Shown here in pieces: positions 1 through 64,000 of a stretch of DNA of 64,000 nt (position 1 is the first letter of the stretch; every line of letters starts with the position of its first letter). A program made the translations under genes and the position numbers. The notes beneath the pieces are model-generated. The model was not told the origin of the DNA, searched no databases, and worked only from the letters and a program-made list of their open reading frames with translations. The DNA lies in contig NZ_CP033878.1 of assembly GCF_009690625.1 (NCBI RefSeq), positions 1,984,001-2,048,000 of the forward strand. The letters are read 5' to 3'. This stretch comes from Halorhabdus sp. CBA1104 (GTDB lineage: Archaea; Halobacteriota; Halobacteria; Halobacteriales; Haloarculaceae).

Positions 1-22
1 GTGCCGTCAACCGACCGGAAGC

Positions 23-1507
23 ATGGCGTTCGAAAAGCAAAGCGGGGTTTTCCTACACGTATCGTCACTTCCTGGGCCGGATGGAATCGGGACGCTCGGC
101 GCGCCGGCCGAGACGTTCGTCGATTTCCTCGCCACGGCCGAGCAGTCACTCTGGCAGACCTGCCCGATCGGGCCGACCGACCCCGACGTGGGGAACTCGC
201 CGTACTCGGCGTATTCAGCGCGGGCCGGGAATCCACTGTTCATCGATCTGGATGCACTCGTCGATCGGGGCTGGCTGGCCGACCTCGACCGGCCGGGGTT
301 CGACGAGCGTGAGGTCGAATACGATCGCGTCGACGCGTTCAAGCAGGAGGCGCTGCGTGATGCCTTCGCCGGGTTCGAGGCGGACGCCGAGCCGGCGGCA
401 AAGACGGACTTCGAGACCTACTGTGGGGAGGCCGGCGACTGGCTCGAAGAGTACGCACTCTTTCGGGCGTTGAACGACCATTTCGACGGCGAGTGGGTCG
501 AGTGGCCAGCCGAAGCCAAACACCGCGATCCCGACGCACTCGATCGATATCGTGAGGAACTCGCCGAAGAGATCCGCTTTCGAAAGTTCCTCCAGTGGGT
601 CTTCGAGACCCAATGGCAGGCGCTCCGGTCGTATGCGGACGATCGCGGCGTCTCACTGGTCGGCGACATGCCGATCTACGTCGGCACCAACAGCGCCGAC
701 GTGTGGGCCAATCCCGAGCTGTTCAAGCTGGACGAGGACCTCGAACCCGCCTACGTCGCGGGCGTGCCGCCGGACGAGTTCTCCGAGACGGGACAGCTCT
801 GGGGGATGCCGGTCTACGACTGGGCGGCCCACGCCGAAGACGAGTACGAGTGGTGGCTCCAACGGTTCGAGGGGTTGCTCGACCGCTTCGACGTCTTCCG
901 GATCGACCACTTCAAGGGCTTCGAGAGTTTCTACCAGATTCCGGCCGACCACGACACCGCCGTCGACGGAGAGTGGGTGACCGGCCCCGGCGAAGCGTTG
1001 TTCCAGACCGTCGAAGCGGAACTTGGCGAGTTGCCGATCATCGTCGAAGACCTGGGCCACATCACCGAGGAGACCCGTGCCCTCCGGGACGCCTTCGAGT
1101 TCCCGGGCATGAGCGTCGCCGCGATGGCCGACTGGTGTGATCCCAGCCAGGGACATCATCCGGCCAGTTATACCGAAAACACGGTCGCCTATGCGAGTAC
1201 CCACGACACCGACACGGTACCCGGTTGGTACGCGTCACTGTCGGACGCACAACGGGAGTGCCTCCACGACGTCGTCGACGGCAACAGCGACGATCCCCAC
1301 TGGAACATCGTCGAAACGATCTGGGCGTCCGAGGCCGTCCTGACGCTCGTACAGTGTCAGGACCTGCTGGGACTCGGGACTGCCCACCGGTTTAACTTCC
1401 CCGGGACCGCCGAGGGCAACTGGGAATGGCGAGTCCTGCCATCGGAGCTGACTGACGACGTTGCCGAGCGACTCGCCGCCGTGAGTCGTCGTACCGATAG
1501 AGCCTGA
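23..1507 (+). CDS. malQ: 4-alpha-glucanotransferase (amylomaltase, GH77)
   Basis: Cytoplasmic enzyme that transfers 4-alpha-glucan chains between malto-oligosaccharides, releasing glucose. The 494-aa length fits the bacterial and archaeal MalQ family (about 500 aa). Family hallmarks visible are GDMPIYV near residue 215, the nucleophile segment FRIDHFKGF near residue 293, the acid/base segment VEDLGHIT near residue 340 and ASTHDTDTVPGW near residue 393. The first good ATG is at 23; sequence before it runs off the window, so a partner upstream cannot be seen. The stop codon is followed at once by a hairpin. It heads a run of alpha-glucan genes, and would supply longer chains for phosphorolysis. 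Identification is secure; substrate range is inferred. Confidence 0.95.
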   Translation: MAFEKQSGVFLHVSSLPGPDGIGTLGAPAETFVDFLATAEQSLWQTCPIGPTDPDVGNSPYSAYSARAGNPLFIDLDALVDRGWLADLDRPGFDEREVEYDRVDAFKQEALRDAFAGFEADAEPAAKTDFETYCGEAGDWLEEYALFRALNDHFDGEWVEWPAEAKHRDPDALDRYREELAEEIRFRKFLQWVFETQWQALRSYADDRGVSLVGDMPIYVGTNSADVWANPELFKLDEDLEPAYVAGVPPDEFSETGQLWGMPVYDWAAHAEDEYEWWLQRFEGLLDRFDVFRIDHFKGFESFYQIPADHDTAVDGEWVTGPGEALFQTVEAELGELPIIVEDLGHITEETRALRDAFEFPGMSVAAMADWCDPSQGHHPASYTENTVAYASTHDTDTVPGWYASLSDAQRECLHDVVDGNSDDPHWNIVETIWASEAVLTLVQCQDLLGLGTAHRFNFPGTAEGNWEWRVLPSELTDDVAERLAAVSRRTDRA

Positions 1508-1540
1508 TTTCAGCCCAGCGAAACGGGCTCTGGGCTGAAA
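1508..1540 (+). terminator. Hairpin directly after malQ
   Basis: Perfect 11-bp inverted repeat (TTTCAGCCCAG at 1508-1518, CTGGGCTGAAA at 1530-1540) with an 11-nt loop, starting at the base after the malQ stop. It lies between malQ and the promoter of the next gene, so it could end the malQ transcript. An operator role is the alternative. There is no long T-tract directly after it. Confidence 0.5.
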
Positions 1541-1564
1541 CAGCGAGTAAATTCCCGAGACACA

Positions 1565-1574
1565 ATATTTTTAA
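1565..1574 (+). promoter_or_regulatory. TATA box of the first MalA-type GH13 gene
   Basis: ATATTTTTAA in a locally AT-rich stretch, 43-55 nt before the two candidate ATG codons of the following GH13 gene. It shows that this gene has its own promoter rather than being read only from malQ. Confidence 0.5.
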
Positions 1575-1628
1575 GGAGAAAAATCGGGTATCTGGATAGT
1601 CGGCACAACGCCGCTGATGAAAAATTTC

Positions 1629-3869
1629 ATGACATATACCGAACGCACCGGGGGCCACCACCCCGGACCACCGCGGTTTCTGCAACTCGGAGAGCGTATC
1701 GTCGATCCCGGCTTCGTCGACCTGGGACACGGCTACGACAGAGACAACCTCGCGCCGACGATCGCGGGTAACCCAGAGCGAGATCCCGACGCCTACGACG
1801 CCGACGCGTTCACCTGGCAGCTCCGGGAGAAACCAGCGGGATCGAAGGCTGGCCTGGAGTATGCCCCCAACCCGTACAGCGACGCGGTGCGGTACGACGA
1901 GGGATCGCACAATACGGCCGAGTTCCAGCCGGACGAGCCGGGAACGTACGTGCTGGAACTGACGGCCCCGGACGGCACCCACGAGTTGACCATCGAGGTG
2001 TTCCCTGGACCGGGCCTCGAAGACGGCTTCGAGCAATTCGATCTCGACGATGACGACGCCTGGGGCGAGAAAGCGGGTGGCCCACCACGCATCGACCTCG
2101 AGAGCCACTACGACCCAGAGTCCGAATCGTTCGTGATCGAATCGAACCCGGAACTCGCGCCCGACAGCTTCGCGACCGAATCTGATCTGCGCGTGTCGTT
2201 TCTGCCCGAAGACAGAGCCAGCCTCGATCGTGACGAGATCGACGTCGAGGGGAACACTGCCCGCGTGCCCATCGAGGCACTGGATGGGCCGACGCGAGTG
2301 TTCGCCGCTCCCTTCGATGGCGTCACACTCGGCGCGACCGACGAAATCGTCCTCGACCCGGACGAGACGGCGGTGTCTTACCCTAATCGTGCCCCCGAGT
2401 GGCTCGACGATGCCGTCGTTTACGAGATTTTCACGCGGTCGTTTGCCGGCCAAAAGGGCGAAACCGACTTCGAGTTCCTCACCGAGAAAGTAGAGTACCT
2501 CGACGAGTTGGGCATCGACCTCCTCTGGTTGACGCCGATCGTCCCTGCCTGGAGCGGGACGGCCGACACCCCGCCGGGCGGTCCCCACGGCTACGATACC
2601 AGCGATTACTTTACCGTCGCCGAAGACCTCGGCACGATCGAGGCGTTCGAGGCGTTCGTCGAGACCTGCCACGATCACGACATCAAAGTAGCGTTCGATC
2701 TCGTCGCCAATCACGTCGGCTGGGACCACGCGTACTGGCAAGACACGATCGCCGACCTCGGCGACGATCCCGAGGACCCCTACGCGTTTCCTGATATCCA
2801 GGCCTGGGACACCGAGTCGCCGTACTTCGACTGGTTCGACCGCCAGACAGGCTCGACTGACAACGATGCCACACCCGCACAGACGAGCTTCTTCGACGTC
2901 CGCCTACACCCGAACCTGAACTACGGCAATCTGGCGCTGCGAGAGCACATCCTCGCCGCCGTAGACTTCTGGTCGGATATCGTCGACGCGTTCCGGTGTG
3001 ACATCGCGTGGGGCGTCCCCCACTCCTTCTGGACGGAGGCCCGTCGGTTGACTCGCGAGAAAGATACCGACTTCATGTGGCTCGACGAGTCGATCCCGCG
3101 GATTCCGTCGATGGGCGAGTCCGAATTCGACCTGCACTTTGACTCGATGGGATACATGCACACGGCCCACGCCGTCGCTCGGGGCGAACGGCCGCCGGAA
3201 GACCTCTTCGAGAAGGTCCGAGCCCGGCGATCCTACGGGTTCCCCGAACACAGCCGCCTCATCAACGCCACGGAGAACCACGACGAATCACGCATCTATC
3301 ACGAGGCCAAAGCCAACGGGGTCCGAGAGGACCCGGCCGCCGCCGAGCGTGGGGCACTGTCGGCGTCGTTCACACTCCCGGGCGTACCGATGCTGTACTA
3401 CGGCCAAGAGCGACTCATCGGTGAGTACGGGCAACGCCGGGAGAGTCCATTCAGCGATCGGGAAGACGAGACCGACGACATCGAAGCCGACCCGTACAAG
3501 CGGGCGTTCATGAATTGGGAGGAATACGACGCCCCACACCTCGAGTTCGTCTCGGCCCTCGTCGACTTCTATCACGAGTCGCCAGTCACGGGTCCCGAGG
3601 CGACGCTGGTCCGTGAAGCCTACCGGACCGACGCCAGCGAGGACGTGCTGGTGTTTGGCCGCGACGCTGGCGAGGAAAAACGCGTCGTCGTGATCAACTT
3701 CGGTGCGGAACCCAAGCAGGTCGATCTACGCAGTGTCGTGGACACGCACGATCAGTTCTCCGATACCGACCTCGAAGTTGCGAGTGCCGAAGACGCGGTG
3801 ACCGTCGAAGTCGAGACGCTCGCCGTCTTCGAGACGCCGACGCTGTTCGATCAGGGCGACTCCAGGTGA
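1629..3869 (+). CDS. MalA-type alpha-amylase family protein (GH13), copy 1
   Basis: Intracellular alpha-1,4-glucan or cyclodextrin hydrolase/transferase of GH13. There is no signal peptide. Residues 1-120 form an Ig-like N-terminal domain that begins with the haloarchaeal HHPGPPRF motif; a second beta domain follows, and the TIM barrel starts near residue 255. Catalytic residues numbered from 1629 are Asp458 (FRCDIAW), Glu487 (LDESIP) and Asp552 (ENHDES). An in-frame ATG also lies at 1617, but the start at 1629 gives exactly the same N-terminal length as the paralogue at 18601-20883. A 377-nt block, 2379-2755, is identical to 19748-20124 on the other strand. Exact substrate is not readable from sequence. 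Confidence 0.9.
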   Translation: MTYTERTGGHHPGPPRFLQLGERIVDPGFVDLGHGYDRDNLAPTIAGNPERDPDAYDADAFTWQLREKPAGSKAGLEYAPNPYSDAVRYDEGSHNTAEFQPDEPGTYVLELTAPDGTHELTIEVFPGPGLEDGFEQFDLDDDDAWGEKAGGPPRIDLESHYDPESESFVIESNPELAPDSFATESDLRVSFLPEDRASLDRDEIDVEGNTARVPIEALDGPTRVFAAPFDGVTLGATDEIVLDPDETAVSYPNRAPEWLDDAVVYEIFTRSFAGQKGETDFEFLTEKVEYLDELGIDLLWLTPIVPAWSGTADTPPGGPHGYDTSDYFTVAEDLGTIEAFEAFVETCHDHDIKVAFDLVANHVGWDHAYWQDTIADLGDDPEDPYAFPDIQAWDTESPYFDWFDRQTGSTDNDATPAQTSFFDVRLHPNLNYGNLALREHILAAVDFWSDIVDAFRCDIAWGVPHSFWTEARRLTREKDTDFMWLDESIPRIPSMGESEFDLHFDSMGYMHTAHAVARGERPPEDLFEKVRARRSYGFPEHSRLINATENHDESRIYHEAKANGVREDPAAAERGALSASFTLPGVPMLYYGQERLIGEYGQRRESPFSDREDETDDIEADPYKRAFMNWEEYDAPHLEFVSALVDFYHESPVTGPEATLVREAYRTDASEDVLVFGRDAGEEKRVVVINFGAEPKQVDLRSVVDTHDQFSDTDLEVASAEDAVTVEVETLAVFETPTLFDQGDSR

Positions 3870-4034
3870 GGCCGCCAGCCGAGTCGTCCCCGGTCTAGGA
3901 AGAGCTCGAACGGTCGATCGGGCCGATCCGAACAACACTCCAGGGACGCGAAGGGCTATCGCCTGGTAGCGGCCACGTTGAACTCCCAGCGTCTCCGGCT
4001 CGGTTCGGGCACGACTGTCGGCCGTCCCCTGGAT
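3870..4034. other. Convergent intergenic gap
   Basis: Gap between two GH13 genes that face each other. I see no gene in it and no clear terminator hairpin. Confidence 0.5.
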
Positions 4035-5633
4035 CTATCGGTCTGAGAGACGCCAGACGTATTCGTGGCCATCGAGGTCGATGCCGTCGACCGTGCGTGA
4101 GGCCGTCGTCACGTTGTTGTACGTAGAGAGGGTCCGGTCGCCGTGGGTTCGCGTCGAGACGAAGACACCGTTTTCGACCCGGTAGGTCGGTTGTTCGGCG
4201 AACAATGCCGGATTACTGGTTCGAGTCCCGATCATCTCCCGAAGGCCAGTCCAGATCGTGTGGGCATCTGGATCGTCGCCGGCCATCGCGGCTGCCTTGC
4301 GCTCCTCGTCGAAGGGGCCACGATGGAGGTAGCGGCTGTCGTCGTAGCCGAGTTTCTCGTTCATCTCCTCGAAGAACGCACGATCGTTCGACATGCCGAT
4401 CTCGTCACCGTAATAGATGATCGGCGTCCCCTCGATAGAGAACAGAAGCGAGTACGCAAGCAGGACACGCTCGGGATCTGTCTCGAGAAGGTCATACAGC
4501 CGCCCGGAGATACCCTCCCCGTCACGGAAGTCCCAGTCGTCGTCCCTGCGATACTCGTCGTTGAGGAGGCGGCGCTCGTCCGGGTCGACGAACTCCAAGG
4601 TCAACTCGTCGTGAACGCGCAGGAACGTAAACCACTGTGCGGTGTCGGGGATATCGAGTGTCTCTAGGCGTTCGAGCTCGTCGGTGATGTAGGTCGGATC
4701 GTTCTCGGCGAGCGCCAGGAAGAACGTCGGCATGATCGGAAAGTTGTACGCGACGTGGCACTCATCGCCGCTACCGAAGTAATCGACGACGTCGGACGGT
4801 TCCTGATTGGCCTCGGCGATCATGACCGTCCCCTCCGAAACGTAATCGAAGGCCGCCCGGAAGAGTTGCAAGATCGTGTGGGTCTCGGGGAGGTTCTCGC
4901 AGTTTGTCCCCTCACGTTTCCAGAGGAAGGGCGCGGCATCCATCCGGAACCCGTCGACGCCCGCCACCTGCCAGCGGGTCAGAATCCGGATCATATCGAT
5001 CAAGACGGCTGGATTCTCGTAGTTGAGATCCGGTTGGATGTCGTAGAACCGGTGGAAGTAGTACTCGTCTGTGGGTTCGCTGTACGTCCAGTTCGAGTCC
5101 GAGACGCCTTTCAACAGGAGACGCGTCTCGGCGTATTTGTCGGTATCGTCGTTCCAGATGTAGTAGTCACGGTACGCAGCATCCGGACTGTCACGAGCAT
5201 TTTGAAACCACGGATGCTGGTCAGATGTGTGATTGATGGGGACATCGAACACGACCTTGATATCGCGGTCGTGAGCTGCCTCGATGAACGTGAGGAACGC
5301 CTCGTTCCCGCCGAGTTCGTCTCGGACACGCGAGAAGTCAGCGACGTCGAATCCCTGATCGACCATCGGCGATTCGAGAACTGGCAACAGCCAGACGACC
5401 GTCACGCCCAGCTCTTCGAGATAGTCGAGTCGATCGATCAACCCGTGAAAGTCCTCGGCGAACAGATCGACGTACAGCGAGTAGACGACGCCGGTTTGAT
5501 ACCAGTCGGTCTCTTCGGGGACGTACGTGGCCTGTTCGTTGCGTTCCTCGAGTAATTCGAGGAGCGCGGCTTTCCTGTCTGGATACGCTGTCCCGTAGAT
5601 GTCTTCCCACAGCGTTTCGATTGTGTCTGTCAT
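4035..5633 (-). CDS. Trehalose-synthase-like GH13 (maltose alpha-D-glucosyltransferase type)
   Basis: A 532-aa single-barrel GH13 protein without signal peptide. The GFRMDAAPF segment (nucleophile Asp232), IAEANQ (Glu274) and RVHDE (Asp342) form the catalytic triad. The stretch after the nucleophile, with REGTNCENLPETH followed by DVVDYFG and DECHVAYNFP, is the pattern of the trehalose synthase subfamily GH13_16, which interconverts maltose and trehalose. Alpha-glucosidase activity remains possible because neighbouring GH13 subfamilies share much of this pattern. It lies in the glucan island, convergent with a MalA-type gene, and could divert maltose into the compatible solute trehalose. Family membership is secure, the exact reaction moderate. 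Confidence 0.82.
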   Translation of the reverse strand: MTDTIETLWEDIYGTAYPDRKAALLELLEERNEQATYVPEETDWYQTGVVYSLYVDLFAEDFHGLIDRLDYLEELGVTVVWLLPVLESPMVDQGFDVADFSRVRDELGGNEAFLTFIEAAHDRDIKVVFDVPINHTSDQHPWFQNARDSPDAAYRDYYIWNDDTDKYAETRLLLKGVSDSNWTYSEPTDEYYFHRFYDIQPDLNYENPAVLIDMIRILTRWQVAGVDGFRMDAAPFLWKREGTNCENLPETHTILQLFRAAFDYVSEGTVMIAEANQEPSDVVDYFGSGDECHVAYNFPIMPTFFLALAENDPTYITDELERLETLDIPDTAQWFTFLRVHDELTLEFVDPDERRLLNDEYRRDDDWDFRDGEGISGRLYDLLETDPERVLLAYSLLFSIEGTPIIYYGDEIGMSNDRAFFEEMNEKLGYDDSRYLHRGPFDEERKAAAMAGDDPDAHTIWTGLREMIGTRTSNPALFAEQPTYRVENGVFVSTRTHGDRTLSTYNNVTTASRTVDGIDLDGHEYVWRLSDR

Positions 5634-5813
5634 CTAATCACTCCGTTCGTGGCGTCCCGCGGAGGGGCACTCTGCAATACGTCACGATGTGAGAGGTGCA
5701 TACAAAGGTTCGCCGGTCGAGTCCCGACAGTTTCGAGGCGACGCTCGTCTGAGAGCGCGCCCAAGAGAGTGTCCGGAGGGACATTTAACTCCACTTACTC
5801 GAAAGGAAACGTA

Positions 5814-6404
5814 ATGAGCGACTCGACACGGCCAGGCCGAGGCGACGGGTTGCCAAACAGGACGCGTGCACATCGAGGTGGGGGGCACAGTCCACGACAT
5901 GGGCCGCCCGGTCGAGAGACGAGCGCGGCCACGTCCAACTACCGACGGGAGTTTCTGGCCATCGGGAACCGGACCGGCAGCGAGAAAGGGCACCTCGGTG
6001 TGGTGCTGGCCGATATCGGTCGGATTGCCGGTGAGGTCGGAAGCCTCACACTGCCGGTGATGCTGTATCTCCCTGTCGCCCCGGTCCGGGAACCGGTCGC
6101 CCTGTTCGAGGCGTGGATTGTGGCCCTGCTGACGATGATCGTTGTCGGGACGCTCCTCAGGGGTGGCTGGATCTCGCCACCGTTGACCGACGCTCCGGGG
6201 TGGGCTCGCTTGTTGCCCACGCTCATCTGGCTCAGACTACTCTATTTTAACGGCATCCTCCTCGTTGCGATCCACGGTGGGAGTATCGTGGCTGGCCAAA
6301 CAGGAGTGGCGGCTGGAGTGCTATGGTCGCTCGTTGTCAGCGCAACGGCGACAGGACTGTTCCCCCGTGTGGTCGATGCGTGGATGGCCGACACAGGGTC
6401 CTGA
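5814..6404 (+). CDS. Haloarchaeal membrane protein of unknown function
   Basis: Not recognised. The 196-aa product has a hydrophilic, R/G-rich N-terminus of about 70 residues and then about four hydrophobic segments, the clearest being LFEAWIVALLTMIVVGTLL, LPTLIWLRLLYFNGILLV and VAAGVLWSLVVSATATGLF. An upstream in-frame GTG at 5649 would add 55 residues rich in R and S that look non-coding. An AT-rich ATTTAA element about 28 nt before the ATG at 5814 fits a leaderless transcript. It is divergent from the trehalose-synthase-like gene and upstream of the sugar ABC operon; no link can be shown. Confidence 0.6.
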   Translation: MSDSTRPGRGDGLPNRTRAHRGGGHSPRHGPPGRETSAATSNYRREFLAIGNRTGSEKGHLGVVLADIGRIAGEVGSLTLPVMLYLPVAPVREPVALFEAWIVALLTMIVVGTLLRGGWISPPLTDAPGWARLLPTLIWLRLLYFNGILLVAIHGGSIVAGQTGVAAGVLWSLVVSATATGLFPRVVDAWMADTGS

Positions 6405-6770
6405 AAGCGAAGCGATGAACGAGGGGAGTGTGACCTAGCGGTCCCCGCAGGTGGTTGTACGTGACGTGGAGAAGAGAGATGGGGTTGGAGGCTCTGTCCG
6501 CGGGGTGATGGCAATGTGTGAGACCGGATAGAACGAGCGCGCACTGTCTGCCAGCAGTGGGGAACGATCGAGTGTGAGCGAGAGAGACCAGCGACGACAA
6601 AGGGGCCAAGACAGCGCCAGGAGAGCCCGTCCAGGAGTACGAAGGGCGTATACAGCACGCCGAAGACCCCCAACGGCTGTCGGCCCCATTGTCGACGACC
6701 GGACACAGTACAGCAGACGGTAGAGCAGCGCTGTGAATCTTCGAGTACGTAATCATGTCACTAGAGGATG
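6405..6770. other. Intergenic region without supported gene
   Basis: About 370 nt before the ABC operon promoter. Reading frames here are arginine-rich or interrupted and have no recognisable motif. I see no RNA gene or repeat. Confidence 0.5.
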
Positions 6771-6810
6771 TTATTTGTCGGTAGTGAGAGAAGTTTACAA
6801 CAACTGTAGT
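6771..6810 (+). promoter_or_regulatory. Promoter and candidate TrmB site of the sugar ABC operon
   Basis: A TATA-like TTATTTG lies at 6771-6777. An imperfect palindrome, TTACA then 5 nt then TGTAG, lies at 6795-6809, about where transcription would start. It shares the 8-mer TTTACAAC (6794-6801) with the palindrome found upstream of the TrmB gene at 14642-14661. A regulator sitting on the start site would block transcription. The link is inferred from two sites only. Confidence 0.35.
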
Positions 6811-6856
6811 CATACCAGCGGAAGATTGAAGTGACCCCAGAACACTGGAATAAAAT

Positions 6857-8332
6857 ATGCCCAACGGCAACAACGGCAGTTCGTCGAGCGTGTCCCGGCG
6901 ACGGTTCATCCAGGCTGCTGGCGCGGCAGGCGTGACAGCGGGTCTCGCAGGATGTGGCGGTGGAGACACCACGACAGACAGTGGGGGCGATACGGGCGGA
7001 GACGACCAAGACGGTGCCACGACTGGCACGGCCGACGGTGGCGAGATCGGCGGGAAGGTCTCGGTGTTCGCGGGGAAGGTGTGGGAACAGAACGAGGACA
7101 AGTTCACGAAAGTCCTTCACGAACAGGGCGTGCCGGATTCGGTCGACATCCAACTCAACTCCGCTGCCCAACAGACGGGGAGCAAACAGCAGCGTCTCAG
7201 AACACAGATCAACGCGGAGTCGAAGGACCCCGATCTCGTGTTGACGGACAACGGATGGACGATCCCGTTCATCGTTCGGGGCGATCTCGTCAATTTGACT
7301 GAGGCGATGAGCGACGAGTTCATCTCCCAGGTCTACGACGAAGGCGTCCGGTCGATGGTACAGACAGGACAACACCCAGAGACGGGCGATCTGTACTCGA
7401 TTCCGGTCTTCCCGGACTTCCCGACCGTGCAGTATCGAAAGGACCTGTTCAAGGAAGTCGGCTACACCGAGTCTGACTTCGAGCAGTGGCAATCGAACCC
7501 GATCGGCTGGGATACGTTCTCGTCTATCGTCGCAGAAGCCAAGCAAGCCGGCGACGTGGATTATGGCCACGTCTGGCAGGGCAAAAATTACGGTGGACTG
7601 TCGTGTTGTACGTTCAACGAGTTCCTGACGAGCATGGGTGGGTCCTTCTTTGGCGGCGAGGACAACCTCTTCGGGCCGATCGGCGATCGACCGGTCACGA
7701 TCGGCGACGAGAAAGCCATCGACGGTATCGAGCTGGCACGCGATCTGGTCTACGGTGAGGGCGAATCGCCGATGGACGTCGCGGGCGTCTCACCCCAGGA
7801 GGTCGGTGGCTGGATCGAACCCGACACGAAGAGTATCTTCGAAGCCCAAAACGCCGTCACCCAGCGCAATTGGACCTACGCCATCGGTGGTGCAGCAGAC
7901 AAATTCGAGGGCACGGAAGCAGAACTCGGCGTGATGCCCCTGCCGAAAGGCCCCAACGGCTCCTGGCACGCCCAGGGTGGCTGGATCCTCTCGATGAATC
8001 CCTACAGCGACAACAAGGCTGCAGCCAAGGAAGTCATCAAAGCCTGGTGGAGCGACGCGATGCACAAGACCCAACTCGACGTCGCAAACTACATGCCGCC
8101 CAAGCCGTCGCTGTACGACTACGTCAAGGAACACCCGACCTACGGGCCGTACTTCAAACCCCTCAATTACGCCGCCGAGAACCTCATGCCACGGCCGACG
8201 ACATCCGTCTGGCCCACCCAGTCGACTGTTATCGCGAAACAAGTCAACGCTGCACTCACGAAAAAGAAGTCGGCAGCCGACGCAGCCCAGCAATTGGAAA
8301 CCAAGATCAAAGCGATCGAAGACCAGGCCTAG
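6857..8332 (+). CDS. Sugar ABC transporter substrate-binding lipoprotein (CUT1 type)
   Basis: Extracellular sugar-binding protein of an ABC importer, family 1 (MalE/UgpB-like), 491 aa. A twin-arginine signal (SRRRF, Arg14-Arg15), a hydrophobic segment and the lipobox LAGC (Cys33) mark Tat export and lipid anchoring. A T/G/D-rich linker typical of haloarchaeal lipoproteins follows. It heads an operon with two permeases and an ATPase. Position between malQ/GH13 genes and GH32/TrmB suggests malto-oligosaccharides or sucrose as ligand, but the ligand cannot be read from sequence. Confidence 0.92.
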   Translation: MPNGNNGSSSSVSRRRFIQAAGAAGVTAGLAGCGGGDTTTDSGGDTGGDDQDGATTGTADGGEIGGKVSVFAGKVWEQNEDKFTKVLHEQGVPDSVDIQLNSAAQQTGSKQQRLRTQINAESKDPDLVLTDNGWTIPFIVRGDLVNLTEAMSDEFISQVYDEGVRSMVQTGQHPETGDLYSIPVFPDFPTVQYRKDLFKEVGYTESDFEQWQSNPIGWDTFSSIVAEAKQAGDVDYGHVWQGKNYGGLSCCTFNEFLTSMGGSFFGGEDNLFGPIGDRPVTIGDEKAIDGIELARDLVYGEGESPMDVAGVSPQEVGGWIEPDTKSIFEAQNAVTQRNWTYAIGGAADKFEGTEAELGVMPLPKGPNGSWHAQGGWILSMNPYSDNKAAAKEVIKAWWSDAMHKTQLDVANYMPPKPSLYDYVKEHPTYGPYFKPLNYAAENLMPRPTTSVWPTQSTVIAKQVNAALTKKKSAADAAQQLETKIKAIEDQA

Positions 8333-8614
8333 GACGATCGCGTCGAAGGCCGGTCCGGCTCGATAGGGAACACCGACCAAAGTCGACAGGGTGCCTGTAG
8401 TGGAGAAGGGGCCCAGGGACGGCGGATACCCGTGCTATCAGGCACCTCCTCGAGACGGAGAGCAGTCTGGACCGATCCCGTCGGCATGGAGAGACAACCA
8501 AAGCTGGGACACACGTTCAAACGAATCACAATATTCAAATGATAGACTTGAGGATGACCGAACGCATGATTGAGTGGCAATCACACGCAAATACTGACAG
8601 AGGTGCCCCGACCC
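8333..8614. other. Gap between binding protein and permease genes
   Basis: A 282-nt gap, long for an operon. It contains an AT-rich stretch (about 8521-8545, CACAATATTCAAATGATAG) that could act as a second promoter or processing site and so allow more binding protein than permease. No gene seen. Confidence 0.4.
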
Positions 8615-9613
8615 ATGGGAGTTGAGGGAACACGGTCCTCAGAGCGGGGTGGCGTCGTCTCGCGCCTGGCGACGTGGACGGAAAACCTGAGCGAGCAAAC
8701 CTACGCGTTGTTGTTGCTGGCTCCAGGATTTCTCATCTTGCTCCTGTTCGCCTTCTGGCCGCTTGCATCGTCGTTCCGGATGTCGTTCTTCGAAGACGTC
8801 ATCGTCGGCCCGGAGAGTCTGGGCGGGTTCATCGGGCTCGAAAATTACGTCAGTTTGCTCACCGACTCGAACGCCTTCGCGACGTTGACGTTCCTGGATC
8901 CGGCGATGGAAACGCCGCTCCTCCAGCAGGCGCTCGTCGTGACGCTGTTGTTCGCGATCATCAGCGTCGCCGGGGAGACCCTGCTCGGATTCGCGTACGC
9001 GATGTTGATGAAAGCGGAGTATCGTGGCCAGCGACTCGTCCGCGTCCTGATCATCATCCCGTGGGCCATTCCGATCGTCATCCAGGGGATGATCTTCTTC
9101 CTCCTGTTCCGGCCCGGGTACGGATTGTTGACCGGCCCACTCCATCAGCTGGGAGTGTTCTCACAGCTACCGCTGGGTGATGCATTCAGTGGCTTTGTCA
9201 TCGTCACGGTAGCCGACATCTGGAAGACGTCGGCGTTCATGGCGCTTTTGATCCTGGCCGGGATGGAGAGCGTCAACCAGGACCTGTACGAAGTAGCCGA
9301 CGTGATGGGTGCCTCGACCTGGCAGCGGTTCCGGTACATCACGTTCCCACTGGTCTTCCCCGCGCTCATGGTCGCGATGCTATTCCGGACGATGGGGGCA
9401 CTCCGCGTCTACGGGATCATCGAGTCCACCGGAGTCGGTTGTTCGACAGTCCCATCGATGACGTGTCTGGTGACGGAGTTTACCTTCGGATCGACGACAC
9501 TGTACGGGTCAGCAGCAGCCGTGAGCGTCCTCATCGCCATCACGGTCGGCGTGTTCATCTCGGTATATCTGCTGTTCATCCGGTACAGCAACCAGAGCCT
9601 GGGGTTGACATAG
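8615..9613 (+). CDS. Sugar ABC transporter permease (MalF type)
   Basis: Inner-membrane permease of the binding-protein-dependent family (BPD_transp_1), 332 aa with about six membrane segments. The ATPase-contact EAA loop is visible as YEVADVMGASTWQRFRYITFP. I place the start at ATG 8615 because GAGGTG at 8600-8605 is a well-spaced ribosome-binding site; an in-frame TTG at 8570 would add 15 residues. Its partner permease starts one base after the stop. Together with the ATPase it imports the sugar captured by the upstream lipoprotein. Confidence 0.9.
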   Translation: MGVEGTRSSERGGVVSRLATWTENLSEQTYALLLLAPGFLILLLFAFWPLASSFRMSFFEDVIVGPESLGGFIGLENYVSLLTDSNAFATLTFLDPAMETPLLQQALVVTLLFAIISVAGETLLGFAYAMLMKAEYRGQRLVRVLIIIPWAIPIVIQGMIFFLLFRPGYGLLTGPLHQLGVFSQLPLGDAFSGFVIVTVADIWKTSAFMALLILAGMESVNQDLYEVADVMGASTWQRFRYITFPLVFPALMVAMLFRTMGALRVYGIIESTGVGCSTVPSMTCLVTEFTFGSTTLYGSAAAVSVLIAITVGVFISVYLLFIRYSNQSLGLT

Positions 9614-9614
9614 T

Positions 9615-10574
9615 ATGAGTATCGACGCACAAGACCACGACGACGCAGAAACGCTCGACGACCAGGACGAGGAGTCGAAAAACCGAATCCAAGCGTGGGC
9701 CGCCGACTGGATACGCAACCCACAGAAGGCCTACGCGGTGCTGGGTGTGTTCATGGGCGGCGTCTTGCTGACGACGACGTTGTTCCCACTGTACTGGCTG
9801 TTCGCGGTCGCGATGGCACCGCCAGGCCAGACGAACATCCCACTGATCCCCACGGAGATCGATCTCTACGCCTTCGTGGATATCTTCCAGCAAGTGCCGT
9901 TCGCGCGGTTCATGTTCAACAGCCTGTTTTACGCGACTACCGTCACCGTCGTCGTGATTCTGGTCGCGAGTCTGGCAGGATACGCGTTCGGCCGTCTGGA
10001 TTTCCGCGGCAAACTTCCGCTGTTGTTCTCACTGCTCGTACTGAGCTGGTTCCCGCCCGCGACACTGTTCTTGCCGTTGTTCCGGGCGTTCAACCAGCAG
10101 GTGAAGATGCTCGGCCTCTTCATGCTCCCGGCGGAGGTATACGGGACCCCAGGGGCCGTGATCGCCCCGCTCAGTGCATTCACGATGCCGCTTGCGGTCT
10201 TCATCCTCATGACCTTCTACGCGCAGATCCCCGACGGACTCGAAGACGCCGCCAGAGTCGAAGGGTCGACCCGGATCGGGGCGCTGTTCAGAGTCATCAT
10301 GCCGTTGTCGGCACCGGGAGTGGCCACAGCCGGCATCCTGACGTTCATTACTGTCTACACGGAGTTTTTCTTCTCGTTCCTGATGACCGGCGATGCAGCA
10401 AGCGAGTGGGCACCGATCGTCAACGGCGTCCTCGCCTTCCAGTCGCGGTACACCGTTCGGTACGATCTACAGGCCGCAGCGAGTCTCGTCGCGATCGTGC
10501 CGGTCGCGATCCTCGTCGTCCTCGCACAGGATAAGATCGTAAGCGGACTGACACAAGGAGCACTCAAGGAGTAA
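9615..10574 (+). CDS. Sugar ABC transporter permease (MalG type)
   Basis: Second membrane subunit, 319 aa with six predicted membrane segments. The EAA loop reads LEDAARVEGSTRIGALFRVIMP. Its first 35 residues are a highly acidic cytoplasmic tail, usual in haloarchaea. The ATG lies one base after the stop of the MalF-type gene, so the two are translationally coupled, and the ATPase gene starts 6 nt after its own stop. Confidence 0.92.
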   Translation: MSIDAQDHDDAETLDDQDEESKNRIQAWAADWIRNPQKAYAVLGVFMGGVLLTTTLFPLYWLFAVAMAPPGQTNIPLIPTEIDLYAFVDIFQQVPFARFMFNSLFYATTVTVVVILVASLAGYAFGRLDFRGKLPLLFSLLVLSWFPPATLFLPLFRAFNQQVKMLGLFMLPAEVYGTPGAVIAPLSAFTMPLAVFILMTFYAQIPDGLEDAARVEGSTRIGALFRVIMPLSAPGVATAGILTFITVYTEFFFSFLMTGDAASEWAPIVNGVLAFQSRYTVRYDLQAAASLVAIVPVAILVVLAQDKIVSGLTQGALKE

Positions 10575-10580
10575 CTAACG

Positions 10581-11771
10581 ATGGCACGAGTCAAACTCGA
10601 CGACGTATCGAAATCATACGAGGACGTAATGGCAGTCAACAACATGAATCTCGATCTGGAGGACGGCGAGTTCATCACGCTCGTCGGTCCGTCCGGCTGT
10701 GGGAAATCGACGACACTCGAGACAGTCGCCGGGCTCACCAAGCCGACATCGGGGACCATTCACATCGGCGACAGGGAAGTCACGAACCTCCCGCCAAAGG
10801 ACCGTGGGATCGCGATGGTGTTCCAGAACATCGCACTGTTCCCCCACATGGACGTCTATGACAACATCTCCTTTGGCCTCCGGCTTCGTGATTTCCCGAA
10901 AGACGAGATCGACGAGCGGGTCGAAGACGCAGCCGAGGTTGTCGAGCTGGAGGGGATGCTCGACCGGATGCCCGACGAGTTGTCCGGTGGCCAGCGGCAG
11001 CGCGTCGCGATTGCTCGGTCGATCGTCCGGGACCCGGACGTGTTCCTGATGGACGAGCCGCTGGCGAATCTGGATGCCAAACTCCGGGTCAACATGCGGA
11101 CCGAACTCCAGCGGCTACACAAGCAACTGGAGACGACGATCATCTACGTCACCCACAACCAGGCCGAAGCGATGACCATGTCCGATCGGATCGCCGTCAT
11201 CAACGGGGGCGAACTCCAACAAATTGCCCCGCCGTTGACCTGTTACAACGAGCCGGCCAACCGGTTTGTCGCGGGATTCATCGGCTCGCCGTCGATGAAC
11301 TTCGTTCCCGCAACGGTGGGAGACGGCGACCTGCAGGCGGACGGGTACTCCCTGTCGTACGATACCGCCGCCGTCGACGGCCTCGCCGCCCGCGAGGCGG
11401 TCGAAATCGGCATCCGGCCCGAAGATATCTATCTCGTCGAAAACGAAGCAGAAGCGGCCGAGCCAAGTACCCGCGTCGAGGTCGTCACCGACGTGCTCGA
11501 ACCGATGGGCGATGAGATTTTCGTCTATCTCAAACCGGTCGAGGCCGGCAGTGAAGACGGGATGGGAAGCGTCGAAGAGCGTGAAGGCCTGTTGATGAGT
11601 GTCGATCCGGCGACCGACATCACCGAAGACCAAACGGTCGAGATCGTCTTCGACCGGTCCCGGCTCCACCTCTTCGATACGGATAGTGGCGCTGCGATCT
11701 CACACGGAGTGATCCAGGGTGCGATGATGGGTACCGGGTCCGGCGAAGACGAAGCACAAGCCGACGACTGA
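10581..11771 (+). CDS. Sugar ABC transporter ATP-binding protein (MalK/MsmX/UgpC type)
   Basis: ATPase that powers the importer, 396 aa. Walker A is GPSGCGKS near residue 37, the signature is LSGGQRQR near 135, Walker B with catalytic Glu is VFLMDEPLAN near 155, and the switch His is in YVTHNQ near 192. The C-terminal third is the TOBE/regulatory domain of the MalK group. The C-terminus is very acidic (GEDEAQADD). Such ATPases often serve several sugar importers; no second MalK is present here. Confidence 0.93.
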   Translation: MARVKLDDVSKSYEDVMAVNNMNLDLEDGEFITLVGPSGCGKSTTLETVAGLTKPTSGTIHIGDREVTNLPPKDRGIAMVFQNIALFPHMDVYDNISFGLRLRDFPKDEIDERVEDAAEVVELEGMLDRMPDELSGGQRQRVAIARSIVRDPDVFLMDEPLANLDAKLRVNMRTELQRLHKQLETTIIYVTHNQAEAMTMSDRIAVINGGELQQIAPPLTCYNEPANRFVAGFIGSPSMNFVPATVGDGDLQADGYSLSYDTAAVDGLAAREAVEIGIRPEDIYLVENEAEAAEPSTRVEVVTDVLEPMGDEIFVYLKPVEAGSEDGMGSVEEREGLLMSVDPATDITEDQTVEIVFDRSRLHLFDTDSGAAISHGVIQGAMMGTGSGEDEAQADD

Positions 11772-11826
11772 ACGGCGGTCGTTTTTCGGGCGATAGTCTG
11801 GCCGGACCGATCGTCGGGCGTCTGAC

Positions 11827-13308
11827 TCACTCGTTGGCGTGCCAAATATCGTCCATCGTCCAGACGTCCAGAGAGTGCAGGTGGGCCGATCCCCGACGCG
11901 CGAGCAACGAGATAGCAGTACTCTCCACGTTCGGATACACCCGCGCCGTAAGCGTCTGGCGGCCGTTGGCGAACACCTCGACGATAGTTGTATCGACGAA
12001 CACCCGGAGGTCCAGTAACTCGTCGTCGTCGAGTACGAGCGAACCGACTTCCGGCGGGCGGGCAAGTACCGCGGCGTCGGTACTCGAGTGACTCGTGTCG
12101 ATCCCGAGGGCGTCGCTTCCACGCCAGTAGGAGATCGTCGTCCGTTCGGACCCATCCTGGGACCCCAACACGCCGAGATCGAGTTGGTCAGCATCACCGA
12201 GATCGACCGTCGCGTGGAGTTCGATGCTCCGACCGCCGGGTTCGGGGAACTGCCACTCGTCTTCGGGCGAGAGGGAGACTGATTCGACACGACGGTGATC
12301 GCGCCGTATCGTCCGGAGTTCTTCGACGGGTTCGAGGCGGAGTTGGCCGTCCTCGATCGAGAGGTCGCGGGGCAGACCGATCACGCCCGCCCAGCCCTCA
12401 GTGGGAGTGTCCTGCCAGTTCCGCCGGCCCTCGACCACGTTGAAGAAGGCGACGCGTCGGTCGCCCTCGTGGAGGACCGACGGTGCGTGGAGGTTCCCCT
12501 GGTCGACGGGGCCGTGATTCAAGCGGCCGTGCGTTTCGATATCGAAGGTCGGCCCTGTATCGTCGTACTCACCGACGTAATAGTGAGGCCCTCGCGGATG
12601 GGAAAAACAGAGAAGGACGTGTTTTCCGTCGAGGGCAAAGAAGTTCGGGACCGCCCCGTCTTCGTCGGGGTCGGTATAGAACCCGTCTTCGAGGAGTGGC
12701 CCGTGATAGGTCCACTCCCGGAGGTCGTCGGATTCGAAGAGAAACTCGGTGGCCCGGCGGTCGGTCTTCCAGCCCGACAGCAAGCGATAGATCTCACCGT
12801 CGGCCCACAGGCAGGGATCGAAGATCTCGTAGGGCGCGTCCTCGTCGACCGGAACGACCGGATTCGCCTCGAACTTCTGGAAGTCGAGGAGATACTCGTC
12901 AGTTCCAGTCGCGAGGCAGATCCCCGCATCCGTTCCGAAGTACGCCAGGAGTACGCGCTCGTCTTCGACGAGTGCCTGTCCGCTGTAACACCCGCGTTCG
13001 GGACCACTGTCTGGCCCGAGAGCGATCGGGAGATCACGCCAGTGGACGAGATCGTCGCTGACAGCGTGCCCCCAGTGCATAGCTGCGTCCCACTCGCGGG
13101 TTTCGGGGATAGTCGGCGGCCAAAACTGATAGAACAGATGATACCGACCGTTCCAGTACAGGGCTCCATTAGGATCGTGAAGCACTCCCCCCGGCGGGAA
13201 AAAATGGTAGTTGGGACGGAACGGGTCATCGTCGAAGCGTCGTCGCCGGGCCCGCGCCTCGGCGGTTCGCTCCGCAATCCGGTCCGGAAGTGCCGTCACG
13301 TGGTCCAT
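11827..13308 (-). CDS. GH32 beta-fructosidase family protein with atypical motifs
   Basis: A 493-aa protein with a five-bladed propeller followed by a beta-sandwich, the GH32 layout of invertases, levanases and sucrose-6-phosphate hydrolases. No signal peptide, so it acts in the cytoplasm on sucrose or short fructans. The nucleophile motif is VLHDPNG (Asp45) and the transition-state Asp164 sits in FDPC instead of RDP. The usual acid/base EC motif is absent; the corresponding stretch reads DPDEDGAVPNFF, where Glu216 may act instead. TATAAAA 25 nt before the ATG indicates a leaderless transcript. It lies between the CUT1 operon and the TrmB gene, which supports sucrose use. Family call is firm; activity is not proven. 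Confidence 0.85.
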   Translation of the reverse strand: MDHVTALPDRIAERTAEARARRRRFDDDPFRPNYHFFPPGGVLHDPNGALYWNGRYHLFYQFWPPTIPETREWDAAMHWGHAVSDDLVHWRDLPIALGPDSGPERGCYSGQALVEDERVLLAYFGTDAGICLATGTDEYLLDFQKFEANPVVPVDEDAPYEIFDPCLWADGEIYRLLSGWKTDRRATEFLFESDDLREWTYHGPLLEDGFYTDPDEDGAVPNFFALDGKHVLLCFSHPRGPHYYVGEYDDTGPTFDIETHGRLNHGPVDQGNLHAPSVLHEGDRRVAFFNVVEGRRNWQDTPTEGWAGVIGLPRDLSIEDGQLRLEPVEELRTIRRDHRRVESVSLSPEDEWQFPEPGGRSIELHATVDLGDADQLDLGVLGSQDGSERTTISYWRGSDALGIDTSHSSTDAAVLARPPEVGSLVLDDDELLDLRVFVDTTIVEVFANGRQTLTARVYPNVESTAISLLARRGSAHLHSLDVWTMDDIWHANE

Positions 13309-13331
13309 ACGTTGGTGCGAGCGTGCGGGAG

Positions 13332-13338
13332 TATAAAA
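13332..13338 (-). promoter_or_regulatory. TATA box of the GH32 gene
   Basis: TATAAAA on the plus strand (TTTTATA in the gene's direction), 24-30 nt before the ATG at 13308. This spacing is the standard one for leaderless haloarchaeal mRNAs and supports that start codon. Confidence 0.6.
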
Positions 13339-13389
13339 CCCGACGGACGGCCCCGACGTTTCGTCGGCGAATTCGTCTCGAAGCGGTCG

Positions 13390-14493
13390 TCAGTCTTCGA
13401 TCGATTCGATGACGATGCGGGTCGCCTCGTAATCTTCGATGACGGCACCCCAGCCCCCGATCTCGATTTCCCGCTCTCCAGTGTCTAAGACGATGGTCGC
13501 CTGCCCGCCGTGATACAGGACTGGCGCGTCGGCCGGATATTTCTCGAGTCCGGTGTAGTAGACGTCGACGATCGTCCCGGCGAGGGAACGAGACGCCTCG
13601 GTGTCGACAGCAACAGCGTCGATCGTCGCCGTAATCGTGGCCCCGTCCGAGAGGGGCGTGGCAATGTCTCGGATGCATTCACGGACGTTGATGTACGTCA
13701 TCGGTGGGGCGTCAGCGTCCGTCACGAGTTGCTCTAAGTTCGACTCCCAGATACCGGCGAGGAAAAACCAGTGGAAGATGTAGGCGTAGGTTCGATCCTT
13801 GACGATCATCCCGTATCGATTCATCGACAGTTTGTGCGGCGCGAAACAGGTCGTCGTCCGATCGACGACCGCCACGAAGGGGACCGGGACTGGCCGGTAA
13901 CCGACTTCCGTCGCGACGTTTTCCAGCTCGTCGAGGTCGGGAAACGGTTCGTCACTGTCTTCGTCGATATAGATCCCAATCCGAATGTGAACGCCGTTCT
14001 CGTGGGCCGCCTCAAGCGTGGGGCGGAGTTGCTCGAACTGGTCGAGGTTCACTGCCAGCTGCACCTGGTCGCTCGCTTCGCGGATGATCGCCGCAGCTTG
14101 ATCGAGAACCGTGTCGATCCGCTTGACGAAATTCACCGTGTGAGTCTCGATTGTCGGCGCTTCCCACAGGTTCTCGATCTCGTCGGCAGCAGTCTCGAAG
14201 TTGGTCGCCCGCTCACGGAGATCCTCCAAGATGGCCGCGGGACTGAACGCTCTGGCCCGGAGGCTGTCCTGTTCGTAGGTCTCGATGTACCCAGCTTCCT
14301 CAAGATCTCGCAGCACGTCGTAGATCCGCGGATCGGGAACGTCACTCTCCTTGGCGATTGTCGTCGCCGACGCCGATCCGAGCTTGAGAATCTCGACGTA
14401 CGCACTGGCCTGGTACGGAGAGAGCCCAGCGTCTTCGAGTATCGTCGTGAGTGTCGCCTCGTTCATCGCCTGCGTTTCGGAAGTGTCAGTCAT
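13390..14493 (-). CDS. TrmB-family sugar-responsive transcriptional regulator
   Basis: A 367-aa DNA-binding regulator. Residues about 15-80 form a winged helix-turn-helix (LSPYQASAYVEILKLG, then VPDPRIYDVLRDLEEAGYIE). The C-terminal half is the TrmB sugar-binding domain. TrmB proteins usually repress or activate sugar uptake and glycolysis/gluconeogenesis genes depending on a bound sugar. The start at ATG 14493 gives the family N-terminus; an in-frame TTG at 14637 would add 48 residues rich in R. It lies in the middle of the glucan island, next to GH32, and a palindromic site lies upstream at 14642-14661, suggesting autoregulation. Confidence 0.9.
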   Translation of the reverse strand: MTDTSETQAMNEATLTTILEDAGLSPYQASAYVEILKLGSASATTIAKESDVPDPRIYDVLRDLEEAGYIETYEQDSLRARAFSPAAILEDLRERATNFETAADEIENLWEAPTIETHTVNFVKRIDTVLDQAAAIIREASDQVQLAVNLDQFEQLRPTLEAAHENGVHIRIGIYIDEDSDEPFPDLDELENVATEVGYRPVPVPFVAVVDRTTTCFAPHKLSMNRYGMIVKDRTYAYIFHWFFLAGIWESNLEQLVTDADAPPMTYINVRECIRDIATPLSDGATITATIDAVAVDTEASRSLAGTIVDVYYTGLEKYPADAPVLYHGGQATIVLDTGEREIEIGGWGAVIEDYEATRIVIESIED

Positions 14494-14641
14494 TGTATTC
14501 GATAGATGTCGTCGATACGATCGCGGTCGGCACGCTACCGGCGATTGTCCGGCTGTACCGACGTGTCGAACCCGGGCCACCAGTATCGCCTCGCAAAAGC
14601 GACGTGAACTGCGGAGTGTCGTGACCCATACTAGCAATAGA

Positions 14642-14661
14642 TTTACAACTCGAATTGTAAA
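14642..14661. promoter_or_regulatory. Palindromic candidate TrmB operator
   Basis: TTTACAA, six bases CTCGAA, then TTGTAAA: perfect 7-bp arms, total 20 nt, in an AT-rich patch of GC-rich DNA. It lies about 150 nt upstream of the TrmB start codon. The first eight bases recur at the CUT1 operon promoter (6794-6801). The symmetry and spacing suit a dimeric winged-helix regulator; identity of the binding protein is inferred. Confidence 0.45.
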
Positions 14662-14856
14662 AATCTTTTCGCGGGTCAGTTCGTCGACTCGAGGGACATA
14701 ACGCGCCTTCGAAGAGACGCCCGCAGACGGCGACGTCCCGGACAGCGGTGGGACACAGCGAACCGATCGGCTGGCACAGACGAATTTGCCCGTGATGGCG
14801 ACGTCCCTCGGGTACTCCTGAACGGCTGGTGACCGTAAACTGGCACTGGCACCTGA

Positions 14857-15674
14857 TCAGGCAACGCTGTCTTCGGCGGGAAACTCGAACACTCGCTGTT
14901 CACACTCCGGGCAGACGAGGAGATCCTTCGGGGGACACCGGAATCCGCGTAGGCCCCACAGCAGTTGGCCTCTGTCGAGGGGACGATCTCGGAGCCACAG
15001 ACGGGACAGACAGAGAGAAACATCCGGAGAGAGCGTGCCCCGGCGAGTCGAAGCGAATCGTCGAGAGACGATTCCAGCGCCCGATAGGCACCCAGTTCGG
15101 TGATTGCGACGAGTTGGGAGAGATATTCGTCGTTGGCCCCGAGCACGAACCACAGTTGGTCCTCGACGTCCAGTGGTTCGGCGTCGGTGATATGTGGAAT
15201 CGTTCGTTCGATCTCGGTTGCAAGCTCCTCGTCGGAAAGGGCCGCGAGTCGCTCCATTTCGTCGTGCCAACTCGAATCGACCGCATCAGTGAGTTCGACC
15301 GTGTCGTCGGCGACCGTGACGACACCAGCTGCCGCGAGTTCGTCCAAGACGGCATCGCCGTCGTCTTCGACGTCGCCGAGCGATGTAGATGCTTCGGGAC
15401 CTGGTGTCGGTGTTCCGTCGTGAAATATCGAGGACGGGATCGGGGCCGCCTCGACGAGGCGCGGAGCGAACTTCGGCGTGTACGGGACCACATAGCCACG
15501 GAGGTAAACCAGGCCCGCGCCGATCGCGGCTACCGCGAGACTGGTGAGCGTTCGCTCTCGTCGATACAGCAGCGCCGCGGCCACACCCACCAGAACGGTG
15601 TTGACAACAGTACACGGCAAGCACCGATTCTCGCCGGTGTAGGCTGGCTCCGTGAGTTGCTCGAGAGGATCCAT
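14857..15674 (-). pseudogene. Membrane-anchored zinc-ribbon protein, frameshifted near its end
   Basis: Coding starts at ATG 15674 (MDPLEQLTEPAY). Two hydrophobic segments (about residues 22-62) precede an acidic domain of about 150 residues and a zinc ribbon, CPVCGSEIVPSTEANCCG. After that the frame changes: the continuation FRCPPKDLLVCPECEQRVFEFPAED, which completes the ribbon with CPEC, is in another frame and stops at 14857. The break lies at about 14941-14955 and corresponds to one lost base. Without a correction the first frame reads on as arginine- and serine-rich nonsense down to 14676. Either a recent mutation or a sequencing error. Function unknown; CLPC in the N-terminus may be a thiol pair. 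Confidence 0.65.
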
Positions 15675-16273
15675 ATCTCCGATTGTCGTGACGGGTCGTA
15701 ATGACTGCTGTGGATACGATGTCTCACAATGACATTCACGTGGCGGAGGGCCAATCGAGCAAGCGAGAGCGAAGGCAGTCTCGATAGATGATCGCCAGGC
15801 CGCCTGCCAGGGGCGCGTTCTCGTCGTTGTGGGGGCACCCCGGAAGGAAATGCAGCGGCTGTTCGAACGTCGAGCAGTGAACCCAACCGAGCGGGCGTCT
15901 ATCACCGAACTGCGCCAACGATCGATCAAAACAGCAATGAGCGAGGCCCGCAGATGAGCGTACGAGACCCAAACGAGAGCTCGCGTTGTGAGACGGGCCA
16001 GGACCGATAACGCCGTCAGTGCCGACACCGGGATGCCAGCAAAGCGAAAGGGGACGGTAGGCTCGAAACGAGCCAGCAGGCAGGTTGCCGTCCCGTCTCT
16101 CGGGACGATCGGACGGCTATATCCGGTCGATCCGGGAGTGACCGACGACGATTCGTCTCACAGAGTGACGCGGACAAGAACACCCCCACAGGAGGCACCG
16201 ACTCGGTGCCGACGGTCGAAGAAACTAACAGAAGAGCGGAGCATCGAGCGCTAGTGACGGACACTGCACACAG
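15675..16273. other. Intergenic region of about 600 nt, possible gene remnant
   Basis: No gene with a normal start is supported. On the plus strand a frame open from about 15731 to 15957 reads like coding sequence (for example GRVLVVVGAPRKEMQRLFERR) but lacks a good start at its head, and could be a 3' remnant. Other open frames here are arginine-rich. Confidence 0.35.
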
Positions 16274-16280
16274 TATAAGA
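16274..16280 (+). promoter_or_regulatory. TATA-like element before amylosucrase
   Basis: TATAAGA whose first base lies 20 nt before the ATG at 16294. It is slightly closer than the usual 25-27 nt of leaderless genes, so it may or may not be the functional promoter. Confidence 0.35.
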
Positions 16281-16293
16281 GAAGCCTGATACG

Positions 16294-18570
16294 ATGGTTA
16301 GACACGATCCCGATGTCAACCCAGCCAACTGGGACGACAACAATCCGGTAGAAGCACTACACGAACGACTCACGGACCGCTATGCCGACCACCCTGAGGG
16401 CGAGACCATCCTCGACCGTCTCGAAGCGAACCTACAGACGTTCTGGGAAGCGTTCTCGACGGTCTACGGCGACGACGCCCGATCGGCCGAGTGGGCGATT
16501 CGAGCCGTCGATGCGGCGGTTTCGGGATACGAAAGTCGCGACGAGGAACTCCGGGCACTCGATCGTGAGCGCGCCCAGCAGCCCGACTGGTTCCAGCAAC
16601 CCGACCACGTCGGGTACATGGCCTACGTAGACCTGTTTGCCGGTGATCTCGATAGTGTCCGCGAGAAGATCCCGTACCTGAAAGAGCTCGGGGTGACCTA
16701 TCTCCACCTGATGCCACTGCTAGAGCCCCGGGACGGGCGGTCTGACGGAGGGTACGCAGTCAAAGACTACCGGTCGGTCGATTCCGATCTCGGGACGATG
16801 GGGGATCTCCGCACCCTCGCCGCGGATCTCCGAGAGGAAGACATCTTGCTATCGTTGGACTTCGTGATGAACCACACTGCCCGAGAACACGAGTGGGCAC
16901 AAGCCGCCCGTGCCGGCGAGAAGCGCTTCGAGCAGTTCTATCTCACCTTCGAGGACCGGACCGAGCCCGACCAATACGAGGAGACCGTTCCCGAGGTCTT
17001 TCCCGACTTTGCGCCGGGCAATTTCACCTACGATGAAGCGATGGACCGGTGGGTCTGGACGAGTTTCTACGACTTCCAGTGGGATCTCGATTACGCGAAT
17101 CCGGACGTCTTCGTTCAGATGCTGCGGGAGATGCTGTTTATCGCAAACGTTGGGACGGATTCGCTTCGCCTCGATGCAGTCCCGTTCCTCTGGAAAGAGA
17201 TGGGGACAGACTGCCGGAACCGGCCGGAGGCCCACGAGATTCTCCGGGCCTACCGCGCCCTGGTGCGGATTGCCGCGCCGGGTGTCCTCTTTAAGGCCGA
17301 AGCGATCGTCTCACCCGAAGAGACGGTCAAGTACCTCGGGACGGGCGGCCACGAGGGCGAGGAATGTGAGATTGCCTACGGCGCGCCGCTGATGGCCCAC
17401 GCCTGGCACGCACTGGCCCGTGAGGACGCCCGATTGCTCTCTCAGGCGATGGCAAAACTCCCACAGACACCCGAGTCGGCGACCTGGCTCAACTACGTCC
17501 GGTGTCACGACGACATCGGCTGGGGACTGGACAACGGCGACGTCCAAGCCGCCCTCGGGCGCGATCCGACGGCCGAACGCCGGTTCTGTGCGGACTTCTA
17601 CGCCGGCGACACGACAGACAGTTACGCAGAGGGGTACCGTTTCCAGGTCGATGAAGCGACCGGCGAGGCCCGTACCTCCGGAACGATGGCGGCCCTAACC
17701 GGTCTCCAGCGTGCCCAAATCGAAGGCGACAGTGAAGATGTCGATACGGCGATCCGCCGTGGCCTCCTGTTGCACAGCGTCGTCTACGCAATGAAGGGCA
17801 TGCCACTCCTCTACAGCGGCATCGAGATCGGACAGCGCAACGACTTCTCGTATCTCGCTGATCCGCTCAAGGCCGACGACAACCGGTGGGTCCACCGCCC
17901 GTCGTTCGATTGGGACGCCGCCGAGAAGCGAACCGAAGACGATACCGTCCAACAGCGGCTATTTGACGGGATCGCCGCGCTCTCGGATGCCCGAAAGGGA
18001 CTGACGCCGGTACACGCCCAAGGCGACGAGCGCGTCCTCGAGGTCGGGCCAGCCGAGGTCTTCGCCGTCGAGCGCGTCTACGACGACGAGCGCATGCTGG
18101 CATTCGCGAACTTCTCGGGCGAGCCACAGGCAGTGCCACTGGACGGACTCGCGGACGTCTGGACGCGGGGCGGACTCGTAGACATCCTCGACGACGAGAC
18201 AGTGACCTTCGCCGACCGCCGACTCTTGGTGGCTCCGTACGGGTATCGGTGGGTCCAGCCCGCTCCCGAGTTCGAGTCGGGTGAGCCAGTCTCGACGCCC
18301 ATCGCGGTCGATGTCGAGACCGAATGGGGAACGGAAGTCTACCTCACAGGGAGTCTCGACGCACTCGGGAACTTCGATCCCGACAAAGCAGTCCCGATGG
18401 CCGCCGACGAGTACCCGACGTGGACGGCCGAGATCGAGGTTCCCGAAGGCACCACCTTCGAGTTCGAGTGGCTCAAAAAGCGTGACGGCAAGGTAGTCGA
18501 GTGGTCACCAGACCGCTACGGGGCAACGGCCGGCGATGGGACAGTACTCAGCGGGCTGGATCGTCCGTAA
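16294..18570 (+). CDS. Amylosucrase (GH13_4) with C-terminal CBM20 starch-binding domain
   Basis: Predicted to build alpha-1,4-glucan from sucrose, releasing fructose. The first 100 residues match the helical N-domain of amylosucrases. The barrel carries SDGGYAV (sucrose-site Asp), DFVMNHT, SLRLDAVPF (nucleophile Asp294), FKAEAI (Glu336) and RCHDDIGW (Asp406), spaced like the catalytic triad of Neisseria amylosucrase (Asp286, Glu328, Asp393 from memory), and NRWVHR supplies the Arg expected to pair with the sucrose-site Asp. From about residue 665 an added domain (VEVYLTGSLDALGNFDP-like start, TTFEFEWLKK, VEWSPDRYG) is a CBM20, not part of typical amylosucrases. No signal peptide: cytoplasmic. 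Other GH13 sucrose enzymes such as sucrose hydrolase are the main alternative. Confidence 0.85.
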   Translation: MVRHDPDVNPANWDDNNPVEALHERLTDRYADHPEGETILDRLEANLQTFWEAFSTVYGDDARSAEWAIRAVDAAVSGYESRDEELRALDRERAQQPDWFQQPDHVGYMAYVDLFAGDLDSVREKIPYLKELGVTYLHLMPLLEPRDGRSDGGYAVKDYRSVDSDLGTMGDLRTLAADLREEDILLSLDFVMNHTAREHEWAQAARAGEKRFEQFYLTFEDRTEPDQYEETVPEVFPDFAPGNFTYDEAMDRWVWTSFYDFQWDLDYANPDVFVQMLREMLFIANVGTDSLRLDAVPFLWKEMGTDCRNRPEAHEILRAYRALVRIAAPGVLFKAEAIVSPEETVKYLGTGGHEGEECEIAYGAPLMAHAWHALAREDARLLSQAMAKLPQTPESATWLNYVRCHDDIGWGLDNGDVQAALGRDPTAERRFCADFYAGDTTDSYAEGYRFQVDEATGEARTSGTMAALTGLQRAQIEGDSEDVDTAIRRGLLLHSVVYAMKGMPLLYSGIEIGQRNDFSYLADPLKADDNRWVHRPSFDWDAAEKRTEDDTVQQRLFDGIAALSDARKGLTPVHAQGDERVLEVGPAEVFAVERVYDDERMLAFANFSGEPQAVPLDGLADVWTRGGLVDILDDETVTFADRRLLVAPYGYRWVQPAPEFESGEPVSTPIAVDVETEWGTEVYLTGSLDALGNFDPDKAVPMAADEYPTWTAEIEVPEGTTFEFEWLKKRDGKVVEWSPDRYGATAGDGTVLSGLDRP

Positions 18571-18600
18571 CCAGGGTCCGACACGGGACCGGGAGATAAG

Positions 18601-20883
18601 TTACGGATCGTTCGGCAGTGGTTCGTCCTCGTGCCAGTAGTTGCCACCCTGCTCGAACAGCGTCGGCGTCTCGAAGACGGCGAGCGTCTCGACTTCGACG
18701 GTCACCGCGTCGTCTTTGCGATCGACGAGCAAGTCCTCGCCAGTGAATAGATCGTGTGTCTCGACCGGCAGCCGGAGGTCGACCCAGTGAGAGTGATCAG
18801 CGAAGTTGATCACGACGACGCGTTTTTCCTCGCCAGCGTCGCGGCCAAACACCAGCACGTCGTCACCGGCCGCCGCCCGGTGGGCCTCCCGAACGAGGGT
18901 CGCCTCTGGACCCAAGACCGGCGACTCGTGATAGAAGTCGACGAGGGCCGAGACGAACTCGAGGTGTGGGGCGTCGTATTCCGCCCAGTTCATGAACGCC
19001 CGCTTGTACGGGTCGGCCTTGATGTCGCCCGTCTGGTCCTCGCGACCGGCATAAGGGCTCTCCCGGCGCTCCCCGTATTCGGAGATCAGGCGCTCTTGGC
19101 CATAATAGAGGAAGGGGACGCCCGGCAGCGTGAACGCGGCGGCGAGGGCCGCACGCTGGGCCGCCGCGGGGTCGGTGCGGTGGCCGTTGGCTGTCGCCTC
19201 GTAGTAGAGTCTGGACTCGTCGTGGTTCTCGGTGGCGTTGATGAGGCGTGAGTACGACGGGAAGCCATCGTTTTGCCGCACCTCGATGGCACCGATGAGG
19301 TCTTTTGGCGGTCGTTCCCCGCGAGCGACGGCGTGGGCCGTCCGCATGAACTCCGTCGAGTCAAAGTGCAGGTCGAATTCGGACTCGCCCATCTCCGGGA
19401 TGCGTGGGATCGATTCATCGAGCCACAGGAAGGCCTCGTCTTTCTCGCGGGTCAACCGCCGGGCTTCCGTCCAGAAGGAGTGAGGGACGCCCCACGCGAT
19501 GTCACACCGGAACGCGTCGACGATATCCGACCAGAAATCCACGACGGCAAGAATGTGCTCTCGCAGCGCCAGATTGCCGTAGTTCAGGTTCGGGTGCAGG
19601 CGGACGTCGAAGAAGCTCGTCTGGGCCGGGGTGGCGTCGATGCCGTTGGTCCGGGATTGGCGGTCGAACCAGTCGAAGTACGGCGAGTCGGTATCCCAGG
19701 CGTCGACCTCGGGGAACCCGTTGGGATCTTCCGGCCCGTCGCCGAGATCGGCGATCGTGTCTTGCCAGTACGCGTGGTCCCAGCCGACGTGATTGGCGAC
19801 GAGATCGAACGCTACTTTGATGTCGTGATCGTGGCAGGTCTCGACGAACGCCTCGAACGCCTCGATCGTGCCGAGGTCTTCGGCGACGGTAAAGTAATCG
19901 CTGGTATCGTAGCCGTGGGGACCGCCCGGCGGGGTGTCGGCCGTCCCGCTCCAGGCAGGGACGATCGGCGTCAACCAGAGGAGGTCGATGCCCAACTCGT
20001 CGAGGTACTCTACTTTCTCGGTGAGGAACTCGAAGTCGGTTTCGCCCTTTTGGCCGGCAAACGACCGCGTGAAAATCTCGTAAACGACGGCATCGTCGAG
20101 CCACTCGGGGGCACGATTAGGGTAGGATACTGACGTCTCGTCCGGGTCGAGGACGATTTCGTCGGTCGTGCCCAGGCGGACGCCATCGTAGGGAGCGGCG
20201 AACACTCGCGTCGGCTCATCCAGTGCCTCGATGGGCACGCGGGCAGTGTTCCCCTCGACGTCGATCTCGTCACGATCGAGAGACGCGGCGTCGTGCGGGA
20301 GAACCAAGACAGCCAGATCCTCGGGGGCCGCGTAGCTATCGGGCGCGAGTTCCGGGTTCGATTCGATCACGAACTCACCGGCGTCAGCATCGTAGGCCCC
20401 GTCGAGTGCGAGCCGTGGCGGCCCGCCGGTCGCCTCTCGGGCGTCGGTTGGGAGTTCGTCTTCGATATCGAATAGCTCGGTGCCGTCTTCGGTAACTGGC
20501 GGCGGAACCACCTCGATGGTCAGCTCGTGGGTACCGTCTGGTGCATCGAGTTCGAAGACGTACGTCCCCGATTTGTCCGGTTCGAATTCGGCGGTATTGT
20601 GTGTCCCCTCGTCGTACTGCTCGGCGTCGTTCTCGAAGGGCGTCGGCGCGTACTCGAGGCCCGCTTTGCTGCCCTCTGGTTTCTCTCGGAGGCGCCAGAC
20701 GAACGTCTCTTTCCGATACGGGTCGGGATCGCGTTCAGGCGTGCCCGTGATCGTCGGCGCGAGGTTGTCTCTGTCGTAGCCATGTTCCATGTCGACGTAG
20801 ATCGGGTCGGCGATGCTCTCTCCCAACTGGAGAAACCGTGGCGGACCCGGATGGTGGCTGTCAGAATCGTCGTGTTCTGTCAT
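18601..20883 (-). CDS. MalA-type alpha-amylase family protein (GH13), copy 2
   Basis: A 760-aa paralogue of the gene at 1629-3869, with the same layout: HHPGPPRF motif, Ig-like N-terminal domain, second beta domain and GH13 barrel. Catalytic residues are Asp461 (FRCDIAW), Glu490 (LDESIP) and Asp555 (ENHDES). No signal peptide. The two proteins are near-identical through the first barrel third and differ more at both ends. Start at ATG 20883 is fixed by the shared N-terminus; an upstream frame open to 21039 belongs to decayed transposon sequence. It ends 30 nt from the convergent amylosucrase gene. Likely hydrolyses or rearranges intracellular alpha-glucan. Confidence 0.9.
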   Translation of the reverse strand: MTEHDDSDSHHPGPPRFLQLGESIADPIYVDMEHGYDRDNLAPTITGTPERDPDPYRKETFVWRLREKPEGSKAGLEYAPTPFENDAEQYDEGTHNTAEFEPDKSGTYVFELDAPDGTHELTIEVVPPPVTEDGTELFDIEDELPTDAREATGGPPRLALDGAYDADAGEFVIESNPELAPDSYAAPEDLAVLVLPHDAASLDRDEIDVEGNTARVPIEALDEPTRVFAAPYDGVRLGTTDEIVLDPDETSVSYPNRAPEWLDDAVVYEIFTRSFAGQKGETDFEFLTEKVEYLDELGIDLLWLTPIVPAWSGTADTPPGGPHGYDTSDYFTVAEDLGTIEAFEAFVETCHDHDIKVAFDLVANHVGWDHAYWQDTIADLGDGPEDPNGFPEVDAWDTDSPYFDWFDRQSRTNGIDATPAQTSFFDVRLHPNLNYGNLALREHILAVVDFWSDIVDAFRCDIAWGVPHSFWTEARRLTREKDEAFLWLDESIPRIPEMGESEFDLHFDSTEFMRTAHAVARGERPPKDLIGAIEVRQNDGFPSYSRLINATENHDESRLYYEATANGHRTDPAAAQRAALAAAFTLPGVPFLYYGQERLISEYGERRESPYAGREDQTGDIKADPYKRAFMNWAEYDAPHLEFVSALVDFYHESPVLGPEATLVREAHRAAAGDDVLVFGRDAGEEKRVVVINFADHSHWVDLRLPVETHDLFTGEDLLVDRKDDAVTVEVETLAVFETPTLFEQGGNYWHEDEPLPNDP

Positions 20884-20899
20884 CGTATTTATCGAGTGA

Positions 20900-21250
20900 T
20901 GTTCTCTCCGCCATAAGCGGAGAGGGACGGCGTCCCGTACCGCAAGTCGGACATTTGCCGGTCGACGAGACGGCCTGTTCTCTCGTGGTGGACGTCCCGC
21001 CCGCGCAGTCGAACAAGTGTGGCGATAGCTGTGCCACACGGCCGTTAGCTATCACCGAGTGGGAAGTCACGGGGAGCGGTTTCTGTCTGCTGGTATCGAC
21101 TCCGTGCACGTCGCCAGGTGCAACGATACCGCATCGGGTGCACTCCCACAAGCCACGCCCAACACGACCGGCATCATCTTCGTCCGCACACACTGGACGG
21201 CGATGATGACCGCACTCGCCGGGCATTTCGACCGTGAGGCCGTGTAGTCG
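20900..21250 (-). mobile_element. Probable decayed 3' end of an IS200/IS605-type tnpB
   Basis: On the minus strand a frame open from about 21268 reads ECGHHRRPVCADED then GLWECTRCG, a cysteine-pair arrangement like the zinc ribbon near the end of TnpB, with a downstream tail typical of haloarchaeal IS1341-like elements as I remember them. It ends with an 8-bp hairpin, CTCTCCGC/GCGGAGAG at 20904-20924, and a palindrome GGGACGGCGTCCC at 20924-20936, as expected for the right end of such elements. The RuvC-like core is missing, so it is a fragment. The element end lies only 20 nt before the GH13 start codon. Confidence 0.4.
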
Positions 21251-21502
21251 ATGAGATGCAGCAACCATCTGGGAGTGGTTCTGGATACGACAGACCCAAA
21301 GGCTGCATGCGGTTTATATCTGCTACCCGTTGGTATGGGTCGCTTATTTTTAAACACCGGGGAAGGGCCAGCTGTGGTGTTGCCGATGGATTGTATCGTG
21401 GAGTGCCAACGCGAATCCACGGTCGAATAGTCGTGGTATTGCGTTTGCTCCGGCGATAATGCGAAAGGGTGTCCGAGAGCGTGATCCCCCTTTGCCAGTG
21501 AA

Positions 21503-21529
21503 CTGCCTCGGGGTCAAGTCCCGAGGCAG
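21503..21529. other. 10-bp stem-loop upstream of malA
   Basis: CTGCCTCGGG at 21503-21512 and CCCGAGGCAG at 21520-21529 form a perfect stem with a 7-nt loop. Similar GC-rich stem-loops occur near the ends of haloarchaeal tnpB elements, so it may belong with the fragment to its left; a terminator is the alternative. Confidence 0.4.
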
Positions 21530-21589
21530 AGTGGTCGGTGAACGTCATCCCCACAGTTATTTTCAACACCCGTACCAAACAGGTAGAGT

Positions 21590-23521
21590 ATGTCCATGCA
21601 CCATCCTGGACCACCGCGCTTTCTCGCCGTGGGAGAGTCGACCGAGCTCGCCCCGCGAAAGCCCGACCCGTCGGGTACGTACACCTGGCGTATCGAGGAG
21701 GCTCCAGATGGGAGTCACACAGTAGTGGGCGACGATGCCGTCGAGACGTTCGCCCCGGATGTCCCGGGGCGATACACTATCGTCCTCTCAGCACCGGACG
21801 GGGAACACGAACTCACCATCCGAACGTTCCCGGCTGAGATGGCAATCGCCGACGAGACAGCGACGCCCACGAACGGACACAGCGGCGCGAGCGGTAGCAG
21901 TGAGACTGGAAAGACAAGCGGGACCACAGGCCGATCCGATTCGGGCGTTGGCTCCGGGCATGGCCCTCCAAAGCCCGGCAAAGCGCGACCACGACTGACA
22001 CTCGAAAGCGAACAAGACGGGAGCACAGTCGTCTTGCGAGCCCAGCCACAGACCGAACCACACCGCGGCGCGCCAGCCGCTGATCTCGACGTCGAATTCT
22101 ACGTCGACGACCGTGATACACTGGATGGGTATACAGTCGACGGTCGTGAACTACACGTCCCAATCGAGGCACTCGACGACGACGCCCGCGTTCATGCCAT
22201 CGCGGTCGGCGAGCAGTACAGCGTACCCGATTCGGTTTGCCTCCACCCGGATGGGACTGTCGACCGGCTCAACGAGCCCCCGGCCTGGAGCAAGGAGATG
22301 ACGCTCTCGGAGATCTACGTCCGAGGATACGTCGACCCCGAGCCCGGCCAGTCGATGTTCGAGGCGATCACCGAGAAACTCGATTACATGCAAGATCTCG
22401 GCGTCGACACGCTGTGGTTCACGCCCGTCCTCCAGCATGACGGCAACGATCACGGCTACAATATCACGGCGTTCTTCTCGATCGCAGAAGACCTCGGTGG
22501 GGAAGACGCGTTCCGGACGTTGGTCGCCGAGGCCCACGATCGGGACATGCGCGTCCTCTTCGATCTCGTGCTCAATCACTCGGCCCGGGACCACGAGTTC
22601 TACCAGCGTGCCCTGGCCGGTGACGAACAGTACCTCGAATGGTACGACTGGAAGGACCGCGAGGCCCGTGAACCCGAGACGTACTTCGACTGGGAGTTGA
22701 TCGCGAACTTCGACTATACGAACCTCGAAGTCCGTCGCCACCTGCTGGATGCGGTCCAGAAGTGGGCCGGGATCGTCGACGGCTTTCGGTGTGACATGGC
22801 CTGGGCTGTCCCCATGCCATTCTGGCAGGAAATCCGCGAGACAGTCAAGACCGTCGACGAGGAGTTCCTCTTGATGGACGAGACGATTCCGTACGTCGCA
22901 GACTTCCACAACCTCTGTTTCGACGTCCACTTCGACGCCGGGCTGTACTTCGACCTGTTGCAGATCGGACGGGGCAATCAGCCGGCCAAACAGCTCTATG
23001 AGTCCCTGGAAAGTCGCTACCGGATCGGCTTCCCGGATCACGCAGGCTTCCTGACGTACATCGAGAACCACGACGAGGAACGGTACGTGTCGGCAGTCGG
23101 GACCCACGCTGTCCGGGCGGCCGCGACAGCGACGTTCACGCTGCCCGGCATGCCGATGCTCTATGCGGGCCAGGAGTTCGGCGAGCGCAAGCGGCGCGGG
23201 GAGCCCGACTGGGACCACCCGGACGAGGAGTTACTCGAATTCTACCGACAACTCAGTAGCACGCGCGAGGAGATCGACGCCCTAGGAGGCGAGGCTGAGT
23301 TCGAACCCGTCGAAGTCGAAACAGACTCCGAACGAGTCATAGCCTACGCTCGCGGGAGCGGGACGGACCGCTACGTCGTCGTGTTGAACTTCGGCCACGA
23401 ACCGAGAGCAGTCGGACTCCCCGAGACAGCTGTCGAGCCAGTCGACGAACTGAGCGACGAGAACGTAGCCACAGAGGCCGGTGTTACCGTCGAGGACGCC
23501 GTCATCCTCCCGGCAGAGTAA
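21590..23521 (+). CDS. malA: MalA-type intracellular alpha-amylase (GH13)
   Basis: A 643-aa protein starting MSMHHPGPPRF, the N-terminal signature of haloarchaeal MalA amylases. An Ig-like domain (residues 1-85) is followed by a low-complexity S/G/T/K linker (about 90-130), a second beta domain and the GH13 barrel from about residue 235. Catalytic residues are Asp402 (FRCDMAW), Glu431 (LMDETIP) and Asp495 (ENHDEE). No signal peptide. ATG 21590 and ATG 21596 are both possible; a TTATTTT element about 30 nt upstream serves either. It is shorter and more distant from the two other MalA-type genes here than they are from each other. Likely product: alpha-1,4-glucan hydrolase acting in the cytoplasm. 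Confidence 0.88.
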   Translation: MSMHHPGPPRFLAVGESTELAPRKPDPSGTYTWRIEEAPDGSHTVVGDDAVETFAPDVPGRYTIVLSAPDGEHELTIRTFPAEMAIADETATPTNGHSGASGSSETGKTSGTTGRSDSGVGSGHGPPKPGKARPRLTLESEQDGSTVVLRAQPQTEPHRGAPAADLDVEFYVDDRDTLDGYTVDGRELHVPIEALDDDARVHAIAVGEQYSVPDSVCLHPDGTVDRLNEPPAWSKEMTLSEIYVRGYVDPEPGQSMFEAITEKLDYMQDLGVDTLWFTPVLQHDGNDHGYNITAFFSIAEDLGGEDAFRTLVAEAHDRDMRVLFDLVLNHSARDHEFYQRALAGDEQYLEWYDWKDREAREPETYFDWELIANFDYTNLEVRRHLLDAVQKWAGIVDGFRCDMAWAVPMPFWQEIRETVKTVDEEFLLMDETIPYVADFHNLCFDVHFDAGLYFDLLQIGRGNQPAKQLYESLESRYRIGFPDHAGFLTYIENHDEERYVSAVGTHAVRAAATATFTLPGMPMLYAGQEFGERKRRGEPDWDHPDEELLEFYRQLSSTREEIDALGGEAEFEPVEVETDSERVIAYARGSGTDRYVVVLNFGHEPRAVGLPETAVEPVDELSDENVATEAGVTVEDAVILPAE

Positions 23522-23811
23522 GGAAACGGGAGCGTTTCGACCGGGTGCGTGAAAAGACGTGTACACGGCTGGGCAGTCCGCCAGTGCCGGATGTCGTACA
23601 GCAGCCAAGAGAAAACAGGCAGAGACTCCACGAAGGCACCGCCAGTGAGTTCGAATCGTGCCTCCACGCTGGCACGGCAATCGTGTCTCCGCGCCGCCAC
23701 AGTGGTTGATCACGCGTGCTCCCCGCTGGTCGAAGGCGGGCGAGTGGACGTATCGAAGCGATTCCCGCGACGAACACAAAAGAGACGCGAAGAAAGTGTT
23801 CTCAGCGCCGG

Positions 23812-25518
23812 TCAGTTCGTATAGGCGTCCATCAGGTACTCCCGGACCATCCGGCGAGTGTGATAGTACGGACCGTTGAACGCGATCGTCTGGCGCATCA
23901 CGTCGATCCACTGCTCGCGGTCGTCGTAGTACGTCGGGACGACTTCGTTCTCGAGTTGATCGTACAGCGCCATCGCGTCCTGACGGGTCTCTTCTTCGTC
24001 GGAGGTCTGGTCAGGGGTGCTCTCTGCAGGTTCGGGGCCGATTTTCCAGCCTGTTTCGCCCTCGATGTGGCCCTCGACCCACCAGCCGTCCAGGGTTCCA
24101 AACTGCGGGATACCGTTGTAGGCAGCCTTCATCCCGGAGGTCCCACAGGCTTCGAGTGGGCGGCGAGGGTTGTTGAGCCAGACGTCGACACCCGAGGTCA
24201 GCTTTGCGCCCAGTTCCATGTCGTAGTTCTGGACGTACTCGACGTCGACGACGCCCTCGAGGTCTTTGGCGTTGGCGACGACATCGCGGATCTTCTGCTC
24301 GCCGTTCTCGTCTCCCGGGAACGCCGTCCCGGCGTAGATGACCTGGAAGTCACCGACGGTCTCGGCGATCTCCCGTAGACGGTCAGTATCGTAAAACAGC
24401 AGGTCGGCACGCTTGTAGGCGGCCGCCCGCCGGGCGAAGCCGATCGTCAGCGTCTCGGGATCGAGGTCGGCGCCCTCACGCTCGTTGATGAACTCGATTG
24501 TCTCGCGCTTCTGTGCCTGGTGGGCCTCCCAGAGATCCTCGTCGGGAAGCACCGTGGCGTGTTTGAACTTGTAGGGGTTCTCGCGCCACCCCGAAATGTG
24601 GTCGTCGTAGAGGTCACCGAAGGCGTCCCCGATCCAGTAGGGGACGTGAACGCCGTTGGTGATCGCATCGATGTCGAACTCGGGGAACATGTTCTGCGAG
24701 ACCTCCTGGTGTTTCTTGGCGACACTGTTTGCGTACCCCGAGAGGTGCAACGCCAGCAGCGACATGTTCAGGCCCTGATCGTGACTGTAGGCCCGAAGCG
24801 CGTCGACGTCGAAGGACGGGCCGAGGGCGTCCGTGACCATCACCCAATCGAACTCGTCGTGACCGGCCTCGACCGGCGTGTGGGTCGTGAACGCGCTCTT
24901 CTCACGAACCTGCTCCGGGGAGAGTCCGCGGCCCTGCAGCAGTTCGGTCGTGAGAAACGCCGCGTGGCCCTCGTTCATGTGGTAGGTGTCGACGTCGTAG
25001 CCGAGCTCGTCGAGGATCCGGGTCCCGGCGATCCCGAGAACGAGTTCCTGGGCTAGAGTGACGTCCTCACCGTATCCCGGCGCATAGAGGCGCTGTGTGA
25101 ACTGACGGGCTTTGTCGTCGTTGTCGTCGACGTTGGTATCCAGAAAGATGATCGGGACGACGCCGTCACTCTTCGTCGACTCGACGTCGTACCGCCAGGC
25201 CGTCACGGTCACATCACGGCCGAACACGGAGACGGTCGTCTCGACGTCCAGTCGGTCACAGTGTTTCTCTACCGGCCAGGGGTCCGGTTCGCTGATCTGT
25301 GAACCGTCTTCTTCGAGGGTCTGTCGGCAATACCCTTTCTCGTTGAGCTGTGTGACACACACAGCGGGAACCTCCATATCGGCCATCGAGCGGATCGTGT
25401 CGCCGGCGAGGACACCCAGACCGCCGCTGTAGGTGTTGAGGGCATTGTCGATGGCGATCTCCATCGTATAGTAGGCGATGCGTCCATCGAAGTCGGTGGT
25501 CGTATCGGTTGCGGTCAT
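23812..25518 (-). CDS. glgP: Alpha-glucan (glycogen/maltodextrin) phosphorylase, short type (GT35)
   Basis: Cleaves alpha-1,4-glucan with phosphate to glucose 1-phosphate. The 568-aa length matches the short archaeal/Thermotoga-type phosphorylases rather than the 800-aa form. The PLP-binding lysine is Lys464 in GTSGMKA, followed by NGIPQFGTLDGWW; other hallmarks are YHMNEGHAAF and TTHTPVEAGHD in the first half and ITNGVHVPYW in the middle. Convergent with malA. Together with MalQ it would recover glucose phosphates from the polymer made by amylosucrase or from imported dextrins without spending ATP. Confidence 0.93.
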   Translation of the reverse strand: MTATDTTTDFDGRIAYYTMEIAIDNALNTYSGGLGVLAGDTIRSMADMEVPAVCVTQLNEKGYCRQTLEEDGSQISEPDPWPVEKHCDRLDVETTVSVFGRDVTVTAWRYDVESTKSDGVVPIIFLDTNVDDNDDKARQFTQRLYAPGYGEDVTLAQELVLGIAGTRILDELGYDVDTYHMNEGHAAFLTTELLQGRGLSPEQVREKSAFTTHTPVEAGHDEFDWVMVTDALGPSFDVDALRAYSHDQGLNMSLLALHLSGYANSVAKKHQEVSQNMFPEFDIDAITNGVHVPYWIGDAFGDLYDDHISGWRENPYKFKHATVLPDEDLWEAHQAQKRETIEFINEREGADLDPETLTIGFARRAAAYKRADLLFYDTDRLREIAETVGDFQVIYAGTAFPGDENGEQKIRDVVANAKDLEGVVDVEYVQNYDMELGAKLTSGVDVWLNNPRRPLEACGTSGMKAAYNGIPQFGTLDGWWVEGHIEGETGWKIGPEPAESTPDQTSDEEETRQDAMALYDQLENEVVPTYYDDREQWIDVMRQTIAFNGPYYHTRRMVREYLMDAYTN

Positions 25519-25664
25519 CGTTCTCGCATCTCGATTACCCGCATTTAAAAATCTGATGGAATATTCGAGTGCTAACGAAAACGACAGATATCGAATGAAC
25601 GACCGATACTGCTAAATACCGACGTTAGAAGAGCTCAACGATGATTTTTCGCTATTTTATATTC

Positions 25665-25695
25665 AATCTGAAAAAGAGATAGTTTTATTCAGATT
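25665..25695. other. 8-bp inverted repeat in an AT-rich gap
   Basis: AATCTGAA at 25665-25672 and TTCAGATT at 25688-25695, spaced by 15 nt, in a 200-nt AT-rich stretch (25540-25735) upstream of glgP and downstream of a small membrane gene. It could be a terminator for the small gene or a regulatory site for glgP. Confidence 0.3.
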
Positions 25696-25761
25696 TCTGC
25701 GACCCTATGTTTTTATAAGCAACTCGCGTCGCGCGGGCAAAGCGTGAACGTGTCCAGTTCC

Positions 25762-26031
25762 TCACGTGGTGAAAAAGCGCACACTGAGGACGATAGCGAA
25801 CCCGATCGTCCCGACAACGCCGTAAATGATCGCGACGGCGAACAATAGTCCAGCCAGCTCGTTGAGTAACGTTTGTTCACCACCTTGCCCGCCGGCGAGA
25901 ACACTCGTCATGACTGATAAGAGTACCACAGCCAGCTCCAATACGACGAAACCGACGATTGCCGGGTGGTCGTCCCTGAAGCCACCAAGCAGCGACTGTG
26001 GAGCCGCTTTGGCGGTAGAATCTGCGTTCAT
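25762..26031 (-). CDS. Small membrane protein, two membrane segments
   Basis: Not recognised. The 89-aa product has a 25-residue soluble start and two hydrophobic segments (FVVLELAVVLLSVMTSVLA and ELAGLLFAVAIIYGVVGTIGFAIVLS). TTATAAATA at 26054-26062 lies 23-31 nt before its ATG, as for a leaderless transcript, which supports it as a real gene. It is divergent from the peptide-type ABC operon; a functional link is unknown. Confidence 0.6.
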   Translation of the reverse strand: MNADSTAKAAPQSLLGGFRDDHPAIVGFVVLELAVVLLSVMTSVLAGGQGGEQTLLNELAGLLFAVAIIYGVVGTIGFAIVLSVRFFTT

Positions 26032-26053
26032 ACTGGTACATTCTCGTCTTCCG

Positions 26054-26062
26054 TTATAAATA
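26054..26062 (-). promoter_or_regulatory. TATA box of the small membrane gene
   Basis: TTATAAATA (TATTTATAA in gene direction) about 23 nt before the ATG at 26031. It lies in the divergent gap shared with the ABC operon. Confidence 0.55.
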
Positions 26063-26131
26063 TTGTGTCACCAATCGGGGTGAATAACTGGAGCACAAAT
26101 TATTTCAACCACGGCTATAAACTATGGGGGT

Positions 26132-28027
26132 ATGCCGGACGGCAATACCGACGCGACGGAGATGAACTGGATGACACGACGCCGGCTGCTGGGTGCCGGC
26201 GGTGCGGCGGCAGTTGGCATGTTGGCCGGGTGTGGTGGCGGCGACACGACGACACAGGCAGACAGCAATGGGACGCCGACGGAGACGGACACCGGAGGGG
26301 GAGACACTGGCGAGGAAACCGAGACCAGCGAGCAGGGCGATCCGGCAGATCCAACCCTCTCGTTCGCCCAGTGGCCCAATCCGAATTCGTCGAACTACAA
26401 CCCGTACAATACGAAGAACTTCCCGAAGCCCCGACGGTTCATGTTCGACCGGTTCATGTACTTCAACCTGGCGTCGGGAGAGTACGAGGGCTACGCTGTC
26501 TCGGATTGGGAGTGGGACGGCAACACGATTTCCCTGACCGTCCGGGACGGACTCACGTGGCAGACGGGCCAGTCCGTCACCGCCGACGACCTCCTCGCCC
26601 AGCTCGAACTGGACATGTACACCGGCGGGACCCTGAAGAATTACCTGGCTGAGGACATTCAGGAATCCGTCCAGAAGATCGACGACAAGACGGTCGAGCT
26701 CCGGTTGAGCGATGTCAACACGTCCATCGCGATGGGCCTGTTGCAGCCAAAGCACATTTACACGCCCTACACTCTCGATGGGGCGTCCTACGACGGCTTC
26801 GGGCGGTTCGTCGAGCGCTATCACGACGCCACGACGGACGACGAGCGCTCGGCAGTCACCAACGAACTGACCAGCAAGTGGACGATCACGCCCGACGACG
26901 ATCCGGTCGGTGCCGGACCGTTCCAGTTCGAAGACGCCGACTCTCAGCGGACCCTCCTCACGAAGTACGAGGATCACCCGGACGCAGACCAGTTCAACTA
27001 CCCGGAACTCGAGTACCGGTACTCACCGTCGAACCAGAAGCGCTGGCAGATGCTCCAAAACGGCGTCACGGACGGGTACGATACCCTCTTCATGCCCGAA
27101 AATCAGCTCAAGAAGCTGCCCGACAACGTCGTGGTCGGGACGATCCCGCGCCACTACGGGATGGGGCTCATTCCCAACTGGGAGAACAAACATCTCGGAA
27201 AGCGAAAGGTCCGCCAGGCGTTCGCCTACGCGATCAGGCGTCAACTCGTCGCTCGTAACTCCGGCGGCGGCACCGGCACCAAGGCCGGCGTCAACGTGCC
27301 GAGTGGAATCACCAGTCAGCTGACCGGTGACGTCAAGGAGTGGCTCGGTGACGACTACGACAAGTTCGAAAAGTACCAGTACGACACCGAGAAGGCAGCC
27401 ACGCTGATGCGCGAAGCTGGCTACTCCAAATCCGGCGGCATGTGGCGCGACAGCGACGGGAACAAGATCTCGATGGATCTGAAAGTGACGTCGGCGTTCT
27501 CCGATTGGGTCTCTGCCGACCAGACCATCGTCTCACTGCTACAGGACTTCGGGATCGACGCCAATTTGATCACGGAATCGTCCTCGACGTACTGGGGGAA
27601 ATCCTACGTCAACAGCGACTTCGATATGGCCACCCAGTCCTGGACGGACTACGGCCGACGGTACCCGTTCTTCCACCAGAGCTGGATGCTCAACAGCAAC
27701 GATGCGACGTCCTACTGGAACGTGCCCGAGACCGTCGAGGTCCCGCCGTACGGGCAGCCGAACGCCGAACCGGAAGAAGTCAACCCGCTTCCGAAGCTCC
27801 AAAAGCTGTCGTCTGCGACCGGTGACCAGGCCGCGCAACTCGTCAAAGAGCTGGCCTGGATCATCAACCAGTCACTGCCGGCGATCCCGATGATGGAGAA
27901 ACAGGCCCAGACGTTCATGACGACCGACGACTGGAACGTCCCGGCCAAGGATAGCGACAAGCTCCAGACCTACTGGCCCAACGAGTGGCTCCCGCGACGG
28001 GGAGACTGGACGGCCAAGCTCGAATAG
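26132..28027 (+). CDS. ABC transporter substrate-binding lipoprotein, family 5 (peptide/oligosaccharide type)
   Basis: A 631-aa extracellular binding protein of the DppA/OppA family. The Tat motif TRRRLLG, a hydrophobic segment and the lipobox LAGC (Cys34) mark it as an exported lipoprotein; an acidic, T-rich linker follows. The family-5 segment WEWDGNTISLTVRDGLTWQTGQSVTADD near residue 125 is diagnostic. It heads an operon with two permeases, a double ATPase and a TrmB-like regulator. Family 5 members in archaea and Thermotoga often bind oligosaccharides; the TrmB gene points that way here, but peptides cannot be excluded. Confidence 0.9.
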   Translation: MPDGNTDATEMNWMTRRRLLGAGGAAAVGMLAGCGGGDTTTQADSNGTPTETDTGGGDTGEETETSEQGDPADPTLSFAQWPNPNSSNYNPYNTKNFPKPRRFMFDRFMYFNLASGEYEGYAVSDWEWDGNTISLTVRDGLTWQTGQSVTADDLLAQLELDMYTGGTLKNYLAEDIQESVQKIDDKTVELRLSDVNTSIAMGLLQPKHIYTPYTLDGASYDGFGRFVERYHDATTDDERSAVTNELTSKWTITPDDDPVGAGPFQFEDADSQRTLLTKYEDHPDADQFNYPELEYRYSPSNQKRWQMLQNGVTDGYDTLFMPENQLKKLPDNVVVGTIPRHYGMGLIPNWENKHLGKRKVRQAFAYAIRRQLVARNSGGGTGTKAGVNVPSGITSQLTGDVKEWLGDDYDKFEKYQYDTEKAATLMREAGYSKSGGMWRDSDGNKISMDLKVTSAFSDWVSADQTIVSLLQDFGIDANLITESSSTYWGKSYVNSDFDMATQSWTDYGRRYPFFHQSWMLNSNDATSYWNVPETVEVPPYGQPNAEPEEVNPLPKLQKLSSATGDQAAQLVKELAWIINQSLPAIPMMEKQAQTFMTTDDWNVPAKDSDKLQTYWPNEWLPRRGDWTAKLE

Positions 28028-28169
28028 ACAACGACACACCGGCTGGCGAGCGAGCGGTTGTCCACCACACGCCGATCGTCCACTTCCCCACAGGGTTGCT
28101 CGCTCGGCACGCCGGTGACGAAACCACCACAAATACTTCCGTTTCGTCCACAATACACGACGAATAACC

Positions 28170-29177
28170 ATGAATTATGTACTAAAACGAACCGGACGCG
28201 CTGTCTTTACCGTCTGGGCCGTCATCACGCTCACGTTCGGGTTGATCCGATTGTTACCCGGTGGCCCAATGCAAGCCCTGCGCGGCTACCTCATGCAGCA
28301 AAATCCGAGCATCTCTCCAGCCGAGTTGCAGGCACGGATCGAGGCATTGACGGCGATCTCTCCGGACGAACCAATCTGGGTACAGTACGGCAATTATCTC
28401 TGGGGGCTCCTCCAAGGTGACTTAGGCCAGTCCGTCTGGCTCAACGAGCCAGTCTCGATGGTCCTTGCCGAGCGAGCGCCGTGGACGCTGTTCATCATGA
28501 CGACTGGGTTGTTCCTGATGTTCGTCATCGGGATCGGACTCGGGGCGTTCATGGCCTACCGGGAAGGGAGCAAATTCGACATCACGACGACGGGCGTTGG
28601 GATCCTCCTGCAGTCAGTCCCGTTCTACGTCGTTGGACTGGTGTTGATCGCGTTCGTCGGCTACCAGTGGGAACTGTTGCCCACCGGAGGCCACTACGCG
28701 TCCGGGGTCACACCTGGATTGAACCTCGAATTCGTCATTAGCTCGATCAAACACGCGACACTCCCGGTCGGCTCACTCGTGTTGACCGGGTTCGGGGGCT
28801 GGGCGCTGAACATGCGGGGCAACAGTATCCGAATCCTCGGAGAAGATTACCTCCGGGTCGCGCGACTCCGGGGACTCTCGGAGGGCCGCATCGCGCTGCG
28901 ATACGTCGGCCGGAACGCGCTGTTGCCGATGTACACGCTGTTGCTCATCTCGATTGGCTACATGTTTGGCGGCTCGGTCATCCTCGAAGAGATCTTCGCG
29001 TATCCGGGGCTGGGCCGGAAGCTGATCCAGTCGATCGGGCGGCGTGACTTCCCTGTGATGATGGGTGCGTTCCTCCTCATCACGATCGCAGTGGTGATCG
29101 GCGTCTTCATCGCCGATCTGACGTACGGTCTTATCGACCCGCGAGCTAGCGGAGGTGCTGAACGTGAGTCGTACTAA
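28170..29177 (+). CDS. ABC transporter permease (DppB/OppB type)
   Basis: Inner-membrane permease, 335 aa, six predicted segments. It has the N-terminal pattern of the family (YVLKRTGRAVFTVWAVITLTFGLIRLLPGGP) and the EAA loop YLRVARLRGLSEGRIALRY. Starts 142 nt after the binding-protein gene. The following permease overlaps its end. Confidence 0.92.
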   Translation: MNYVLKRTGRAVFTVWAVITLTFGLIRLLPGGPMQALRGYLMQQNPSISPAELQARIEALTAISPDEPIWVQYGNYLWGLLQGDLGQSVWLNEPVSMVLAERAPWTLFIMTTGLFLMFVIGIGLGAFMAYREGSKFDITTTGVGILLQSVPFYVVGLVLIAFVGYQWELLPTGGHYASGVTPGLNLEFVISSIKHATLPVGSLVLTGFGGWALNMRGNSIRILGEDYLRVARLRGLSEGRIALRYVGRNALLPMYTLLLISIGYMFGGSVILEEIFAYPGLGRKLIQSIGRRDFPVMMGAFLLITIAVVIGVFIADLTYGLIDPRASGGAERESY

Positions 29178-30198
29178 CGCAGATTCGGAGTATGCATTCG
29201 AAGTAACGGCCGAAAAGACACTGTCACGGCGCGATCGGATCCGCCATCGCGTCGACCAGTTCCTGCTTGCCCCAGCCCGGATCCTCTGGACAGACTGGCG
29301 AGCACGCATCGGACTATTCATCATCGGGCTGTTCCTCTTTCTCTCGTTGATCGCGCCTAGCCTGGTCGCGCGGCCGGAACCACTCGGCCCGCTCCTGGCA
29401 GCACCGTGGCCGTGGGGAACCCTGGAATATCCGCTTGGGACGACCTATCTCGGCGAGAGTGTACTGGCACAGCTCGTCCACGGCGCGCCGAGCATGCTGA
29501 AGATGATCCTCTCCGGGGCCCTGTTCACCGTCGTCGTCGCGACGGTGATCGGGACGACGGCCGGATACAAGGGCGGGACTGTCGATGGCGTCCTGATGAC
29601 GATCTCTGACATCGCCATGACGATCCCCGGCCTGCCCCTGGTTATTATCCTCGCGGCATCGCTGCCGATCGCCGGGAATCCGTACCTCATTGGCATTCTG
29701 CTGTCGATCAACGCGTGGGCGGGACTGGCCCGCTCGCTGCGCTCGCAGGTGCTGACGCTCAGGGAGTCTGAGTACGTCGAGGCCTCACGGATCATGGATA
29801 TCTCGCTGACGCGCATCCTCGGGATCGACATCATTCCGAATCTGATGCCGTACATCGCGATGAACTTCGTCCAGCAGGCCCGCTGGGTGATCTTCAACTC
29901 TGTCGCACTGTACTTCCTCGGCGTGTTGCCCTACAGCAGCACGAACTGGGGAGTGATGATGAACTCGGCATACCAGAAAGCCGGTGCTGTCACGTCACTC
30001 GAGGCGTTCCACTGGCTCGCAGTGCCGATGTTCGCAGTCGTCCTCGTCGCACTCGGCCTGACGTTGCTCGCGCAGTCGGCAGACAGGTTATTCAACCCGC
30101 GCGTGCGTGCGCGCCACGCCGAGACAGTAACCGGGGAAGACGGACCCGAAGAGGACGAAGAAAGTGAACCGACAACCTCCGTAGGAGCGGTTTCATAA
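29164..30198 (+). CDS. ABC transporter permease (DppC/OppC type)
   Basis: Second permease, about 344 aa, with a cytoplasmic N-terminal tail and six segments; EAA loop YVEASRIMDISLTRILGIDIIP. I favour the GTG at 29164 because GGAGG at 29151-29155 lies 8 nt before it; a GTG at 29155 overlaps that site. Either start overlaps the previous gene, so the pair is coupled. Its stop overlaps the next start (TAATG). Confidence 0.9.
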   Translation: MSRTNADSEYAFEVTAEKTLSRRDRIRHRVDQFLLAPARILWTDWRARIGLFIIGLFLFLSLIAPSLVARPEPLGPLLAAPWPWGTLEYPLGTTYLGESVLAQLVHGAPSMLKMILSGALFTVVVATVIGTTAGYKGGTVDGVLMTISDIAMTIPGLPLVIILAASLPIAGNPYLIGILLSINAWAGLARSLRSQVLTLRESEYVEASRIMDISLTRILGIDIIPNLMPYIAMNFVQQARWVIFNSVALYFLGVLPYSSTNWGVMMNSAYQKAGAVTSLEAFHWLAVPMFAVVLVALGLTLLAQSADRLFNPRVRARHAETVTGEDGPEEDEESEPTTSVGAVS

Positions 30199-32426
30199 TG
30201 GCAACGAACGATTCTATCGACACGGTGACGCAGGCGGAACCGATCGGCGGTCAGCAAGACGATATCATGACCGTCCGAGATTTGGTCGTCTCCTACGAGA
30301 CGGGCGAAGGCAAGGCAAACGTCGTCAACGGCGTCGACGTCGATATCCACCGAGGAGAGATCCTCGGTATCGTCGGCGAAAGCGGCAGTGGCAAGTCGAT
30401 GTTCGCCTCGGCACTGCTCGACGCCGTCGAGAAGCCCGGAAAGGTCTCGGGAGACATTACCTATCAACCAGCAGAAGGTGAGGCGATCGACGTCCTCGAC
30501 ATCCCGACCGCACAGCTGAAGTCGCTTCGCTGGGAGGAGATTTCGATGGTCTTCCAGGGGGCACTCAGTTCGTTCAACCCGACGATGACGATCAAGGGCC
30601 ACTTCGAGGAGACGCTCAGAGCCCACGACGTCGGTCAAAACGAAGGCATCGAGCGGGCTAGGGAACTGCTCTCTGACCTGTATCTCGATCCGGATCGGGT
30701 ACTGGATTCGTATCCACACGAACTCAGTGGCGGCATGTCCCAGCGAGCACTGATCGCGCTGAGCATCGTCCTCGAACCGTCAGTGCTAGTCATGGACGAG
30801 CCGACCGGCGCCCTGGACCTGTTGATGCAGCGCTCGATTTTGAGCCTGATCGACGACGTCCAGGAGAAGTACAATCTCTCGATCGTGTTCATCACCCACG
30901 ACCTCCCGCTGGTCGCGGGGCTGGCTGACAGATTGGGTGTCCTGTACGCCTTCGAGATCGTCGAGTTGGGGCCATCAGACGAGATCATCACGGAGCCGGG
31001 CCACCCCTACACCAGATCGCTGTTGAAGGCCGTTCCGAACCTCGATGCGCCACTGGACACGATGCAACCAATCGACGGATCGGCCCCACATCCCTCGAAT
31101 ATCCCGGCAGGTTGTACGTACGCCGACCGGTGTTCGCTCGCGACCGAGGAGTGTCTAGAAGAACACCCGCCCTTCCACGACATCGGGACGGACAACGGCG
31201 GGGCAGCGTCGACGGACGAAGACCACTTCGCGGCGTGTTATCATTGGGAGCGAGCCAGAGCGGAGATGCCACTCGAGATCGACGCCGACGCCTACGAGGG
31301 TACCGTCGATCGGGAACGGCGCCCGACGGCCGACGACGAGACAGTCGTCACTCTCGATGACGTCGAAGTCCACTTCGAGAAAGACCAGAACATCCTCGAT
31401 CTCTTCGAAGAGCCGGACATCGTCCGGGCCGTCGACGGCGTCTCCCTGGAAATTCCAGAAAACGACGTGGTGGCGCTGGTCGGGGAGAGTGGCTGTGGCA
31501 AGACGACGCTTGGCAAGACCGGGATCGCCGCCCAGCGACCAACGGGCGGGACTGTCTCCTATCGGGGTCAGGACATCTGGGCCACCAAAGACGACGGGAT
31601 CGGCGAGATCGACTACAAGGAGATCCGCAAATCCCTCCAGATCATCCACCAGGATCCGGGCGGCGCGTTGAACCCCAACCGGACCGTAATGGCATCTCTC
31701 GCCGCACCGCTAAAGCGGTGGCAACCGGACTTAGAGAGCGAAGACCGACAGGCACGCGTCCTGGGAATGCTCGAGCGGTGTGGGCTCGAACCGGCAGCTG
31801 ATTACGCCAATCGCTATCCACACCAACTGTCGGGTGGCGAACAACAGCGGGTCGCACTGATCCGCGCACTGTTGATGAACCCCGACATGATCTTGGCCGA
31901 CGAGGCCGTCTCGGCGCTCGACGTCTCGCTGCGCGTCGAGATGATGAACCTCATGTTGGAGCTCCAAGAGCAGTTCAATACGTCCTACCTGTTCATCTCT
32001 CACAACCTCTCGAACGCCCGGTATCTCGCCGAGAAATCCGACGGTCGACTCGGCATCATGTATCTGGGCGAGATCGTCGAGATCGGTCCTGCGGGCGAAG
32101 TGCTCGCAGATCCGAAACATCCCTACACGAAAGTCCTGAAGTGGGCAACTGCCTCGGTCGAACCCGACCAGGAGGTTTCGGAGCCGCCGATTCGATCGAT
32201 CGACATCCCCGATCCGGTGAACCCGCCGTCGGGCTGTCGGTTCCACACGCGGTGTCCTGAAGCCCGAGAAGTCTGTAAACACGAGTCTCCGGCCCTCGGT
32301 GGCGACATCGAAGGTGGACGAACCCATTCCGCAAGTTGCTTCCGGGACGACGAAGATCACGAATACTGGGACAGTGAACCGCTCACCGACGAAGACACAA
32401 TGGCTTCCATCGACGAAACGGTATAA
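30198..32426 (+). CDS. Double ABC ATPase (DppD-DppF fusion) of the oligosaccharide/peptide importer
   Basis: A 742-aa polypeptide carrying both nucleotide-binding domains. The first (about 25-370) has Walker A GESGSGKS, signature LSGGMSQR and Walker B VLVMDEPTGALD. The second (about 390-730) has GESGCGKT, LSGGEQQR and MILADEAVSALD. Each ends with the peptide-transporter C-terminal motif containing cysteines (CTYADRCSLATEEC and CRFHTRCPEAREVC), where DppD/DppF bind a [4Fe-4S] cluster in some homologues. Most organisms encode the two ATPases separately. Start overlaps the upstream stop by one base. Confidence 0.92.
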   Translation: MATNDSIDTVTQAEPIGGQQDDIMTVRDLVVSYETGEGKANVVNGVDVDIHRGEILGIVGESGSGKSMFASALLDAVEKPGKVSGDITYQPAEGEAIDVLDIPTAQLKSLRWEEISMVFQGALSSFNPTMTIKGHFEETLRAHDVGQNEGIERARELLSDLYLDPDRVLDSYPHELSGGMSQRALIALSIVLEPSVLVMDEPTGALDLLMQRSILSLIDDVQEKYNLSIVFITHDLPLVAGLADRLGVLYAFEIVELGPSDEIITEPGHPYTRSLLKAVPNLDAPLDTMQPIDGSAPHPSNIPAGCTYADRCSLATEECLEEHPPFHDIGTDNGGAASTDEDHFAACYHWERARAEMPLEIDADAYEGTVDRERRPTADDETVVTLDDVEVHFEKDQNILDLFEEPDIVRAVDGVSLEIPENDVVALVGESGCGKTTLGKTGIAAQRPTGGTVSYRGQDIWATKDDGIGEIDYKEIRKSLQIIHQDPGGALNPNRTVMASLAAPLKRWQPDLESEDRQARVLGMLERCGLEPAADYANRYPHQLSGGEQQRVALIRALLMNPDMILADEAVSALDVSLRVEMMNLMLELQEQFNTSYLFISHNLSNARYLAEKSDGRLGIMYLGEIVEIGPAGEVLADPKHPYTKVLKWATASVEPDQEVSEPPIRSIDIPDPVNPPSGCRFHTRCPEAREVCKHESPALGGDIEGGRTHSASCFRDDEDHEYWDSEPLTDEDTMASIDETV

Positions 32427-32444
32427 CGCCCACATTCGCCTGTC

Positions 32445-33512
32445 ATGAGTCAAGCGAAACAGCGATCACAAATCATCGAGCAACTCGAACGGCTCGACCT
32501 CTCGGATAAGGAGATCGAGACGTATCTGGAGATCCTTGATCTGGGGAAGGGGACTGCGAGTGAGATCGCCGAGAACGCCGATATCTCGCGGCGATACGTC
32601 TACAGTCTCGTCGAAGAGCTCGAAGACCACGGCTTCGTGAAAGTCCACGACTACACCGAACCCCGGATCATCGAAAGTCGACCGCCACAGGAAGTGATCG
32701 ACGAGATCGTCGGCGATCTCGAAGCGGTTGGTGATCTCCTCTCACGGCGATACGACGAGAATCCCGACGAGATGATCACCTTCGACGTGATCAAATCCCG
32801 CCAGACGGCCCTCAAACAGCTTCGAGAAATGATCGGGGACGCCGAAGAAGAGCTGTTCCTCGTCGCCCCGAAGTCCACCTTCGACGAGCTGCGGCCGTCA
32901 CTCTCTGGGGCGATCGATCGGGACGTCTCGATTTACCTGCTGAAAACAGCCGGGAACCGACAAGACCTCAGAGAGAATACCGAACAGTACGAGGGCGCCG
33001 CGACCGTCGTCCGACATTGGGGAGAGCCGACGCCGTTCGTCCTGGCGCGGGACAACCGGGCTGGCATGATCGGTGATCACGACCTCATCGCCGGGTCACG
33101 GCCCGAAGCGGACAGTATCTCGGTCGTCGAGCGACGCCTGACGACCGCCCTGTTCGGTTCGTACGTGAGTGGGTTCTGGCAGATGGGCGAAGAGATATAT
33201 CTGGCTCCGCCGCGGGACCTGCCGCTCACCTACCATCATATCCGCCCGGCAGCCATTCAGGCGATCCTCCACGTCGCCAGAGACCAACCCATCAAGGCCA
33301 CGGCTACTGCCGTGCCGGTCAACGGGACCCGGAAACGAGAGATCACAGGCGATGTCATCGATGTCATCCAGGGCCTCGTCGCCCCCACGACGAACAGTTT
33401 CCCCCTCGAATACGGCCTCAAACTACAGATCGGGGCAGATGAGATCAAAGTGGGTGGCGAAGGGGCGTTCCTCGAGGATTACCGGGCACTTGATATCACC
33501 CTGCACAAGTAA
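32445..33512 (+). CDS. TrmB-family transcriptional regulator of the second importer
   Basis: A 355-aa protein with an N-terminal winged helix (LSDKEIETYLEILDLGKGTASEIAENADISRRYVYSLVEELEDHG) and a C-terminal TrmB-type sugar-binding half. It starts 18 nt after the double ATPase gene, so it is part of the operon and probably controls it in response to a sugar or sugar phosphate. This is the best evidence that the importer carries an oligosaccharide. It is clearly different from the TrmB at 13390-14493. Confidence 0.88.
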   Translation: MSQAKQRSQIIEQLERLDLSDKEIETYLEILDLGKGTASEIAENADISRRYVYSLVEELEDHGFVKVHDYTEPRIIESRPPQEVIDEIVGDLEAVGDLLSRRYDENPDEMITFDVIKSRQTALKQLREMIGDAEEELFLVAPKSTFDELRPSLSGAIDRDVSIYLLKTAGNRQDLRENTEQYEGAATVVRHWGEPTPFVLARDNRAGMIGDHDLIAGSRPEADSISVVERRLTTALFGSYVSGFWQMGEEIYLAPPRDLPLTYHHIRPAAIQAILHVARDQPIKATATAVPVNGTRKREITGDVIDVIQGLVAPTTNSFPLEYGLKLQIGADEIKVGGEGAFLEDYRALDITLHK

Positions 33513-33529
33513 TAGAGTAGCTGCCAGCT

Positions 33530-33736
33530 ATGAGTATGAACACGCTGTGGTCGTTCCTGTTGACGATGGATCTCATCCTGATGACGATGCTCGCACTGGT
33601 GTTCCCAGTGATCGAACCTGGCACGGCCGTCCACGCCATCGCAATCGTGACAGGTATCCTACAGCTCATCATTCTGGCCGGTATCGTCCTCATTCTCCGT
33701 GTCGATTGGGTGCCGTTTTCGGGATCTGAAGCGTAG
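33530..33736 (+). CDS. Small membrane protein after the TrmB gene
   Basis: A 68-aa product with two hydrophobic segments (LLTMDLILMTMLALVFPVI and AIAIVTGILQLIILAGIVLIL). It starts 17 nt after the regulator and is probably the last gene of the importer operon. Not recognised; an accessory to transport or simply a haloarchaeal orphan. Confidence 0.55.
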   Translation: MSMNTLWSFLLTMDLILMTMLALVFPVIEPGTAVHAIAIVTGILQLIILAGIVLILRVDWVPFSGSEA

Positions 33737-33817
33737 CCGACACCCGGCGCTGATTGCTCGAACTCACTTGGTTCTCGAGTCGCACGTGAGTGGTGATCGG
33801 TCAAAACCCGGGGAATG

Positions 33818-33852
33818 TGCGTCACTCACGGATTTGCTCGCGACAGAAGTGC
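33818..33852 (+). repeat. 35-nt direct repeat, copy 1
   Basis: Identical to 34006-34040. The second copy abuts the 3' end of tRNA-Glu. A 188-nt spacing between identical copies next to a tRNA suggests a leftover of integration or tandem duplication. Confidence 0.75.
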
Positions 33853-33917
33853 ACCGTGAGACGAGTGCCGCCCGTCTCCCGTGCCCTCGTTCGCTCGCGA
33901 ACGCTCGCTCACGAGAA

Positions 33918-33931
33918 CTCCGGCAGGGATT
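33918..33931 (-). repeat. Fragment matching the 3' end of tRNA-Glu
   Basis: CTCCGGCAGGGATT equals the complement of the tRNA acceptor and T-arm region at 34040-34053, followed by a degenerate match. It sits between the two 35-nt repeats and looks like a partial tRNA copy. Confidence 0.45.
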
Positions 33932-34005
33932 GAGCCGAGTGAAGACGTCCCGGGGAGCTCACTTCGTTGCAGTTCCGGGACTGTGGCCCCGGTTCAAATG
34001 CTGCA

Positions 34006-34040
34006 TGCGTCACTCACGGATTTGCTCGCGACAGAAGTGC
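34006..34040 (+). repeat. 35-nt direct repeat, copy 2
   Basis: Second copy of the repeat at 33818-33852; its last three bases are inside the tRNA-Glu gene. Confidence 0.75.
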
Positions 34041-34112
34041 TCCGGCAGGGATTTGAACCCTGGTCCTTGCCGTGAGAGGGCAAGATGATTGGCCGGACTA
34101 CACCACCAGAGC
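34038..34112 (-). tRNA. tRNA-Glu (anticodon CUC)
   Basis: A 75-nt cloverleaf on the minus strand. The acceptor stem GCTCTGG pairs with CCGGAGC (one G-U), the discriminator base is A, and the anticodon stem TTGCC/GGCAA encloses loop CTCTCAC giving CUC, which reads GAG. The T-arm holds GGGTTCAAATCCC. CCA is not encoded. No intron is seen. Confidence 0.95.
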
Positions 34113-34189
34113 GCACTCAGACGTTGCGTAGAGACGGGTTTAACGGTTCCGCTTTCACTCGATTACGCTATTCTCTCACAGGGCCACGC

Positions 34190-35506
34190 TCACTGCTCGC
34201 TGTCATCGATATCGTCGAACGGTGATCGAGCGGCCGCAGGCTCGTTGCCCGGCAAACTAATGATGTTCTCTCGGCCGACCCGCAGTTTGGTGATCTCGTC
34301 GTCGTCTTCCATCTCCGAGAGGAGCATACTCACCTTGGACTTCGACCACTCGGTGGCGTCGACGATAGCGGTCTGTCGCATCCGCCCACCATGCTCCTCC
34401 AGAAGATTCACAACCCGATCACGGTCGCTGAGCAACTCGGCCTCGTCGACGCTCGGTTCGGCGGGGGTGGGGGAGTCGGCCACAGTGTCGGCCGGTCGGT
34501 CAGTGTCGTCGGTGGTCGTCCCGCTGGCGCCCGCTTCATCCGGGTCGAAGACGCCATTCAGCCAGGCTGCAACCCCGATCCCGAGGGCGATGAGACCGAG
34601 TGCTGCCAGGACCACCAGGGGACCGAAATCGGGACCCGTGGCCCCGGCGGCGGTCGTCGGCGATTGACCGGTGGTCGTCAGGGCTGGTGTCGCAGTCGGT
34701 GTCGATCCGGTTCCGCCTGGCTCGGTCCCGCCAGCTTGGCGCGTTGTCGTCGTTGGCGTGAGAAGGGCACTGGACGGTTGGAAGACGACGGACGGATGCT
34801 GGTCGGTGAACGTTTGCTCGCCAACCCAAGTGATGGAGTCGCTCTGTGGGATCGTCAATCCGGAGCTGTTGGTCGGTGATGGGGTGGCGCGTTCGAACGC
34901 CAACTCGGGCCCGGCGACGAACCGCAGTCGCTGGTCGGACTGGATGTGGAGGCCGCCCTGGAAGACGTCACTCACGAGGATGTCCTCGCCCTGGCGTGTC
35001 CCGAAGTTCGTCCACGTGAACGACATTTCGACGACGCCACGGTTACCCAGTGGTGTGACGTAGGCATCACGGCTGAAGTTCGTCGCGTTCATCGAGCGCC
35101 CGGTGACGTTCGCCCCAGTCGCCGCGAGCGCTGTTGCTTGATCGACGAACCCAGCATACAGATCCGTCTGGTTGGTCCGGAAATTCGCTGCAAACGCCTC
35201 GAAGTTGTCCCGTTCAGACTCGTTGTCGCCGAATACCCGCGCATACTGGAACGTCCAACGTGCAGCAGTCGTCTGTGAAACCTCGATGCGGAACAAGGTC
35301 TGATCGAAGTCCTCGGCCCCGACCGCCAGCAGCGTCGCCCCACGATCGGGAGCCGCGACGGCAGGTGAGGGGGAAGACGGAGCCGCCTCGTCCAGCTGGT
35401 CACCGGACGAGAAGGCAAGAGGCAGACCGTTTGCAGCTGCGATCGGGGCCCCGACGAGGGCGGCGACCACCAGGACGAACCCGACCGCAGCGACCCGTCG
35501 GGACAT
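34190..35506 (-). CDS. Membrane-anchored helix-turn-helix protein
   Basis: A 438-aa protein with a signal peptide or first membrane helix (residues 1-30), an extracellular beta-rich domain of about 200 residues, a T/G/P-rich stalk, one membrane helix (FGPLVVLAALGLIALGIGVAAWL) and a cytoplasmic winged helix at the C-terminus (DRVVNLLEEHGGRMRQTAIVDATEWSKSKVSMLLSEMEDDDEI). This topology would let an outside signal reach DNA directly. Such one-protein systems are widespread in haloarchaea and little studied. The start at 35506 is set by a TATA element 26 nt upstream; the ATG at 35533 overlaps that element. Confidence 0.75.
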   Translation of the reverse strand: MSRRVAAVGFVLVVAALVGAPIAAANGLPLAFSSGDQLDEAAPSSPSPAVAAPDRGATLLAVGAEDFDQTLFRIEVSQTTAARWTFQYARVFGDNESERDNFEAFAANFRTNQTDLYAGFVDQATALAATGANVTGRSMNATNFSRDAYVTPLGNRGVVEMSFTWTNFGTRQGEDILVSDVFQGGLHIQSDQRLRFVAGPELAFERATPSPTNSSGLTIPQSDSITWVGEQTFTDQHPSVVFQPSSALLTPTTTTRQAGGTEPGGTGSTPTATPALTTTGQSPTTAAGATGPDFGPLVVLAALGLIALGIGVAAWLNGVFDPDEAGASGTTTDDTDRPADTVADSPTPAEPSVDEAELLSDRDRVVNLLEEHGGRMRQTAIVDATEWSKSKVSMLLSEMEDDDEITKLRVGRENIISLPGNEPAAARSPFDDIDDSEQ

Positions 35507-35531
35507 CTGTTCGACTAGTCCGCTCGCCAGC

Positions 35532-35538
35532 ATATAAG
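35532..35538 (-). promoter_or_regulatory. TATA box of the membrane-anchored HTH gene
   Basis: ATATAAG on the plus strand (CTTATAT in gene direction), 26 nt before ATG 35506, the leaderless spacing. It decides between two possible starts. Confidence 0.55.
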
Positions 35539-35586
35539 CGCTGTGACTGGGTTCGTCCCCGCCACGTCGGGTGAATCGGCGACCAA

Positions 35587-38500
35587 TTACGCCACGAGGT
35601 CCGTGGCCAACACCTCGACGGGATGGGGTGGATCGTCACTGGCAGTCTCACCTTCGCCGATCTGGTGGCGGCAAGACGCACCAGGGGCGATGACGCGCTC
35701 GCCCGGACTCGACTCGATCTGATCGAACAAGATCTGCCCGACGGCCTGGCTCAACGAGTAATGTTCGGCCTCGTAGCCGAAGGAACCAGCCATCCCACAA
35801 CAGCCGCTGTCGAGATGATCGACTGCAAACCCGACGCGCGACAGCACCGACGACGTGTGATGGTCTTTCTTGACGGCCTTCTGCTGGCAGTGTCCGTGGT
35901 AGGTCAACGTCTCGCCGGTCGGCTCGACGTCGAGTTGCTCGACCAGCCCGTGCGTCTCCAGATACTCGAAGACGCCGTAGGCGTTCTCGGCGAGCGTTTC
36001 GACGTCCGAACCCGAGAGGAGATCCAGATAATCGAGCTGGAACATCACCGCGACGGAGGGTTCGACGCTCACCACGTCCCAGCCCTCGGCGACCCGGGGC
36101 GCGAGCGTATCGACGTTCTCGCGGGCGTGCTCGCGGGCCATATCGAGAAAGCCCTTCGAGTGGGCTGCCCGGCCGCTGTCTTCGACCGCGGCGGGGACCT
36201 CGACGTGGACCCCGGCAGCTTCGAGCACTTCCACGGCAGCTTTGCCGGCCTGGGGCCGGTTGTAATTCGAGAACGTATCGGGAAACAGCAACACCTTGTG
36301 CTTGGCCTCCTCGATGGGGACCTGCGGTCCGCGGTCGGCAAACCAGTCGACGAACGTCTCCCGGTAAAACGTCGGGAAACTCCGTTCGCGAGCGATCCCG
36401 AGAAGTTTCTCCTGGAGGAAGCTCGCTCCGGGCACCGACTGTGCCCAGTTCGAAACCGGCGCGAGTGCACTCCCGAGTGGGAACAGTCGATCGACGTTGG
36501 CAAACAGCTTGTCCCGGAGGCTGGAGCCGTGTTCCTGGTGGTGCTGGTGGACGACTTCGGCTTTGAGCTTGGCCATGTCGACCTCGCTGGGGCAGTCTTT
36601 GGCACAACCTTTACAGCCGATACACAGATCGAGCACCTCCGTGACGAACTCCTCGTCGGTCACGTCGTCGGGCAGGTCGCCACTCATGGCCTGGCGGAGC
36701 ATGTTCGCTCGACCCCGAGTCGAGGTGATCTCTTCCTCGCTTGCCCGGAAGGTGGGACACATCACGCCGCCGGTCGTATCCTGGGGACCGCGACACCCAC
36801 CACAGCCGTGACAGAGTTCGACCATACCCTGCATCCCGTTGTCGTTGTCCCAGTTGAGGGTCGGCTCGAACCCGAGCTCGAAGTCGTAGTCGGGGCTGAA
36901 CCGGAGGTGCTCGGTCATGTCGTGGTCGCCACAGATGTTGCCCGGATTGAGCAACCAGTCGGGATCGAACGCGGTCTTCAGTTCCTCGAAGGTCTCCCAG
37001 AGATCATCGCCGTACAGTTTGCGGTTGAACTGCGAGCGAGCCCGCCCGTCACCGTGTTCGCCAGAGACGCTACCGCCGTACTCGACGACCAGATCGGTCG
37101 CCCCTTCAGCGATAGCCTCGAACTGCTCCATGCCCTCCGTGGTCTTGGTGTTGACCAAGGGCCGGATGTGCAGACAGCCCGGGCCGGCGTGGGCGTAGAA
37201 GGCTGCAAAGGTCCCGACGTCTTCGAGCAACTCCTGGAAGTCCGCGACGTATTCGGGGAGATTCTCCGGCGGGACGGCCGTGTCCTCGATGAAGCTGATG
37301 TGTTTGGCGTCGGTCGTCCGGCCCAGCAAGATTGGGTTGCCGCTCTTGCGGAGTTTCCAGAAGCGCTTGCGCTCGTCGTCGGCGTGGGCCTCCTGAGCGT
37401 CGAAGGCGTAGTGGGGATCGTCGGTGATCTCTGTGGCCCCGTCGCTGGGTTGCAGTTCGCTTTCGCCATCGGGCACACGGTCGGCGATCAGATCGGCGAC
37501 TTTCTGGCGGCCCTCCTGGTCGGTCTCGGCGTAGAATTCGACGAGCAACATCGCCCCCGTCCCCTCGGGAACCATCTCCGCGACGAGCGGGCCGAAATCC
37601 TCGGTTTGCCCCGCAAGCTCCAGCAGTGTCTCGTCGAGCACTTCAAGCGCCGATGGATCGTGTTCGAGGATGACGGCGACGTCTTCCATCGCGGCGACGA
37701 GATCCTCGTAGGCCAGCAATGCGATGGACTTCGTTTCGGGGACCGGCTCCAGGGAGACCTCGGCCTCGGTGATGACGGCGAGGGTACCCTCGCTCCCGGC
37801 CAACAGGCGCGCGAGGTTGACCGTGCCCTCCGCGGCCTCCTCGATCAGCCGATCCAGGTTGTATCCCGAAACGTTGCGTTTCAGGTCCGGGAACCGCTCG
37901 TCGACGGTGTCGGCCTCCTCCTCGAGAATCCGATCGACCTCCGCGTAGATCCGCGATTCGAGGTCGCCGTCCGGATCGGCTCGATCCTGTAGTTCCTCCA
38001 GCGTGACCTCGCCAAATTCCGTGACCGTCCCATCCGCGAGGACGACTTCAACCGAGTCGACGTAGGCGTCGGTCTTGCCGTACTTCAGCGAGTGTGAGCC
38101 GGTAGAGTTGTTGCCGATTGCGCCGGCGACGGCGCTTTTGTCGCCGTAGGCCGGGTCGGGCGCGAATTTGAGATCGTGTTCGGCGAACTCCTTGTTCATG
38201 TCGCCGATGTACGTCCCGGCTTGGACCCGAGCCCGAGCGTTCTCGGGGTCCGTCTCCAGCACCGAGTCCATGTAGCGAGTGAAATCCAGGACCACGGCCT
38301 CGTTGACAGTCTGGCCGGCCAGACTCGTACCCCCACCCCGTGGCAGGACCGGAATCTCCCGTTGGGCACAGTATTCGACGACACTGGCCACGTCGGCCGT
38401 CGATGTCGGGAAGACGACGCCGATGGGCAACACCTCGTAGGCGCTTGCGTCGGTCGCGTACAGTTCCCGTGAATACTCATCGAAGCGGACGTCCCCGTCG

Positions 38501-38634
38501 ATCCGCTCGCGAAGATCCGCGACGAGCCCCGGCCGCTGTACCTCCTCGCTCGTATAGTCATAATCCGCGCGGACGTCCGTAGCCGGATCCGTGTGCTCGG
38601 GTACCCCCGGTCCGACCTGGTTACTCGTTCCCAT
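35587..38634 (-). CDS. FAD-linked D-lactate/glycolate-type dehydrogenase fused to Fe-S subunit
   Basis: A 1015-aa fusion. Residues about 60-560 are a GlcD-type FAD oxidase: LPRGGGTSLAG (about 98-107) and GAIGNNSTGSHSLKYG bind FAD. The second part is GlpC/GlcF-like: CHGCGGC...CP near residue 608 and CIGCKGCAKDCP near 670 are [4Fe-4S] motifs, and two cysteine-rich CCG-type motifs follow (HGHCQQKA and DSGCCGMAGSFG near 945). It oxidises a 2-hydroxyacid, most likely D-lactate, and passes electrons to the membrane quinone pool. The first Fe-S motif has an unusual spacer (CHGCGGCRGPQDTTGGVMCP). Substrate is inferred from family. Confidence 0.88.
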   Translation of the reverse strand: MGTSNQVGPGVPEHTDPATDVRADYDYTSEEVQRPGLVADLRERIDGDVRFDEYSRELYATDASAYEVLPIGVVFPTSTADVASVVEYCAQREIPVLPRGGGTSLAGQTVNEAVVLDFTRYMDSVLETDPENARARVQAGTYIGDMNKEFAEHDLKFAPDPAYGDKSAVAGAIGNNSTGSHSLKYGKTDAYVDSVEVVLADGTVTEFGEVTLEELQDRADPDGDLESRIYAEVDRILEEEADTVDERFPDLKRNVSGYNLDRLIEEAAEGTVNLARLLAGSEGTLAVITEAEVSLEPVPETKSIALLAYEDLVAAMEDVAVILEHDPSALEVLDETLLELAGQTEDFGPLVAEMVPEGTGAMLLVEFYAETDQEGRQKVADLIADRVPDGESELQPSDGATEITDDPHYAFDAQEAHADDERKRFWKLRKSGNPILLGRTTDAKHISFIEDTAVPPENLPEYVADFQELLEDVGTFAAFYAHAGPGCLHIRPLVNTKTTEGMEQFEAIAEGATDLVVEYGGSVSGEHGDGRARSQFNRKLYGDDLWETFEELKTAFDPDWLLNPGNICGDHDMTEHLRFSPDYDFELGFEPTLNWDNDNGMQGMVELCHGCGGCRGPQDTTGGVMCPTFRASEEEITSTRGRANMLRQAMSGDLPDDVTDEEFVTEVLDLCIGCKGCAKDCPSEVDMAKLKAEVVHQHHQEHGSSLRDKLFANVDRLFPLGSALAPVSNWAQSVPGASFLQEKLLGIARERSFPTFYRETFVDWFADRGPQVPIEEAKHKVLLFPDTFSNYNRPQAGKAAVEVLEAAGVHVEVPAAVEDSGRAAHSKGFLDMAREHARENVDTLAPRVAEGWDVVSVEPSVAVMFQLDYLDLLSGSDVETLAENAYGVFEYLETHGLVEQLDVEPTGETLTYHGHCQQKAVKKDHHTSSVLSRVGFAVDHLDSGCCGMAGSFGYEAEHYSLSQAVGQILFDQIESSPGERVIAPGASCRHQIGEGETASDDPPHPVEVLATDLVA

Positions 38635-38730
38635 GGGAGTAGGCTACGACCCAACCGAGATATATGTCACGCTCTCGGCGCGGCGGGTGTCACTGACCGA
38701 ACAGGGAACGGTGGCCGCGGCCGTTGCCGT

Positions 38731-40233
38731 CTATCCAGCAGAGGGAGCCTCCTCGCTAGCGGACTCCTCGCCACTGGACTCTTCGATGACGGCCTCTTTC
38801 CACGTCCCACGAGTAAACCACAACACGGCGACGATCCCACCGATGACGTCACCGGCCGCGAAGCCGATCCAGATACCCAGTTCGCCGAGCATCCCTGGAT
38901 CGACCGCGAGCAGGTACACGAGCGGGACACGACCGAGCCACAGCGCGACGATCGAGAGGACCATCGCGATTCGGGTGTTGCCCGCACCGCGGAACGCCCC
39001 CAGAATGACCTGAAACAGGCCCATAAAGCCAAACTCGAAGGCCCTGACTTGCAGGTACGTCGCCGCGAACGCGAGCGTAACTGCCGCTTTTTCAGTCCCG
39101 GTCCCGAGGAACACGCCGACGATCTGCTCGGGGAAGATGAAAGCCACCACGGCCGCGACCAACAGCACGCCGACAGCGACTTTCGAGGCGAGCCAGGTGG
39201 CCCGTTCGGCCCGCTCGGGCTTGCCGGCCCCGAGGTTCTGGCCGACCATGGTGTTGGTCGCCCGACCCAGCCCCATCGACGGCAGGAACACGATCGTCCC
39301 GATGCGATTCGTGAGGCCGTAGGCGGCCACGACCGCGGGCGAGAACATCGAAACCATCGCCGTCATCGTGATCTGTCCCAGCGCTGCGGCCGATTGCTCG
39401 GCCGTCGTCGGCAAGCCCAGGTCGACGATATCCCGGATGACACGCAGATCCGGCCACAGGTGGCGGATCTCGACAGCCGGGCCGTACCCGCCAAAGAACA
39501 GCAGCGCGATCCCGACGACGGCTGCCAGCCCGCGCGAGGAGACCGTCGCGATGGCTGCACCCTCGATGCCGAGGCCGCCAAAGGCCGTCAGGTCGGCCAG
39601 CGTCGCACCGATCGCGTCGAGACCGGGCGGGTAGAACAGTGGGTTGTCGGCGAACCCGAAGATGAGGATGGGATCGATAACGAGGTTCAGTGCGACGCTG
39701 CCGGCCATGACGTACATCGGCGTCTTCGTGTCGCCGTACCCACGCATCACCGTCGAGAACACGAAGAAGGTAAACAGGAACGGCAACCCGAGGTAGAACA
39801 CTTCCATGTAGTCGTTGGCCATCGGGATGATCCGCTCGGTCGTCGCCGCCCCGGACGGCAGCAAGGCGAGCAACTGGTCGGACAACAAAAAGCCCGTGAT
39901 GCCCAGAATCGCGGCCATACTGATGACGAAGGTCAACTGGTTGCCCGTCACTTTGCCGGCCGAGCCATCGCTGTCAGCACCGGTGTACTGGGCAACGAGG
40001 ATCGCGCCGGCGGAGTTGAACCCGCCAGCGATCGAAATAAAGAGAAAAATGAGGGGCCAGGCGATGCTCAGCGCACCGACGGCGTCGGTCGAGTAGTGGC
40101 CCAGCCAGATCGTATCTGTCACGTTGTAGGCGACGTTCAGCAGTTGAAAGACCACCAGCGGCCAGGCGATAGAGAGCATCGGGCGGATAAGCGTCCCCTC
40201 GGTGATATCGCTCTGGGACTCAGACTTCTCCAC
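38731..40233 (-). CDS. MATE family multidrug/sodium efflux transporter
   Basis: A 500-aa integral membrane protein with about 12 helices in two homologous halves, the multidrug and toxin extrusion layout. The opening, MLSIAWPLVVFQLLNVAYNVTDTIWLGHY, is typical. I place the start at GTG 40233 because TTTAATA at 40258-40264 lies 25 nt upstream, as for leaderless mRNA; an ATG at 40317 would add 28 hydrophilic residues lying across that TATA box. A decayed copy of the same N-terminus lies 1.8 kb away. Confidence 0.9.
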   Translation of the reverse strand: MEKSESQSDITEGTLIRPMLSIAWPLVVFQLLNVAYNVTDTIWLGHYSTDAVGALSIAWPLIFLFISIAGGFNSAGAILVAQYTGADSDGSAGKVTGNQLTFVISMAAILGITGFLLSDQLLALLPSGAATTERIIPMANDYMEVFYLGLPFLFTFFVFSTVMRGYGDTKTPMYVMAGSVALNLVIDPILIFGFADNPLFYPPGLDAIGATLADLTAFGGLGIEGAAIATVSSRGLAAVVGIALLFFGGYGPAVEIRHLWPDLRVIRDIVDLGLPTTAEQSAAALGQITMTAMVSMFSPAVVAAYGLTNRIGTIVFLPSMGLGRATNTMVGQNLGAGKPERAERATWLASKVAVGVLLVAAVVAFIFPEQIVGVFLGTGTEKAAVTLAFAATYLQVRAFEFGFMGLFQVILGAFRGAGNTRIAMVLSIVALWLGRVPLVYLLAVDPGMLGELGIWIGFAAGDVIGGIVAVLWFTRGTWKEAVIEESSGEESASEEAPSAG

Positions 40234-40257
40234 GAAGAAATAGTTCACCCGCTGTGG

Positions 40258-40264
40258 TTTAATA
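40258..40264 (-). promoter_or_regulatory. TATA box of the MATE gene
   Basis: TTTAATA (TATTAAA in gene direction) 25 nt before GTG 40233. It supports the shorter start. Confidence 0.55.
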
Positions 40265-40474
40265 CTCTTCGGATCGTTGCCGTCCGGGTGTTCGCCGGTC
40301 GTCGGTCCCCCCCGCAAACAGTCACTGGCCGTGGAATCCTCTCCGCAAACAGCCAGTCGGTATCCTCCGGGAGGTTGACAAAGTGCGTTCGAACGAGGTC
40401 AAAAGCGATTCCGCAACCAGCTAGACGGTGTGTGCCTTCGACCGTATTCGTCTCCAATCGTGGTCGCCCCTGTC

Positions 40475-41842
40475 TCAGATGTCGTTCTCGAAGTAGTCAC
40501 GAGTGGGCCAGGTGTCGACGTTGCGAGTGGCTCGGAGGAGGGTTCGCTGGGCGGCCACGTTGAACTGTTCGAACAGCTGGTCCGGTGACCGTCCGTTGAA
40601 CAGGGCGAGGAGGGTTCGTGAGTTGGTCCGGTCGTGTGCGAGGAAGGCGTAACTGCCGGGCAGCGATCCGTTATGCCAGAGCAGCGTCCCGTCCCCACTG
40701 CGATCGACGAACCAGCCCAGGCCGTAGTACTGATCGGCACCGTCCCAGTGGCTCACGTCCGGGCGAGCGAACATTTGCTCCCTGGTTTCGACGTCGAGTA
40801 CGTCCGGGACACCACCCAGCCCATCGATGCCACGGACGAACCGCAACAGGTCCGGGGCCGATCCGACCCACCCGCCGTCGGCGTCCAGGGCTTCTCCCAG
40901 GACTCCGGCGCCGTAGGGACGCGGAACCTCCCCTTCACCGGGGAACGGGGACTCGACCGTGGCGTGACTCAGATAGCTGACCTCCTCTGCGCGGAGGTTC
41001 GTCTTTCGGGTCGCACCGATGGCGACATCCCCCGCGCCGAGCGGTTCCAGAATGGTCTCCCGGACGTGACGCTCGTAGTCCTCGCCGGTGACACCCTCGA
41101 TAACACGGCCAAGGACGCAGTAGCCCAAATTAGCGTACTGGAATTGGGTGCCGGGATCGTAGCCGAGGTCCCGGTCGAGCGCGAATTCGATCGTCGTTTC
41201 GGCGCTGGCTGGCGGCGTTGTCCCTTGGGCTTTGGCCACCTTGGTCGGCGCGAATACCGGATCGAACCCGATCGTCCCGCGGTCCCAGCCAGCCGTATGG
41301 GCGAGAAGTTGGCGGACCGTGATCTCCTCGACACGGGGATCGGCCGGTCCCTCGGCCGGGAGCAGGTCCGAACGGATCTCGAAGGCCCGATCGTCGAGCG
41401 ACAGTGTCCCCTTCTCGACGAGATCAAGGGTTGCGACGGCGGTGATCGGCTTCGAGAGGCTGCCGATGCGGAATGGGGCCGCCGGGCGGACGGGTTCGTC
41501 GCTGTCCGGGCCGACGGTTCCGTATCCGCGCGTGAACACGAGTTGTTCCCGCTCCATCACCGCTACCGTCGCGCCCGGAATTCCCCATTCCGCCAGCAAC
41601 GGCGGAAGTGCCTCGTCGAAGGTCTCGACGCCGCCCGGCTGACCGGTCTTCGGGATCGTTTCGGCCCGGGCTGTCGTCTCGGTCCCACTGTGCGTCGGCG
41701 TCGCTGTAGTGGTCCCCATCGGTGCGGTCGTGTCGCTGGGTCCGCTGTTGGTCGGTGACGTCGTCGCGTCCGAACAGCCGGCGAGTCCGGCGATTGCCGT
41801 CCCGAGGCTCACGAGCACCGATCGTCTGGAGGGCTTTCCCAT
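40475..41842 (-). CDS. Beta-lactamase-fold serine hydrolase lipoprotein (class C / PBP4* type)
   Basis: A 455-aa exported lipoprotein: lipobox LAGC with Cys23 after a short hydrophobic segment, then an S/T-rich linker. The catalytic SxxK is Ser128-Lys131 (GSLSKP), the second motif is YANLGY, and the third is HNG in LWHNGSLPG. Archaea have no peptidoglycan, so an esterase or D-peptidase role outside the cell is more likely than antibiotic resistance. No operon partner is evident. Confidence 0.88.
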   Translation of the reverse strand: MGKPSRRSVLVSLGTAIAGLAGCSDATTSPTNSGPSDTTAPMGTTTATPTHSGTETTARAETIPKTGQPGGVETFDEALPPLLAEWGIPGATVAVMEREQLVFTRGYGTVGPDSDEPVRPAAPFRIGSLSKPITAVATLDLVEKGTLSLDDRAFEIRSDLLPAEGPADPRVEEITVRQLLAHTAGWDRGTIGFDPVFAPTKVAKAQGTTPPASAETTIEFALDRDLGYDPGTQFQYANLGYCVLGRVIEGVTGEDYERHVRETILEPLGAGDVAIGATRKTNLRAEEVSYLSHATVESPFPGEGEVPRPYGAGVLGEALDADGGWVGSAPDLLRFVRGIDGLGGVPDVLDVETREQMFARPDVSHWDGADQYYGLGWFVDRSGDGTLLWHNGSLPGSYAFLAHDRTNSRTLLALFNGRSPDQLFEQFNVAAQRTLLRATRNVDTWPTRDYFENDI

Positions 41843-42036
41843 ACGTACACCGTGACCCCAAGATGCGCTTCAAGGTTTGGAACGCGGAAAAATGGCTCCG
41901 TTGGCTATTGACACCTGTCGGCGAGTCATCGTGGACATGGAGAGCAAAGACGCCTCGGGCGAGTGGACAGCGATCGGGCCAGGACATGTGGCGTCGACCC
42001 TCCGCTCACAGCGACCAGCATCGCCGAGGATTTGCC

Positions 42037-42208
42037 ACTGGACAGCGCGCCGACGGCGTCGGCCAAGTACTGGCCCAGCCAGATCGCATCTGTCACGCGA
42101 TAGGCGCCGTGCAGCAGGCGAAAGACCACCAACGGGCCACACAATAGTGAATACTGGACAGGTGAGCGTGTCCTCGGCGATATCGCGTTGGGACTTGGAC
42201 GTATCTAC
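42037..42208 (-). pseudogene. Truncated MATE transporter pseudogene
   Basis: Minus-strand sequence translates to VDTSKSQRDIAEDTLTCP, then VVFRLLHGAYRVTDAIWLGQY and LADAVGALS in a shifted frame. This matches residues 1-56 of the intact MATE at 38731-40233 (VEKSESQSDITEGTLIRP, VVFQLLNVAYNVTDTIWLGHY, STDAVGALS). Nothing of the remaining 440 residues is left. It is an old partial duplication with at least one frameshift. Confidence 0.75.
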
Positions 42209-42370
42209 GAAAGATGATTTTTCGCCTGATTTCACTCCTCTTCGGATCGACTCCCGACGGCCGGCTTCAGTCTCGCTCGTACCCCCGTCGGGCGGGATTG
42301 CACGGGCGGATCTGACTCCGGTGCCTGGCTGACCGCCACGTTGATTACGGTTTCGGCCGGACGTGTGGGC

Positions 42371-42832
42371 ATGGCACGACACTTGGTTGTCGTCATGGAC
42401 GGCAACGAGCGAGAGATCGAGCTGCTGGAGACGGCGACGGCGTTCAGTGACTGTCGTGGAGCGGAGTTGCTGGTGTTGCGTACCGCTTCCCCGGCAGACT
42501 ACGATCAGATGGCAGAGACCATGGAGACGATCGGTGAGGTCGAACAACGGAGTTACTCCGACGACGAACTCCGGGAGGGGCTGAAAAGCGATGCCAGGAA
42601 GGCAGCCGAGGAAGCCACCGACGGAACTGACGTGACTGCCGAGGTGCGCCTGGCTATCGTCGACGACGACGAGCGTGCCGAGACGATCCTCTCGACAGCC
42701 AGAGACAACGACTGTGAACACGTATTCCTCGTCGGGCAGCGACGCTCACCGACCGGCAAAGCGTTGTTCGGCGACGTCACCCAGGAGGTTATCCTGAACT
42801 TCGACGGAGAGATTACGCTCTCGATGGAGTGA
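42371..42832 (+). CDS. Universal stress protein (UspA-like)
   Basis: A 153-aa cytoplasmic protein with a Rossmann-like alpha/beta fold. It begins MARHLVVVMDGN and ends with the nucleotide-binding type segment VFLVGQRRSPTGKALFGDVTQEVIL. Haloarchaea carry many copies; the exact role is unknown. ATG 42371 gives the normal first beta strand. Nothing around it suggests an operon. Confidence 0.85.
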   Translation: MARHLVVVMDGNEREIELLETATAFSDCRGAELLVLRTASPADYDQMAETMETIGEVEQRSYSDDELREGLKSDARKAAEEATDGTDVTAEVRLAIVDDDERAETILSTARDNDCEHVFLVGQRRSPTGKALFGDVTQEVILNFDGEITLSME

Positions 42833-42953
42833 TCGGCTCCTGAACGCCACGTCAGCGACCGTCGCCGTCGAGCCCAGGTGGGCAGCCACAGAGAACCCCT
42901 TCGAGATTGCCCCTTCTGTAAGTTCTTTTTGTCAGGCCATCGATTCGTCGGCC

Positions 42954-43097
42954 ATGGCAACGAGTGTGTCATCCCTCTCGGCGTGTCCGGCATGTGGCAG
43001 CGGCGACCGCGAACGAGTCAGCACCGATCAGGTCCCGGGCGGCATCGACTGGCGCTATTTCGCCTGTGAGGCGTGTGGCCACGAGTGGCGAGCCTGA
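42954..43097 (+). CDS. 47-residue zinc-ribbon protein
   Basis: A very short reading frame, ATG 42954 to TGA 43097. Cysteine pairs CPACG at residues 11-15 and CEACG at 38-42 are spaced like a single zinc ribbon, and the C-terminus HEWRA and FACEACGHEW motif are typical of haloarchaeal and phage zinc-ribbon microproteins. Haloarchaea express many such proteins, several with regulatory roles. Function here unknown. Confidence 0.7.
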   Translation: MATSVSSLSACPACGSGDRERVSTDQVPGGIDWRYFACEACGHEWRA

Positions 43098-43172
43098 CGG
43101 GATCTGGGCTCGATATCACCGACACACTCGCCGATCACGGGAGTTTTGCCTCCGGTCGCCGTTGCCCTGTGT

Positions 43173-43934
43173 ATGACCGACAGCCACGGGCCAGGGCGGC
43201 GCCCGGGAGGGATCGTCGCCCGATATACGTCCGCCGACCTGCCACAACGGGGTGACGCCCCACGCTACGTCGCGCCGTTGCCCGCGTGGCTCGAAGACGT
43301 TGGTTTGGGACTTGCCTGGCCGATCGCCATCGTCAATCTCGTTGGCACTGTCTTTGGGGTCTGGTACTACGCCGGTCGACCACTGGACGTCACCCCGCCG
43401 CTGATCGAAGGGCAACTCGGCGCGGCGCCACTTGCAGCTTGGCCGCTGATCCCCGACAGCCCCGTGGCGACGCTGTTGATCGGGCTCTCGTTGATCGCCT
43501 GGCGACTCGATCTCGACGTCGATTGGCTGCACGTGCTGGCCTTTTTTGGCTGTATCAAGCTCGGATTCTGGACCCCGTTTGTCCAGCTATTTCTCAACGG
43601 CCCTGAGGGGATCGCTACCTGGCTGTACGTCTTCCTGATCGGCAGTCACCTGGCGATGGCTCTCGAAGCGTTCGTCATCCACCGCTACGCTACCTTCAGC
43701 TTGCCCGCGATCGGCCTCGCCGTCGGCTGGTACGGGCTGAACGATCTCGTCGACTACTTCTGGCCGGTACTGGACGGGCCACATCACACCTGGCTGCGGG
43801 CCGAACCCTACGTCAATGGCGCCTTCGACCACACTGTCGCCGCCCACCACCTCGCCGCTATCGGGGCGGTTGGATTGACCGTCCTCGCGACGGTGCTTGC
43901 GCTCTTGACCCACCGTATCAAACAACGGGAGTGA
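43173..43934 (+). CDS. DUF1405-like integral membrane protein
   Basis: A 253-aa protein with about six to seven membrane helices (for example LGLAWPIAIVNLVGTVFGVWYYAG and GWYGLNDLVDYFWPVL). The length, helix pattern and the GWYGLNDLVDY segment recall the DUF1405 family of bacteria and haloarchaea, whose function is unknown. ATG 43173 is preferred over 43146 since it removes an odd nine-residue extension. No clear neighbours in common pathway. Confidence 0.7.
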   Translation: MTDSHGPGRRPGGIVARYTSADLPQRGDAPRYVAPLPAWLEDVGLGLAWPIAIVNLVGTVFGVWYYAGRPLDVTPPLIEGQLGAAPLAAWPLIPDSPVATLLIGLSLIAWRLDLDVDWLHVLAFFGCIKLGFWTPFVQLFLNGPEGIATWLYVFLIGSHLAMALEAFVIHRYATFSLPAIGLAVGWYGLNDLVDYFWPVLDGPHHTWLRAEPYVNGAFDHTVAAHHLAAIGAVGLTVLATVLALLTHRIKQRE

Positions 43935-43955
43935 ACGCCCAGAAACGAGTCGTGG

Positions 43956-44147
43956 TCAGTGCCCGGCGCGATACTCGCCGTGTTTGACGCCCAGCAACAG
44001 CGTCACCAGGCCAAAGACAGCCAGCCCGCCCGAGACCATCGCGACAGTGCTCGTTTGCATGGGGCTCATCACGGTACCACCGATCAAGACGGCCAGGAGG
44101 ACCAGAAAGGCAATACCGGTCGTCGTGCCGTCGAATTCGAGTGCCAT
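43956..44147 (-). CDS. Small haloarchaeal membrane protein
   Basis: A 63-aa protein with two hydrophobic segments and a C-terminal GVKHGEYRAGH that I remember as recurrent in haloarchaeal small membrane proteins. It lies 75 nt downstream of valS on the same strand. Function unknown. Confidence 0.65.
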   Translation of the reverse strand: MALEFDGTTTGIAFLVLLAVLIGGTVMSPMQTSTVAMVSGGLAVFGLVTLLLGVKHGEYRAGH

Positions 44148-44222
44148 CGAGTCGGCCTACGGGTTCGACGGATAACCCACGTCGGGAAGCGGCGAAGGCT
44201 GTCGGGAGTTATCGGCCAGTGT

Positions 44223-46904
44223 TCAATCCTGCACGACGACCGCCAGGTCGCCCTCGGTCTCGAGTAGCTCGCCCTCGCCGGCGTAGGTGTGAGCCTCCCG
44301 AACCTCGAAGGCGTCGGCTTCGAGGGTGATGTCGCCAGCGTGTAACTGCTCGCCGTCGATCTCGTAGTCACCCTGACCGATCGCGGCCTCGATATCGCCA
44401 ACCTGGTCGCCGTACTTCGGGCCGACCGTCGCGTAATCGAGGTCGATGTCGACGATTTCGGTCCCGATCTCGGGGGCGTCGTCCCTGACGATCAGTTCCT
44501 CGACGTGCATCGCGCCGCTGATGGCCTCGGCGAAGCCACTGACGTCCGCGAAGACCTCGACGCGGCCGAGATCAGCGTTCAGTGCGAGTCCTTGCTCAGT
44601 CTTGTACCGGCGGAGAACCCCGATGACTGCCATCGCCTGCTCGCCGGCCGCGATGTCGGCCTCGTAGCCCCGTGGCTCGGGCCAGTCGGTGGTGTGGATC
44701 GAGGCCGTCGTCGTGTCGTCGGCGTAACGGGCCTGCCAGATCTCCTCGGTGACGTGGGGCAAGAACGGGGCGAACAACTGCAGGAACGTGCGGTGAGCGA
44801 CCGAGAGTGCGTAGGCCGCCGAGTCGTCCTCACGCTGTTTGGCGATTTCGAGGTAGTCGTCACAGAACGTCGACCAGAAGAAGGTTCGCAGTTCGTCACG
44901 GGCCTTCGAGAACTCGTAGTCGGTGAGTTTCTCGGTGATGTTCTCGACGGTGTTGTCCAGACTCGCCAGCAGCCAGCGGTCGATCGCCGCCAGCTCGTCG
45001 GGCTCGTCAGGATCCGTCTCGGGGGCGAGTTGGTCGACGAGCTTCGAGGCGTTCCAGAGTTTCTGGAGTAAGCGCTCGCCGGCTTCGAGGTCGTTCTCCT
45101 TGAAGGGGAAGTCGTCGCCGATGGAGGTCCCGGCGGCCCAGTAGCGGGCGGCATCGACCGGGAACTCGTCGAGAACCTCCGCAGGCGTGACGACGTTGCC
45201 CTTCGATTTGGACATGGCCTCGCGGTTCTCATCGAGCACCATGCCGTTGACCATCACCGATTCGAAGGGGACCTCGCCCGTGTGCTCGTAGCACTTCACG
45301 ATCGTGTGAAACAGCCAAAAGGAGATGATGTCGTGGCCCTGGGGCCGGAGGTTCATCGGGTACAGTTCCGGGTTGTCGAAGGTGAACGCCTGGGCGTCGG
45401 AATCGTAGTCCCAACCGGAGTTGATCAGCGGCGTCAGCGAGGAGGTCGCCCAGGTGTCAAAGACGTCCTCCTCGGGCGTGATCGACTCCCCACCACACTC
45501 CGGACAGGCGTCGACGGGGGGGTCGTCACTGAGTGGATCAACCGGCAGGTCTTCGTGGTCGGCGAGGATCGCCTCACCACACTCATCACAGTACCACACC
45601 GGGATCGGGATACCCGAGTCCCGCTGGCGGGAGATACACCAGTCCCACTCGAGCCCTTCGATCCAGTGTTGATAGCGGGAGAACATCTTCTCGGGGTACC
45701 AGTCCATCTCCCGGCCGGCTTCGAGGTATTCGTCGGTCCGATCGAGCATCTCGACGTACCACTGCTCGGTGACGAGGTACTCGACTTCGTGCTCACAGCG
45801 CTCGTGGACCTGGACCGTGTGCTGGTGGTCGCGACTCTCAAGGAGGTGTCCCGCGTCGTCGAGGTCCTCGATGATGGCCTCGCGGGCCTCCTCGGTACTC
45901 AGACCCTCGTACTCGCCGGCGCGGTCGGTCATCGTCCCCGACTCGTCGATAGCGATCCGGAGGGGCAGGTCGTGGGCCTGGTACCACTCGATGTCGGTCT
46001 GGTCGCCGAAGGTACAACACATGACGACGCCGCTACCGGTCTCTAAGTCGACGCGCTCGTCCTCGATGATCGGGACTTCCTGACCAAAGAGGGGGACTTC
46101 GGCGGTCCCGCCGACGAGATGCTGATTTTCGTCGTCGTCGGGATGGACGAAAATCGAGACACAGGCCGGCAGGAGTTCCGGGCGAGTCGTCGAAATCGTC
46201 AGCGTCTCACCGTCGTCGGCATCGCCCGCCCCGTCCTCGATCAAGGGGAAGGCGATGTCGTTGAACGTGGTTGCCTTGTCCGTGTCCTCCTGTTCGACCT
46301 GGGAGATGGCCGTCTCGCAGTCGGGACACCAGATCGTCGGCGCGCGCTGTTGGTACTCCCGGCCCTGTTCGTACAGGTCGAGAAAGGACAGTTGAGAGAG
46401 GCGCTGGACGCGGGGTTCGATCGTCTTGTAGGTGTTGTCCCAGTCGATCGAGATAGCAAGCGACTGGACGTTGTGGGTGAAGGCGGCCTCGTAGTCGGCA
46501 CAGACCTCTCGGCACTTCTCCTGGAACTGGTGGCGCTGGTAGTCCTGGTGGCGAATCCCCAGTTCCCGCTCGGTCAGGCGCTCGGAGGCGATGCCGTTGT
46601 CGTCGTAGCCAAAGGGGAAGTACGCCGTGTCCTCGGCCATCCGGTGAAACCGGGCCACGAAGTCCTGTAAGGTGAACTGATAGAGGTGACCCATGTGCAG
46701 ATCGCCTGAAACCGTCGGCGGCGGCGTGTCGATGGTGAACTGCGTATCGGCGTCGGGCGTGTCGGGTTCCTCGTAGGCGTAGGTATCCGTCTCGACCCAG
46801 TAGTCCTGCCACGCAGGCTCTGCCTCGCTGGGGTCGTAGTCCCCATCGAGTGTGGCATCAGGTGTCGGTTCGTCGCTCGCGTCGTCTGAGTGATCCGTGC
46901 TCAT
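44223..46904 (-). CDS. valS: Valyl-tRNA synthetase
   Basis: Class I aminoacyl-tRNA synthetase that charges tRNA-Val, 893 aa. The HIGH-type motif is LHMGH in TVSGDLHMGHLYQF (about residue 72) and the KMSKS-type motif is AMSKSKGNVV (about 565). The editing domain with zinc-type CxxC pairs (CDECGEA, CPECGGE) lies between them, and the C-terminal anticodon-binding domain is present. The N-terminus is extended by about 30 acidic residues (TDHSDDASDEPTPD), a salt adaptation. Confidence 0.96.
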   Translation of the reverse strand: MSTDHSDDASDEPTPDATLDGDYDPSEAEPAWQDYWVETDTYAYEEPDTPDADTQFTIDTPPPTVSGDLHMGHLYQFTLQDFVARFHRMAEDTAYFPFGYDDNGIASERLTERELGIRHQDYQRHQFQEKCREVCADYEAAFTHNVQSLAISIDWDNTYKTIEPRVQRLSQLSFLDLYEQGREYQQRAPTIWCPDCETAISQVEQEDTDKATTFNDIAFPLIEDGAGDADDGETLTISTTRPELLPACVSIFVHPDDDENQHLVGGTAEVPLFGQEVPIIEDERVDLETGSGVVMCCTFGDQTDIEWYQAHDLPLRIAIDESGTMTDRAGEYEGLSTEEAREAIIEDLDDAGHLLESRDHQHTVQVHERCEHEVEYLVTEQWYVEMLDRTDEYLEAGREMDWYPEKMFSRYQHWIEGLEWDWCISRQRDSGIPIPVWYCDECGEAILADHEDLPVDPLSDDPPVDACPECGGESITPEEDVFDTWATSSLTPLINSGWDYDSDAQAFTFDNPELYPMNLRPQGHDIISFWLFHTIVKCYEHTGEVPFESVMVNGMVLDENREAMSKSKGNVVTPAEVLDEFPVDAARYWAAGTSIGDDFPFKENDLEAGERLLQKLWNASKLVDQLAPETDPDEPDELAAIDRWLLASLDNTVENITEKLTDYEFSKARDELRTFFWSTFCDDYLEIAKQREDDSAAYALSVAHRTFLQLFAPFLPHVTEEIWQARYADDTTTASIHTTDWPEPRGYEADIAAGEQAMAVIGVLRRYKTEQGLALNADLGRVEVFADVSGFAEAISGAMHVEELIVRDDAPEIGTEIVDIDLDYATVGPKYGDQVGDIEAAIGQGDYEIDGEQLHAGDITLEADAFEVREAHTYAGEGELLETEGDLAVVVQD

Positions 46905-47208
46905 TATTTGTCCGTTGGTGGTCGGTGATTTCCGTGTTCCGTATTCGCTGACTGGCTGTGCTCACAATCTGCAACTGAAACGTTGGTGAGGAGAGTGGTG
47001 GGGCTAGGCCGCCCCTACTACTACGAGATGGGCGTCCACAGCGGGCTCGGTCGGCGGCGTGGCGCGGCCGGCAGACTGGACGTACCGTCGCATATACCCG
47101 ATTCGACGGCCCGCCGGATTGAAGGTTTCGTGTTGGTTCGGACAGAGACCGCGGGACGAAGATTGTCACGAGCACAATCCCTTTGGCCGGTGATCAGCCA
47201 GCACAGCT
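46905..47208. other. Divergent gap between valS and bolA
   Basis: 304 nt between divergent genes, expected to hold both promoters. No strong TATA box, RNA gene or hairpin could be picked out by eye, although an AT-richer patch lies at about 46905-46985. Confidence 0.4.
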
Positions 47209-47472
47209 ATGGACCCCGCCGACGTCGAGGCCCGAATCGAAGCGGCCATTCCCGATGCGGAGGCGACCGTCACCCACCCGCGACCGAACGACACCGAGCA
47301 CCTCGCCGCCGAGGTCGTCTCACCCGCCTTCGCCGGGAAATCACTCGTCGACCAGCACGAACTCGTCTACGACGCCCTAGAAGACGTGATGACGACAGAG
47401 ATCCACGCCCTGAAGGTGACGACCCACACGCCGGCGGAAGCCGAGTCGAGCGTCGACGACCCCGACCCCTGA
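47209..47472 (+). CDS. BolA family protein
   Basis: An 87-aa BolA-fold protein: VEARIEAAIPDAEATVTHPRPNDTEHLAAEVVSPAFAGKSLVDQHELVYDAL has the family's substrate-like groove and the conserved QH before the last helix. BolA proteins bind [2Fe-2S] clusters together with monothiol glutaredoxins. The next gene is just such a glutaredoxin, 73 nt downstream, so the pair probably acts in Fe-S cluster or iron handling. Confidence 0.85.
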   Translation: MDPADVEARIEAAIPDAEATVTHPRPNDTEHLAAEVVSPAFAGKSLVDQHELVYDALEDVMTTEIHALKVTTHTPAEAESSVDDPDP

Positions 47473-47545
47473 TAGCACGTCACAGGAAGGGGCGGATATT
47501 GCTCCGTCCCCAACAGGTAGCCCGCCACGAGGCGTGGCACTGACG

Positions 47546-47881
47546 ATGTCAACAGAGACACCCACAGGCTCGGAAGCTGTCGCCGATCAGGTCGATCGAA
47601 TTATCGCCGACAGCGAAGTAGTCCTGTTCATGAAAGGGACACCACAGCGCCCCCAGTGTGGATTCTCTCAGCGGGCGGTCGGGTTGATACGTGCCCATCG
47701 CGAGGACTTTGTGACGGTAAACGTCCTCGAATCGTTGCCCGCGTACCGGGGGGCCTTAGAGGACCACAGCGGCTGGGAGACAGTCCCCCAGACGTACGTC
47801 GACGGGGAGTTCGTCGGTGGCAGCGACATCCTGCAGGAACACGAGGACAGCGGCGATCTCGCCGCCGTTCTACAGGCCTGA
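47546..47881 (+). CDS. Monothiol glutaredoxin (CGFS type)
   Basis: A 111-aa Grx4-like protein. The active site is CGFS in PQCGFS, preceded by the glutathione-contacting lysine in FMKGTP, and TVPQTYVDGEFVGGSDIL is the usual second half. CGFS glutaredoxins carry or deliver [2Fe-2S] clusters rather than reduce disulfides. In haloarchaea the thiol partner would be gamma-glutamylcysteine instead of glutathione (family knowledge). ATG 47546 preferred over GTG 47534. Paired with bolA. Confidence 0.9.
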   Translation: MSTETPTGSEAVADQVDRIIADSEVVLFMKGTPQRPQCGFSQRAVGLIRAHREDFVTVNVLESLPAYRGALEDHSGWETVPQTYVDGEFVGGSDILQEHEDSGDLAAVLQA

Positions 47882-47909
47882 GAGGGAACAGAACGCTCAC
47901 CGACGGCGA

Positions 47910-48833
47910 CTACGAGCCGGTGCCGGAAACAGCGGCGTCCGGTCGCTCGCCAGAATGGGCACGAACCCAGAGTTCGCCGATCCGCGAGAGGCGCGTCCGA
48001 TAGGACTTGCCGTGTTCCTCTTGCTCGATGTAGCCTTTCCCGCCCGGCCCGAGGCGATCGACGTTGTAGAGAACTTTCGAGCGGAAACTATCAGTGTACT
48101 CCTCCTCTAGGTCCTCGGCCAGGGCCTGAGCGAGTTCCGAGACGGATTCGAACTCGCCGTGTTCGCCCAGCGTAAAGAGGATGAGTTCTTCGAAGGGTTT
48201 GATGTTCGAGAAGGAGGCGACGGGGATTTCGACCATGTAGCTGCCGTCGATCTCCTTTGCGCCGATGGTCGTCCCGCGCTCGTCGAACTCCTCGATGAGA
48301 TCCGTGGCGCTGGCCAGGCGGTCGTCGATCTGTTCGGCGTCGACATCCGCCGAGAGATCCTCTAAGAGGTCTATCTGCTCGCGCAACTCTTCGGCGAGTT
48401 CCGTTTCGAGGTACTTCTCGGGGGCCGTGTAGTAGGTGTGGATCCGCTCGCGATCGCCCTCCCGCTCGACGGCGATCGAGTGGGCCGCAGTGGCGAAGGC
48501 GAAGCTGACCGTCCGTGGCATCGCCGAGATGTTGAGCCAAACTTCGGCGTCGGGATCGCGGTCGAGTTCCGCGCTGATCAGCGAGAAACCCTGCTCGAAG
48601 GCGGCATCGTAGTCGTAGACGTCCTCGACGAGGATGCGCTCGGTGTTCGAGCCAAGCAGGTTCTGGAAGTCTTTCTCCAGTTGGCTAGTCAACAGCCGAG
48701 AGTATTCGGCGTTGGCTTCGGTGCCGATCGCTCCTTCCAGCAGGATGGCGCGGTCGACGGTACGTTGCTCCCGGACCAGCGGCGCGATGAGCCGGTCGTA
48801 GTCGAACCCGACCGGAACGATGTGTGTTTGCAT
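47910..48833 (-). CDS. CARF-like domain / HTH regulator (DUF6293, HFX_2341-like)
   Basis: A 307-aa protein with an N-terminal Rossmann-type domain (TEANAEYSRLLTSQLEKDF, then the NISAMPRTVSFAFATAAHSIA loop where CARF domains bind cyclic nucleotides) and a C-terminal winged helix (FEELILFTLGEHGEFESVSELAQAL). It resembles haloarchaeal DUF6293 regulators, which are related to CARF proteins as I recall. A TTAAAC element 26 nt before the ATG supports a leaderless transcript. No CRISPR or Cas gene is near. Ligand and targets unknown. Confidence 0.75.
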   Translation of the reverse strand: MQTHIVPVGFDYDRLIAPLVREQRTVDRAILLEGAIGTEANAEYSRLLTSQLEKDFQNLLGSNTERILVEDVYDYDAAFEQGFSLISAELDRDPDAEVWLNISAMPRTVSFAFATAAHSIAVEREGDRERIHTYYTAPEKYLETELAEELREQIDLLEDLSADVDAEQIDDRLASATDLIEEFDERGTTIGAKEIDGSYMVEIPVASFSNIKPFEELILFTLGEHGEFESVSELAQALAEDLEEEYTDSFRSKVLYNVDRLGPGGKGYIEQEEHGKSYRTRLSRIGELWVRAHSGERPDAAVSGTGS

Positions 48834-48858
48834 GGGTATGAGTTCTCAGGTACACCTG

Positions 48859-48864
48859 TTAAAC
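48859..48864 (-). promoter_or_regulatory. TATA-like box of the CARF-like regulator
   Basis: TTAAAC on the plus strand (GTTTAA in gene direction), 26 nt before ATG 48833. Confidence 0.4.
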
Positions 48865-48868
48865 GTAC

Positions 48869-50338
48869 TCAGTCTGCGTTCAGCCCCTCGAACAGCGACC
48901 GATCGGCGTCCTGGCTGGCGGTGGTCACCAGTGAGACACCGACCGTCAACACGAGGCCAAGCCCCATCCCGACGAGACCGGCCTGCCAGCCCAAGTAGGT
49001 CGCCGGTACGACGTCGGTGAACGTCGCCAGCAGGTAGAACGCCTGACTGAGACCGATCCCGGCGAGCATGCCCGCTCGCGTGGTTCCCCGCCAGTACAGC
49101 GCGACCAGTACGGGCAAGGTCAGCTGTGCGTAGCCCTTGAAAGCCGTCGCGCCGATCTCGATCAGCGTCAAGTCCGTCCCGAGACTCATCACGAGCGCGA
49201 TCAGCGCGAAGGCAACCACAGCCAGCCGAGCCACGAAGTCCTCCCGACGGTCACTGGCATCCGGGTCGACGAAGGGCCGATAGAGGTCCCGCGTCAGGTA
49301 CGACGACCCGGACAGCAGCATCGAGTCACTGGAAGACATCATCGCGGCCATCGCGCCGGCGACGACCAGCGCCGCGAACCACGTCGGCGTGTAGGCGTTC
49401 AACAGCGGCGGGAGGATATTGCCCTCGGCGTTCGGGGCGATGCCGAGTCCGGCCGCCCAGGCACCGAGGATGAACGCCGGGACGAACAGCAAGATGACCA
49501 GCACCGGCCACAACGCGAGGGTTCGCTTGAGGACGCGCTGGCTGCGGGCAACGAAGAATCGCTGGTTGATTTGGGGGAACATGGCGACGCCAAAGGCGAT
49601 GGCAATGGCCATCGAAAGCATGTATTGTGGCGAGTACAGCCCCCCGCCCAAGGCGAGAAACGCGGGCTTGGCCTCGCCCATCGCCGCCGTCAGCTCGCTC
49701 GGCCCGCCAGCAGAGAGGACGACCCAGCCCAGAGCGATCCAGACCAACCCGAGCATGAACAGCCCCTGGAGCGTGTCCGTCCAGGCGACACCACGCATCC
49801 CCGCCAGGACGACGTACCCGATCATGAAGACGGTGATCAGTGTCGCGCCCGCCCAGTAGGGGATCGCACCGTCAGTGAGCGATTCGAGTGCGCGACCGGC
49901 CCCGACCTGCTGGAGCATCACGTACTGCAACAACCAGAACAGACTGATCGCCGCGATCAGCCCGCGCAAGTTGCGGGAGTTGAACCGGTCGCCGAGCATC
50001 TCGCCGACGGTGACATAGCCGTGTGCCCGGCCGATCAGCCACTGCTTGTAGCCCATCACGTACCACAGGATCCCGAAGATAACGCCGTCCATCAGGCCCA
50101 TGACGAGGATCCACTCCGGGCCAGCACCGAACGCCAGGTTGGGGCCGCCAAAAAAGGTAAACGCCGACAACAGCGTCGCGAAGGTCGTAAACAGGAGGAC
50201 GACAGTCCCGATCGTCCGGCCGGCCAGGTAGTAGTCCTCGGCCGAGCGCTCGGTGAGGCGGTACGCGACCAGTCCGACCGCCAACGCGACCAACAGATAG
50301 CCGACAACGATGCCGACCTGGACGGCCACGTTAGCCAT
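48869..50338 (-). CDS. Sodium:solute symporter (SSS family)
   Basis: A 489-aa integral membrane protein with about 13 helices. The segments YYLAGRTIGTVVLLFTTFATLLSAFTFFGGPNLAFGAG and MMSSSDSMLLSGSSYLTRDLYRPFV are classic for sodium-coupled SSS carriers (pantothenate/proline/organic acid type). The start at ATG 50338 overlaps the end of the DUF3311 gene by 8 nt, so the two are coupled; an ATG at 50398 would overlap it by 68 nt. Substrate unknown; SSS-DUF3311 pairs often transport carboxylates. Confidence 0.9.
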   Translation of the reverse strand: MANVAVQVGIVVGYLLVALAVGLVAYRLTERSAEDYYLAGRTIGTVVLLFTTFATLLSAFTFFGGPNLAFGAGPEWILVMGLMDGVIFGILWYVMGYKQWLIGRAHGYVTVGEMLGDRFNSRNLRGLIAAISLFWLLQYVMLQQVGAGRALESLTDGAIPYWAGATLITVFMIGYVVLAGMRGVAWTDTLQGLFMLGLVWIALGWVVLSAGGPSELTAAMGEAKPAFLALGGGLYSPQYMLSMAIAIAFGVAMFPQINQRFFVARSQRVLKRTLALWPVLVILLFVPAFILGAWAAGLGIAPNAEGNILPPLLNAYTPTWFAALVVAGAMAAMMSSSDSMLLSGSSYLTRDLYRPFVDPDASDRREDFVARLAVVAFALIALVMSLGTDLTLIEIGATAFKGYAQLTLPVLVALYWRGTTRAGMLAGIGLSQAFYLLATFTDVVPATYLGWQAGLVGMGLGLVLTVGVSLVTTASQDADRSLFEGLNAD

Positions 50339-50552
50339 CCGTGACACCCCCGTCGATGCCGACACCCCAGGCGCGCCTGGTGAAGAGATAGAAGACAACG
50401 GCTGTCAGACCCATCCAACCGACGTGCCACCACAGCCACACCGGAAGGCCGGCGACGACGGTGTCGCTGCCCCAGAGAAACCACGGAATCGCCAGGCCAC
50501 TCAACAGGAGGGCAACGGCACCCCAAAACCACGTTTCGCGGGCGTCTCCCAT
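50331..50552 (-). CDS. DUF3311 small membrane partner of the SSS symporter
   Basis: A 73-aa protein with two membrane helices (FWGAVALLLSGLAIPWFLW and LWWHVGWMGLTAVVFYLFTRRAWG). Small DUF3311 proteins are regularly encoded just upstream of SSS symporters, as here, and are thought to be accessory subunits. TTTAATA at 50581-50587 lies 29 nt before its ATG. Confidence 0.82.
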   Translation of the reverse strand: MGDARETWFWGAVALLLSGLAIPWFLWGSDTVVAGLPVWLWWHVGWMGLTAVVFYLFTRRAWGVGIDGGVTDG

Positions 50553-50580
50553 CTGTATATTCGATGTGTCGACGTTTCGG

Positions 50581-50587
50581 TTTAATA
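50581..50587 (-). promoter_or_regulatory. TATA box of the DUF3311-SSS operon
   Basis: TTTAATA (TATTAAA in gene direction) 29 nt before ATG 50552, consistent with a leaderless or nearly leaderless mRNA for the symporter operon. Confidence 0.5.
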
Positions 50588-50845
50588 GTTACTACCCATA
50601 TCCAATCGGCCCGTTCGAAAAGAAAATCTGAACAAATTGGAGTCAAACGGAAGAAGGCCATTCAGTACGCGAACGGCCCAAAGAGGGCAACGGCAGCCGG
50701 CGAGAGTGCCTCTGCCCCTGGCAACGGACACCCGATGTCTGCATCCCGACAGGTATTTGCTATCGGATACCGTACTCGTGGGCGTCCATGCGACCGGCCA
50801 TGGCATCATCACCATCATCACGCCTCATCACGGGGCAGATCACCA

Positions 50846-52168
50846 ATGCAAGATTCATCGAAATACCTCATTCACGCACAGATCGAAGCCAACGGGGTGG
50901 TCGAGCGGAGTGACGTCGTCGGCGCGATCTTCGGCCAGACCGAAGGGCTCCTCGGCGACGACCTCGATCTCCGGACGCTTCAGGAGTCTTCGAAAGTCGG
51001 CCGGATCGACGTCGAAGTCCAGGCACAGGACGGGCAATCGCGCGGAAACGTCACTATCGCCAGCGGCCTCGATCGCGTCGAGACGGCCATTCTCGCGGCT
51101 TCCCTGGAGTCGATCGACCGCGTTGGTCCGTGCCGGGCTGACGTCGAAGTCACCGAGTTAGAGGACGTCAGGACGGCAAAACGCAGGGCGATCGTCGATC
51201 GAGCCGAGGAACTGCTCGCGGCCTTCGACGAAGAGGCCGTCACCAGCGAGGAACTCGTCGAGGAGGTCCGCCGTCGGGTCCGGGTCGACCGGATCACCGA
51301 CTACGAGGGGCTGCCGGCCGGCCCACGCGTCGCAAACAGTGATGCGATCGTCGTCGTCGAAGGTCGTGCCGACGTAACGACGCTGCTCGAATACGGAATC
51401 AAGAACGCGGTTGCTGTCGAAGGAACTGACGTTCCCGATTCCATCGCCGAGTTGACCCAGCGGCGAACCGTGACCGCCTTTCTGGACGGCGATCGCGGGG
51501 GCGACCTCATCCTGAAAGAACTCGCGCAAGTCGGCAGCGTCGATTACGTCGCTTTTGCCCCAGCGGGCCGGTCCGTCGAGGACCTCTCGCGGTCGGAAGT
51601 GACCGGGGCACTACAGGAGAAGGTCCCCGCCAAAGCAGTCACCGAGGAGACGATCGGGCGGGCCGACAGCGGGGACGCTTCCGCGAAAGGAGCCGACGGC
51701 GGAGCCACAGAAGACAGCCTACAAGCACAGAGTGAACGCGGGGGCCGCGAGGACGAGCAGACCCCACCCACCGACACCACCCAAGAAGCGAGAACGGACG
51801 AGGCGACCAGCGAGCAGCCCGCGACACGCGAACGTGACGGTGAGGGCGAGGGAGAGACAGAGACCGAGCCGGCTGCAGACGAGACCCTGGACGATCACGT
51901 CCAGGCCGTGATCGGTGACGGCACCGCAGCCGTCCGCCTTCTCGATGACTCACTGGCAACGTTGGCCGAGGCCCCGGCCGAGGAAGCGTTCGAAGCGGTC
52001 CGTGGCGCCGATCCGGTCCCCGCGACGGTCGTCCTCGATGGCGCGGTCACCCAGCGGTTGCTCGACGTGGCCGCCCAGCGCGGTGTGGGCCGGATCGTCG
52101 CCGCCGACCGCGACGAGTTCGTCAAACAACCGACGAGCGTGCGCGTCTCGACCGTGGAAGTGGCCTGA
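50846..52168 (+). CDS. dnaG: Archaeal DnaG primase-like protein
   Basis: A 440-aa Toprim protein. The N-terminus (MQDSSKYLIHAQIEANGVVERSDVVGAIFGQTEGLL) is the archaeal DnaG signature and sets the start at ATG 50846. The Toprim domain (about 165-260) has VVVEGRADV with the catalytic Glu and TAFLDGDRGGD with the metal-binding DxD. A long acidic, low-complexity insert (about 285-370) separates it from a C-terminal domain. In archaea DnaG is found with the exosome, where it helps RNA degradation, and it has primase activity in vitro. An upstream in-frame extension including six His codons is not part of the family. Confidence 0.95.
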   Translation: MQDSSKYLIHAQIEANGVVERSDVVGAIFGQTEGLLGDDLDLRTLQESSKVGRIDVEVQAQDGQSRGNVTIASGLDRVETAILAASLESIDRVGPCRADVEVTELEDVRTAKRRAIVDRAEELLAAFDEEAVTSEELVEEVRRRVRVDRITDYEGLPAGPRVANSDAIVVVEGRADVTTLLEYGIKNAVAVEGTDVPDSIAELTQRRTVTAFLDGDRGGDLILKELAQVGSVDYVAFAPAGRSVEDLSRSEVTGALQEKVPAKAVTEETIGRADSGDASAKGADGGATEDSLQAQSERGGREDEQTPPTDTTQEARTDEATSEQPATRERDGEGEGETETEPAADETLDDHVQAVIGDGTAAVRLLDDSLATLAEAPAEEAFEAVRGADPVPATVVLDGAVTQRLLDVAAQRGVGRIVAADRDEFVKQPTSVRVSTVEVA

Positions 52169-52182
52169 CGTCCACCCCTCGA

Positions 52183-52632
52183 TCACCCGCAGTCCCGGAC
52201 CAAGAGCAGACCGACACCGGACCCGGCATCGAACTGCTCGGGCAGACGCTTCTCGATGTCGAACCCGCGGTCGCGATAAAACCGTCTGGCCGACTCGTCG
52301 TCGGCATGAACAGTCACACGTAGTTGCCTCGCTCCATCGGCTCCCGCTCGCTGGACGACACGTTCGAGGAGTTGGGTCCCGATCCCGTTCCGCTGGTGGG
52401 CGGGCACAACGGCGAGTTCCGGCACGTACGCGAGTTTGCCCGGCGTCAACGCCAGCACGTAGCCGACTGGCTGGGCACGGACGGCAACCAGGGCCAGCCC
52501 AGCCCCTCCGACGATCGCAGTCAGAACGTCCGGGGCTGGTTCGGCCAGTGTTCGGTGCTGAATCGACCGGAGCACCGGCAGGTCACTCTCCCTGGCAGAC
52601 CTGATCCGGACGGCCGGTGTGGCGTCGGTCAC
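52183..52632 (-). CDS. GNAT family N-acetyltransferase
   Basis: A 149-aa acetyltransferase fold protein. Motif A, which binds acetyl-CoA, is VPELAVVPAHQRNGIGTQLLERVV, and the C-terminal part ESARRFYRDRGFDIEKRL is typical. The GTG start at 52632 overlaps the stop of the upstream DUF92 gene (GTGA), so both form an operon. Substrate unknown. Confidence 0.82.
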   Translation of the reverse strand: MTDATPAVRIRSARESDLPVLRSIQHRTLAEPAPDVLTAIVGGAGLALVAVRAQPVGYVLALTPGKLAYVPELAVVPAHQRNGIGTQLLERVVQRAGADGARQLRVTVHADDESARRFYRDRGFDIEKRLPEQFDAGSGVGLLLVRDCG

Positions 52633-53969
52633 ACCAGCCCCACGCCGACGGCGAGCACCCCGCCGACCACACCGGCCGACAGCGTAGCCAGGAAATTGAC
52701 ACCCTGGTTGCCCAGCCACTGGCCTTCCAGTGTCGCCCCGAGGAGACTGTCGACGGTCATGCCCACGAATCCGCTACAGACGATGACTGTCGCGCCCAAC
52801 GCGGCGATGGTCTCGAAGGCGACCAGCGCGATAGCCGCAATGAGCGCCGCGCCCGACAACCCGGCGAGTTCCCCCTGCCAGGTGACACCACCGTCAGTGC
52901 CCGGTTCGACGCGTTCCAGCGTCGTGATCAGTCGCGGCGCGTCGTAGAGCCCGCCAAACTCACTCGAGAGTGTATCACTCATGGCCGCCGCAACCGAACC
53001 GGCAAACACGAACAAAAACACCTCCGGGGAGAGCGTCGTGAGTCGGGGGCTTGCGGCGGCCGCCAGGACGGCCCCGAGAGCGACCAGCGAGTTCGCCAAC
53101 ACGTTCCCGCTGCCGCGTGCCCCCTCGTTCTCCTGGGCGACCCCGCGCTTTACTTTCTCGGCGTATCTGAACTTGCTGGCCAACCCGCCACCGCCAAAGA
53201 AAGTGATCAGCATGGCGAACCAGCCGTAGTCGCCGACGACGATCGTCAGCAGGCTGAGGAAGACGCCGGTCAACATCCCCGGCAGCGAGGCGGTGTCCAG
53301 GGCATAAGAGACGTACCCCAATGCGACCGTGATCGCGAGCGCGAGCGCGATGCCGGTCGGCGTCACCGAGAGTGGCAGATCGGCGAACAGCCACAGCAGC
53401 AGTCCGATCGAAATGAGCACGAGTGGATCGTCGCGTTCGAACAAGACAGACCGGAGGAGCGCACCGAGTAAGGCACCGCTGACGGCCAGGAACACGGTCA
53501 CGGGCATCGCCGCTGTGGTTCCGACGATCCCATTGCTCGCGAGCTGGCCGAGGACGCCGGCGACCGAGCCGGTGGCAACGAACCCGGCCGTCGATCCCAC
53601 GGGGTCGGCCCCCAAGTCGCTAGCGACGTGGCCACCGAGATTGCCGACCCCGAGGACGAACGCGGCCATCACCGGGACGGCGACCGGCATGTCGAACTGC
53701 AAAGCGAGCAGCCCGAGTGCGGCGATCGAAAGCGAAAATCCGGCCAGGCCGTACAATCGCCCGTCTCGTCGGTCGCCCGGGCGAGCGAACAGCTCGAAGA
53801 CGAATCCCGCGTCGATAAACTGCAAGGCGGCGGCTGCCAGCGCCAGAAACGGGACCGTCCCGAGAACCGTCGCGGCCGCCGGCGGCAGCTGTCGAGCGGC
53901 GAGTGGGATGAGGAGCGCCCCCGCCCCGACGACGGCGAACGCTCCCGCGCGTCGGACTGCGGTCGTCAC
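52629..53969 (-). CDS. DUF92 family membrane protein
   Basis: A 446-aa integral membrane protein. Its second half, with GGGGLASKFRYAEKVKRGVAQENEGARGSGNVLANS and SDTLSSEFGGLYDAPRLITT, is the DUF92/TMEM19 signature; the first half adds about seven helices. The GTG start at 53969 begins a normal first helix and has a TATA-like ATACTTA about 22 nt upstream. Members are linked with phytyl-phosphate or prenyl lipid phosphate kinases in plants and cyanobacteria (family knowledge). The divergent neighbour is a cis-prenyltransferase homologue, so a polyprenol role is plausible. Confidence 0.8.
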   Translation of the reverse strand: MTTAVRRAGAFAVVGAGALLIPLAARQLPPAAATVLGTVPFLALAAAALQFIDAGFVFELFARPGDRRDGRLYGLAGFSLSIAALGLLALQFDMPVAVPVMAAFVLGVGNLGGHVASDLGADPVGSTAGFVATGSVAGVLGQLASNGIVGTTAAMPVTVFLAVSGALLGALLRSVLFERDDPLVLISIGLLLWLFADLPLSVTPTGIALALAITVALGYVSYALDTASLPGMLTGVFLSLLTIVVGDYGWFAMLITFFGGGGLASKFRYAEKVKRGVAQENEGARGSGNVLANSLVALGAVLAAAASPRLTTLSPEVFLFVFAGSVAAAMSDTLSSEFGGLYDAPRLITTLERVEPGTDGGVTWQGELAGLSGAALIAAIALVAFETIAALGATVIVCSGFVGMTVDSLLGATLEGQWLGNQGVNFLATLSAGVVGGVLAVGVGLV

Positions 53970-54113
53970 TGTCGGCGGTTTCCCCGAGAGATACTTACCA
54001 GTTCCGACCCGCGCCCGACCGCGAGCGGACGTGTTCGTCCAGTGTCTCGTTTGCGGGCGCCAGTCAGTCGGCAATCCCGTGACCTTCTTGTCGACCCGGC
54101 CAAAAGCCGGGCC

Positions 54114-54722
54114 GTGGGATTGTACGACCGCTACCTCGCCGCTCGCGTCCGCTACAGTGACGCTGCCCTGCCCGAGCGCGTCGCGATCGTCCTGGCAGAA
54201 CGGGACTTGCTCGAACAAGGGGCATACGAGACACTCGAATCCGTCTTCGAGTGGGCCATCGAGTACGGTGCCGAGCAGCTGATGGTCTACGTGAGTGTCC
54301 TCGACGAGGGCGCTGTACCGACCCTACAGCGAGAACTCGAAGCGATCGATGCCCCGCGAGCGGTCGCCGTCCGTGGCCCCGAAGACGACCAGCGCGCCCA
54401 GGCCCCGATCGCGATCTCGATCGGTCTGGGAGGTAAACACGAGTTCGCCACCGCCGTCAGGCGGCTCGCCAGGGAAGTCGAGGCCGGCGATCTCGACCCC
54501 GCTGCCATCGACGAAGACGAGATCGAACGCCGACTCGTGTTTCCGACCGAACCCGATCTCGTCATCAAGACGGGTGCCGAGCGACTCTCGGATTTCATGA
54601 TCTGGCAATCGGTGTACTCCGAACTGTACTTCACCGACGTCAACTGGCGGGACGTCCGCAAGCGGGAGTATCTCCGGGCGATCCGTGACTACCAGCAGCG
54701 ACAGCGGCGATACGGACGGTGA
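54114..54722 (+). CDS. Undecaprenyl-diphosphate-synthase-like protein lacking the catalytic MDGN motif
   Basis: A 202-aa homologue of cis-prenyltransferases, about 50 residues shorter than active UPP synthases. The C-terminal region V is intact (DLVIKTGAERLSDFMIWQSVYSELYFTDVNW), holding the IPP-binding Arg and active-site pattern. The N-terminal region I, where active enzymes have MDGNRRWA with the essential Asp, reads AIVLAERDLLEQGAYETL. It may be a non-catalytic subunit that pairs with an active enzyme elsewhere, like eukaryotic NgBR/Nus1. The GTG start at 54114 begins the homology; the promoter region is shared with the divergent DUF92 gene. Confidence 0.78.
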   Translation: MGLYDRYLAARVRYSDAALPERVAIVLAERDLLEQGAYETLESVFEWAIEYGAEQLMVYVSVLDEGAVPTLQRELEAIDAPRAVAVRGPEDDQRAQAPIAISIGLGGKHEFATAVRRLAREVEAGDLDPAAIDEDEIERRLVFPTEPDLVIKTGAERLSDFMIWQSVYSELYFTDVNWRDVRKREYLRAIRDYQQRQRRYGR

Positions 54723-54811
54723 TCGGAACAGCCATCCCGTGCGCCCAGCCCACCCAGGAAAGCAGCAGGTGACGTCGAAGCGCCTTTGGTGTGGACCCGA
54801 AAACGTCCGGT

Positions 54812-55348
54812 ATGGGCGAGTCGTATCAGGCGGTCGTCTACGACCTCGATGGAACCCTGGTCGGCCTCGACGTCGACTGGGCTGTCGTCACACACGAGGT
54901 CGCCGACCGTCTCGAATCTCGGGGTGTGGCGACGGCTGACGTCGATCTGTGGACGCTGCTGAAACGAGCCGATGCTGCCGGGGTCGGCGACGTCGCCGAA
55001 GAAGTCATTTCGGCCCACGAACGCGTGGGAGCGCGGACGTCAGATCGGCTGGCACTGGCGGAGGAACTGCCGCTTGGGGTCCCGGTCGGGGTGTGCTCGT
55101 TGAACGCCGAGTCGGCCGTCCGGATGGCCCTCGAGCGCCACGACCTGGCAATGGCCGTCGACGCCGTGGTCGGCCGAGATAGTGTCGCGACACAGAAACC
55201 CCATCCCGAACCGCTACGTACCGTCGTGCATCGGCTCGGCGTCGATCCAGCCGAGACGGTGTTCGTCGGCGATTCCCGGACGGACGAGACGACGGCCGAG
55301 CGCGCCGGCATGCCGTTTCAGTACGTCGAACAACGGCTGTCGGCATAG
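54812..55348 (+). CDS. HAD superfamily hydrolase (phosphoglycolate-phosphatase-like)
   Basis: A 178-aa phosphatase-like protein. HAD motif I is DLDGTL near residue 12, motif II CSLN near 93, motif III the Lys of QKPHPEP near 130, and motif IV GDSRTDETTAERAG near 155. The cap is small. ATG 54812 is preferred over 54791. Substrate unknown; in this genomic setting a lipid or sugar phosphate is possible. Confidence 0.85.
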   Translation: MGESYQAVVYDLDGTLVGLDVDWAVVTHEVADRLESRGVATADVDLWTLLKRADAAGVGDVAEEVISAHERVGARTSDRLALAEELPLGVPVGVCSLNAESAVRMALERHDLAMAVDAVVGRDSVATQKPHPEPLRTVVHRLGVDPAETVFVGDSRTDETTAERAGMPFQYVEQRLSA

Positions 55349-55370
55349 CCCAAAGAAGCCTCGGAGAGGC

Positions 55371-55604
55371 TTATCGCCGCGAGCGTGCGTACAGATAGAC
55401 TGCACTCGCCGTGAGGAACCAGACGACAGCTCCGACCCGGACAGCGAAGATCGCTTTTTCACTCCAGGTCGGAAGCGCCACACCGAGGGAGGCAACCGCG
55501 ACGATCGGAGCCCCGGCGACGATCGTCAGCGCGAACGTGACCTGCATAACCCACCCGTAGTCGACGCCCTCCGGGTCAGTACTGCCAAGACGGTCTGGCA
55601 CACG
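55371..55604 (-). CDS. Small haloarchaeal membrane protein (DUF5822-like)
   Basis: A 77-aa protein beginning VPDRLGSTDPEGVDYGWVMQ, followed by two membrane helices. I recall this TDPEGVDYGWVMQ start from a haloarchaeal family named DUF5822, of unknown function. The GTG at 55604 matches the family start; an in-frame ATG at 55673 adds 23 residues and would leave only 14 nt to the divergent panB gene. Confidence 0.65.
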   Translation of the reverse strand, partial: RVPDRLGSTDPEGVDYGWVMQVTFALTIVAGAPIVAVASLGVALPTWSEKAIFAVRVGAVVWFLTASAVYLYARSRR

Positions 55605-55687
55605 AACTGCTGGGGACGCCTGGGTCTTGCGTCTATCGGTCGTTCCGGACCCGAAGGCGTAAGACCGAGCCACGAGGATCTTCGGCT

Positions 55688-56494
55688 ATGCCTACGGTCA
55701 GGGACGTCAGGGAGAAGGCTGGCGAGCAACCGATTACGATGCTGACGGCCTACGACGCCACGACCGCCGAGCTGGCCGAGCAAGCGGGCGTGGACGTGCT
55801 CCTGGTCGGGGACAGCCTGGGCAACGTCGTCCTCGGGCACGACACTACGCTCCCAGTGACCGTCGAAGAAATGCACAGCCACACGGCCGCGGTCGTCCGC
55901 GGGACCGACGACGCGCTGGTCGTCGCCGACATGCCCTTTCTCAGCGTCGGCGTCGACGAGAGCGAGTCGATCGAGCACTGTGGGCGCATGCTCAAGGAAG
56001 CCGGCGCGAACGCTGTCAAAATCGAGAGCGGTCCCCACACCGTCGAGTTGACCGAGCGCCTCACCGACCTGGGCATCCCCGTCATGGCCCACCTCGGACT
56101 GACACCCCAGCACGTCAATCGCCTGGGCTATACCCGCCAGGGGACGACCCAGCAAGCGGCCGACGAGATCCGCGAACTCGCCCGCGCCCACGAGGACGCC
56201 GGCGCGTTCACACTGGTCCTCGAACACGTCCCCGCGAACCTCGCACGTACCGTCACCGAGGACCTCTCGATCCCGACAATCGGCATCGGCGCTGGTCCGG
56301 AGTGTGACGGCCAAGTGCTGGTCGTCGACGACGCCGTTGGCCTGAGCGAATCGACGCCGCCGTTCGCCGAGGCCTTTGGCGACGTCCGTTCAGCGTACGC
56401 CGACGCGATCGAGTCGTACGTCGAGGCGGTCGAAGACGACTCGTTCCCCGCGAGGGAACACACCCACGACGAATCCACCCTCGATCTCGACTGA
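55688..56494 (+). CDS. panB: 3-methyl-2-oxobutanoate hydroxymethyltransferase
   Basis: First step of pantoate synthesis for coenzyme A: transfers a hydroxymethyl group from 5,10-methylene-THF (or the archaeal pterin) to alpha-ketoisovalerate. The 268-aa sequence has MLTAYDATTAELAEQAGVDVLLVGDSLGNVVLGHDTTLPVT, with the Mg-binding Asp residues, EAGANAVKIE, and GIGAGPECDGQVLVVDDAVGL. Length and motifs match PanB along the whole chain. It seems to be a single gene. Confidence 0.95.
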   Translation: MPTVRDVREKAGEQPITMLTAYDATTAELAEQAGVDVLLVGDSLGNVVLGHDTTLPVTVEEMHSHTAAVVRGTDDALVVADMPFLSVGVDESESIEHCGRMLKEAGANAVKIESGPHTVELTERLTDLGIPVMAHLGLTPQHVNRLGYTRQGTTQQAADEIRELARAHEDAGAFTLVLEHVPANLARTVTEDLSIPTIGIGAGPECDGQVLVVDDAVGLSESTPPFAEAFGDVRSAYADAIESYVEAVEDDSFPAREHTHDESTLDLD

Positions 56495-56563
56495 GTTCGG
56501 TGTGAACCGCAATTCAACCGTTAGTCTGTTACCCCCGGACTGAAGGGTCACATTGGAGAAAGA

Positions 56564-56571
56564 TTTATATA
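56564..56571 (+). promoter_or_regulatory. TATA box of the cdc48 operon
   Basis: TTTATATA, 33 nt before the ATG at 56597, a strong archaeal TATA element. Confidence 0.65.
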
Positions 56572-56579
56572 CTCCTAGA

Positions 56580-56596
56580 GCTAACTCAAGGTTAGC
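56580..56596. promoter_or_regulatory. Inverted repeat overlapping the transcription start of the cdc48 operon
   Basis: GCTAAC, five bases, GTTAGC, ending at the base before the ATG. With transcription starting about 25 nt after the TATA box, the repeat would cover the start site, as an operator does, or form a small hairpin at the start codon. Confidence 0.45.
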
Positions 56597-56824
56597 ATGA
56601 CACTCGAACAGCAGACGGTCGGCGACGCGGAGATCCGCCGGTTCGATTACGACGACGCGACGACGTTCGTGGCTGATCTCGGTGACGGGGCCGAGATCGA
56701 CGTGGTGGGCAACACCGCGATCGTCGTCACCGACGACGGGCAGTACGACCTCTCGCTACCCGAAAATCAGGGCGCAACAGCGTTTATGAAAAACGGCGTC
56801 CTCACTATCGAGGTGGACCAATGA
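56597..56824 (+). CDS. Small Hsp20-like protein preceding Cdc48 (DUF7127-like)
   Basis: A 75-aa acidic protein made mostly of predicted beta strands ([44 protein letters not shown]), ending [10 protein letters not shown], which resembles the end of the alpha-crystallin fold of small heat-shock proteins. Its stop overlaps the Cdc48 start (ATGA), so it is translated together with it. I recall this gene directly before cdc48 in many haloarchaea. A role as adaptor or co-chaperone of the ATPase is an inference. Confidence 0.75.
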
Positions 56825-59085
56825 AGCTCACTGTCAAACCACTGAAACAGAAAGACGCCGGCCGTGGCCTGGCCGCCGTCGATCGCGCGGCGATGGACGA
56901 AATCGGCCTGGAGAACGGGGACTACGTCGTACTCGATGGTCAAGGCGGGCGAGCGGTCGCTCGCGTCTGGCCGGGCTATCCCGAGGACACGGGCGAGGGA
57001 ATCGTTCGGATCGACGGGCAACTTCGCCAGGAGGCCGACGTCGGGATCGACGACCGTATCGACGTCGAGAAGGCTGACGTCAATCCCGCCCGATCGATCT
57101 CCGTCGCTCTCCCCCAGAACCTCCGCGTCCGGGGCAACATCGGCCCGCACGTCCGCAACAAGCTCTCCGGGCAGGCCGTCACGACCGGCCAGACCGTCCC
57201 GTTCTCGCTGGGACTGGGGCCGGTCTCGTCGGTCGGCGGCCAGAAGATTCCGCTGAAGATCGCCGACACTGACCCCGAAGGGACGGTCGTCGTCACCGAC
57301 CAGACCGAGATCGAGGTCAGCCAGCAACCGGCCGAACAGATCACCGGGGAGGCACCCGAGGAGGCGCGCCAGACCCCGGACGTGACCTACGAGGACATCG
57401 GTGGACTCGACGACGAGCTAGAGCAAGTCCGTGAGATGATCGAGTTGCCGATGCGCCACCCCGAGCTGTTCAATCAGCTCGGTATCGAACCGCCCAAAGG
57501 CGTCCTCCTGCACGGCCCACCGGGAACCGGCAAGACGCTGATGGCCAAGGCCGTCGCCAACGAGATCGACGCGTTCTTCACGACGATCTCGGGGCCGGAG
57601 ATCATGTCCAAATACTACGGCGAGAGCGAAGAGCAGTTGCGGGAAATGTTCGACGAGGCCGAGGAGAACGCCCCCGCGATCGTCTTCATCGACGAGATCG
57701 ACTCCATCGCGCCCAAGCGCGACGACACGAGCGGTGACGTCGAACGTCGGGTCGTCGCCCAACTTCTCTCCTTGATGGATGGGCTCGAAGAGCGTGGGGA
57801 CGTCATCGTCATCGGTGCGACCAACCGCCTCGATGCGCTCGACCCCGCCCTCCGGCGTGGTGGGCGCTTCGACCGGGAGATCGAGATCGGCGTCCCGGAC
57901 AAGAAAGGCCGCAAGGAGATCCTGCAGGTCCACACCCGCGGGATGCCCCTAAACGAGGAGATCGACATCGACGAGTACGCCGAACGGACCCACGGGTTCG
58001 TCGGGGCCGATCTCGAACAACTGGCAAAGGAGGGGGCGATGAACGCCCTCCGGCGCATTCGCCCCGAGATCGACTTAGAAGCCGACGAGATCGACGCCGA
58101 GATCCTCGAATCCCTGGAGGTGACCGAGACGGACATCAAGGCCGCCCACAAGGGTATCGAGCCCTCTGCACTCCGGGAAGTGTTCGTGGAAGTGCCGGAC
58201 GTCTCCTGGGAGGACGTGGGTGGCCTCGAAGACACGAACGAACGCCTCAGAGAGACCATCCAGTGGCCCCTGGAGTACCCGCAGGTCTTCGAACAGATGG
58301 ACATGCAGTCCGCGAAGGGCGTGTTGCTGTACGGCCCGCCAGGGACCGGCAAGACGCTGCTTGCGAAAGCCGTCGCCAACGAGGCGGACTCGAATTTCAT
58401 CTCCGTGAAAGGACCGGAACTACTCAACAAGTACGTCGGAGAGAGCGAGAAGGGCGTCCGCGAGGTCTTCAGCAAGGCTCGTGAGAATGCCCCGACCGTC
58501 ATCTTCTTCGACGAGATCGACTCCATCGCCGGCGAACGCGGGGCCAACATGGGCGACTCCGGCGTCGGCGAGCGCGTCGTCTCTCAGTTGCTGACGGAAC
58601 TGGACGGCCTGGAGGACCTGGAGGATGTCGTGGTCATCGCGACGACCAACCGACCGGACCTCATCGACGCTGCACTCTTGCGGCCGGGGCGACTCGACCG
58701 ACACATCCACGTCCCCGTTCCCGACGAGGAGGCCCGCCGGAAAGTCTTCGAGGTCCACACCCGCGACAAACCACTGGCCGAGAACGTCGACTTAGACGAG
58801 TTGGCTCGCCGGACCGACGGGTACGTCGGGGCCGACATCGAAGCCGTCGCCCGCGAAGCCGCCATGGCAGCCACCCGGGAGTTCATCCGGAGCGTCGATC
58901 CCGAGGACGTCGACGACAGCATGGGGAACGTCCTGATCAACGCCGAACACTTCGAGACTGCGATGGACGAGGTGGGTCCGAGCGTCGACAGCGACACCCG
59001 CGAGCGCTACCAGGAGATCGAACAGCGCTTCGACAAGCGCGAAAACGAACTCGAAGAGACCGAAACGTCCCGGACTTTCCAGTAG
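56821..59085 (+). CDS. cdcH: Cdc48/VCP-like AAA+ ATPase (CdcH)
   Basis: A 754-aa unfoldase. The N-domain (about 1-185, double-psi barrel) is followed by two AAA modules. D1 has Walker A GPPGTGKT near residue 231, Walker [11 protein letters not shown] near 280 and arginine fingers in RRGGRFDR. D2 has GPPGTGKT near 505, IFFDEIDSI near 562 and RPGRLDR near 620. It unfolds tagged or damaged proteins and feeds archaeal proteasomes, substituting partly for PAN. The acidic C-terminus ends in SRTFQ, not the HbYX proteasome-docking motif found in some homologues. Cotranscribed with the small protein upstream. Confidence 0.97.
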
Positions 59086-59108
59086 CGACCGCGAACGTCG
59101 CCAGTCCC

Positions 59109-59831
59109 CTACGATTTCTCTATCTCGACGCCGTTTTCGGCCGATTCAGTGACGTGTAGATCCAGGTCGGCGAGATACTGACTCGTCCGCTCGGGGACTG
59201 GCAGACCGGCCTGGCGACGCCCACGCAGGATCGGCAGCGTCGATTGCAAGTCCGGCACGGTCGACAGTGTGGGCGACGGCGCGAGGACGTCCGTCGAGAG
59301 CCCCGCCTCGGCGGCCCGATCGACGAGGGTTTCGACCATCGGCTGGCGATCGATGTCTTCGAAGTCCAGCGTGTCGGTGAACCCCGCGTAGTAGATCCCA
59401 CCTGCGGCGGCCGGCCCGACGACGACTGCGCTGGACCGGAGTTTCATCGCCGCTTGATCGATCGTGCTCCGGGTGGCAAGCACGGCCGTCGGATCGAGCA
59501 CCGCCACCGACGATTCGGCTTCTTTCTCGAGTAAGTGCGTGACCGTGTTCCCCATGCGCGCCGCTGGCGTCGACCCGACCTGTGGCTCGAATCGTGCTTC
59601 CGAGGGGTCATCGAGCGCCGGCTCGACCATCTCGATGACTTGTGCCTCGCTCCCCTCCGGATAGGTGACGAGCAGCGATGCCCCACTGGACTCGGCGATT
59701 TCGGCAACATCCTTGCAGGCGTGGCGATACAGCGTCGCCGCCTCAGTGTCGGTCAACGGCGTCCCGGCCGCCAGTTCAGCCAGTGCGTTGCCCTCGACTG
59801 GTCGCTGTGTGCGGAGTGCGACAGTAGCCAT
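59109..59831 (-). CDS. DUF2064-like nucleotide-sugar-transferase-fold protein
   Basis: A 240-aa protein. The course SLLVTYPEGSE..., RFEPQVGSTPAARMGNTVTHLL, SSVAVLDPTA, AAMKLRSSAVVVGPAAAGGIYYAGF parallels DUF2064 (TIGR04282, GT-A-like) proteins, in which the GPxxDGGxYxxG stretch binds a nucleotide. The usual first motif is weakened. Convergent with cdcH by 23 nt. Function unknown. Confidence 0.65.
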   Translation of the reverse strand: MATVALRTQRPVEGNALAELAAGTPLTDTEAATLYRHACKDVAEIAESSGASLLVTYPEGSEAQVIEMVEPALDDPSEARFEPQVGSTPAARMGNTVTHLLEKEAESSVAVLDPTAVLATRSTIDQAAMKLRSSAVVVGPAAAGGIYYAGFTDTLDFEDIDRQPMVETLVDRAAEAGLSTDVLAPSPTLSTVPDLQSTLPILRGRRQAGLPVPERTSQYLADLDLHVTESAENGVEIEKS

Positions 59832-59949
59832 GTCGTCACCTTCGCGTAGTGGATCCTTGAACCCGCCGCTCGAATGAGTGTGCGCAGTGAGTCGTCATCG
59901 TGCCACCAGGTGCCATTATACGTCTCGGCCACGTAGTTATCCCAGGCAA

Positions 59950-60378
59950 ATGCTCGTCGAGGACCTGATGTCGACCGAGGTCATCACGGTCCCGGTCGAT
60001 GCGAGCGTGCGAGATGCAGTCGGGCAGCTACTCGAACACGCAGTCGGCTCGGTGGTCGTCCTCAGCGACGAGGGGAACCCGGTGGGAATCGTCACCGAAT
60101 CCGACACACTCCGGGCGGGCTACGTCACCGAGCGCCCCTTCGAGGAGATCCCTGTCGACAAGCTCGCCCACCATCCGGTCGTAACGACGGATCCCGCGAC
60201 GACCGTCCAGGGGGTCGCAGAGAAGATGGCCGACAACGACATCAAGAAAGTGCCCGTGATGGACGGGCTGGAACTGGTCGGCATGATTACGCTGACCGAC
60301 ATCGTCTGGCATCTCTCTGACATCCGCGCGGAAGTCGGCAAGTTGAACACGCGACCCGAGGAATGGGAGCTAGATTGA
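59950..60378 (+). CDS. CBS-domain pair protein
   Basis: A 142-aa cytoplasmic protein made of two CBS domains (MLVEDLMSTEVITVPVDASVRDAVGQLL and KLAHHPVVTTDPATTVQGVAEKMADNDIKKVPV). Tandem CBS domains bind adenine nucleotides or SAM and act as energy or ligand sensors. The short C-terminal tail has no effector domain, so it must act on a partner. ATG 59950 begins the first CBS motif. Confidence 0.88.
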   Translation: MLVEDLMSTEVITVPVDASVRDAVGQLLEHAVGSVVVLSDEGNPVGIVTESDTLRAGYVTERPFEEIPVDKLAHHPVVTTDPATTVQGVAEKMADNDIKKVPVMDGLELVGMITLTDIVWHLSDIRAEVGKLNTRPEEWELD

Positions 60379-60382
60379 GCGC

Positions 60383-61015
60383 TCACTTCCGACGTTGCCC
60401 TTTGGTCTGTCGATAATCCCGACCGAGTTCGTCGGCGAAGTGTGCTCGGAACGCTTCCAGTTGGGCCTCACTGGCCTCGCTCGGCGAGCGCATCGGCAGA
60501 ATCTCGAAGCCACGGCCCCGGATCGTCGTCGCGTGTTCGGTAGTCACGTCTAACTCCTCGGCGCTGCGGGTCGTGTACTCGAACGCCAAGGCGTCCAGAG
60601 CCGCCTGCCCGACGGCGACGATGAGTTCGGGGTTGATCATCCGCAACTCGGCGGTCCGATACCCCTCGCAGTTGCGCGTCTCGTCGTCGGTGGCGTCGCG
60701 ATCCGGGTGGCGACAGCGCGTGACGTAGGTGAGATAGATGTTTTCGAGCTCGGGTTCGGTACTGTCCGGGGCAGCGTCGTTGAATCCCAACTCGGCGAGG
60801 ATCCGCTGGACGCTCCGGCCGGGCTCGTCGCCCGTGAAAGGGACCCCGGTGCGATCGGGGCCGGCAGTGGGTTCCGAACCGAGGACGACCACGTCGGCTT
60901 CGACGTCACCGTACCCATGGACGACCTGTTCACGCGTTTCGACGAGTGCCGGGCAGTTCTGACACTCCGCGTCCATGCCGTAGGGGTTCTGTGGATCGGG
61001 CGCGTGGGGAGTCAT
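60383..61015 (-). CDS. Uracil-DNA glycosylase superfamily protein (family 4-like)
   Basis: A 210-aa protein predicted to remove uracil from DNA. Four cysteines likely bind a [4Fe-4S] cluster: CQNC near residue 18 and a pair in CRHPDRDATDDETRNC near 100-115. The segment ADVVVLGSEPTAGPDRTGVPFTGDEPGRSV matches the active-site motif 1 (usually GEAPGxxED), with Ser-Glu-Pro instead of Glu-Ala-Pro. YLTYVTRCR stands for the YITNAVKC motif. These changes point to a haloarchaeal subfamily whose base specificity is not certain. Confidence 0.8.
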   Translation of the reverse strand: MTPHAPDPQNPYGMDAECQNCPALVETREQVVHGYGDVEADVVVLGSEPTAGPDRTGVPFTGDEPGRSVQRILAELGFNDAAPDSTEPELENIYLTYVTRCRHPDRDATDDETRNCEGYRTAELRMINPELIVAVGQAALDALAFEYTTRSAEELDVTTEHATTIRGRGFEILPMRSPSEASEAQLEAFRAHFADELGRDYRQTKGQRRK

Positions 61016-61120
61016 AGGACTTGACTAGTGGGGCTGGCTCAAAACGCGACTGGTTGCGGCGACGAGGCCCGCCATCGGGCACCCAGTTTAAGTCCCATAC
61101 CGACGACAGTAGAGATACTG

Positions 61121-63355
61121 ATGGCCGATCCCGGGGACACGGCGACCAACGGCGACCAGGCGGGGCCAGACTGGTACCGCCAGCTTGTCGAGTTGTCACC
61201 CGACGCGGCAACGATCGTAGACGCAGATGGGACGATAGTGTACGTCAGCCCTGCGGTAGAAGCGATTCTCGGATACAGCCCAGACGACCTGACGGGCGAG
61301 CTGGTCAGCGAATACATCCATCCCGCTGATCGTGCGTCCGTCAGTGAGACGATCGAGGAACGACGGGTCAGTGCCGACGAACCACAGACCGTCGAAGTCC
61401 GCACACGGCGGGCAGATGGGTCCTGGAGGTGGGTCGAATCGAGAGTGGTGTGTGTGCCCGACGGCGTGGGCGGTGAGTTTCTCGTGACCAGCCGCCCGAT
61501 CGACCAGCGCGAGGTCCGCGATACCGATTTCGCCACCACGAAAGAACGCATGCGGATGGCCCTAGAGGGGGCAAACCTCGGGATCTGGGACTGGGATATG
61601 GTGACCGACGAGGTAGAACGCGACGAGTTGTTGACCGAGATGCTCGGCTACACGCCCGCCGAGATGGGGGCGCACCTGCGTGACTGGGAAGCGCTCGTCC
61701 ATCCGGACGGAAAGCAACGACACAACGAAGCACTGACAGCACACGTTGCAGAACGGACGCCGTACTACGAATGTGAGTACCGCCTGCAGACGAAGGCGGG
61801 CGACTGGAAGTGGGTCCGGACGATGGGGACGGTAGTCGAGCGTGCCGATGACGGCACGCCGTTGCGGGCGGTCGGCATCCACCAGGACATCGACGATCAA
61901 AAGCGGGCCGAGCTGGCGCTAAAAGAAGAGCGGGACATGTTCACGGATGGGCCGGCCGTCGTGTTCAAGTGGGCGGACGCGGCGGGGTGGCCGATCGAGT
62001 ACGTCTCGGAAAACGTCGAGGCGGTGTTTGGGTACGCGCCCGAGAAACTCCAGACGGGAAACGTCCGCTTCAGCGACCTCCTCCACGACGGCGATCGCGA
62101 GCGGGTCGCCAAAGAGGTTGCCGAGCAACGCTCAAACGGGAGCAACCGCCTCAGTCCGGACCCGTATCGAATCAGGACCGCGGACGGGGCTGTTCGATGG
62201 GTGATGGAGCATACGAAAATCGTCGACGAACCGGCAGCGCAGGGCTACTTGCTGGGCTATCTCGTCGACGTCACGGAACGGAAAGAACACGAGCGCGAGT
62301 TGGAAGCGCGTGAGCGGAAGTACCGAAATCTGTTCGAAGACACCCGTGACGCGCTCATGGTTCTCGACCGGGACGGCTACATCGACTGCAACGAACGGAC
62401 CCTCGAGTTGTTCGGCCTCGATTCGGTCGGGGCGTTCGTCGACCGCGCACCCTGGGAACTGGCCCCACAGACACAGCCCGACGGCACACCTTCGAAGGAC
62501 GATGCCTTCGAACACATCGAGCGGGCCTTCGAGACGGGCGAAGCGTTCTTCGAGTGGACCCACCAGCGGGCCGACGGCACGACGTTTCCCGCCGAGGTGA
62601 AGCTCAGTCGCTTCGAGTACGAGAACGAGCCCGCCCTCCACGCCCTGGTCCGGGACATAACCGAACGCAAAGAGTACGAACAGCGCCTCCAAACCCAACG
62701 GGACAACCTCGACGTGCTCAATCGCGTGTTGCGCCACGATATCCGGAACGATCTGCAACTGGTCACCGCCTACGCCGAGCTCGTCGCCGAAGAATCCGAC
62801 GACGAATCGACCGGAGAGTACATCGAAACGGTGCTGGAAAGTGCCGAACACGCGATCGAACTCACGCAGACGGCCCGAGAGATGGCCGACGTGATGCTCT
62901 CGGCGGACGACGACATCGAGCACGTCGACCTCGAAGGAGTCCTCGAACGCGAACTCGACGAGGTTCGCTCGGCCTATCCCGACGCCGTCTTCACCGTCGA
63001 CACCGAGATTCCGGCCGAAACAGTCCGGGCCAGCAGCATGCTCGCGTCGGTCTTCCGAAACCTGTTGAAAAACGCCGTCCAGCACAACGATAAAGACGTC
63101 CCGGAAGTCACCGTTTCGGCGACGGCCCAAGAAGCGTCAGTTGTCGTTCGCATCGCGGACAACGGCCCCGGGGTCCCGCCCGCACAGCAAGACGCGATCT
63201 TCGGCAAGGGCGAGACGGGACTGGAAAGTTCGGGGACCGGTATCGGACTGTATCTGGTCGAGACACTGGTCGAAAGCTACGGCGGCGCGGTCGACATCGA
63301 GGACACCGATCCCGCGGGCGCGGTGTTCGTCGTAGAACTCCCGAGAGTGACCTGA
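61121..63355 (+). CDS. Multi-PAS sensor histidine kinase
   Basis: A 744-aa soluble kinase. Four PAS domains follow each other from about residue 20 to 510 (openings WYRQLVELSPDAATIVD, RMRMALEGANLGIWDWD, DMFTDGPAVVFKWADAAG and KYRNLFEDTRDALMVLD). The phosphoacceptor is His539 in LRHDIRND, the haloarchaeal HisKA variant, and the HATPase has NLLKNAVQHND, DNGPGVP and GTGIGLYLVETLV. No membrane segments, so it senses an intracellular signal such as redox or light through PAS ligands. No response regulator is adjacent. ATG 61121 has TTTAAG 34 nt upstream; a GTG at 61028 is less likely. Confidence 0.9.
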   Translation: MADPGDTATNGDQAGPDWYRQLVELSPDAATIVDADGTIVYVSPAVEAILGYSPDDLTGELVSEYIHPADRASVSETIEERRVSADEPQTVEVRTRRADGSWRWVESRVVCVPDGVGGEFLVTSRPIDQREVRDTDFATTKERMRMALEGANLGIWDWDMVTDEVERDELLTEMLGYTPAEMGAHLRDWEALVHPDGKQRHNEALTAHVAERTPYYECEYRLQTKAGDWKWVRTMGTVVERADDGTPLRAVGIHQDIDDQKRAELALKEERDMFTDGPAVVFKWADAAGWPIEYVSENVEAVFGYAPEKLQTGNVRFSDLLHDGDRERVAKEVAEQRSNGSNRLSPDPYRIRTADGAVRWVMEHTKIVDEPAAQGYLLGYLVDVTERKEHERELEARERKYRNLFEDTRDALMVLDRDGYIDCNERTLELFGLDSVGAFVDRAPWELAPQTQPDGTPSKDDAFEHIERAFETGEAFFEWTHQRADGTTFPAEVKLSRFEYENEPALHALVRDITERKEYEQRLQTQRDNLDVLNRVLRHDIRNDLQLVTAYAELVAEESDDESTGEYIETVLESAEHAIELTQTAREMADVMLSADDDIEHVDLEGVLERELDEVRSAYPDAVFTVDTEIPAETVRASSMLASVFRNLLKNAVQHNDKDVPEVTVSATAQEASVVVRIADNGPGVPPAQQDAIFGKGETGLESSGTGIGLYLVETLVESYGGAVDIEDTDPAGAVFVVELPRVT

Positions 63356-63392
63356 GCGTGTGACACAGCAGGCGTGCAACGTGGCAGAAACG

Positions 63393-64000
63393 TCACTCCC
63401 TCCGGCCGCGGGCCTTCGACGACGAGTCGCCAGCGGTAGTCCCCTGGTCTGTAGCGTCCTCGACGGCCGCGCGATACGCTGGCGACCGGTGGATATCGAG
63501 TTCACGACGCAGACCGAGGAAGATCGTATAGACCATCAGCAGCATGATCGCGCCGAAGGGCAGGCCAGCCGCAATCACCGCCGTCTGGAGGCCGTTCAGG
63601 CCGTTCCCGACGAGCAGTGCCACCGCGGTGGCACCGATCAGGAGTGGCCACAGTACCCGCTGGCGGGCGAGAGTGTCTTGCTTGCCGCCAGCAGCCAGAT
63701 AGCTCGTCACTAACGCCCCCGAATCGGTCGAGGTGACGATAAACGTGAGCAGATTCGCAGTGACGACGACGCTCGTGAGGAAGGTAAGCGGATAGGACGA
63801 CAGCAGTTCGAACAACGCGACCGCTCGCCCGTGTTCTTGCAGCGGGCCGAGGATGCCACCACTGAGGACGTTGAGTTCGACGAACAGCGCCGAGCCGTTG
63901 AACACCGCCATCCAGAGCAGCGAAAACAGCGTCGGGACGAGTAACACGCCGCCCACGAACTGGCGGATCGTCCGCCCCTTCGAGATCCGAGCGATGAACA
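63393..64000 (-). CDS. BCCT family betaine/carnitine/choline transporter (C-terminal part)
   Basis: The gene enters the window from the right, so its N-terminal two thirds are missing. The sequence begins FIARISKGRTIRQFVGGVLLVPTLFSLLWMAVFNG, the hallmark of helix 8-9 of BCCT carriers, continues with TANLLTFIVTSTDSGALVTSYLA, and ends in a charged cytoplasmic tail. Such transporters import glycine betaine or related osmolytes with sodium or protons, fitting a halophile. Confidence 0.9.
   Translation of the reverse strand, partial: FIARISKGRTIRQFVGGVLLVPTLFSLLWMAVFNGSALFVELNVLSGGILGPLQEHGRAVALFELLSSYPLTFLTSVVVTANLLTFIVTSTDSGALVTSYLAAGGKQDTLARQRVLWPLLIGATAVALLVGNGLNGLQTAVIAAGLPFGAIMLLMVYTIFLGLRRELDIHRSPAYRAAVEDATDQGTTAGDSSSKARGRRE

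Follow-up and report, generated by a model that had tools for sequence, protein, structure and literature searches.

Two inverted GH13 paralogues of Halorhabdus sp. CBA1104, referred to here as A and B, very probably undergo recurrent intragenomic gene conversion. Both lie in the stretch of DNA that we analyzed (64,000 nucleotides, referred to as the window), and positions 2379-2755 on the forward strand, within A, equal the reverse complement of 19748-20124, within B, with zero mismatches over 377 nt. A first-pass annotation of the window had reported this perfect identity and proposed recent gene conversion as its cause; direct comparison (2379-2755 versus 20124-19748) bears out the identity, and the proposed cause is strongly supported by the pattern of identity along the genes, by a permutation test and by AU tests of tree topology.

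The paralogue pair and its gene cluster

The window genome (X) is a single contig of 2.63 Mb and is 99.99% complete; the window covers its bases 1,984,001-2,048,000. A comparison with plasmid records produced no match. The window genome was compared with congeneric relatives that include Halorhabdus amylolytica H27 (G001) and Halorhabdus salina FL145 (G002, referred to as Y). The copies of A and B are denoted X_A and X_B in the window and Y_A and Y_B in H. salina, and G3_B and G4_B are the B genes of the further Halorhabdus genomes G003 and G004. The coordinates of the genes and of the segments discussed below are collected in Table 1.

On the basis of profile searches, A and B are predicted members of GH13 (the alpha-amylase superfamily): they score 128 and 123 bits, respectively, with PF00128 (cut-off 22), and they carry the motifs DLVANH, FRCDIAWG, WLDES and NHDES. 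With the MalA-type haloarchaeal alpha-amylase model NF041321 both remain below the 875-bit cut-off (419 bits for A and 402 for B), which a neighboring gene at 21590-23521 passes with 876 bits. The two genes, inverted relative to each other and 15 kb apart, are old GH13 paralogues within a Halorhabdus starch/maltodextrin gene cluster, and A is present in just two of seven Halorhabdus species (it is missing from G001, G003 and G004). The segment between them had been labeled as containing an amylosucrase. The interior genes given that name encode GH13 proteins, but the specific label is not established, because the top curated model for the gene at 16294-18570 is a trehalose-synthase N-terminal domain with a score far under its cut-off.

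Several features of the cluster were observed in passing. The two inner GH13 genes (4035-5633 and 16294-18570) occupy mirror positions inside the A/B pair and are 31% identical, and the second of them carries a CBM20 starch-binding domain. We considered whether a two-gene unit had been duplicated in mirror image (A together with 4035-5633, and B together with 16294-18570); such an event would be very old at best, given that low identity of the inner genes. The malQ gene (GH77; 23-1507) adjoins A in the window species and in H. salina; in G001, G003 and G004 it lies between glgP and malA and is only 67% identical. Open reading frames of 1292-1793 aa with the same N-terminal and catalytic modules occur at locus L033 (G001:C5) and at loci of G027 and G060, and judging by these modules they apparently encode larger multi-module amylases.

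Table 1. Genes, shared tracts and other segments of the A/B pair, in window coordinates
Feature	Position	Strand	Remarks
Paralogue A, predicted GH13, 750 aa	1617..3869	+	Pfam Alpha-amylase at residues 271-637
Paralogue B, predicted GH13, 760 aa	18601..20883	-	ORF reaches 21039; homologues favor the ATG at 20883
Interior between A and B: GH13, sugar ABC transporter, GH32, TrmB regulator, GH13+CBM20	4035..18570		Same orientation in H. salina
Main putative conversion tract in A	2379..2755	+	Codons 255-380, DLVANH motif inside; 377 nt identical to B
Main putative conversion tract in B	19748..20124	-	Identical to the copy in A
Second significant A:B patch, 64 nt identical	2223..2286	+	Partner 20217-20280 (-)
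Catalytic segment, FRCDIAWG at 2991-3014	2868..3147	+	Homogenized in H. salina, partly in X; orthology rejected
Third significant A:B patch, 63 nt exact	3521..3583	+	Partner 18920-18982 (-)
Fourth significant A:B patch, 61 nt exact	3642..3702	+	Partner 18801-18861 (-)
Exact A:B patch of 59 nt	3792..3850	+	Partner 18653-18711 (-); individually non-significant (permutation)

Extent and significance of the shared tracts

A sliding-window alignment of A and B revealed patchy divergence around the one 377-nt exact run, with 50-nt windows ranging from about 50% to 98% identity (78% overall outside the tract). Both ends of the tract are abrupt, with several mismatches no more than 30 nt away on each side, and the mosaic continues beyond it, over about 2223-3147. 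Short exact patches (35-64 nt) are interleaved with patches of 52-75% identity; after the runs listed in Table 1, the next longest are 53 and 44 nt. Neither the extra patches nor the extent of the mosaic appeared in the first-pass annotation. Within the tract both dS and dN are zero over 81 synonymous sites, as compared with a dS of 0.9-1.15 and a dN of 0.21-0.25 in the segments that we treat as unconverted. The earlier descriptions of the flanks as differing at many silent sites, and of the N-terminal domains as only moderately alike, are both correct. A search for GC-biased conversion by means of GC3 gave no clear signal, because both copies of the tract have a GC3 of 0.81, near the gene averages (0.80).

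Identity of this length is far outside what the overall similarity of the two genes would produce: in 5000 simulated alignments of 2238 columns at 82% overall identity, the longest exact run did not exceed 73 nt. We also performed a permutation test of the Sawyer/GENECONV type on the 884 polymorphic columns of seven Halorhabdus genes (2000 permutations). For the pair X_A:X_B, 139 polymorphic sites in succession are concordant, whereas the 95th percentile of the null is 14; none of the permutations reached 139. Four fragments in all are significant for X_A:X_B and eight for Y_A:Y_B, and only these two pairs have fragments of more than 22 concordant sites (139 and 28 for the former; 49, 33, 23, 23 and 23 for the latter). 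Three other pairs have a single fragment each, of 10, 16 and 22 sites (the last being Y_B:G3_B at 3754-3786), and the remaining pairs have none.

Comparison with Halorhabdus salina and other species

In both X and H. salina, the paralogues within one genome are more alike in the tract than either is to its own orthologue. Identity over the tract is 100% for X_A:X_B, 80% for X_A:Y_A and 78% for X_B:Y_B, and X is 80-81% identical to the B genes of three further species; in 60-nt windows, X_A:Y_A drops to 73-88% in the tract versus about 86% elsewhere. The two genes are inverted relative to each other in H. salina as they are in X. Most 60-nt windows over 2508-3107, and the one at 3525-3584, show 95-100% identity between Y_A and Y_B, whose exact shared runs measure 140, 97, 80 and 74 nt. 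The sequence of this homogenized region is unlike that of X; H. salina underwent the same process independently. The H. salina copy of A (L034, G002:C20 at about 263,067) contains a 10-N scaffold gap inside the homogenized region, which explains its broken reading frame as an assembly matter.

The phylogenetic relationships of the four genes switch between the tract and its flanks, as seen in the AU tests. For segments 1617-2220 and 3168-3470, and for the pooled unconverted columns, A groups with A and B with B, and pairing by genome is rejected. For the tract, for segment 2868-3147 and for the pooled converted columns, A pairs with B inside each genome, and orthology is rejected (AU p = 3.8e-61, 1.9e-4 and 4e-98, respectively; with 20 sequences, p = 1e-77, 8e-5 and 8e-6). 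The contrast between flank and tract topologies places the duplication before the split of X and H. salina and the homogenization later, in each line. Whole-gene GH13 trees or orthology calls mislead for this pair.

The inverted placement of A and B had also led to the prediction that recombination between them would invert the segment that they enclose. We looked for such an inversion between X and H. salina and saw none: gene order and orientation are identical from malQ to glgP, so the prediction is unsupported and inverting crossovers between A and B are not seen between these two species. The flanks are unaltered and the interior is un-inverted in this comparison, a state that an even number of past inversions would likewise leave.

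Direction, alternative explanations and known systems

When the tree is built from unconverted columns, A forms a clade on a long stem (0.32), whereas with converted columns the pairs of X and Y both branch near B genes from other species (stem 0.04). A topology that excludes the X pair from the B group, corresponding to an A-like origin (tree 4), is rejected (p = 0.007 with the pooled converted columns and p = 0.039 with the tract); for the Y pair both the A-like and the B-like placements stand. The net direction of copying in X was probably from B to A, which is the simplest account of a B-like tract.

Under gene conversion, homologous recombination would overwrite short pieces of one paralogue with the other, chiefly in the part that encodes the catalytic barrel. 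The 377-nt tract would be the latest such event in X and the shorter patches the traces of earlier ones, and the N-terminal domains and some later segments would have escaped conversion and remained diverged. Established knowledge of homologous recombination supplies a plausible route: a break in one copy would lead to RadA-dependent strand invasion of the other, which would be copied over a short distance before the strand is released with no crossover. The window genome encodes a RadA protein (510 bits versus a curated cut-off of 361), and a RadA-type recombinase presumably acts here; we infer both the RadA mechanism and the non-crossover outcome. Two matched catalytic cores may, in addition, confer a selective benefit.

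Simple copying from B to A, on its own, leaves one observation unaccounted for, namely the raised silent divergence between species. Between X and Y, dS is 0.28-0.51 in ten neighboring genes, 0.47 in unconverted A and 0.76 in unconverted B, and it reaches 0.80-0.97 in converted segments (2223-2755, 2868-3147 and 3486-3583). Silent divergence in the converted segments is therefore about twice that of the neighboring genes, a factor that is approximate because NG86 estimates of dS near 1 are imprecise. Possibly, although we consider it somewhat unlikely, B (or A) first acquired a segment from another Halorhabdus in place of its own, and intragenomic conversion then spread it to the other copy. 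If B alleles had entered in this way from other Halorhabdus lineages before conversion, this would explain the raised dS, and it would also explain why X_B 19033-19335 (which matches A 3168-3470) groups with G4_B (92%) and not with Y_B, the sister expected for it. That grouping hints at interspecies recombination, which is common among haloarchaea (PMC4500145). The donor was not found, however, the best foreign match to the tract being 82% identical, and import of this kind would add to intragenomic conversion rather than replace it. The raised dS could alternatively stem from mutagenic repair, or from conversion that ran one way in X and the other way in H. salina. More speculatively still, the pair may repeatedly import and spread Halorhabdus alleles, or conversion between diverged paralogues may itself be mutagenic, either of which would lead to fast silent divergence; if so, the pair would be a diversity pump for the amylase catalytic core.

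The remaining explanations compete with gene conversion itself. An assembly artifact, with a collapsed or copied tract in one of the two genes, is improbable. The scaffold gap in the homogenized region of H. salina A does suggest that this repeat troubles assemblers, but the window genome is one nearly complete contig, the ends of the tract are sharp, several separate short patches are present as well, and an independently assembled species has the same pattern in a different sequence. Selection on the DNA (for an overlapping gene, or for a regulatory or structural element), which the first-pass annotation had offered as an alternative, would account for the identity of silent sites, and long overlapping open reading frames do occur in other frames, as expected for GC-rich DNA. 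The comparison between species refutes it: five homologous genes from four other Halorhabdus species match these 377 nt at only 78-82% identity and differ at about half of the synonymous sites, the variation between Halorhabdus species amounts to 19-22% and dS between X and Y in the tract is 0.96-1.10. We regard selection on the DNA as excluded, because the constancy of the tract is limited to the two copies within a genome, which leaves room solely for a constraint confined to a single species. A recent whole-gene duplication followed by patchy, accelerated divergence, with which the restriction of A to two Halorhabdus species would agree, is refuted by the flank trees and has a negligible chance of being correct, since unconverted A groups across species (X_A with Y_A, 100% support), the pairing of paralogues is rejected there and the dS between unconverted A and B is about 1.

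Gene conversion thus stands as our explanation, and the A/B pair is a clear example of it. Precedents exist in archaea and in haloarchaea, so the pair adds to a known process rather than revealing a new one; our literature search, to which most subscription papers were closed, turned up neither this pair nor amylase gene conversion in Halorhabdus. The mtrA-1/mtrA-2 genes of methanogens undergo recurrent gene conversion, documented in several lineages with GENECONV and with tests of topology (PMC4632066), and they resemble A and B in being archaeal paralogues with one domain homogenized and another part diverged. The mtrA copies share one operon, however, and the process there is far older, whereas A and B are inverted, 15 kb apart and located in a haloarchaeal carbohydrate cluster. 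In bacterial tuf genes and rRNA operons, according to one published summary (PMC8223754), concerted evolution proceeds by non-reciprocal homogenization in tracts of a few hundred bases, a likeness to the tract length described here, but those copies are near-identical throughout and A and B are mostly 20-40% diverged. A haloarchaeal parallel is Haloferax volcanii, a polyploid haloarchaeon with efficient intermolecular gene conversion in tracts often over 4 kb (PMC8223754, PMC11276520). There, conversion equalizes alleles of the same site across chromosome copies, whereas here the partners would be diverged paralogues and the exact tracts measure from tens of bases up to a few hundred; these shorter tracts fit the low identity of the flanks, as compared with the tracts of more than 4 kb in Haloferax (PMC8223754). 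Most haloarchaeal work concerns such allelic conversion with kilobase tracts; the A/B pair offers a well-resolved natural case between diverged, inverted haloarchaeal paralogues, replicated in two species, and gives short tracts, their edges and their direction in the wild.

Follow-up and report, generated by a model that had tools for sequence, protein, structure and literature searches.

The short PF01255 gene and its neighbours

The window analysed here, a stretch of 64,000 nucleotides from the genome of Halorhabdus sp. CBA1104, contains a short gene of the cis-prenyltransferase family PF01255 and, divergently transcribed from it, a gene for a DUF92 protein (Table 1). The original prediction, made from the letters of the window, gave the short gene as a cis-prenyltransferase homologue without catalytic motif I, and its coordinates and reading frame were correct. 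Downstream of the short gene lies a HAD hydrolase gene (54791-55348), matches to which were found near the loci of 13 of the 116 genomes, within short flanks.

Table 1. Features at the locus, in coordinates of the window
Feature	Position	Strand	Details
Short cis-prenyltransferase subunit gene	54114..54722	+	202 aa plus stop, GTG start; PF01255
VLAERD codons	54189..54206	+	Residues 26-31, replacing catalytic motif I (IMDGN)
Motif V codons	54603..54632	+	WQSVYSELYF, residues 164-173; intact
C-terminal RxG motif codons	54708..54716	+	RYG, residues 199-201
DUF92 (PF01940) integral membrane protein gene	52629..53969	-	446 aa, probable GTG start at 53969; domain in C-terminal half
Intergenic region between the divergent DUF92 and short-gene starts	53970..54113		144 bp

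The Pfam model PF01255 matches the short protein with 95.1 bits (cut-off 27), and the match covers only residues 95-201, against model positions 113-219. Its confinement to the C-terminal half of the protein indicates that the N-terminal, catalytic half has diverged. The short protein shares its fold and Pfam family with the homodimeric UppS enzymes (TIGR00055), but it lacks motif I, and its score of 84.2 bits with that model is below the cut-off of 109.55. At the position of motif I the short protein has RVAIVLAERDLLEQG, and the catalytic paralogue described below has HVAVIQDGNRRYA; the predicted replacement by VLAERD is thus present. Motif V, also predicted to be intact, is so (WQSVYSELYFTD). 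The tail of the protein, RQRRYGR, contains an RxG motif that was absent from the original description.

A full-length paralogue carries the complementary motifs

The genome is a single contig of 2.63 Mb. PF01255 gives two matches in it, the short gene and a paralogue of 309 aa (G000:C1:971961-972626(-)). The paralogue has the motifs DGNRRYA and FSTENF, and its motif V is altered (WHANGNEAAVYFCAPYW). There is no RxG at the end of its core domain, where a C-terminal helical extension is found instead. The complete UppS that had been expected elsewhere in the genome is therefore not there, as the sole other PF01255 gene is without RxG. The paralogue keeps motif I and lacks RxG, and the short protein shows the reverse, so that the complete active site of a canonical homodimer is present in neither of them by itself.

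We compared both kinds of protein across the phylum. From 116 Halobacteria genomes, that of the window included, we extracted 116 short proteins; 115 of these genomes also yielded paralogue genes, 116 in all, with three further second paralogues left out; a second full-length paralogue occurs in four of these genomes (G061, G098, G068 and G105). The partner counts also leave out three truncated entries (G022, G034 and G110), each of which repeats a gene already taken from an overlapping locus. From the rest of the phylum 36 genomes were chosen, 34 of which (24 families) had matches, and one protein of each kind was taken per genome.

DGN is found in none of the 150 short proteins (150 genomes), and 149 of them have the C-terminal RxG, the exception (G241) having KFG. 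The column of E. coli Asp26 holds D in five of the 150, and the window protein is not among these. All 150 partner genes (149 genomes) have DGN, and a single one (G180) has RxG at the motif place. The motif pattern of the short protein was also seen in 80 named loci, where DGN is missing from 80 of 80 and the RxG tail is present in 80 of 80. These loci were the 80 best-scoring among at least 560 relatives in a scan with a profile that had motif V among its search patterns. The set is thus a selected one, and it is not fully independent either, as at least three loci (L249, L282 and L307) seem to be shared with the 34-genome set. They come from Methanocellales, Methanoperedens, ANME groups, Methanolobus and others, which we take to be Halobacteriota (two titles are unspecific), and seven are Halobacteria.

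We considered Glu213 as a further part of the split and rejected it. At the position of E. coli Glu213, Glu is found in 150 of 150 short proteins and in 146 of 150 partners. With this residue on both sides, the split concerns motif I and RxG.

A few partner proteins have unusual ends. The G180 partner (L230:828-1646(-)) ends in RIRAGE, with RAG in place, though a short RxG subunit adjoins it. In the G247 and G121 partners an RxG triplet stands at the very end of the extension. Separately, G002:C1:478925-479599 is a more distant third PF01255 match.

Distribution and arrangement of the two genes

The short protein was found in all 116 Halobacteria genomes and the partner in 115. The remaining genome (G072), a draft of about 120 contigs, has the short subunit, and the full-length PF01255 partner was not found in it. 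Across the phylum, the profile of the Halobacteria short proteins matches 239 of 246 genomes, a count that includes matches to the paralogue alone. Five fragmented genomes of family f14 have a single PF01255 gene each, which is of the full-length kind, and no short gene was found in these five. No PF01255 match was found in five of five f16 genomes (G122, G131, G140, G149 and G156; 75-91% complete), nor in two incomplete genomes, G178 and G314. In eight genomes of genus g11 the match to the window protein breaks after about residue 90; the short protein of G006, of the same genus, has an acidic insertion after about that residue (L162:1177-1836(+)).

The genes for the short protein and its partner lie within 10 kb of each other in 89 of 115 Halobacteria genomes, and in 89 of 89 cases they are convergent (tail-to-tail), although these and the following gene-context counts are not independent, the genomes being related. 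Of the other 26 genomes, 16 have the two genes at a great distance from each other on a single contig, and these include four of four genomes of the window's genus, its own among them; the other 10 have them on separate contigs. Among the 34 other Halobacteriota genomes there are 12 pairs within 10 kb, from 12 families, of which 11 are convergent and one is tandem; in the other 22 the pair is not close or not on one contig. For the named loci, the partner is in the flank (at most 3 kb) in 21 of 80 and is convergent in 21 of 21, the partner at L246 being cut by the end of the stretch. That so many families have this layout in common nevertheless speaks for a functional link of long standing.

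Predicted structures and subunit coevolution

The AlphaFold model of the short protein (mean pLDDT 90.1, pTM 0.86) has the cis-prenyltransferase fold. Compared with known structures, it matches 8wu6_B, a plant enzyme of the homodimer type, with a VIA Z of 14.3 (rmsd 3.1, 180 aligned), and the NgBR chain 7pay_B with a VIA Z of 13.4 (rmsd 4.4, 176 aligned). As VIA rows differing by under 1 count as tied, the two are practically level, and the fold alone cannot separate an NgBR-like from a UppS-like protein. The match to NgBR extends over the whole length of the short protein, and the profile comparison gives E 4.8e-6.

The model of the paralogue has a mean pLDDT of 77.6, with low values around motif V (residues 208-215 and 219-225), and has helices after the core domain. 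Its first match is human DHDDS (6z1n_A; E 2.1e-20 over 300 columns), with E. coli UppS close behind (E 4.5e-20 over 224 columns). Both models are of single chains, and a complex is outside their scope.

Coevolution between the subunits was scored by mutual information, with partners shuffled within families and the interface block set from the human complex. For 149 pairs scored against the shuffles, the interface block contained one of the top 20 scores (1.5 expected), 11 of the top 50 (3.8 expected), 20 of the top 100 (7.5 expected) and 32 of the top 200 (15.1 expected). Raw scores for the same 149 pairs placed four in the top 50, against 3.8 expected. For the 115 Halobacteria pairs there were 12 at the interface against 12.5 expected, a result exceeded by 821 of 1870 sliding blocks. 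An enrichment of about 2.3-fold was seen in a different block (about 121-200 of the short protein with about 177-253 of the partner), but this block was picked post hoc. The top scores were far above those of the shuffles, which is a sign of residual relatedness inside families.

A putative heteromeric cis-prenyltransferase

We consider it very probable that the product of the short gene is a non-catalytic subunit, that it is paired with the paralogue in a heteromeric cis-prenyltransferase, and that the putative complex makes the dolichyl carrier. The split of labour of the NgBR/DHDDS type that had been proposed for this locus has good support from the complementary motifs and from the gene context. 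The paralogue would supply the hydrophobic tunnel, FSTEN and motif I, whose DGNRRYA would bind Mg2+ and diphosphate. The short protein would supply the dimer face, and its RxG tail would cross the interface and complete the active site of the paralogue, as that of NgBR does for DHDDS. Since RxG and motif I stand on different proteins, each heterodimer would have one composite active site. The complex would then extend an allylic diphosphate with isopentenyl diphosphate to a long polyprenyl diphosphate, which would be converted to dolichyl phosphate, the presumed carrier for archaeal N-glycosylation.

The proposed pair resembles DHDDS/NgBR and Rer2/Nus1 in its division: motif I and a helical extension at the C-terminus belong to the catalytic subunit, and the C-terminus of the non-catalytic subunit would complete the site. 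Eukaryotic NgBR/NUS1 has an N-terminal membrane anchor before the domain. The short protein, unlike NgBR, consists of the domain only and has no N-terminal extension or anchor, the first helix of the model beginning at residue 3 of 202 and leading into the domain; its sequence similarity to NgBR is weak.

For the human enzyme it is reported that the C-terminus of NgBR crosses the interface and that its RxG contributes to the active site of DHDDS (PMC7573591). Yeast Nus1, for which a transmembrane domain is mentioned (PMC7573591), has a C-terminal Asn where NgBR has RxG (PMC7573591, PMC7839719). Several cis-prenyltransferase structures show the arginine of RxG in water-mediated contact with Mg2+, and some show the glycine nitrogen of RxG contacting the phosphate of the acceptor (PMC8131916). 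Non-catalytic subunits are described as having PF01255 similarity in the C-terminal half only (PMC7839719), and the short protein has the same distribution.

Two PF01255 proteins of one archaeon also form the enzyme MM_0618/MM_1083 of Methanosarcina mazei, which is reported to be heteromeric with C45-50 products (Emi et al. 2019, cited in PMC8131916) and has been proposed to serve glycosyl carrier lipids (PMC8131916). The Methanosarcina-like genome G247 has three PF01255 genes. One of them is closely orthologous to MM_0014, which leaves the partner and the short protein as, by elimination, the counterparts of MM_0618 and MM_1083. By the same elimination, the pair of the window's genome is probably orthologous to the M. 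mazei pair. In two sampled genomes of Methanosarcina size (G247 and G311) the arrangement differs, with 0.5-0.6 Mb between the two genes; most Halobacteria genomes of the sample have them next to DUF92 as a convergent pair. Archaeoglobus fulgidus reportedly has a two-subunit cis-prenyltransferase as well, which would be a second case among the archaea. In the literature searched, which covered few subscription papers, we found no description of the haloarchaeal pair.

The third PF01255 paralogue, which ends in TLGG as MM_0014 does, was seen at L213 (G247), L214 (G125) and L215 (G222). G125 and G222 are in families other than that of G247, and MM_0014 was compared with L213 alone.

MM_0014 also provides the basis for a different reading of the locus. 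It lacks RxG, is active on its own without a partner and was crystallised as a homodimer (PMC8131916), so that a missing RxG is no proof of partner dependence. The paralogue could thus be an RxG-less homodimer of this type, and the short protein a separate regulator or scaffold with no direct catalytic part. This would be in keeping with a coevolution analysis that does not establish an interface, and with the conservation in Halobacteria of the replaced motif I itself, which could mark another function. We nevertheless regard this reading as unlikely. The RxG motif is near-invariant in the short proteins, is not obviously needed by a scaffold and is the very element that the partner lacks. 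Motif V is also kept in the short protein, and the M. mazei proteins identified by elimination as the matching pair are reported to be heteromeric (PMC8131916).

It is less likely still, and we would give it very little weight, that the short protein is an active enzyme with changed chemistry, in which the conserved acidic residues of the segment TERDLL replace the catalytic Asp. Residues D31, L32 and L33 of the replacement segment are invariant, and E29 nearly so, in an alignment of 60 Halobacteria short proteins. However, the segment varies in other Halobacteriota, and other substrate residues are gone: in the alignment of the 150 short proteins the position of His43 is gapped in 149 and that of Arg77 in 135, and FSxEN is replaced. 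Alignment gaps also indicate that the short protein lacks the tunnel-lining parts of the full domain.

The loss of the catalytic motif, read alone, would suit a decaying UppS copy, but the chance that the short gene is a pseudogene is negligible, since it is neither a one-off nor in decay: orthologues with open frames are present in 116 of 116 Halobacteria genomes and, in nine genome pairs, dN/dS is 0.02-0.15 for the short gene (and 0.05-0.15 for the paralogue), showing purifying selection.

The DUF92 neighbour

If the short gene and the paralogue encode a heteromeric cis-prenyltransferase, the DUF92 gene may belong to the same pathway. The DUF92 gene adjoins the short gene divergently, as stated in the original prediction. 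Its product matches PF01940 with 191.4 bits (cut-off 27.5), and its 152.2 bits with TIGR00297 are below the cut-off of 205.85. In 98 of 116 Halobacteria genomes, and in 45 of the 80 named loci, the fetched flank has DUF92 upstream of the short gene and in divergent orientation. Each of the 116 Halobacteria genomes has a single DUF92 match. In the g11 genomes sampled, DUF92 was found near the short gene in none.

The N-terminal half of the DUF92 protein, about 210 aa outside the domain, has no Pfam match. We rejected the idea that this half is a second kinase domain, as the Pfam match is C-terminal only and the two halves, compared by profile, matched with a probability of 0.2%; nor was a duplication seen in that comparison.

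The DUF92 family presumably includes the plant phytyl-phosphate kinase VTE6. By its likeness to VTE6 and the conserved place of its gene next to that of the short subunit, the DUF92 protein is a fair candidate for a step in the Dol-P pathway or in carrier salvage, and we offer this as a lead. VTE6 has been linked to COG1836 (PMC9782597), and part of the archaeal Dol-P pathway was called unknown in a 2016 study (PMC5088576). A literature search for DUF92 gave no relevant title among the matches listed. In the scheme set out above, the DUF92 protein would probably act later in the pathway, in polyprenyl phosphate handling, and this is a weaker step than those of the synthase. More tentatively, DUF92 and both subunits might form an ancient lipid-carrier module of Halobacteriota, an idea we find rather doubtful. 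DUF92 would then be an enzyme between polyprenyl diphosphate and dolichyl phosphate, or one of salvage, perhaps held at the membrane with the synthase via the non-catalytic subunit.

Implications for archaeal carrier-lipid synthesis

Haloarchaea are models of archaeal N-glycosylation, and the enzyme that makes their carrier lipid probably has two subunits, like that of eukaryotes, and is not a homodimer of the bacterial type. A two-part enzyme was already known from another archaeon, M. mazei; a probable case in the major archaeal class Halobacteria is now added, and the motif split is widespread in Halobacteriota. The annotation of either gene as a complete UppS is corrected accordingly. DUF92 is pointed to as a candidate for the part of the Dol-P pathway called unknown in 2016 (PMC5088576). 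The haloarchaeal pair would also be a genetically tractable system for RxG exchange between the subunits.
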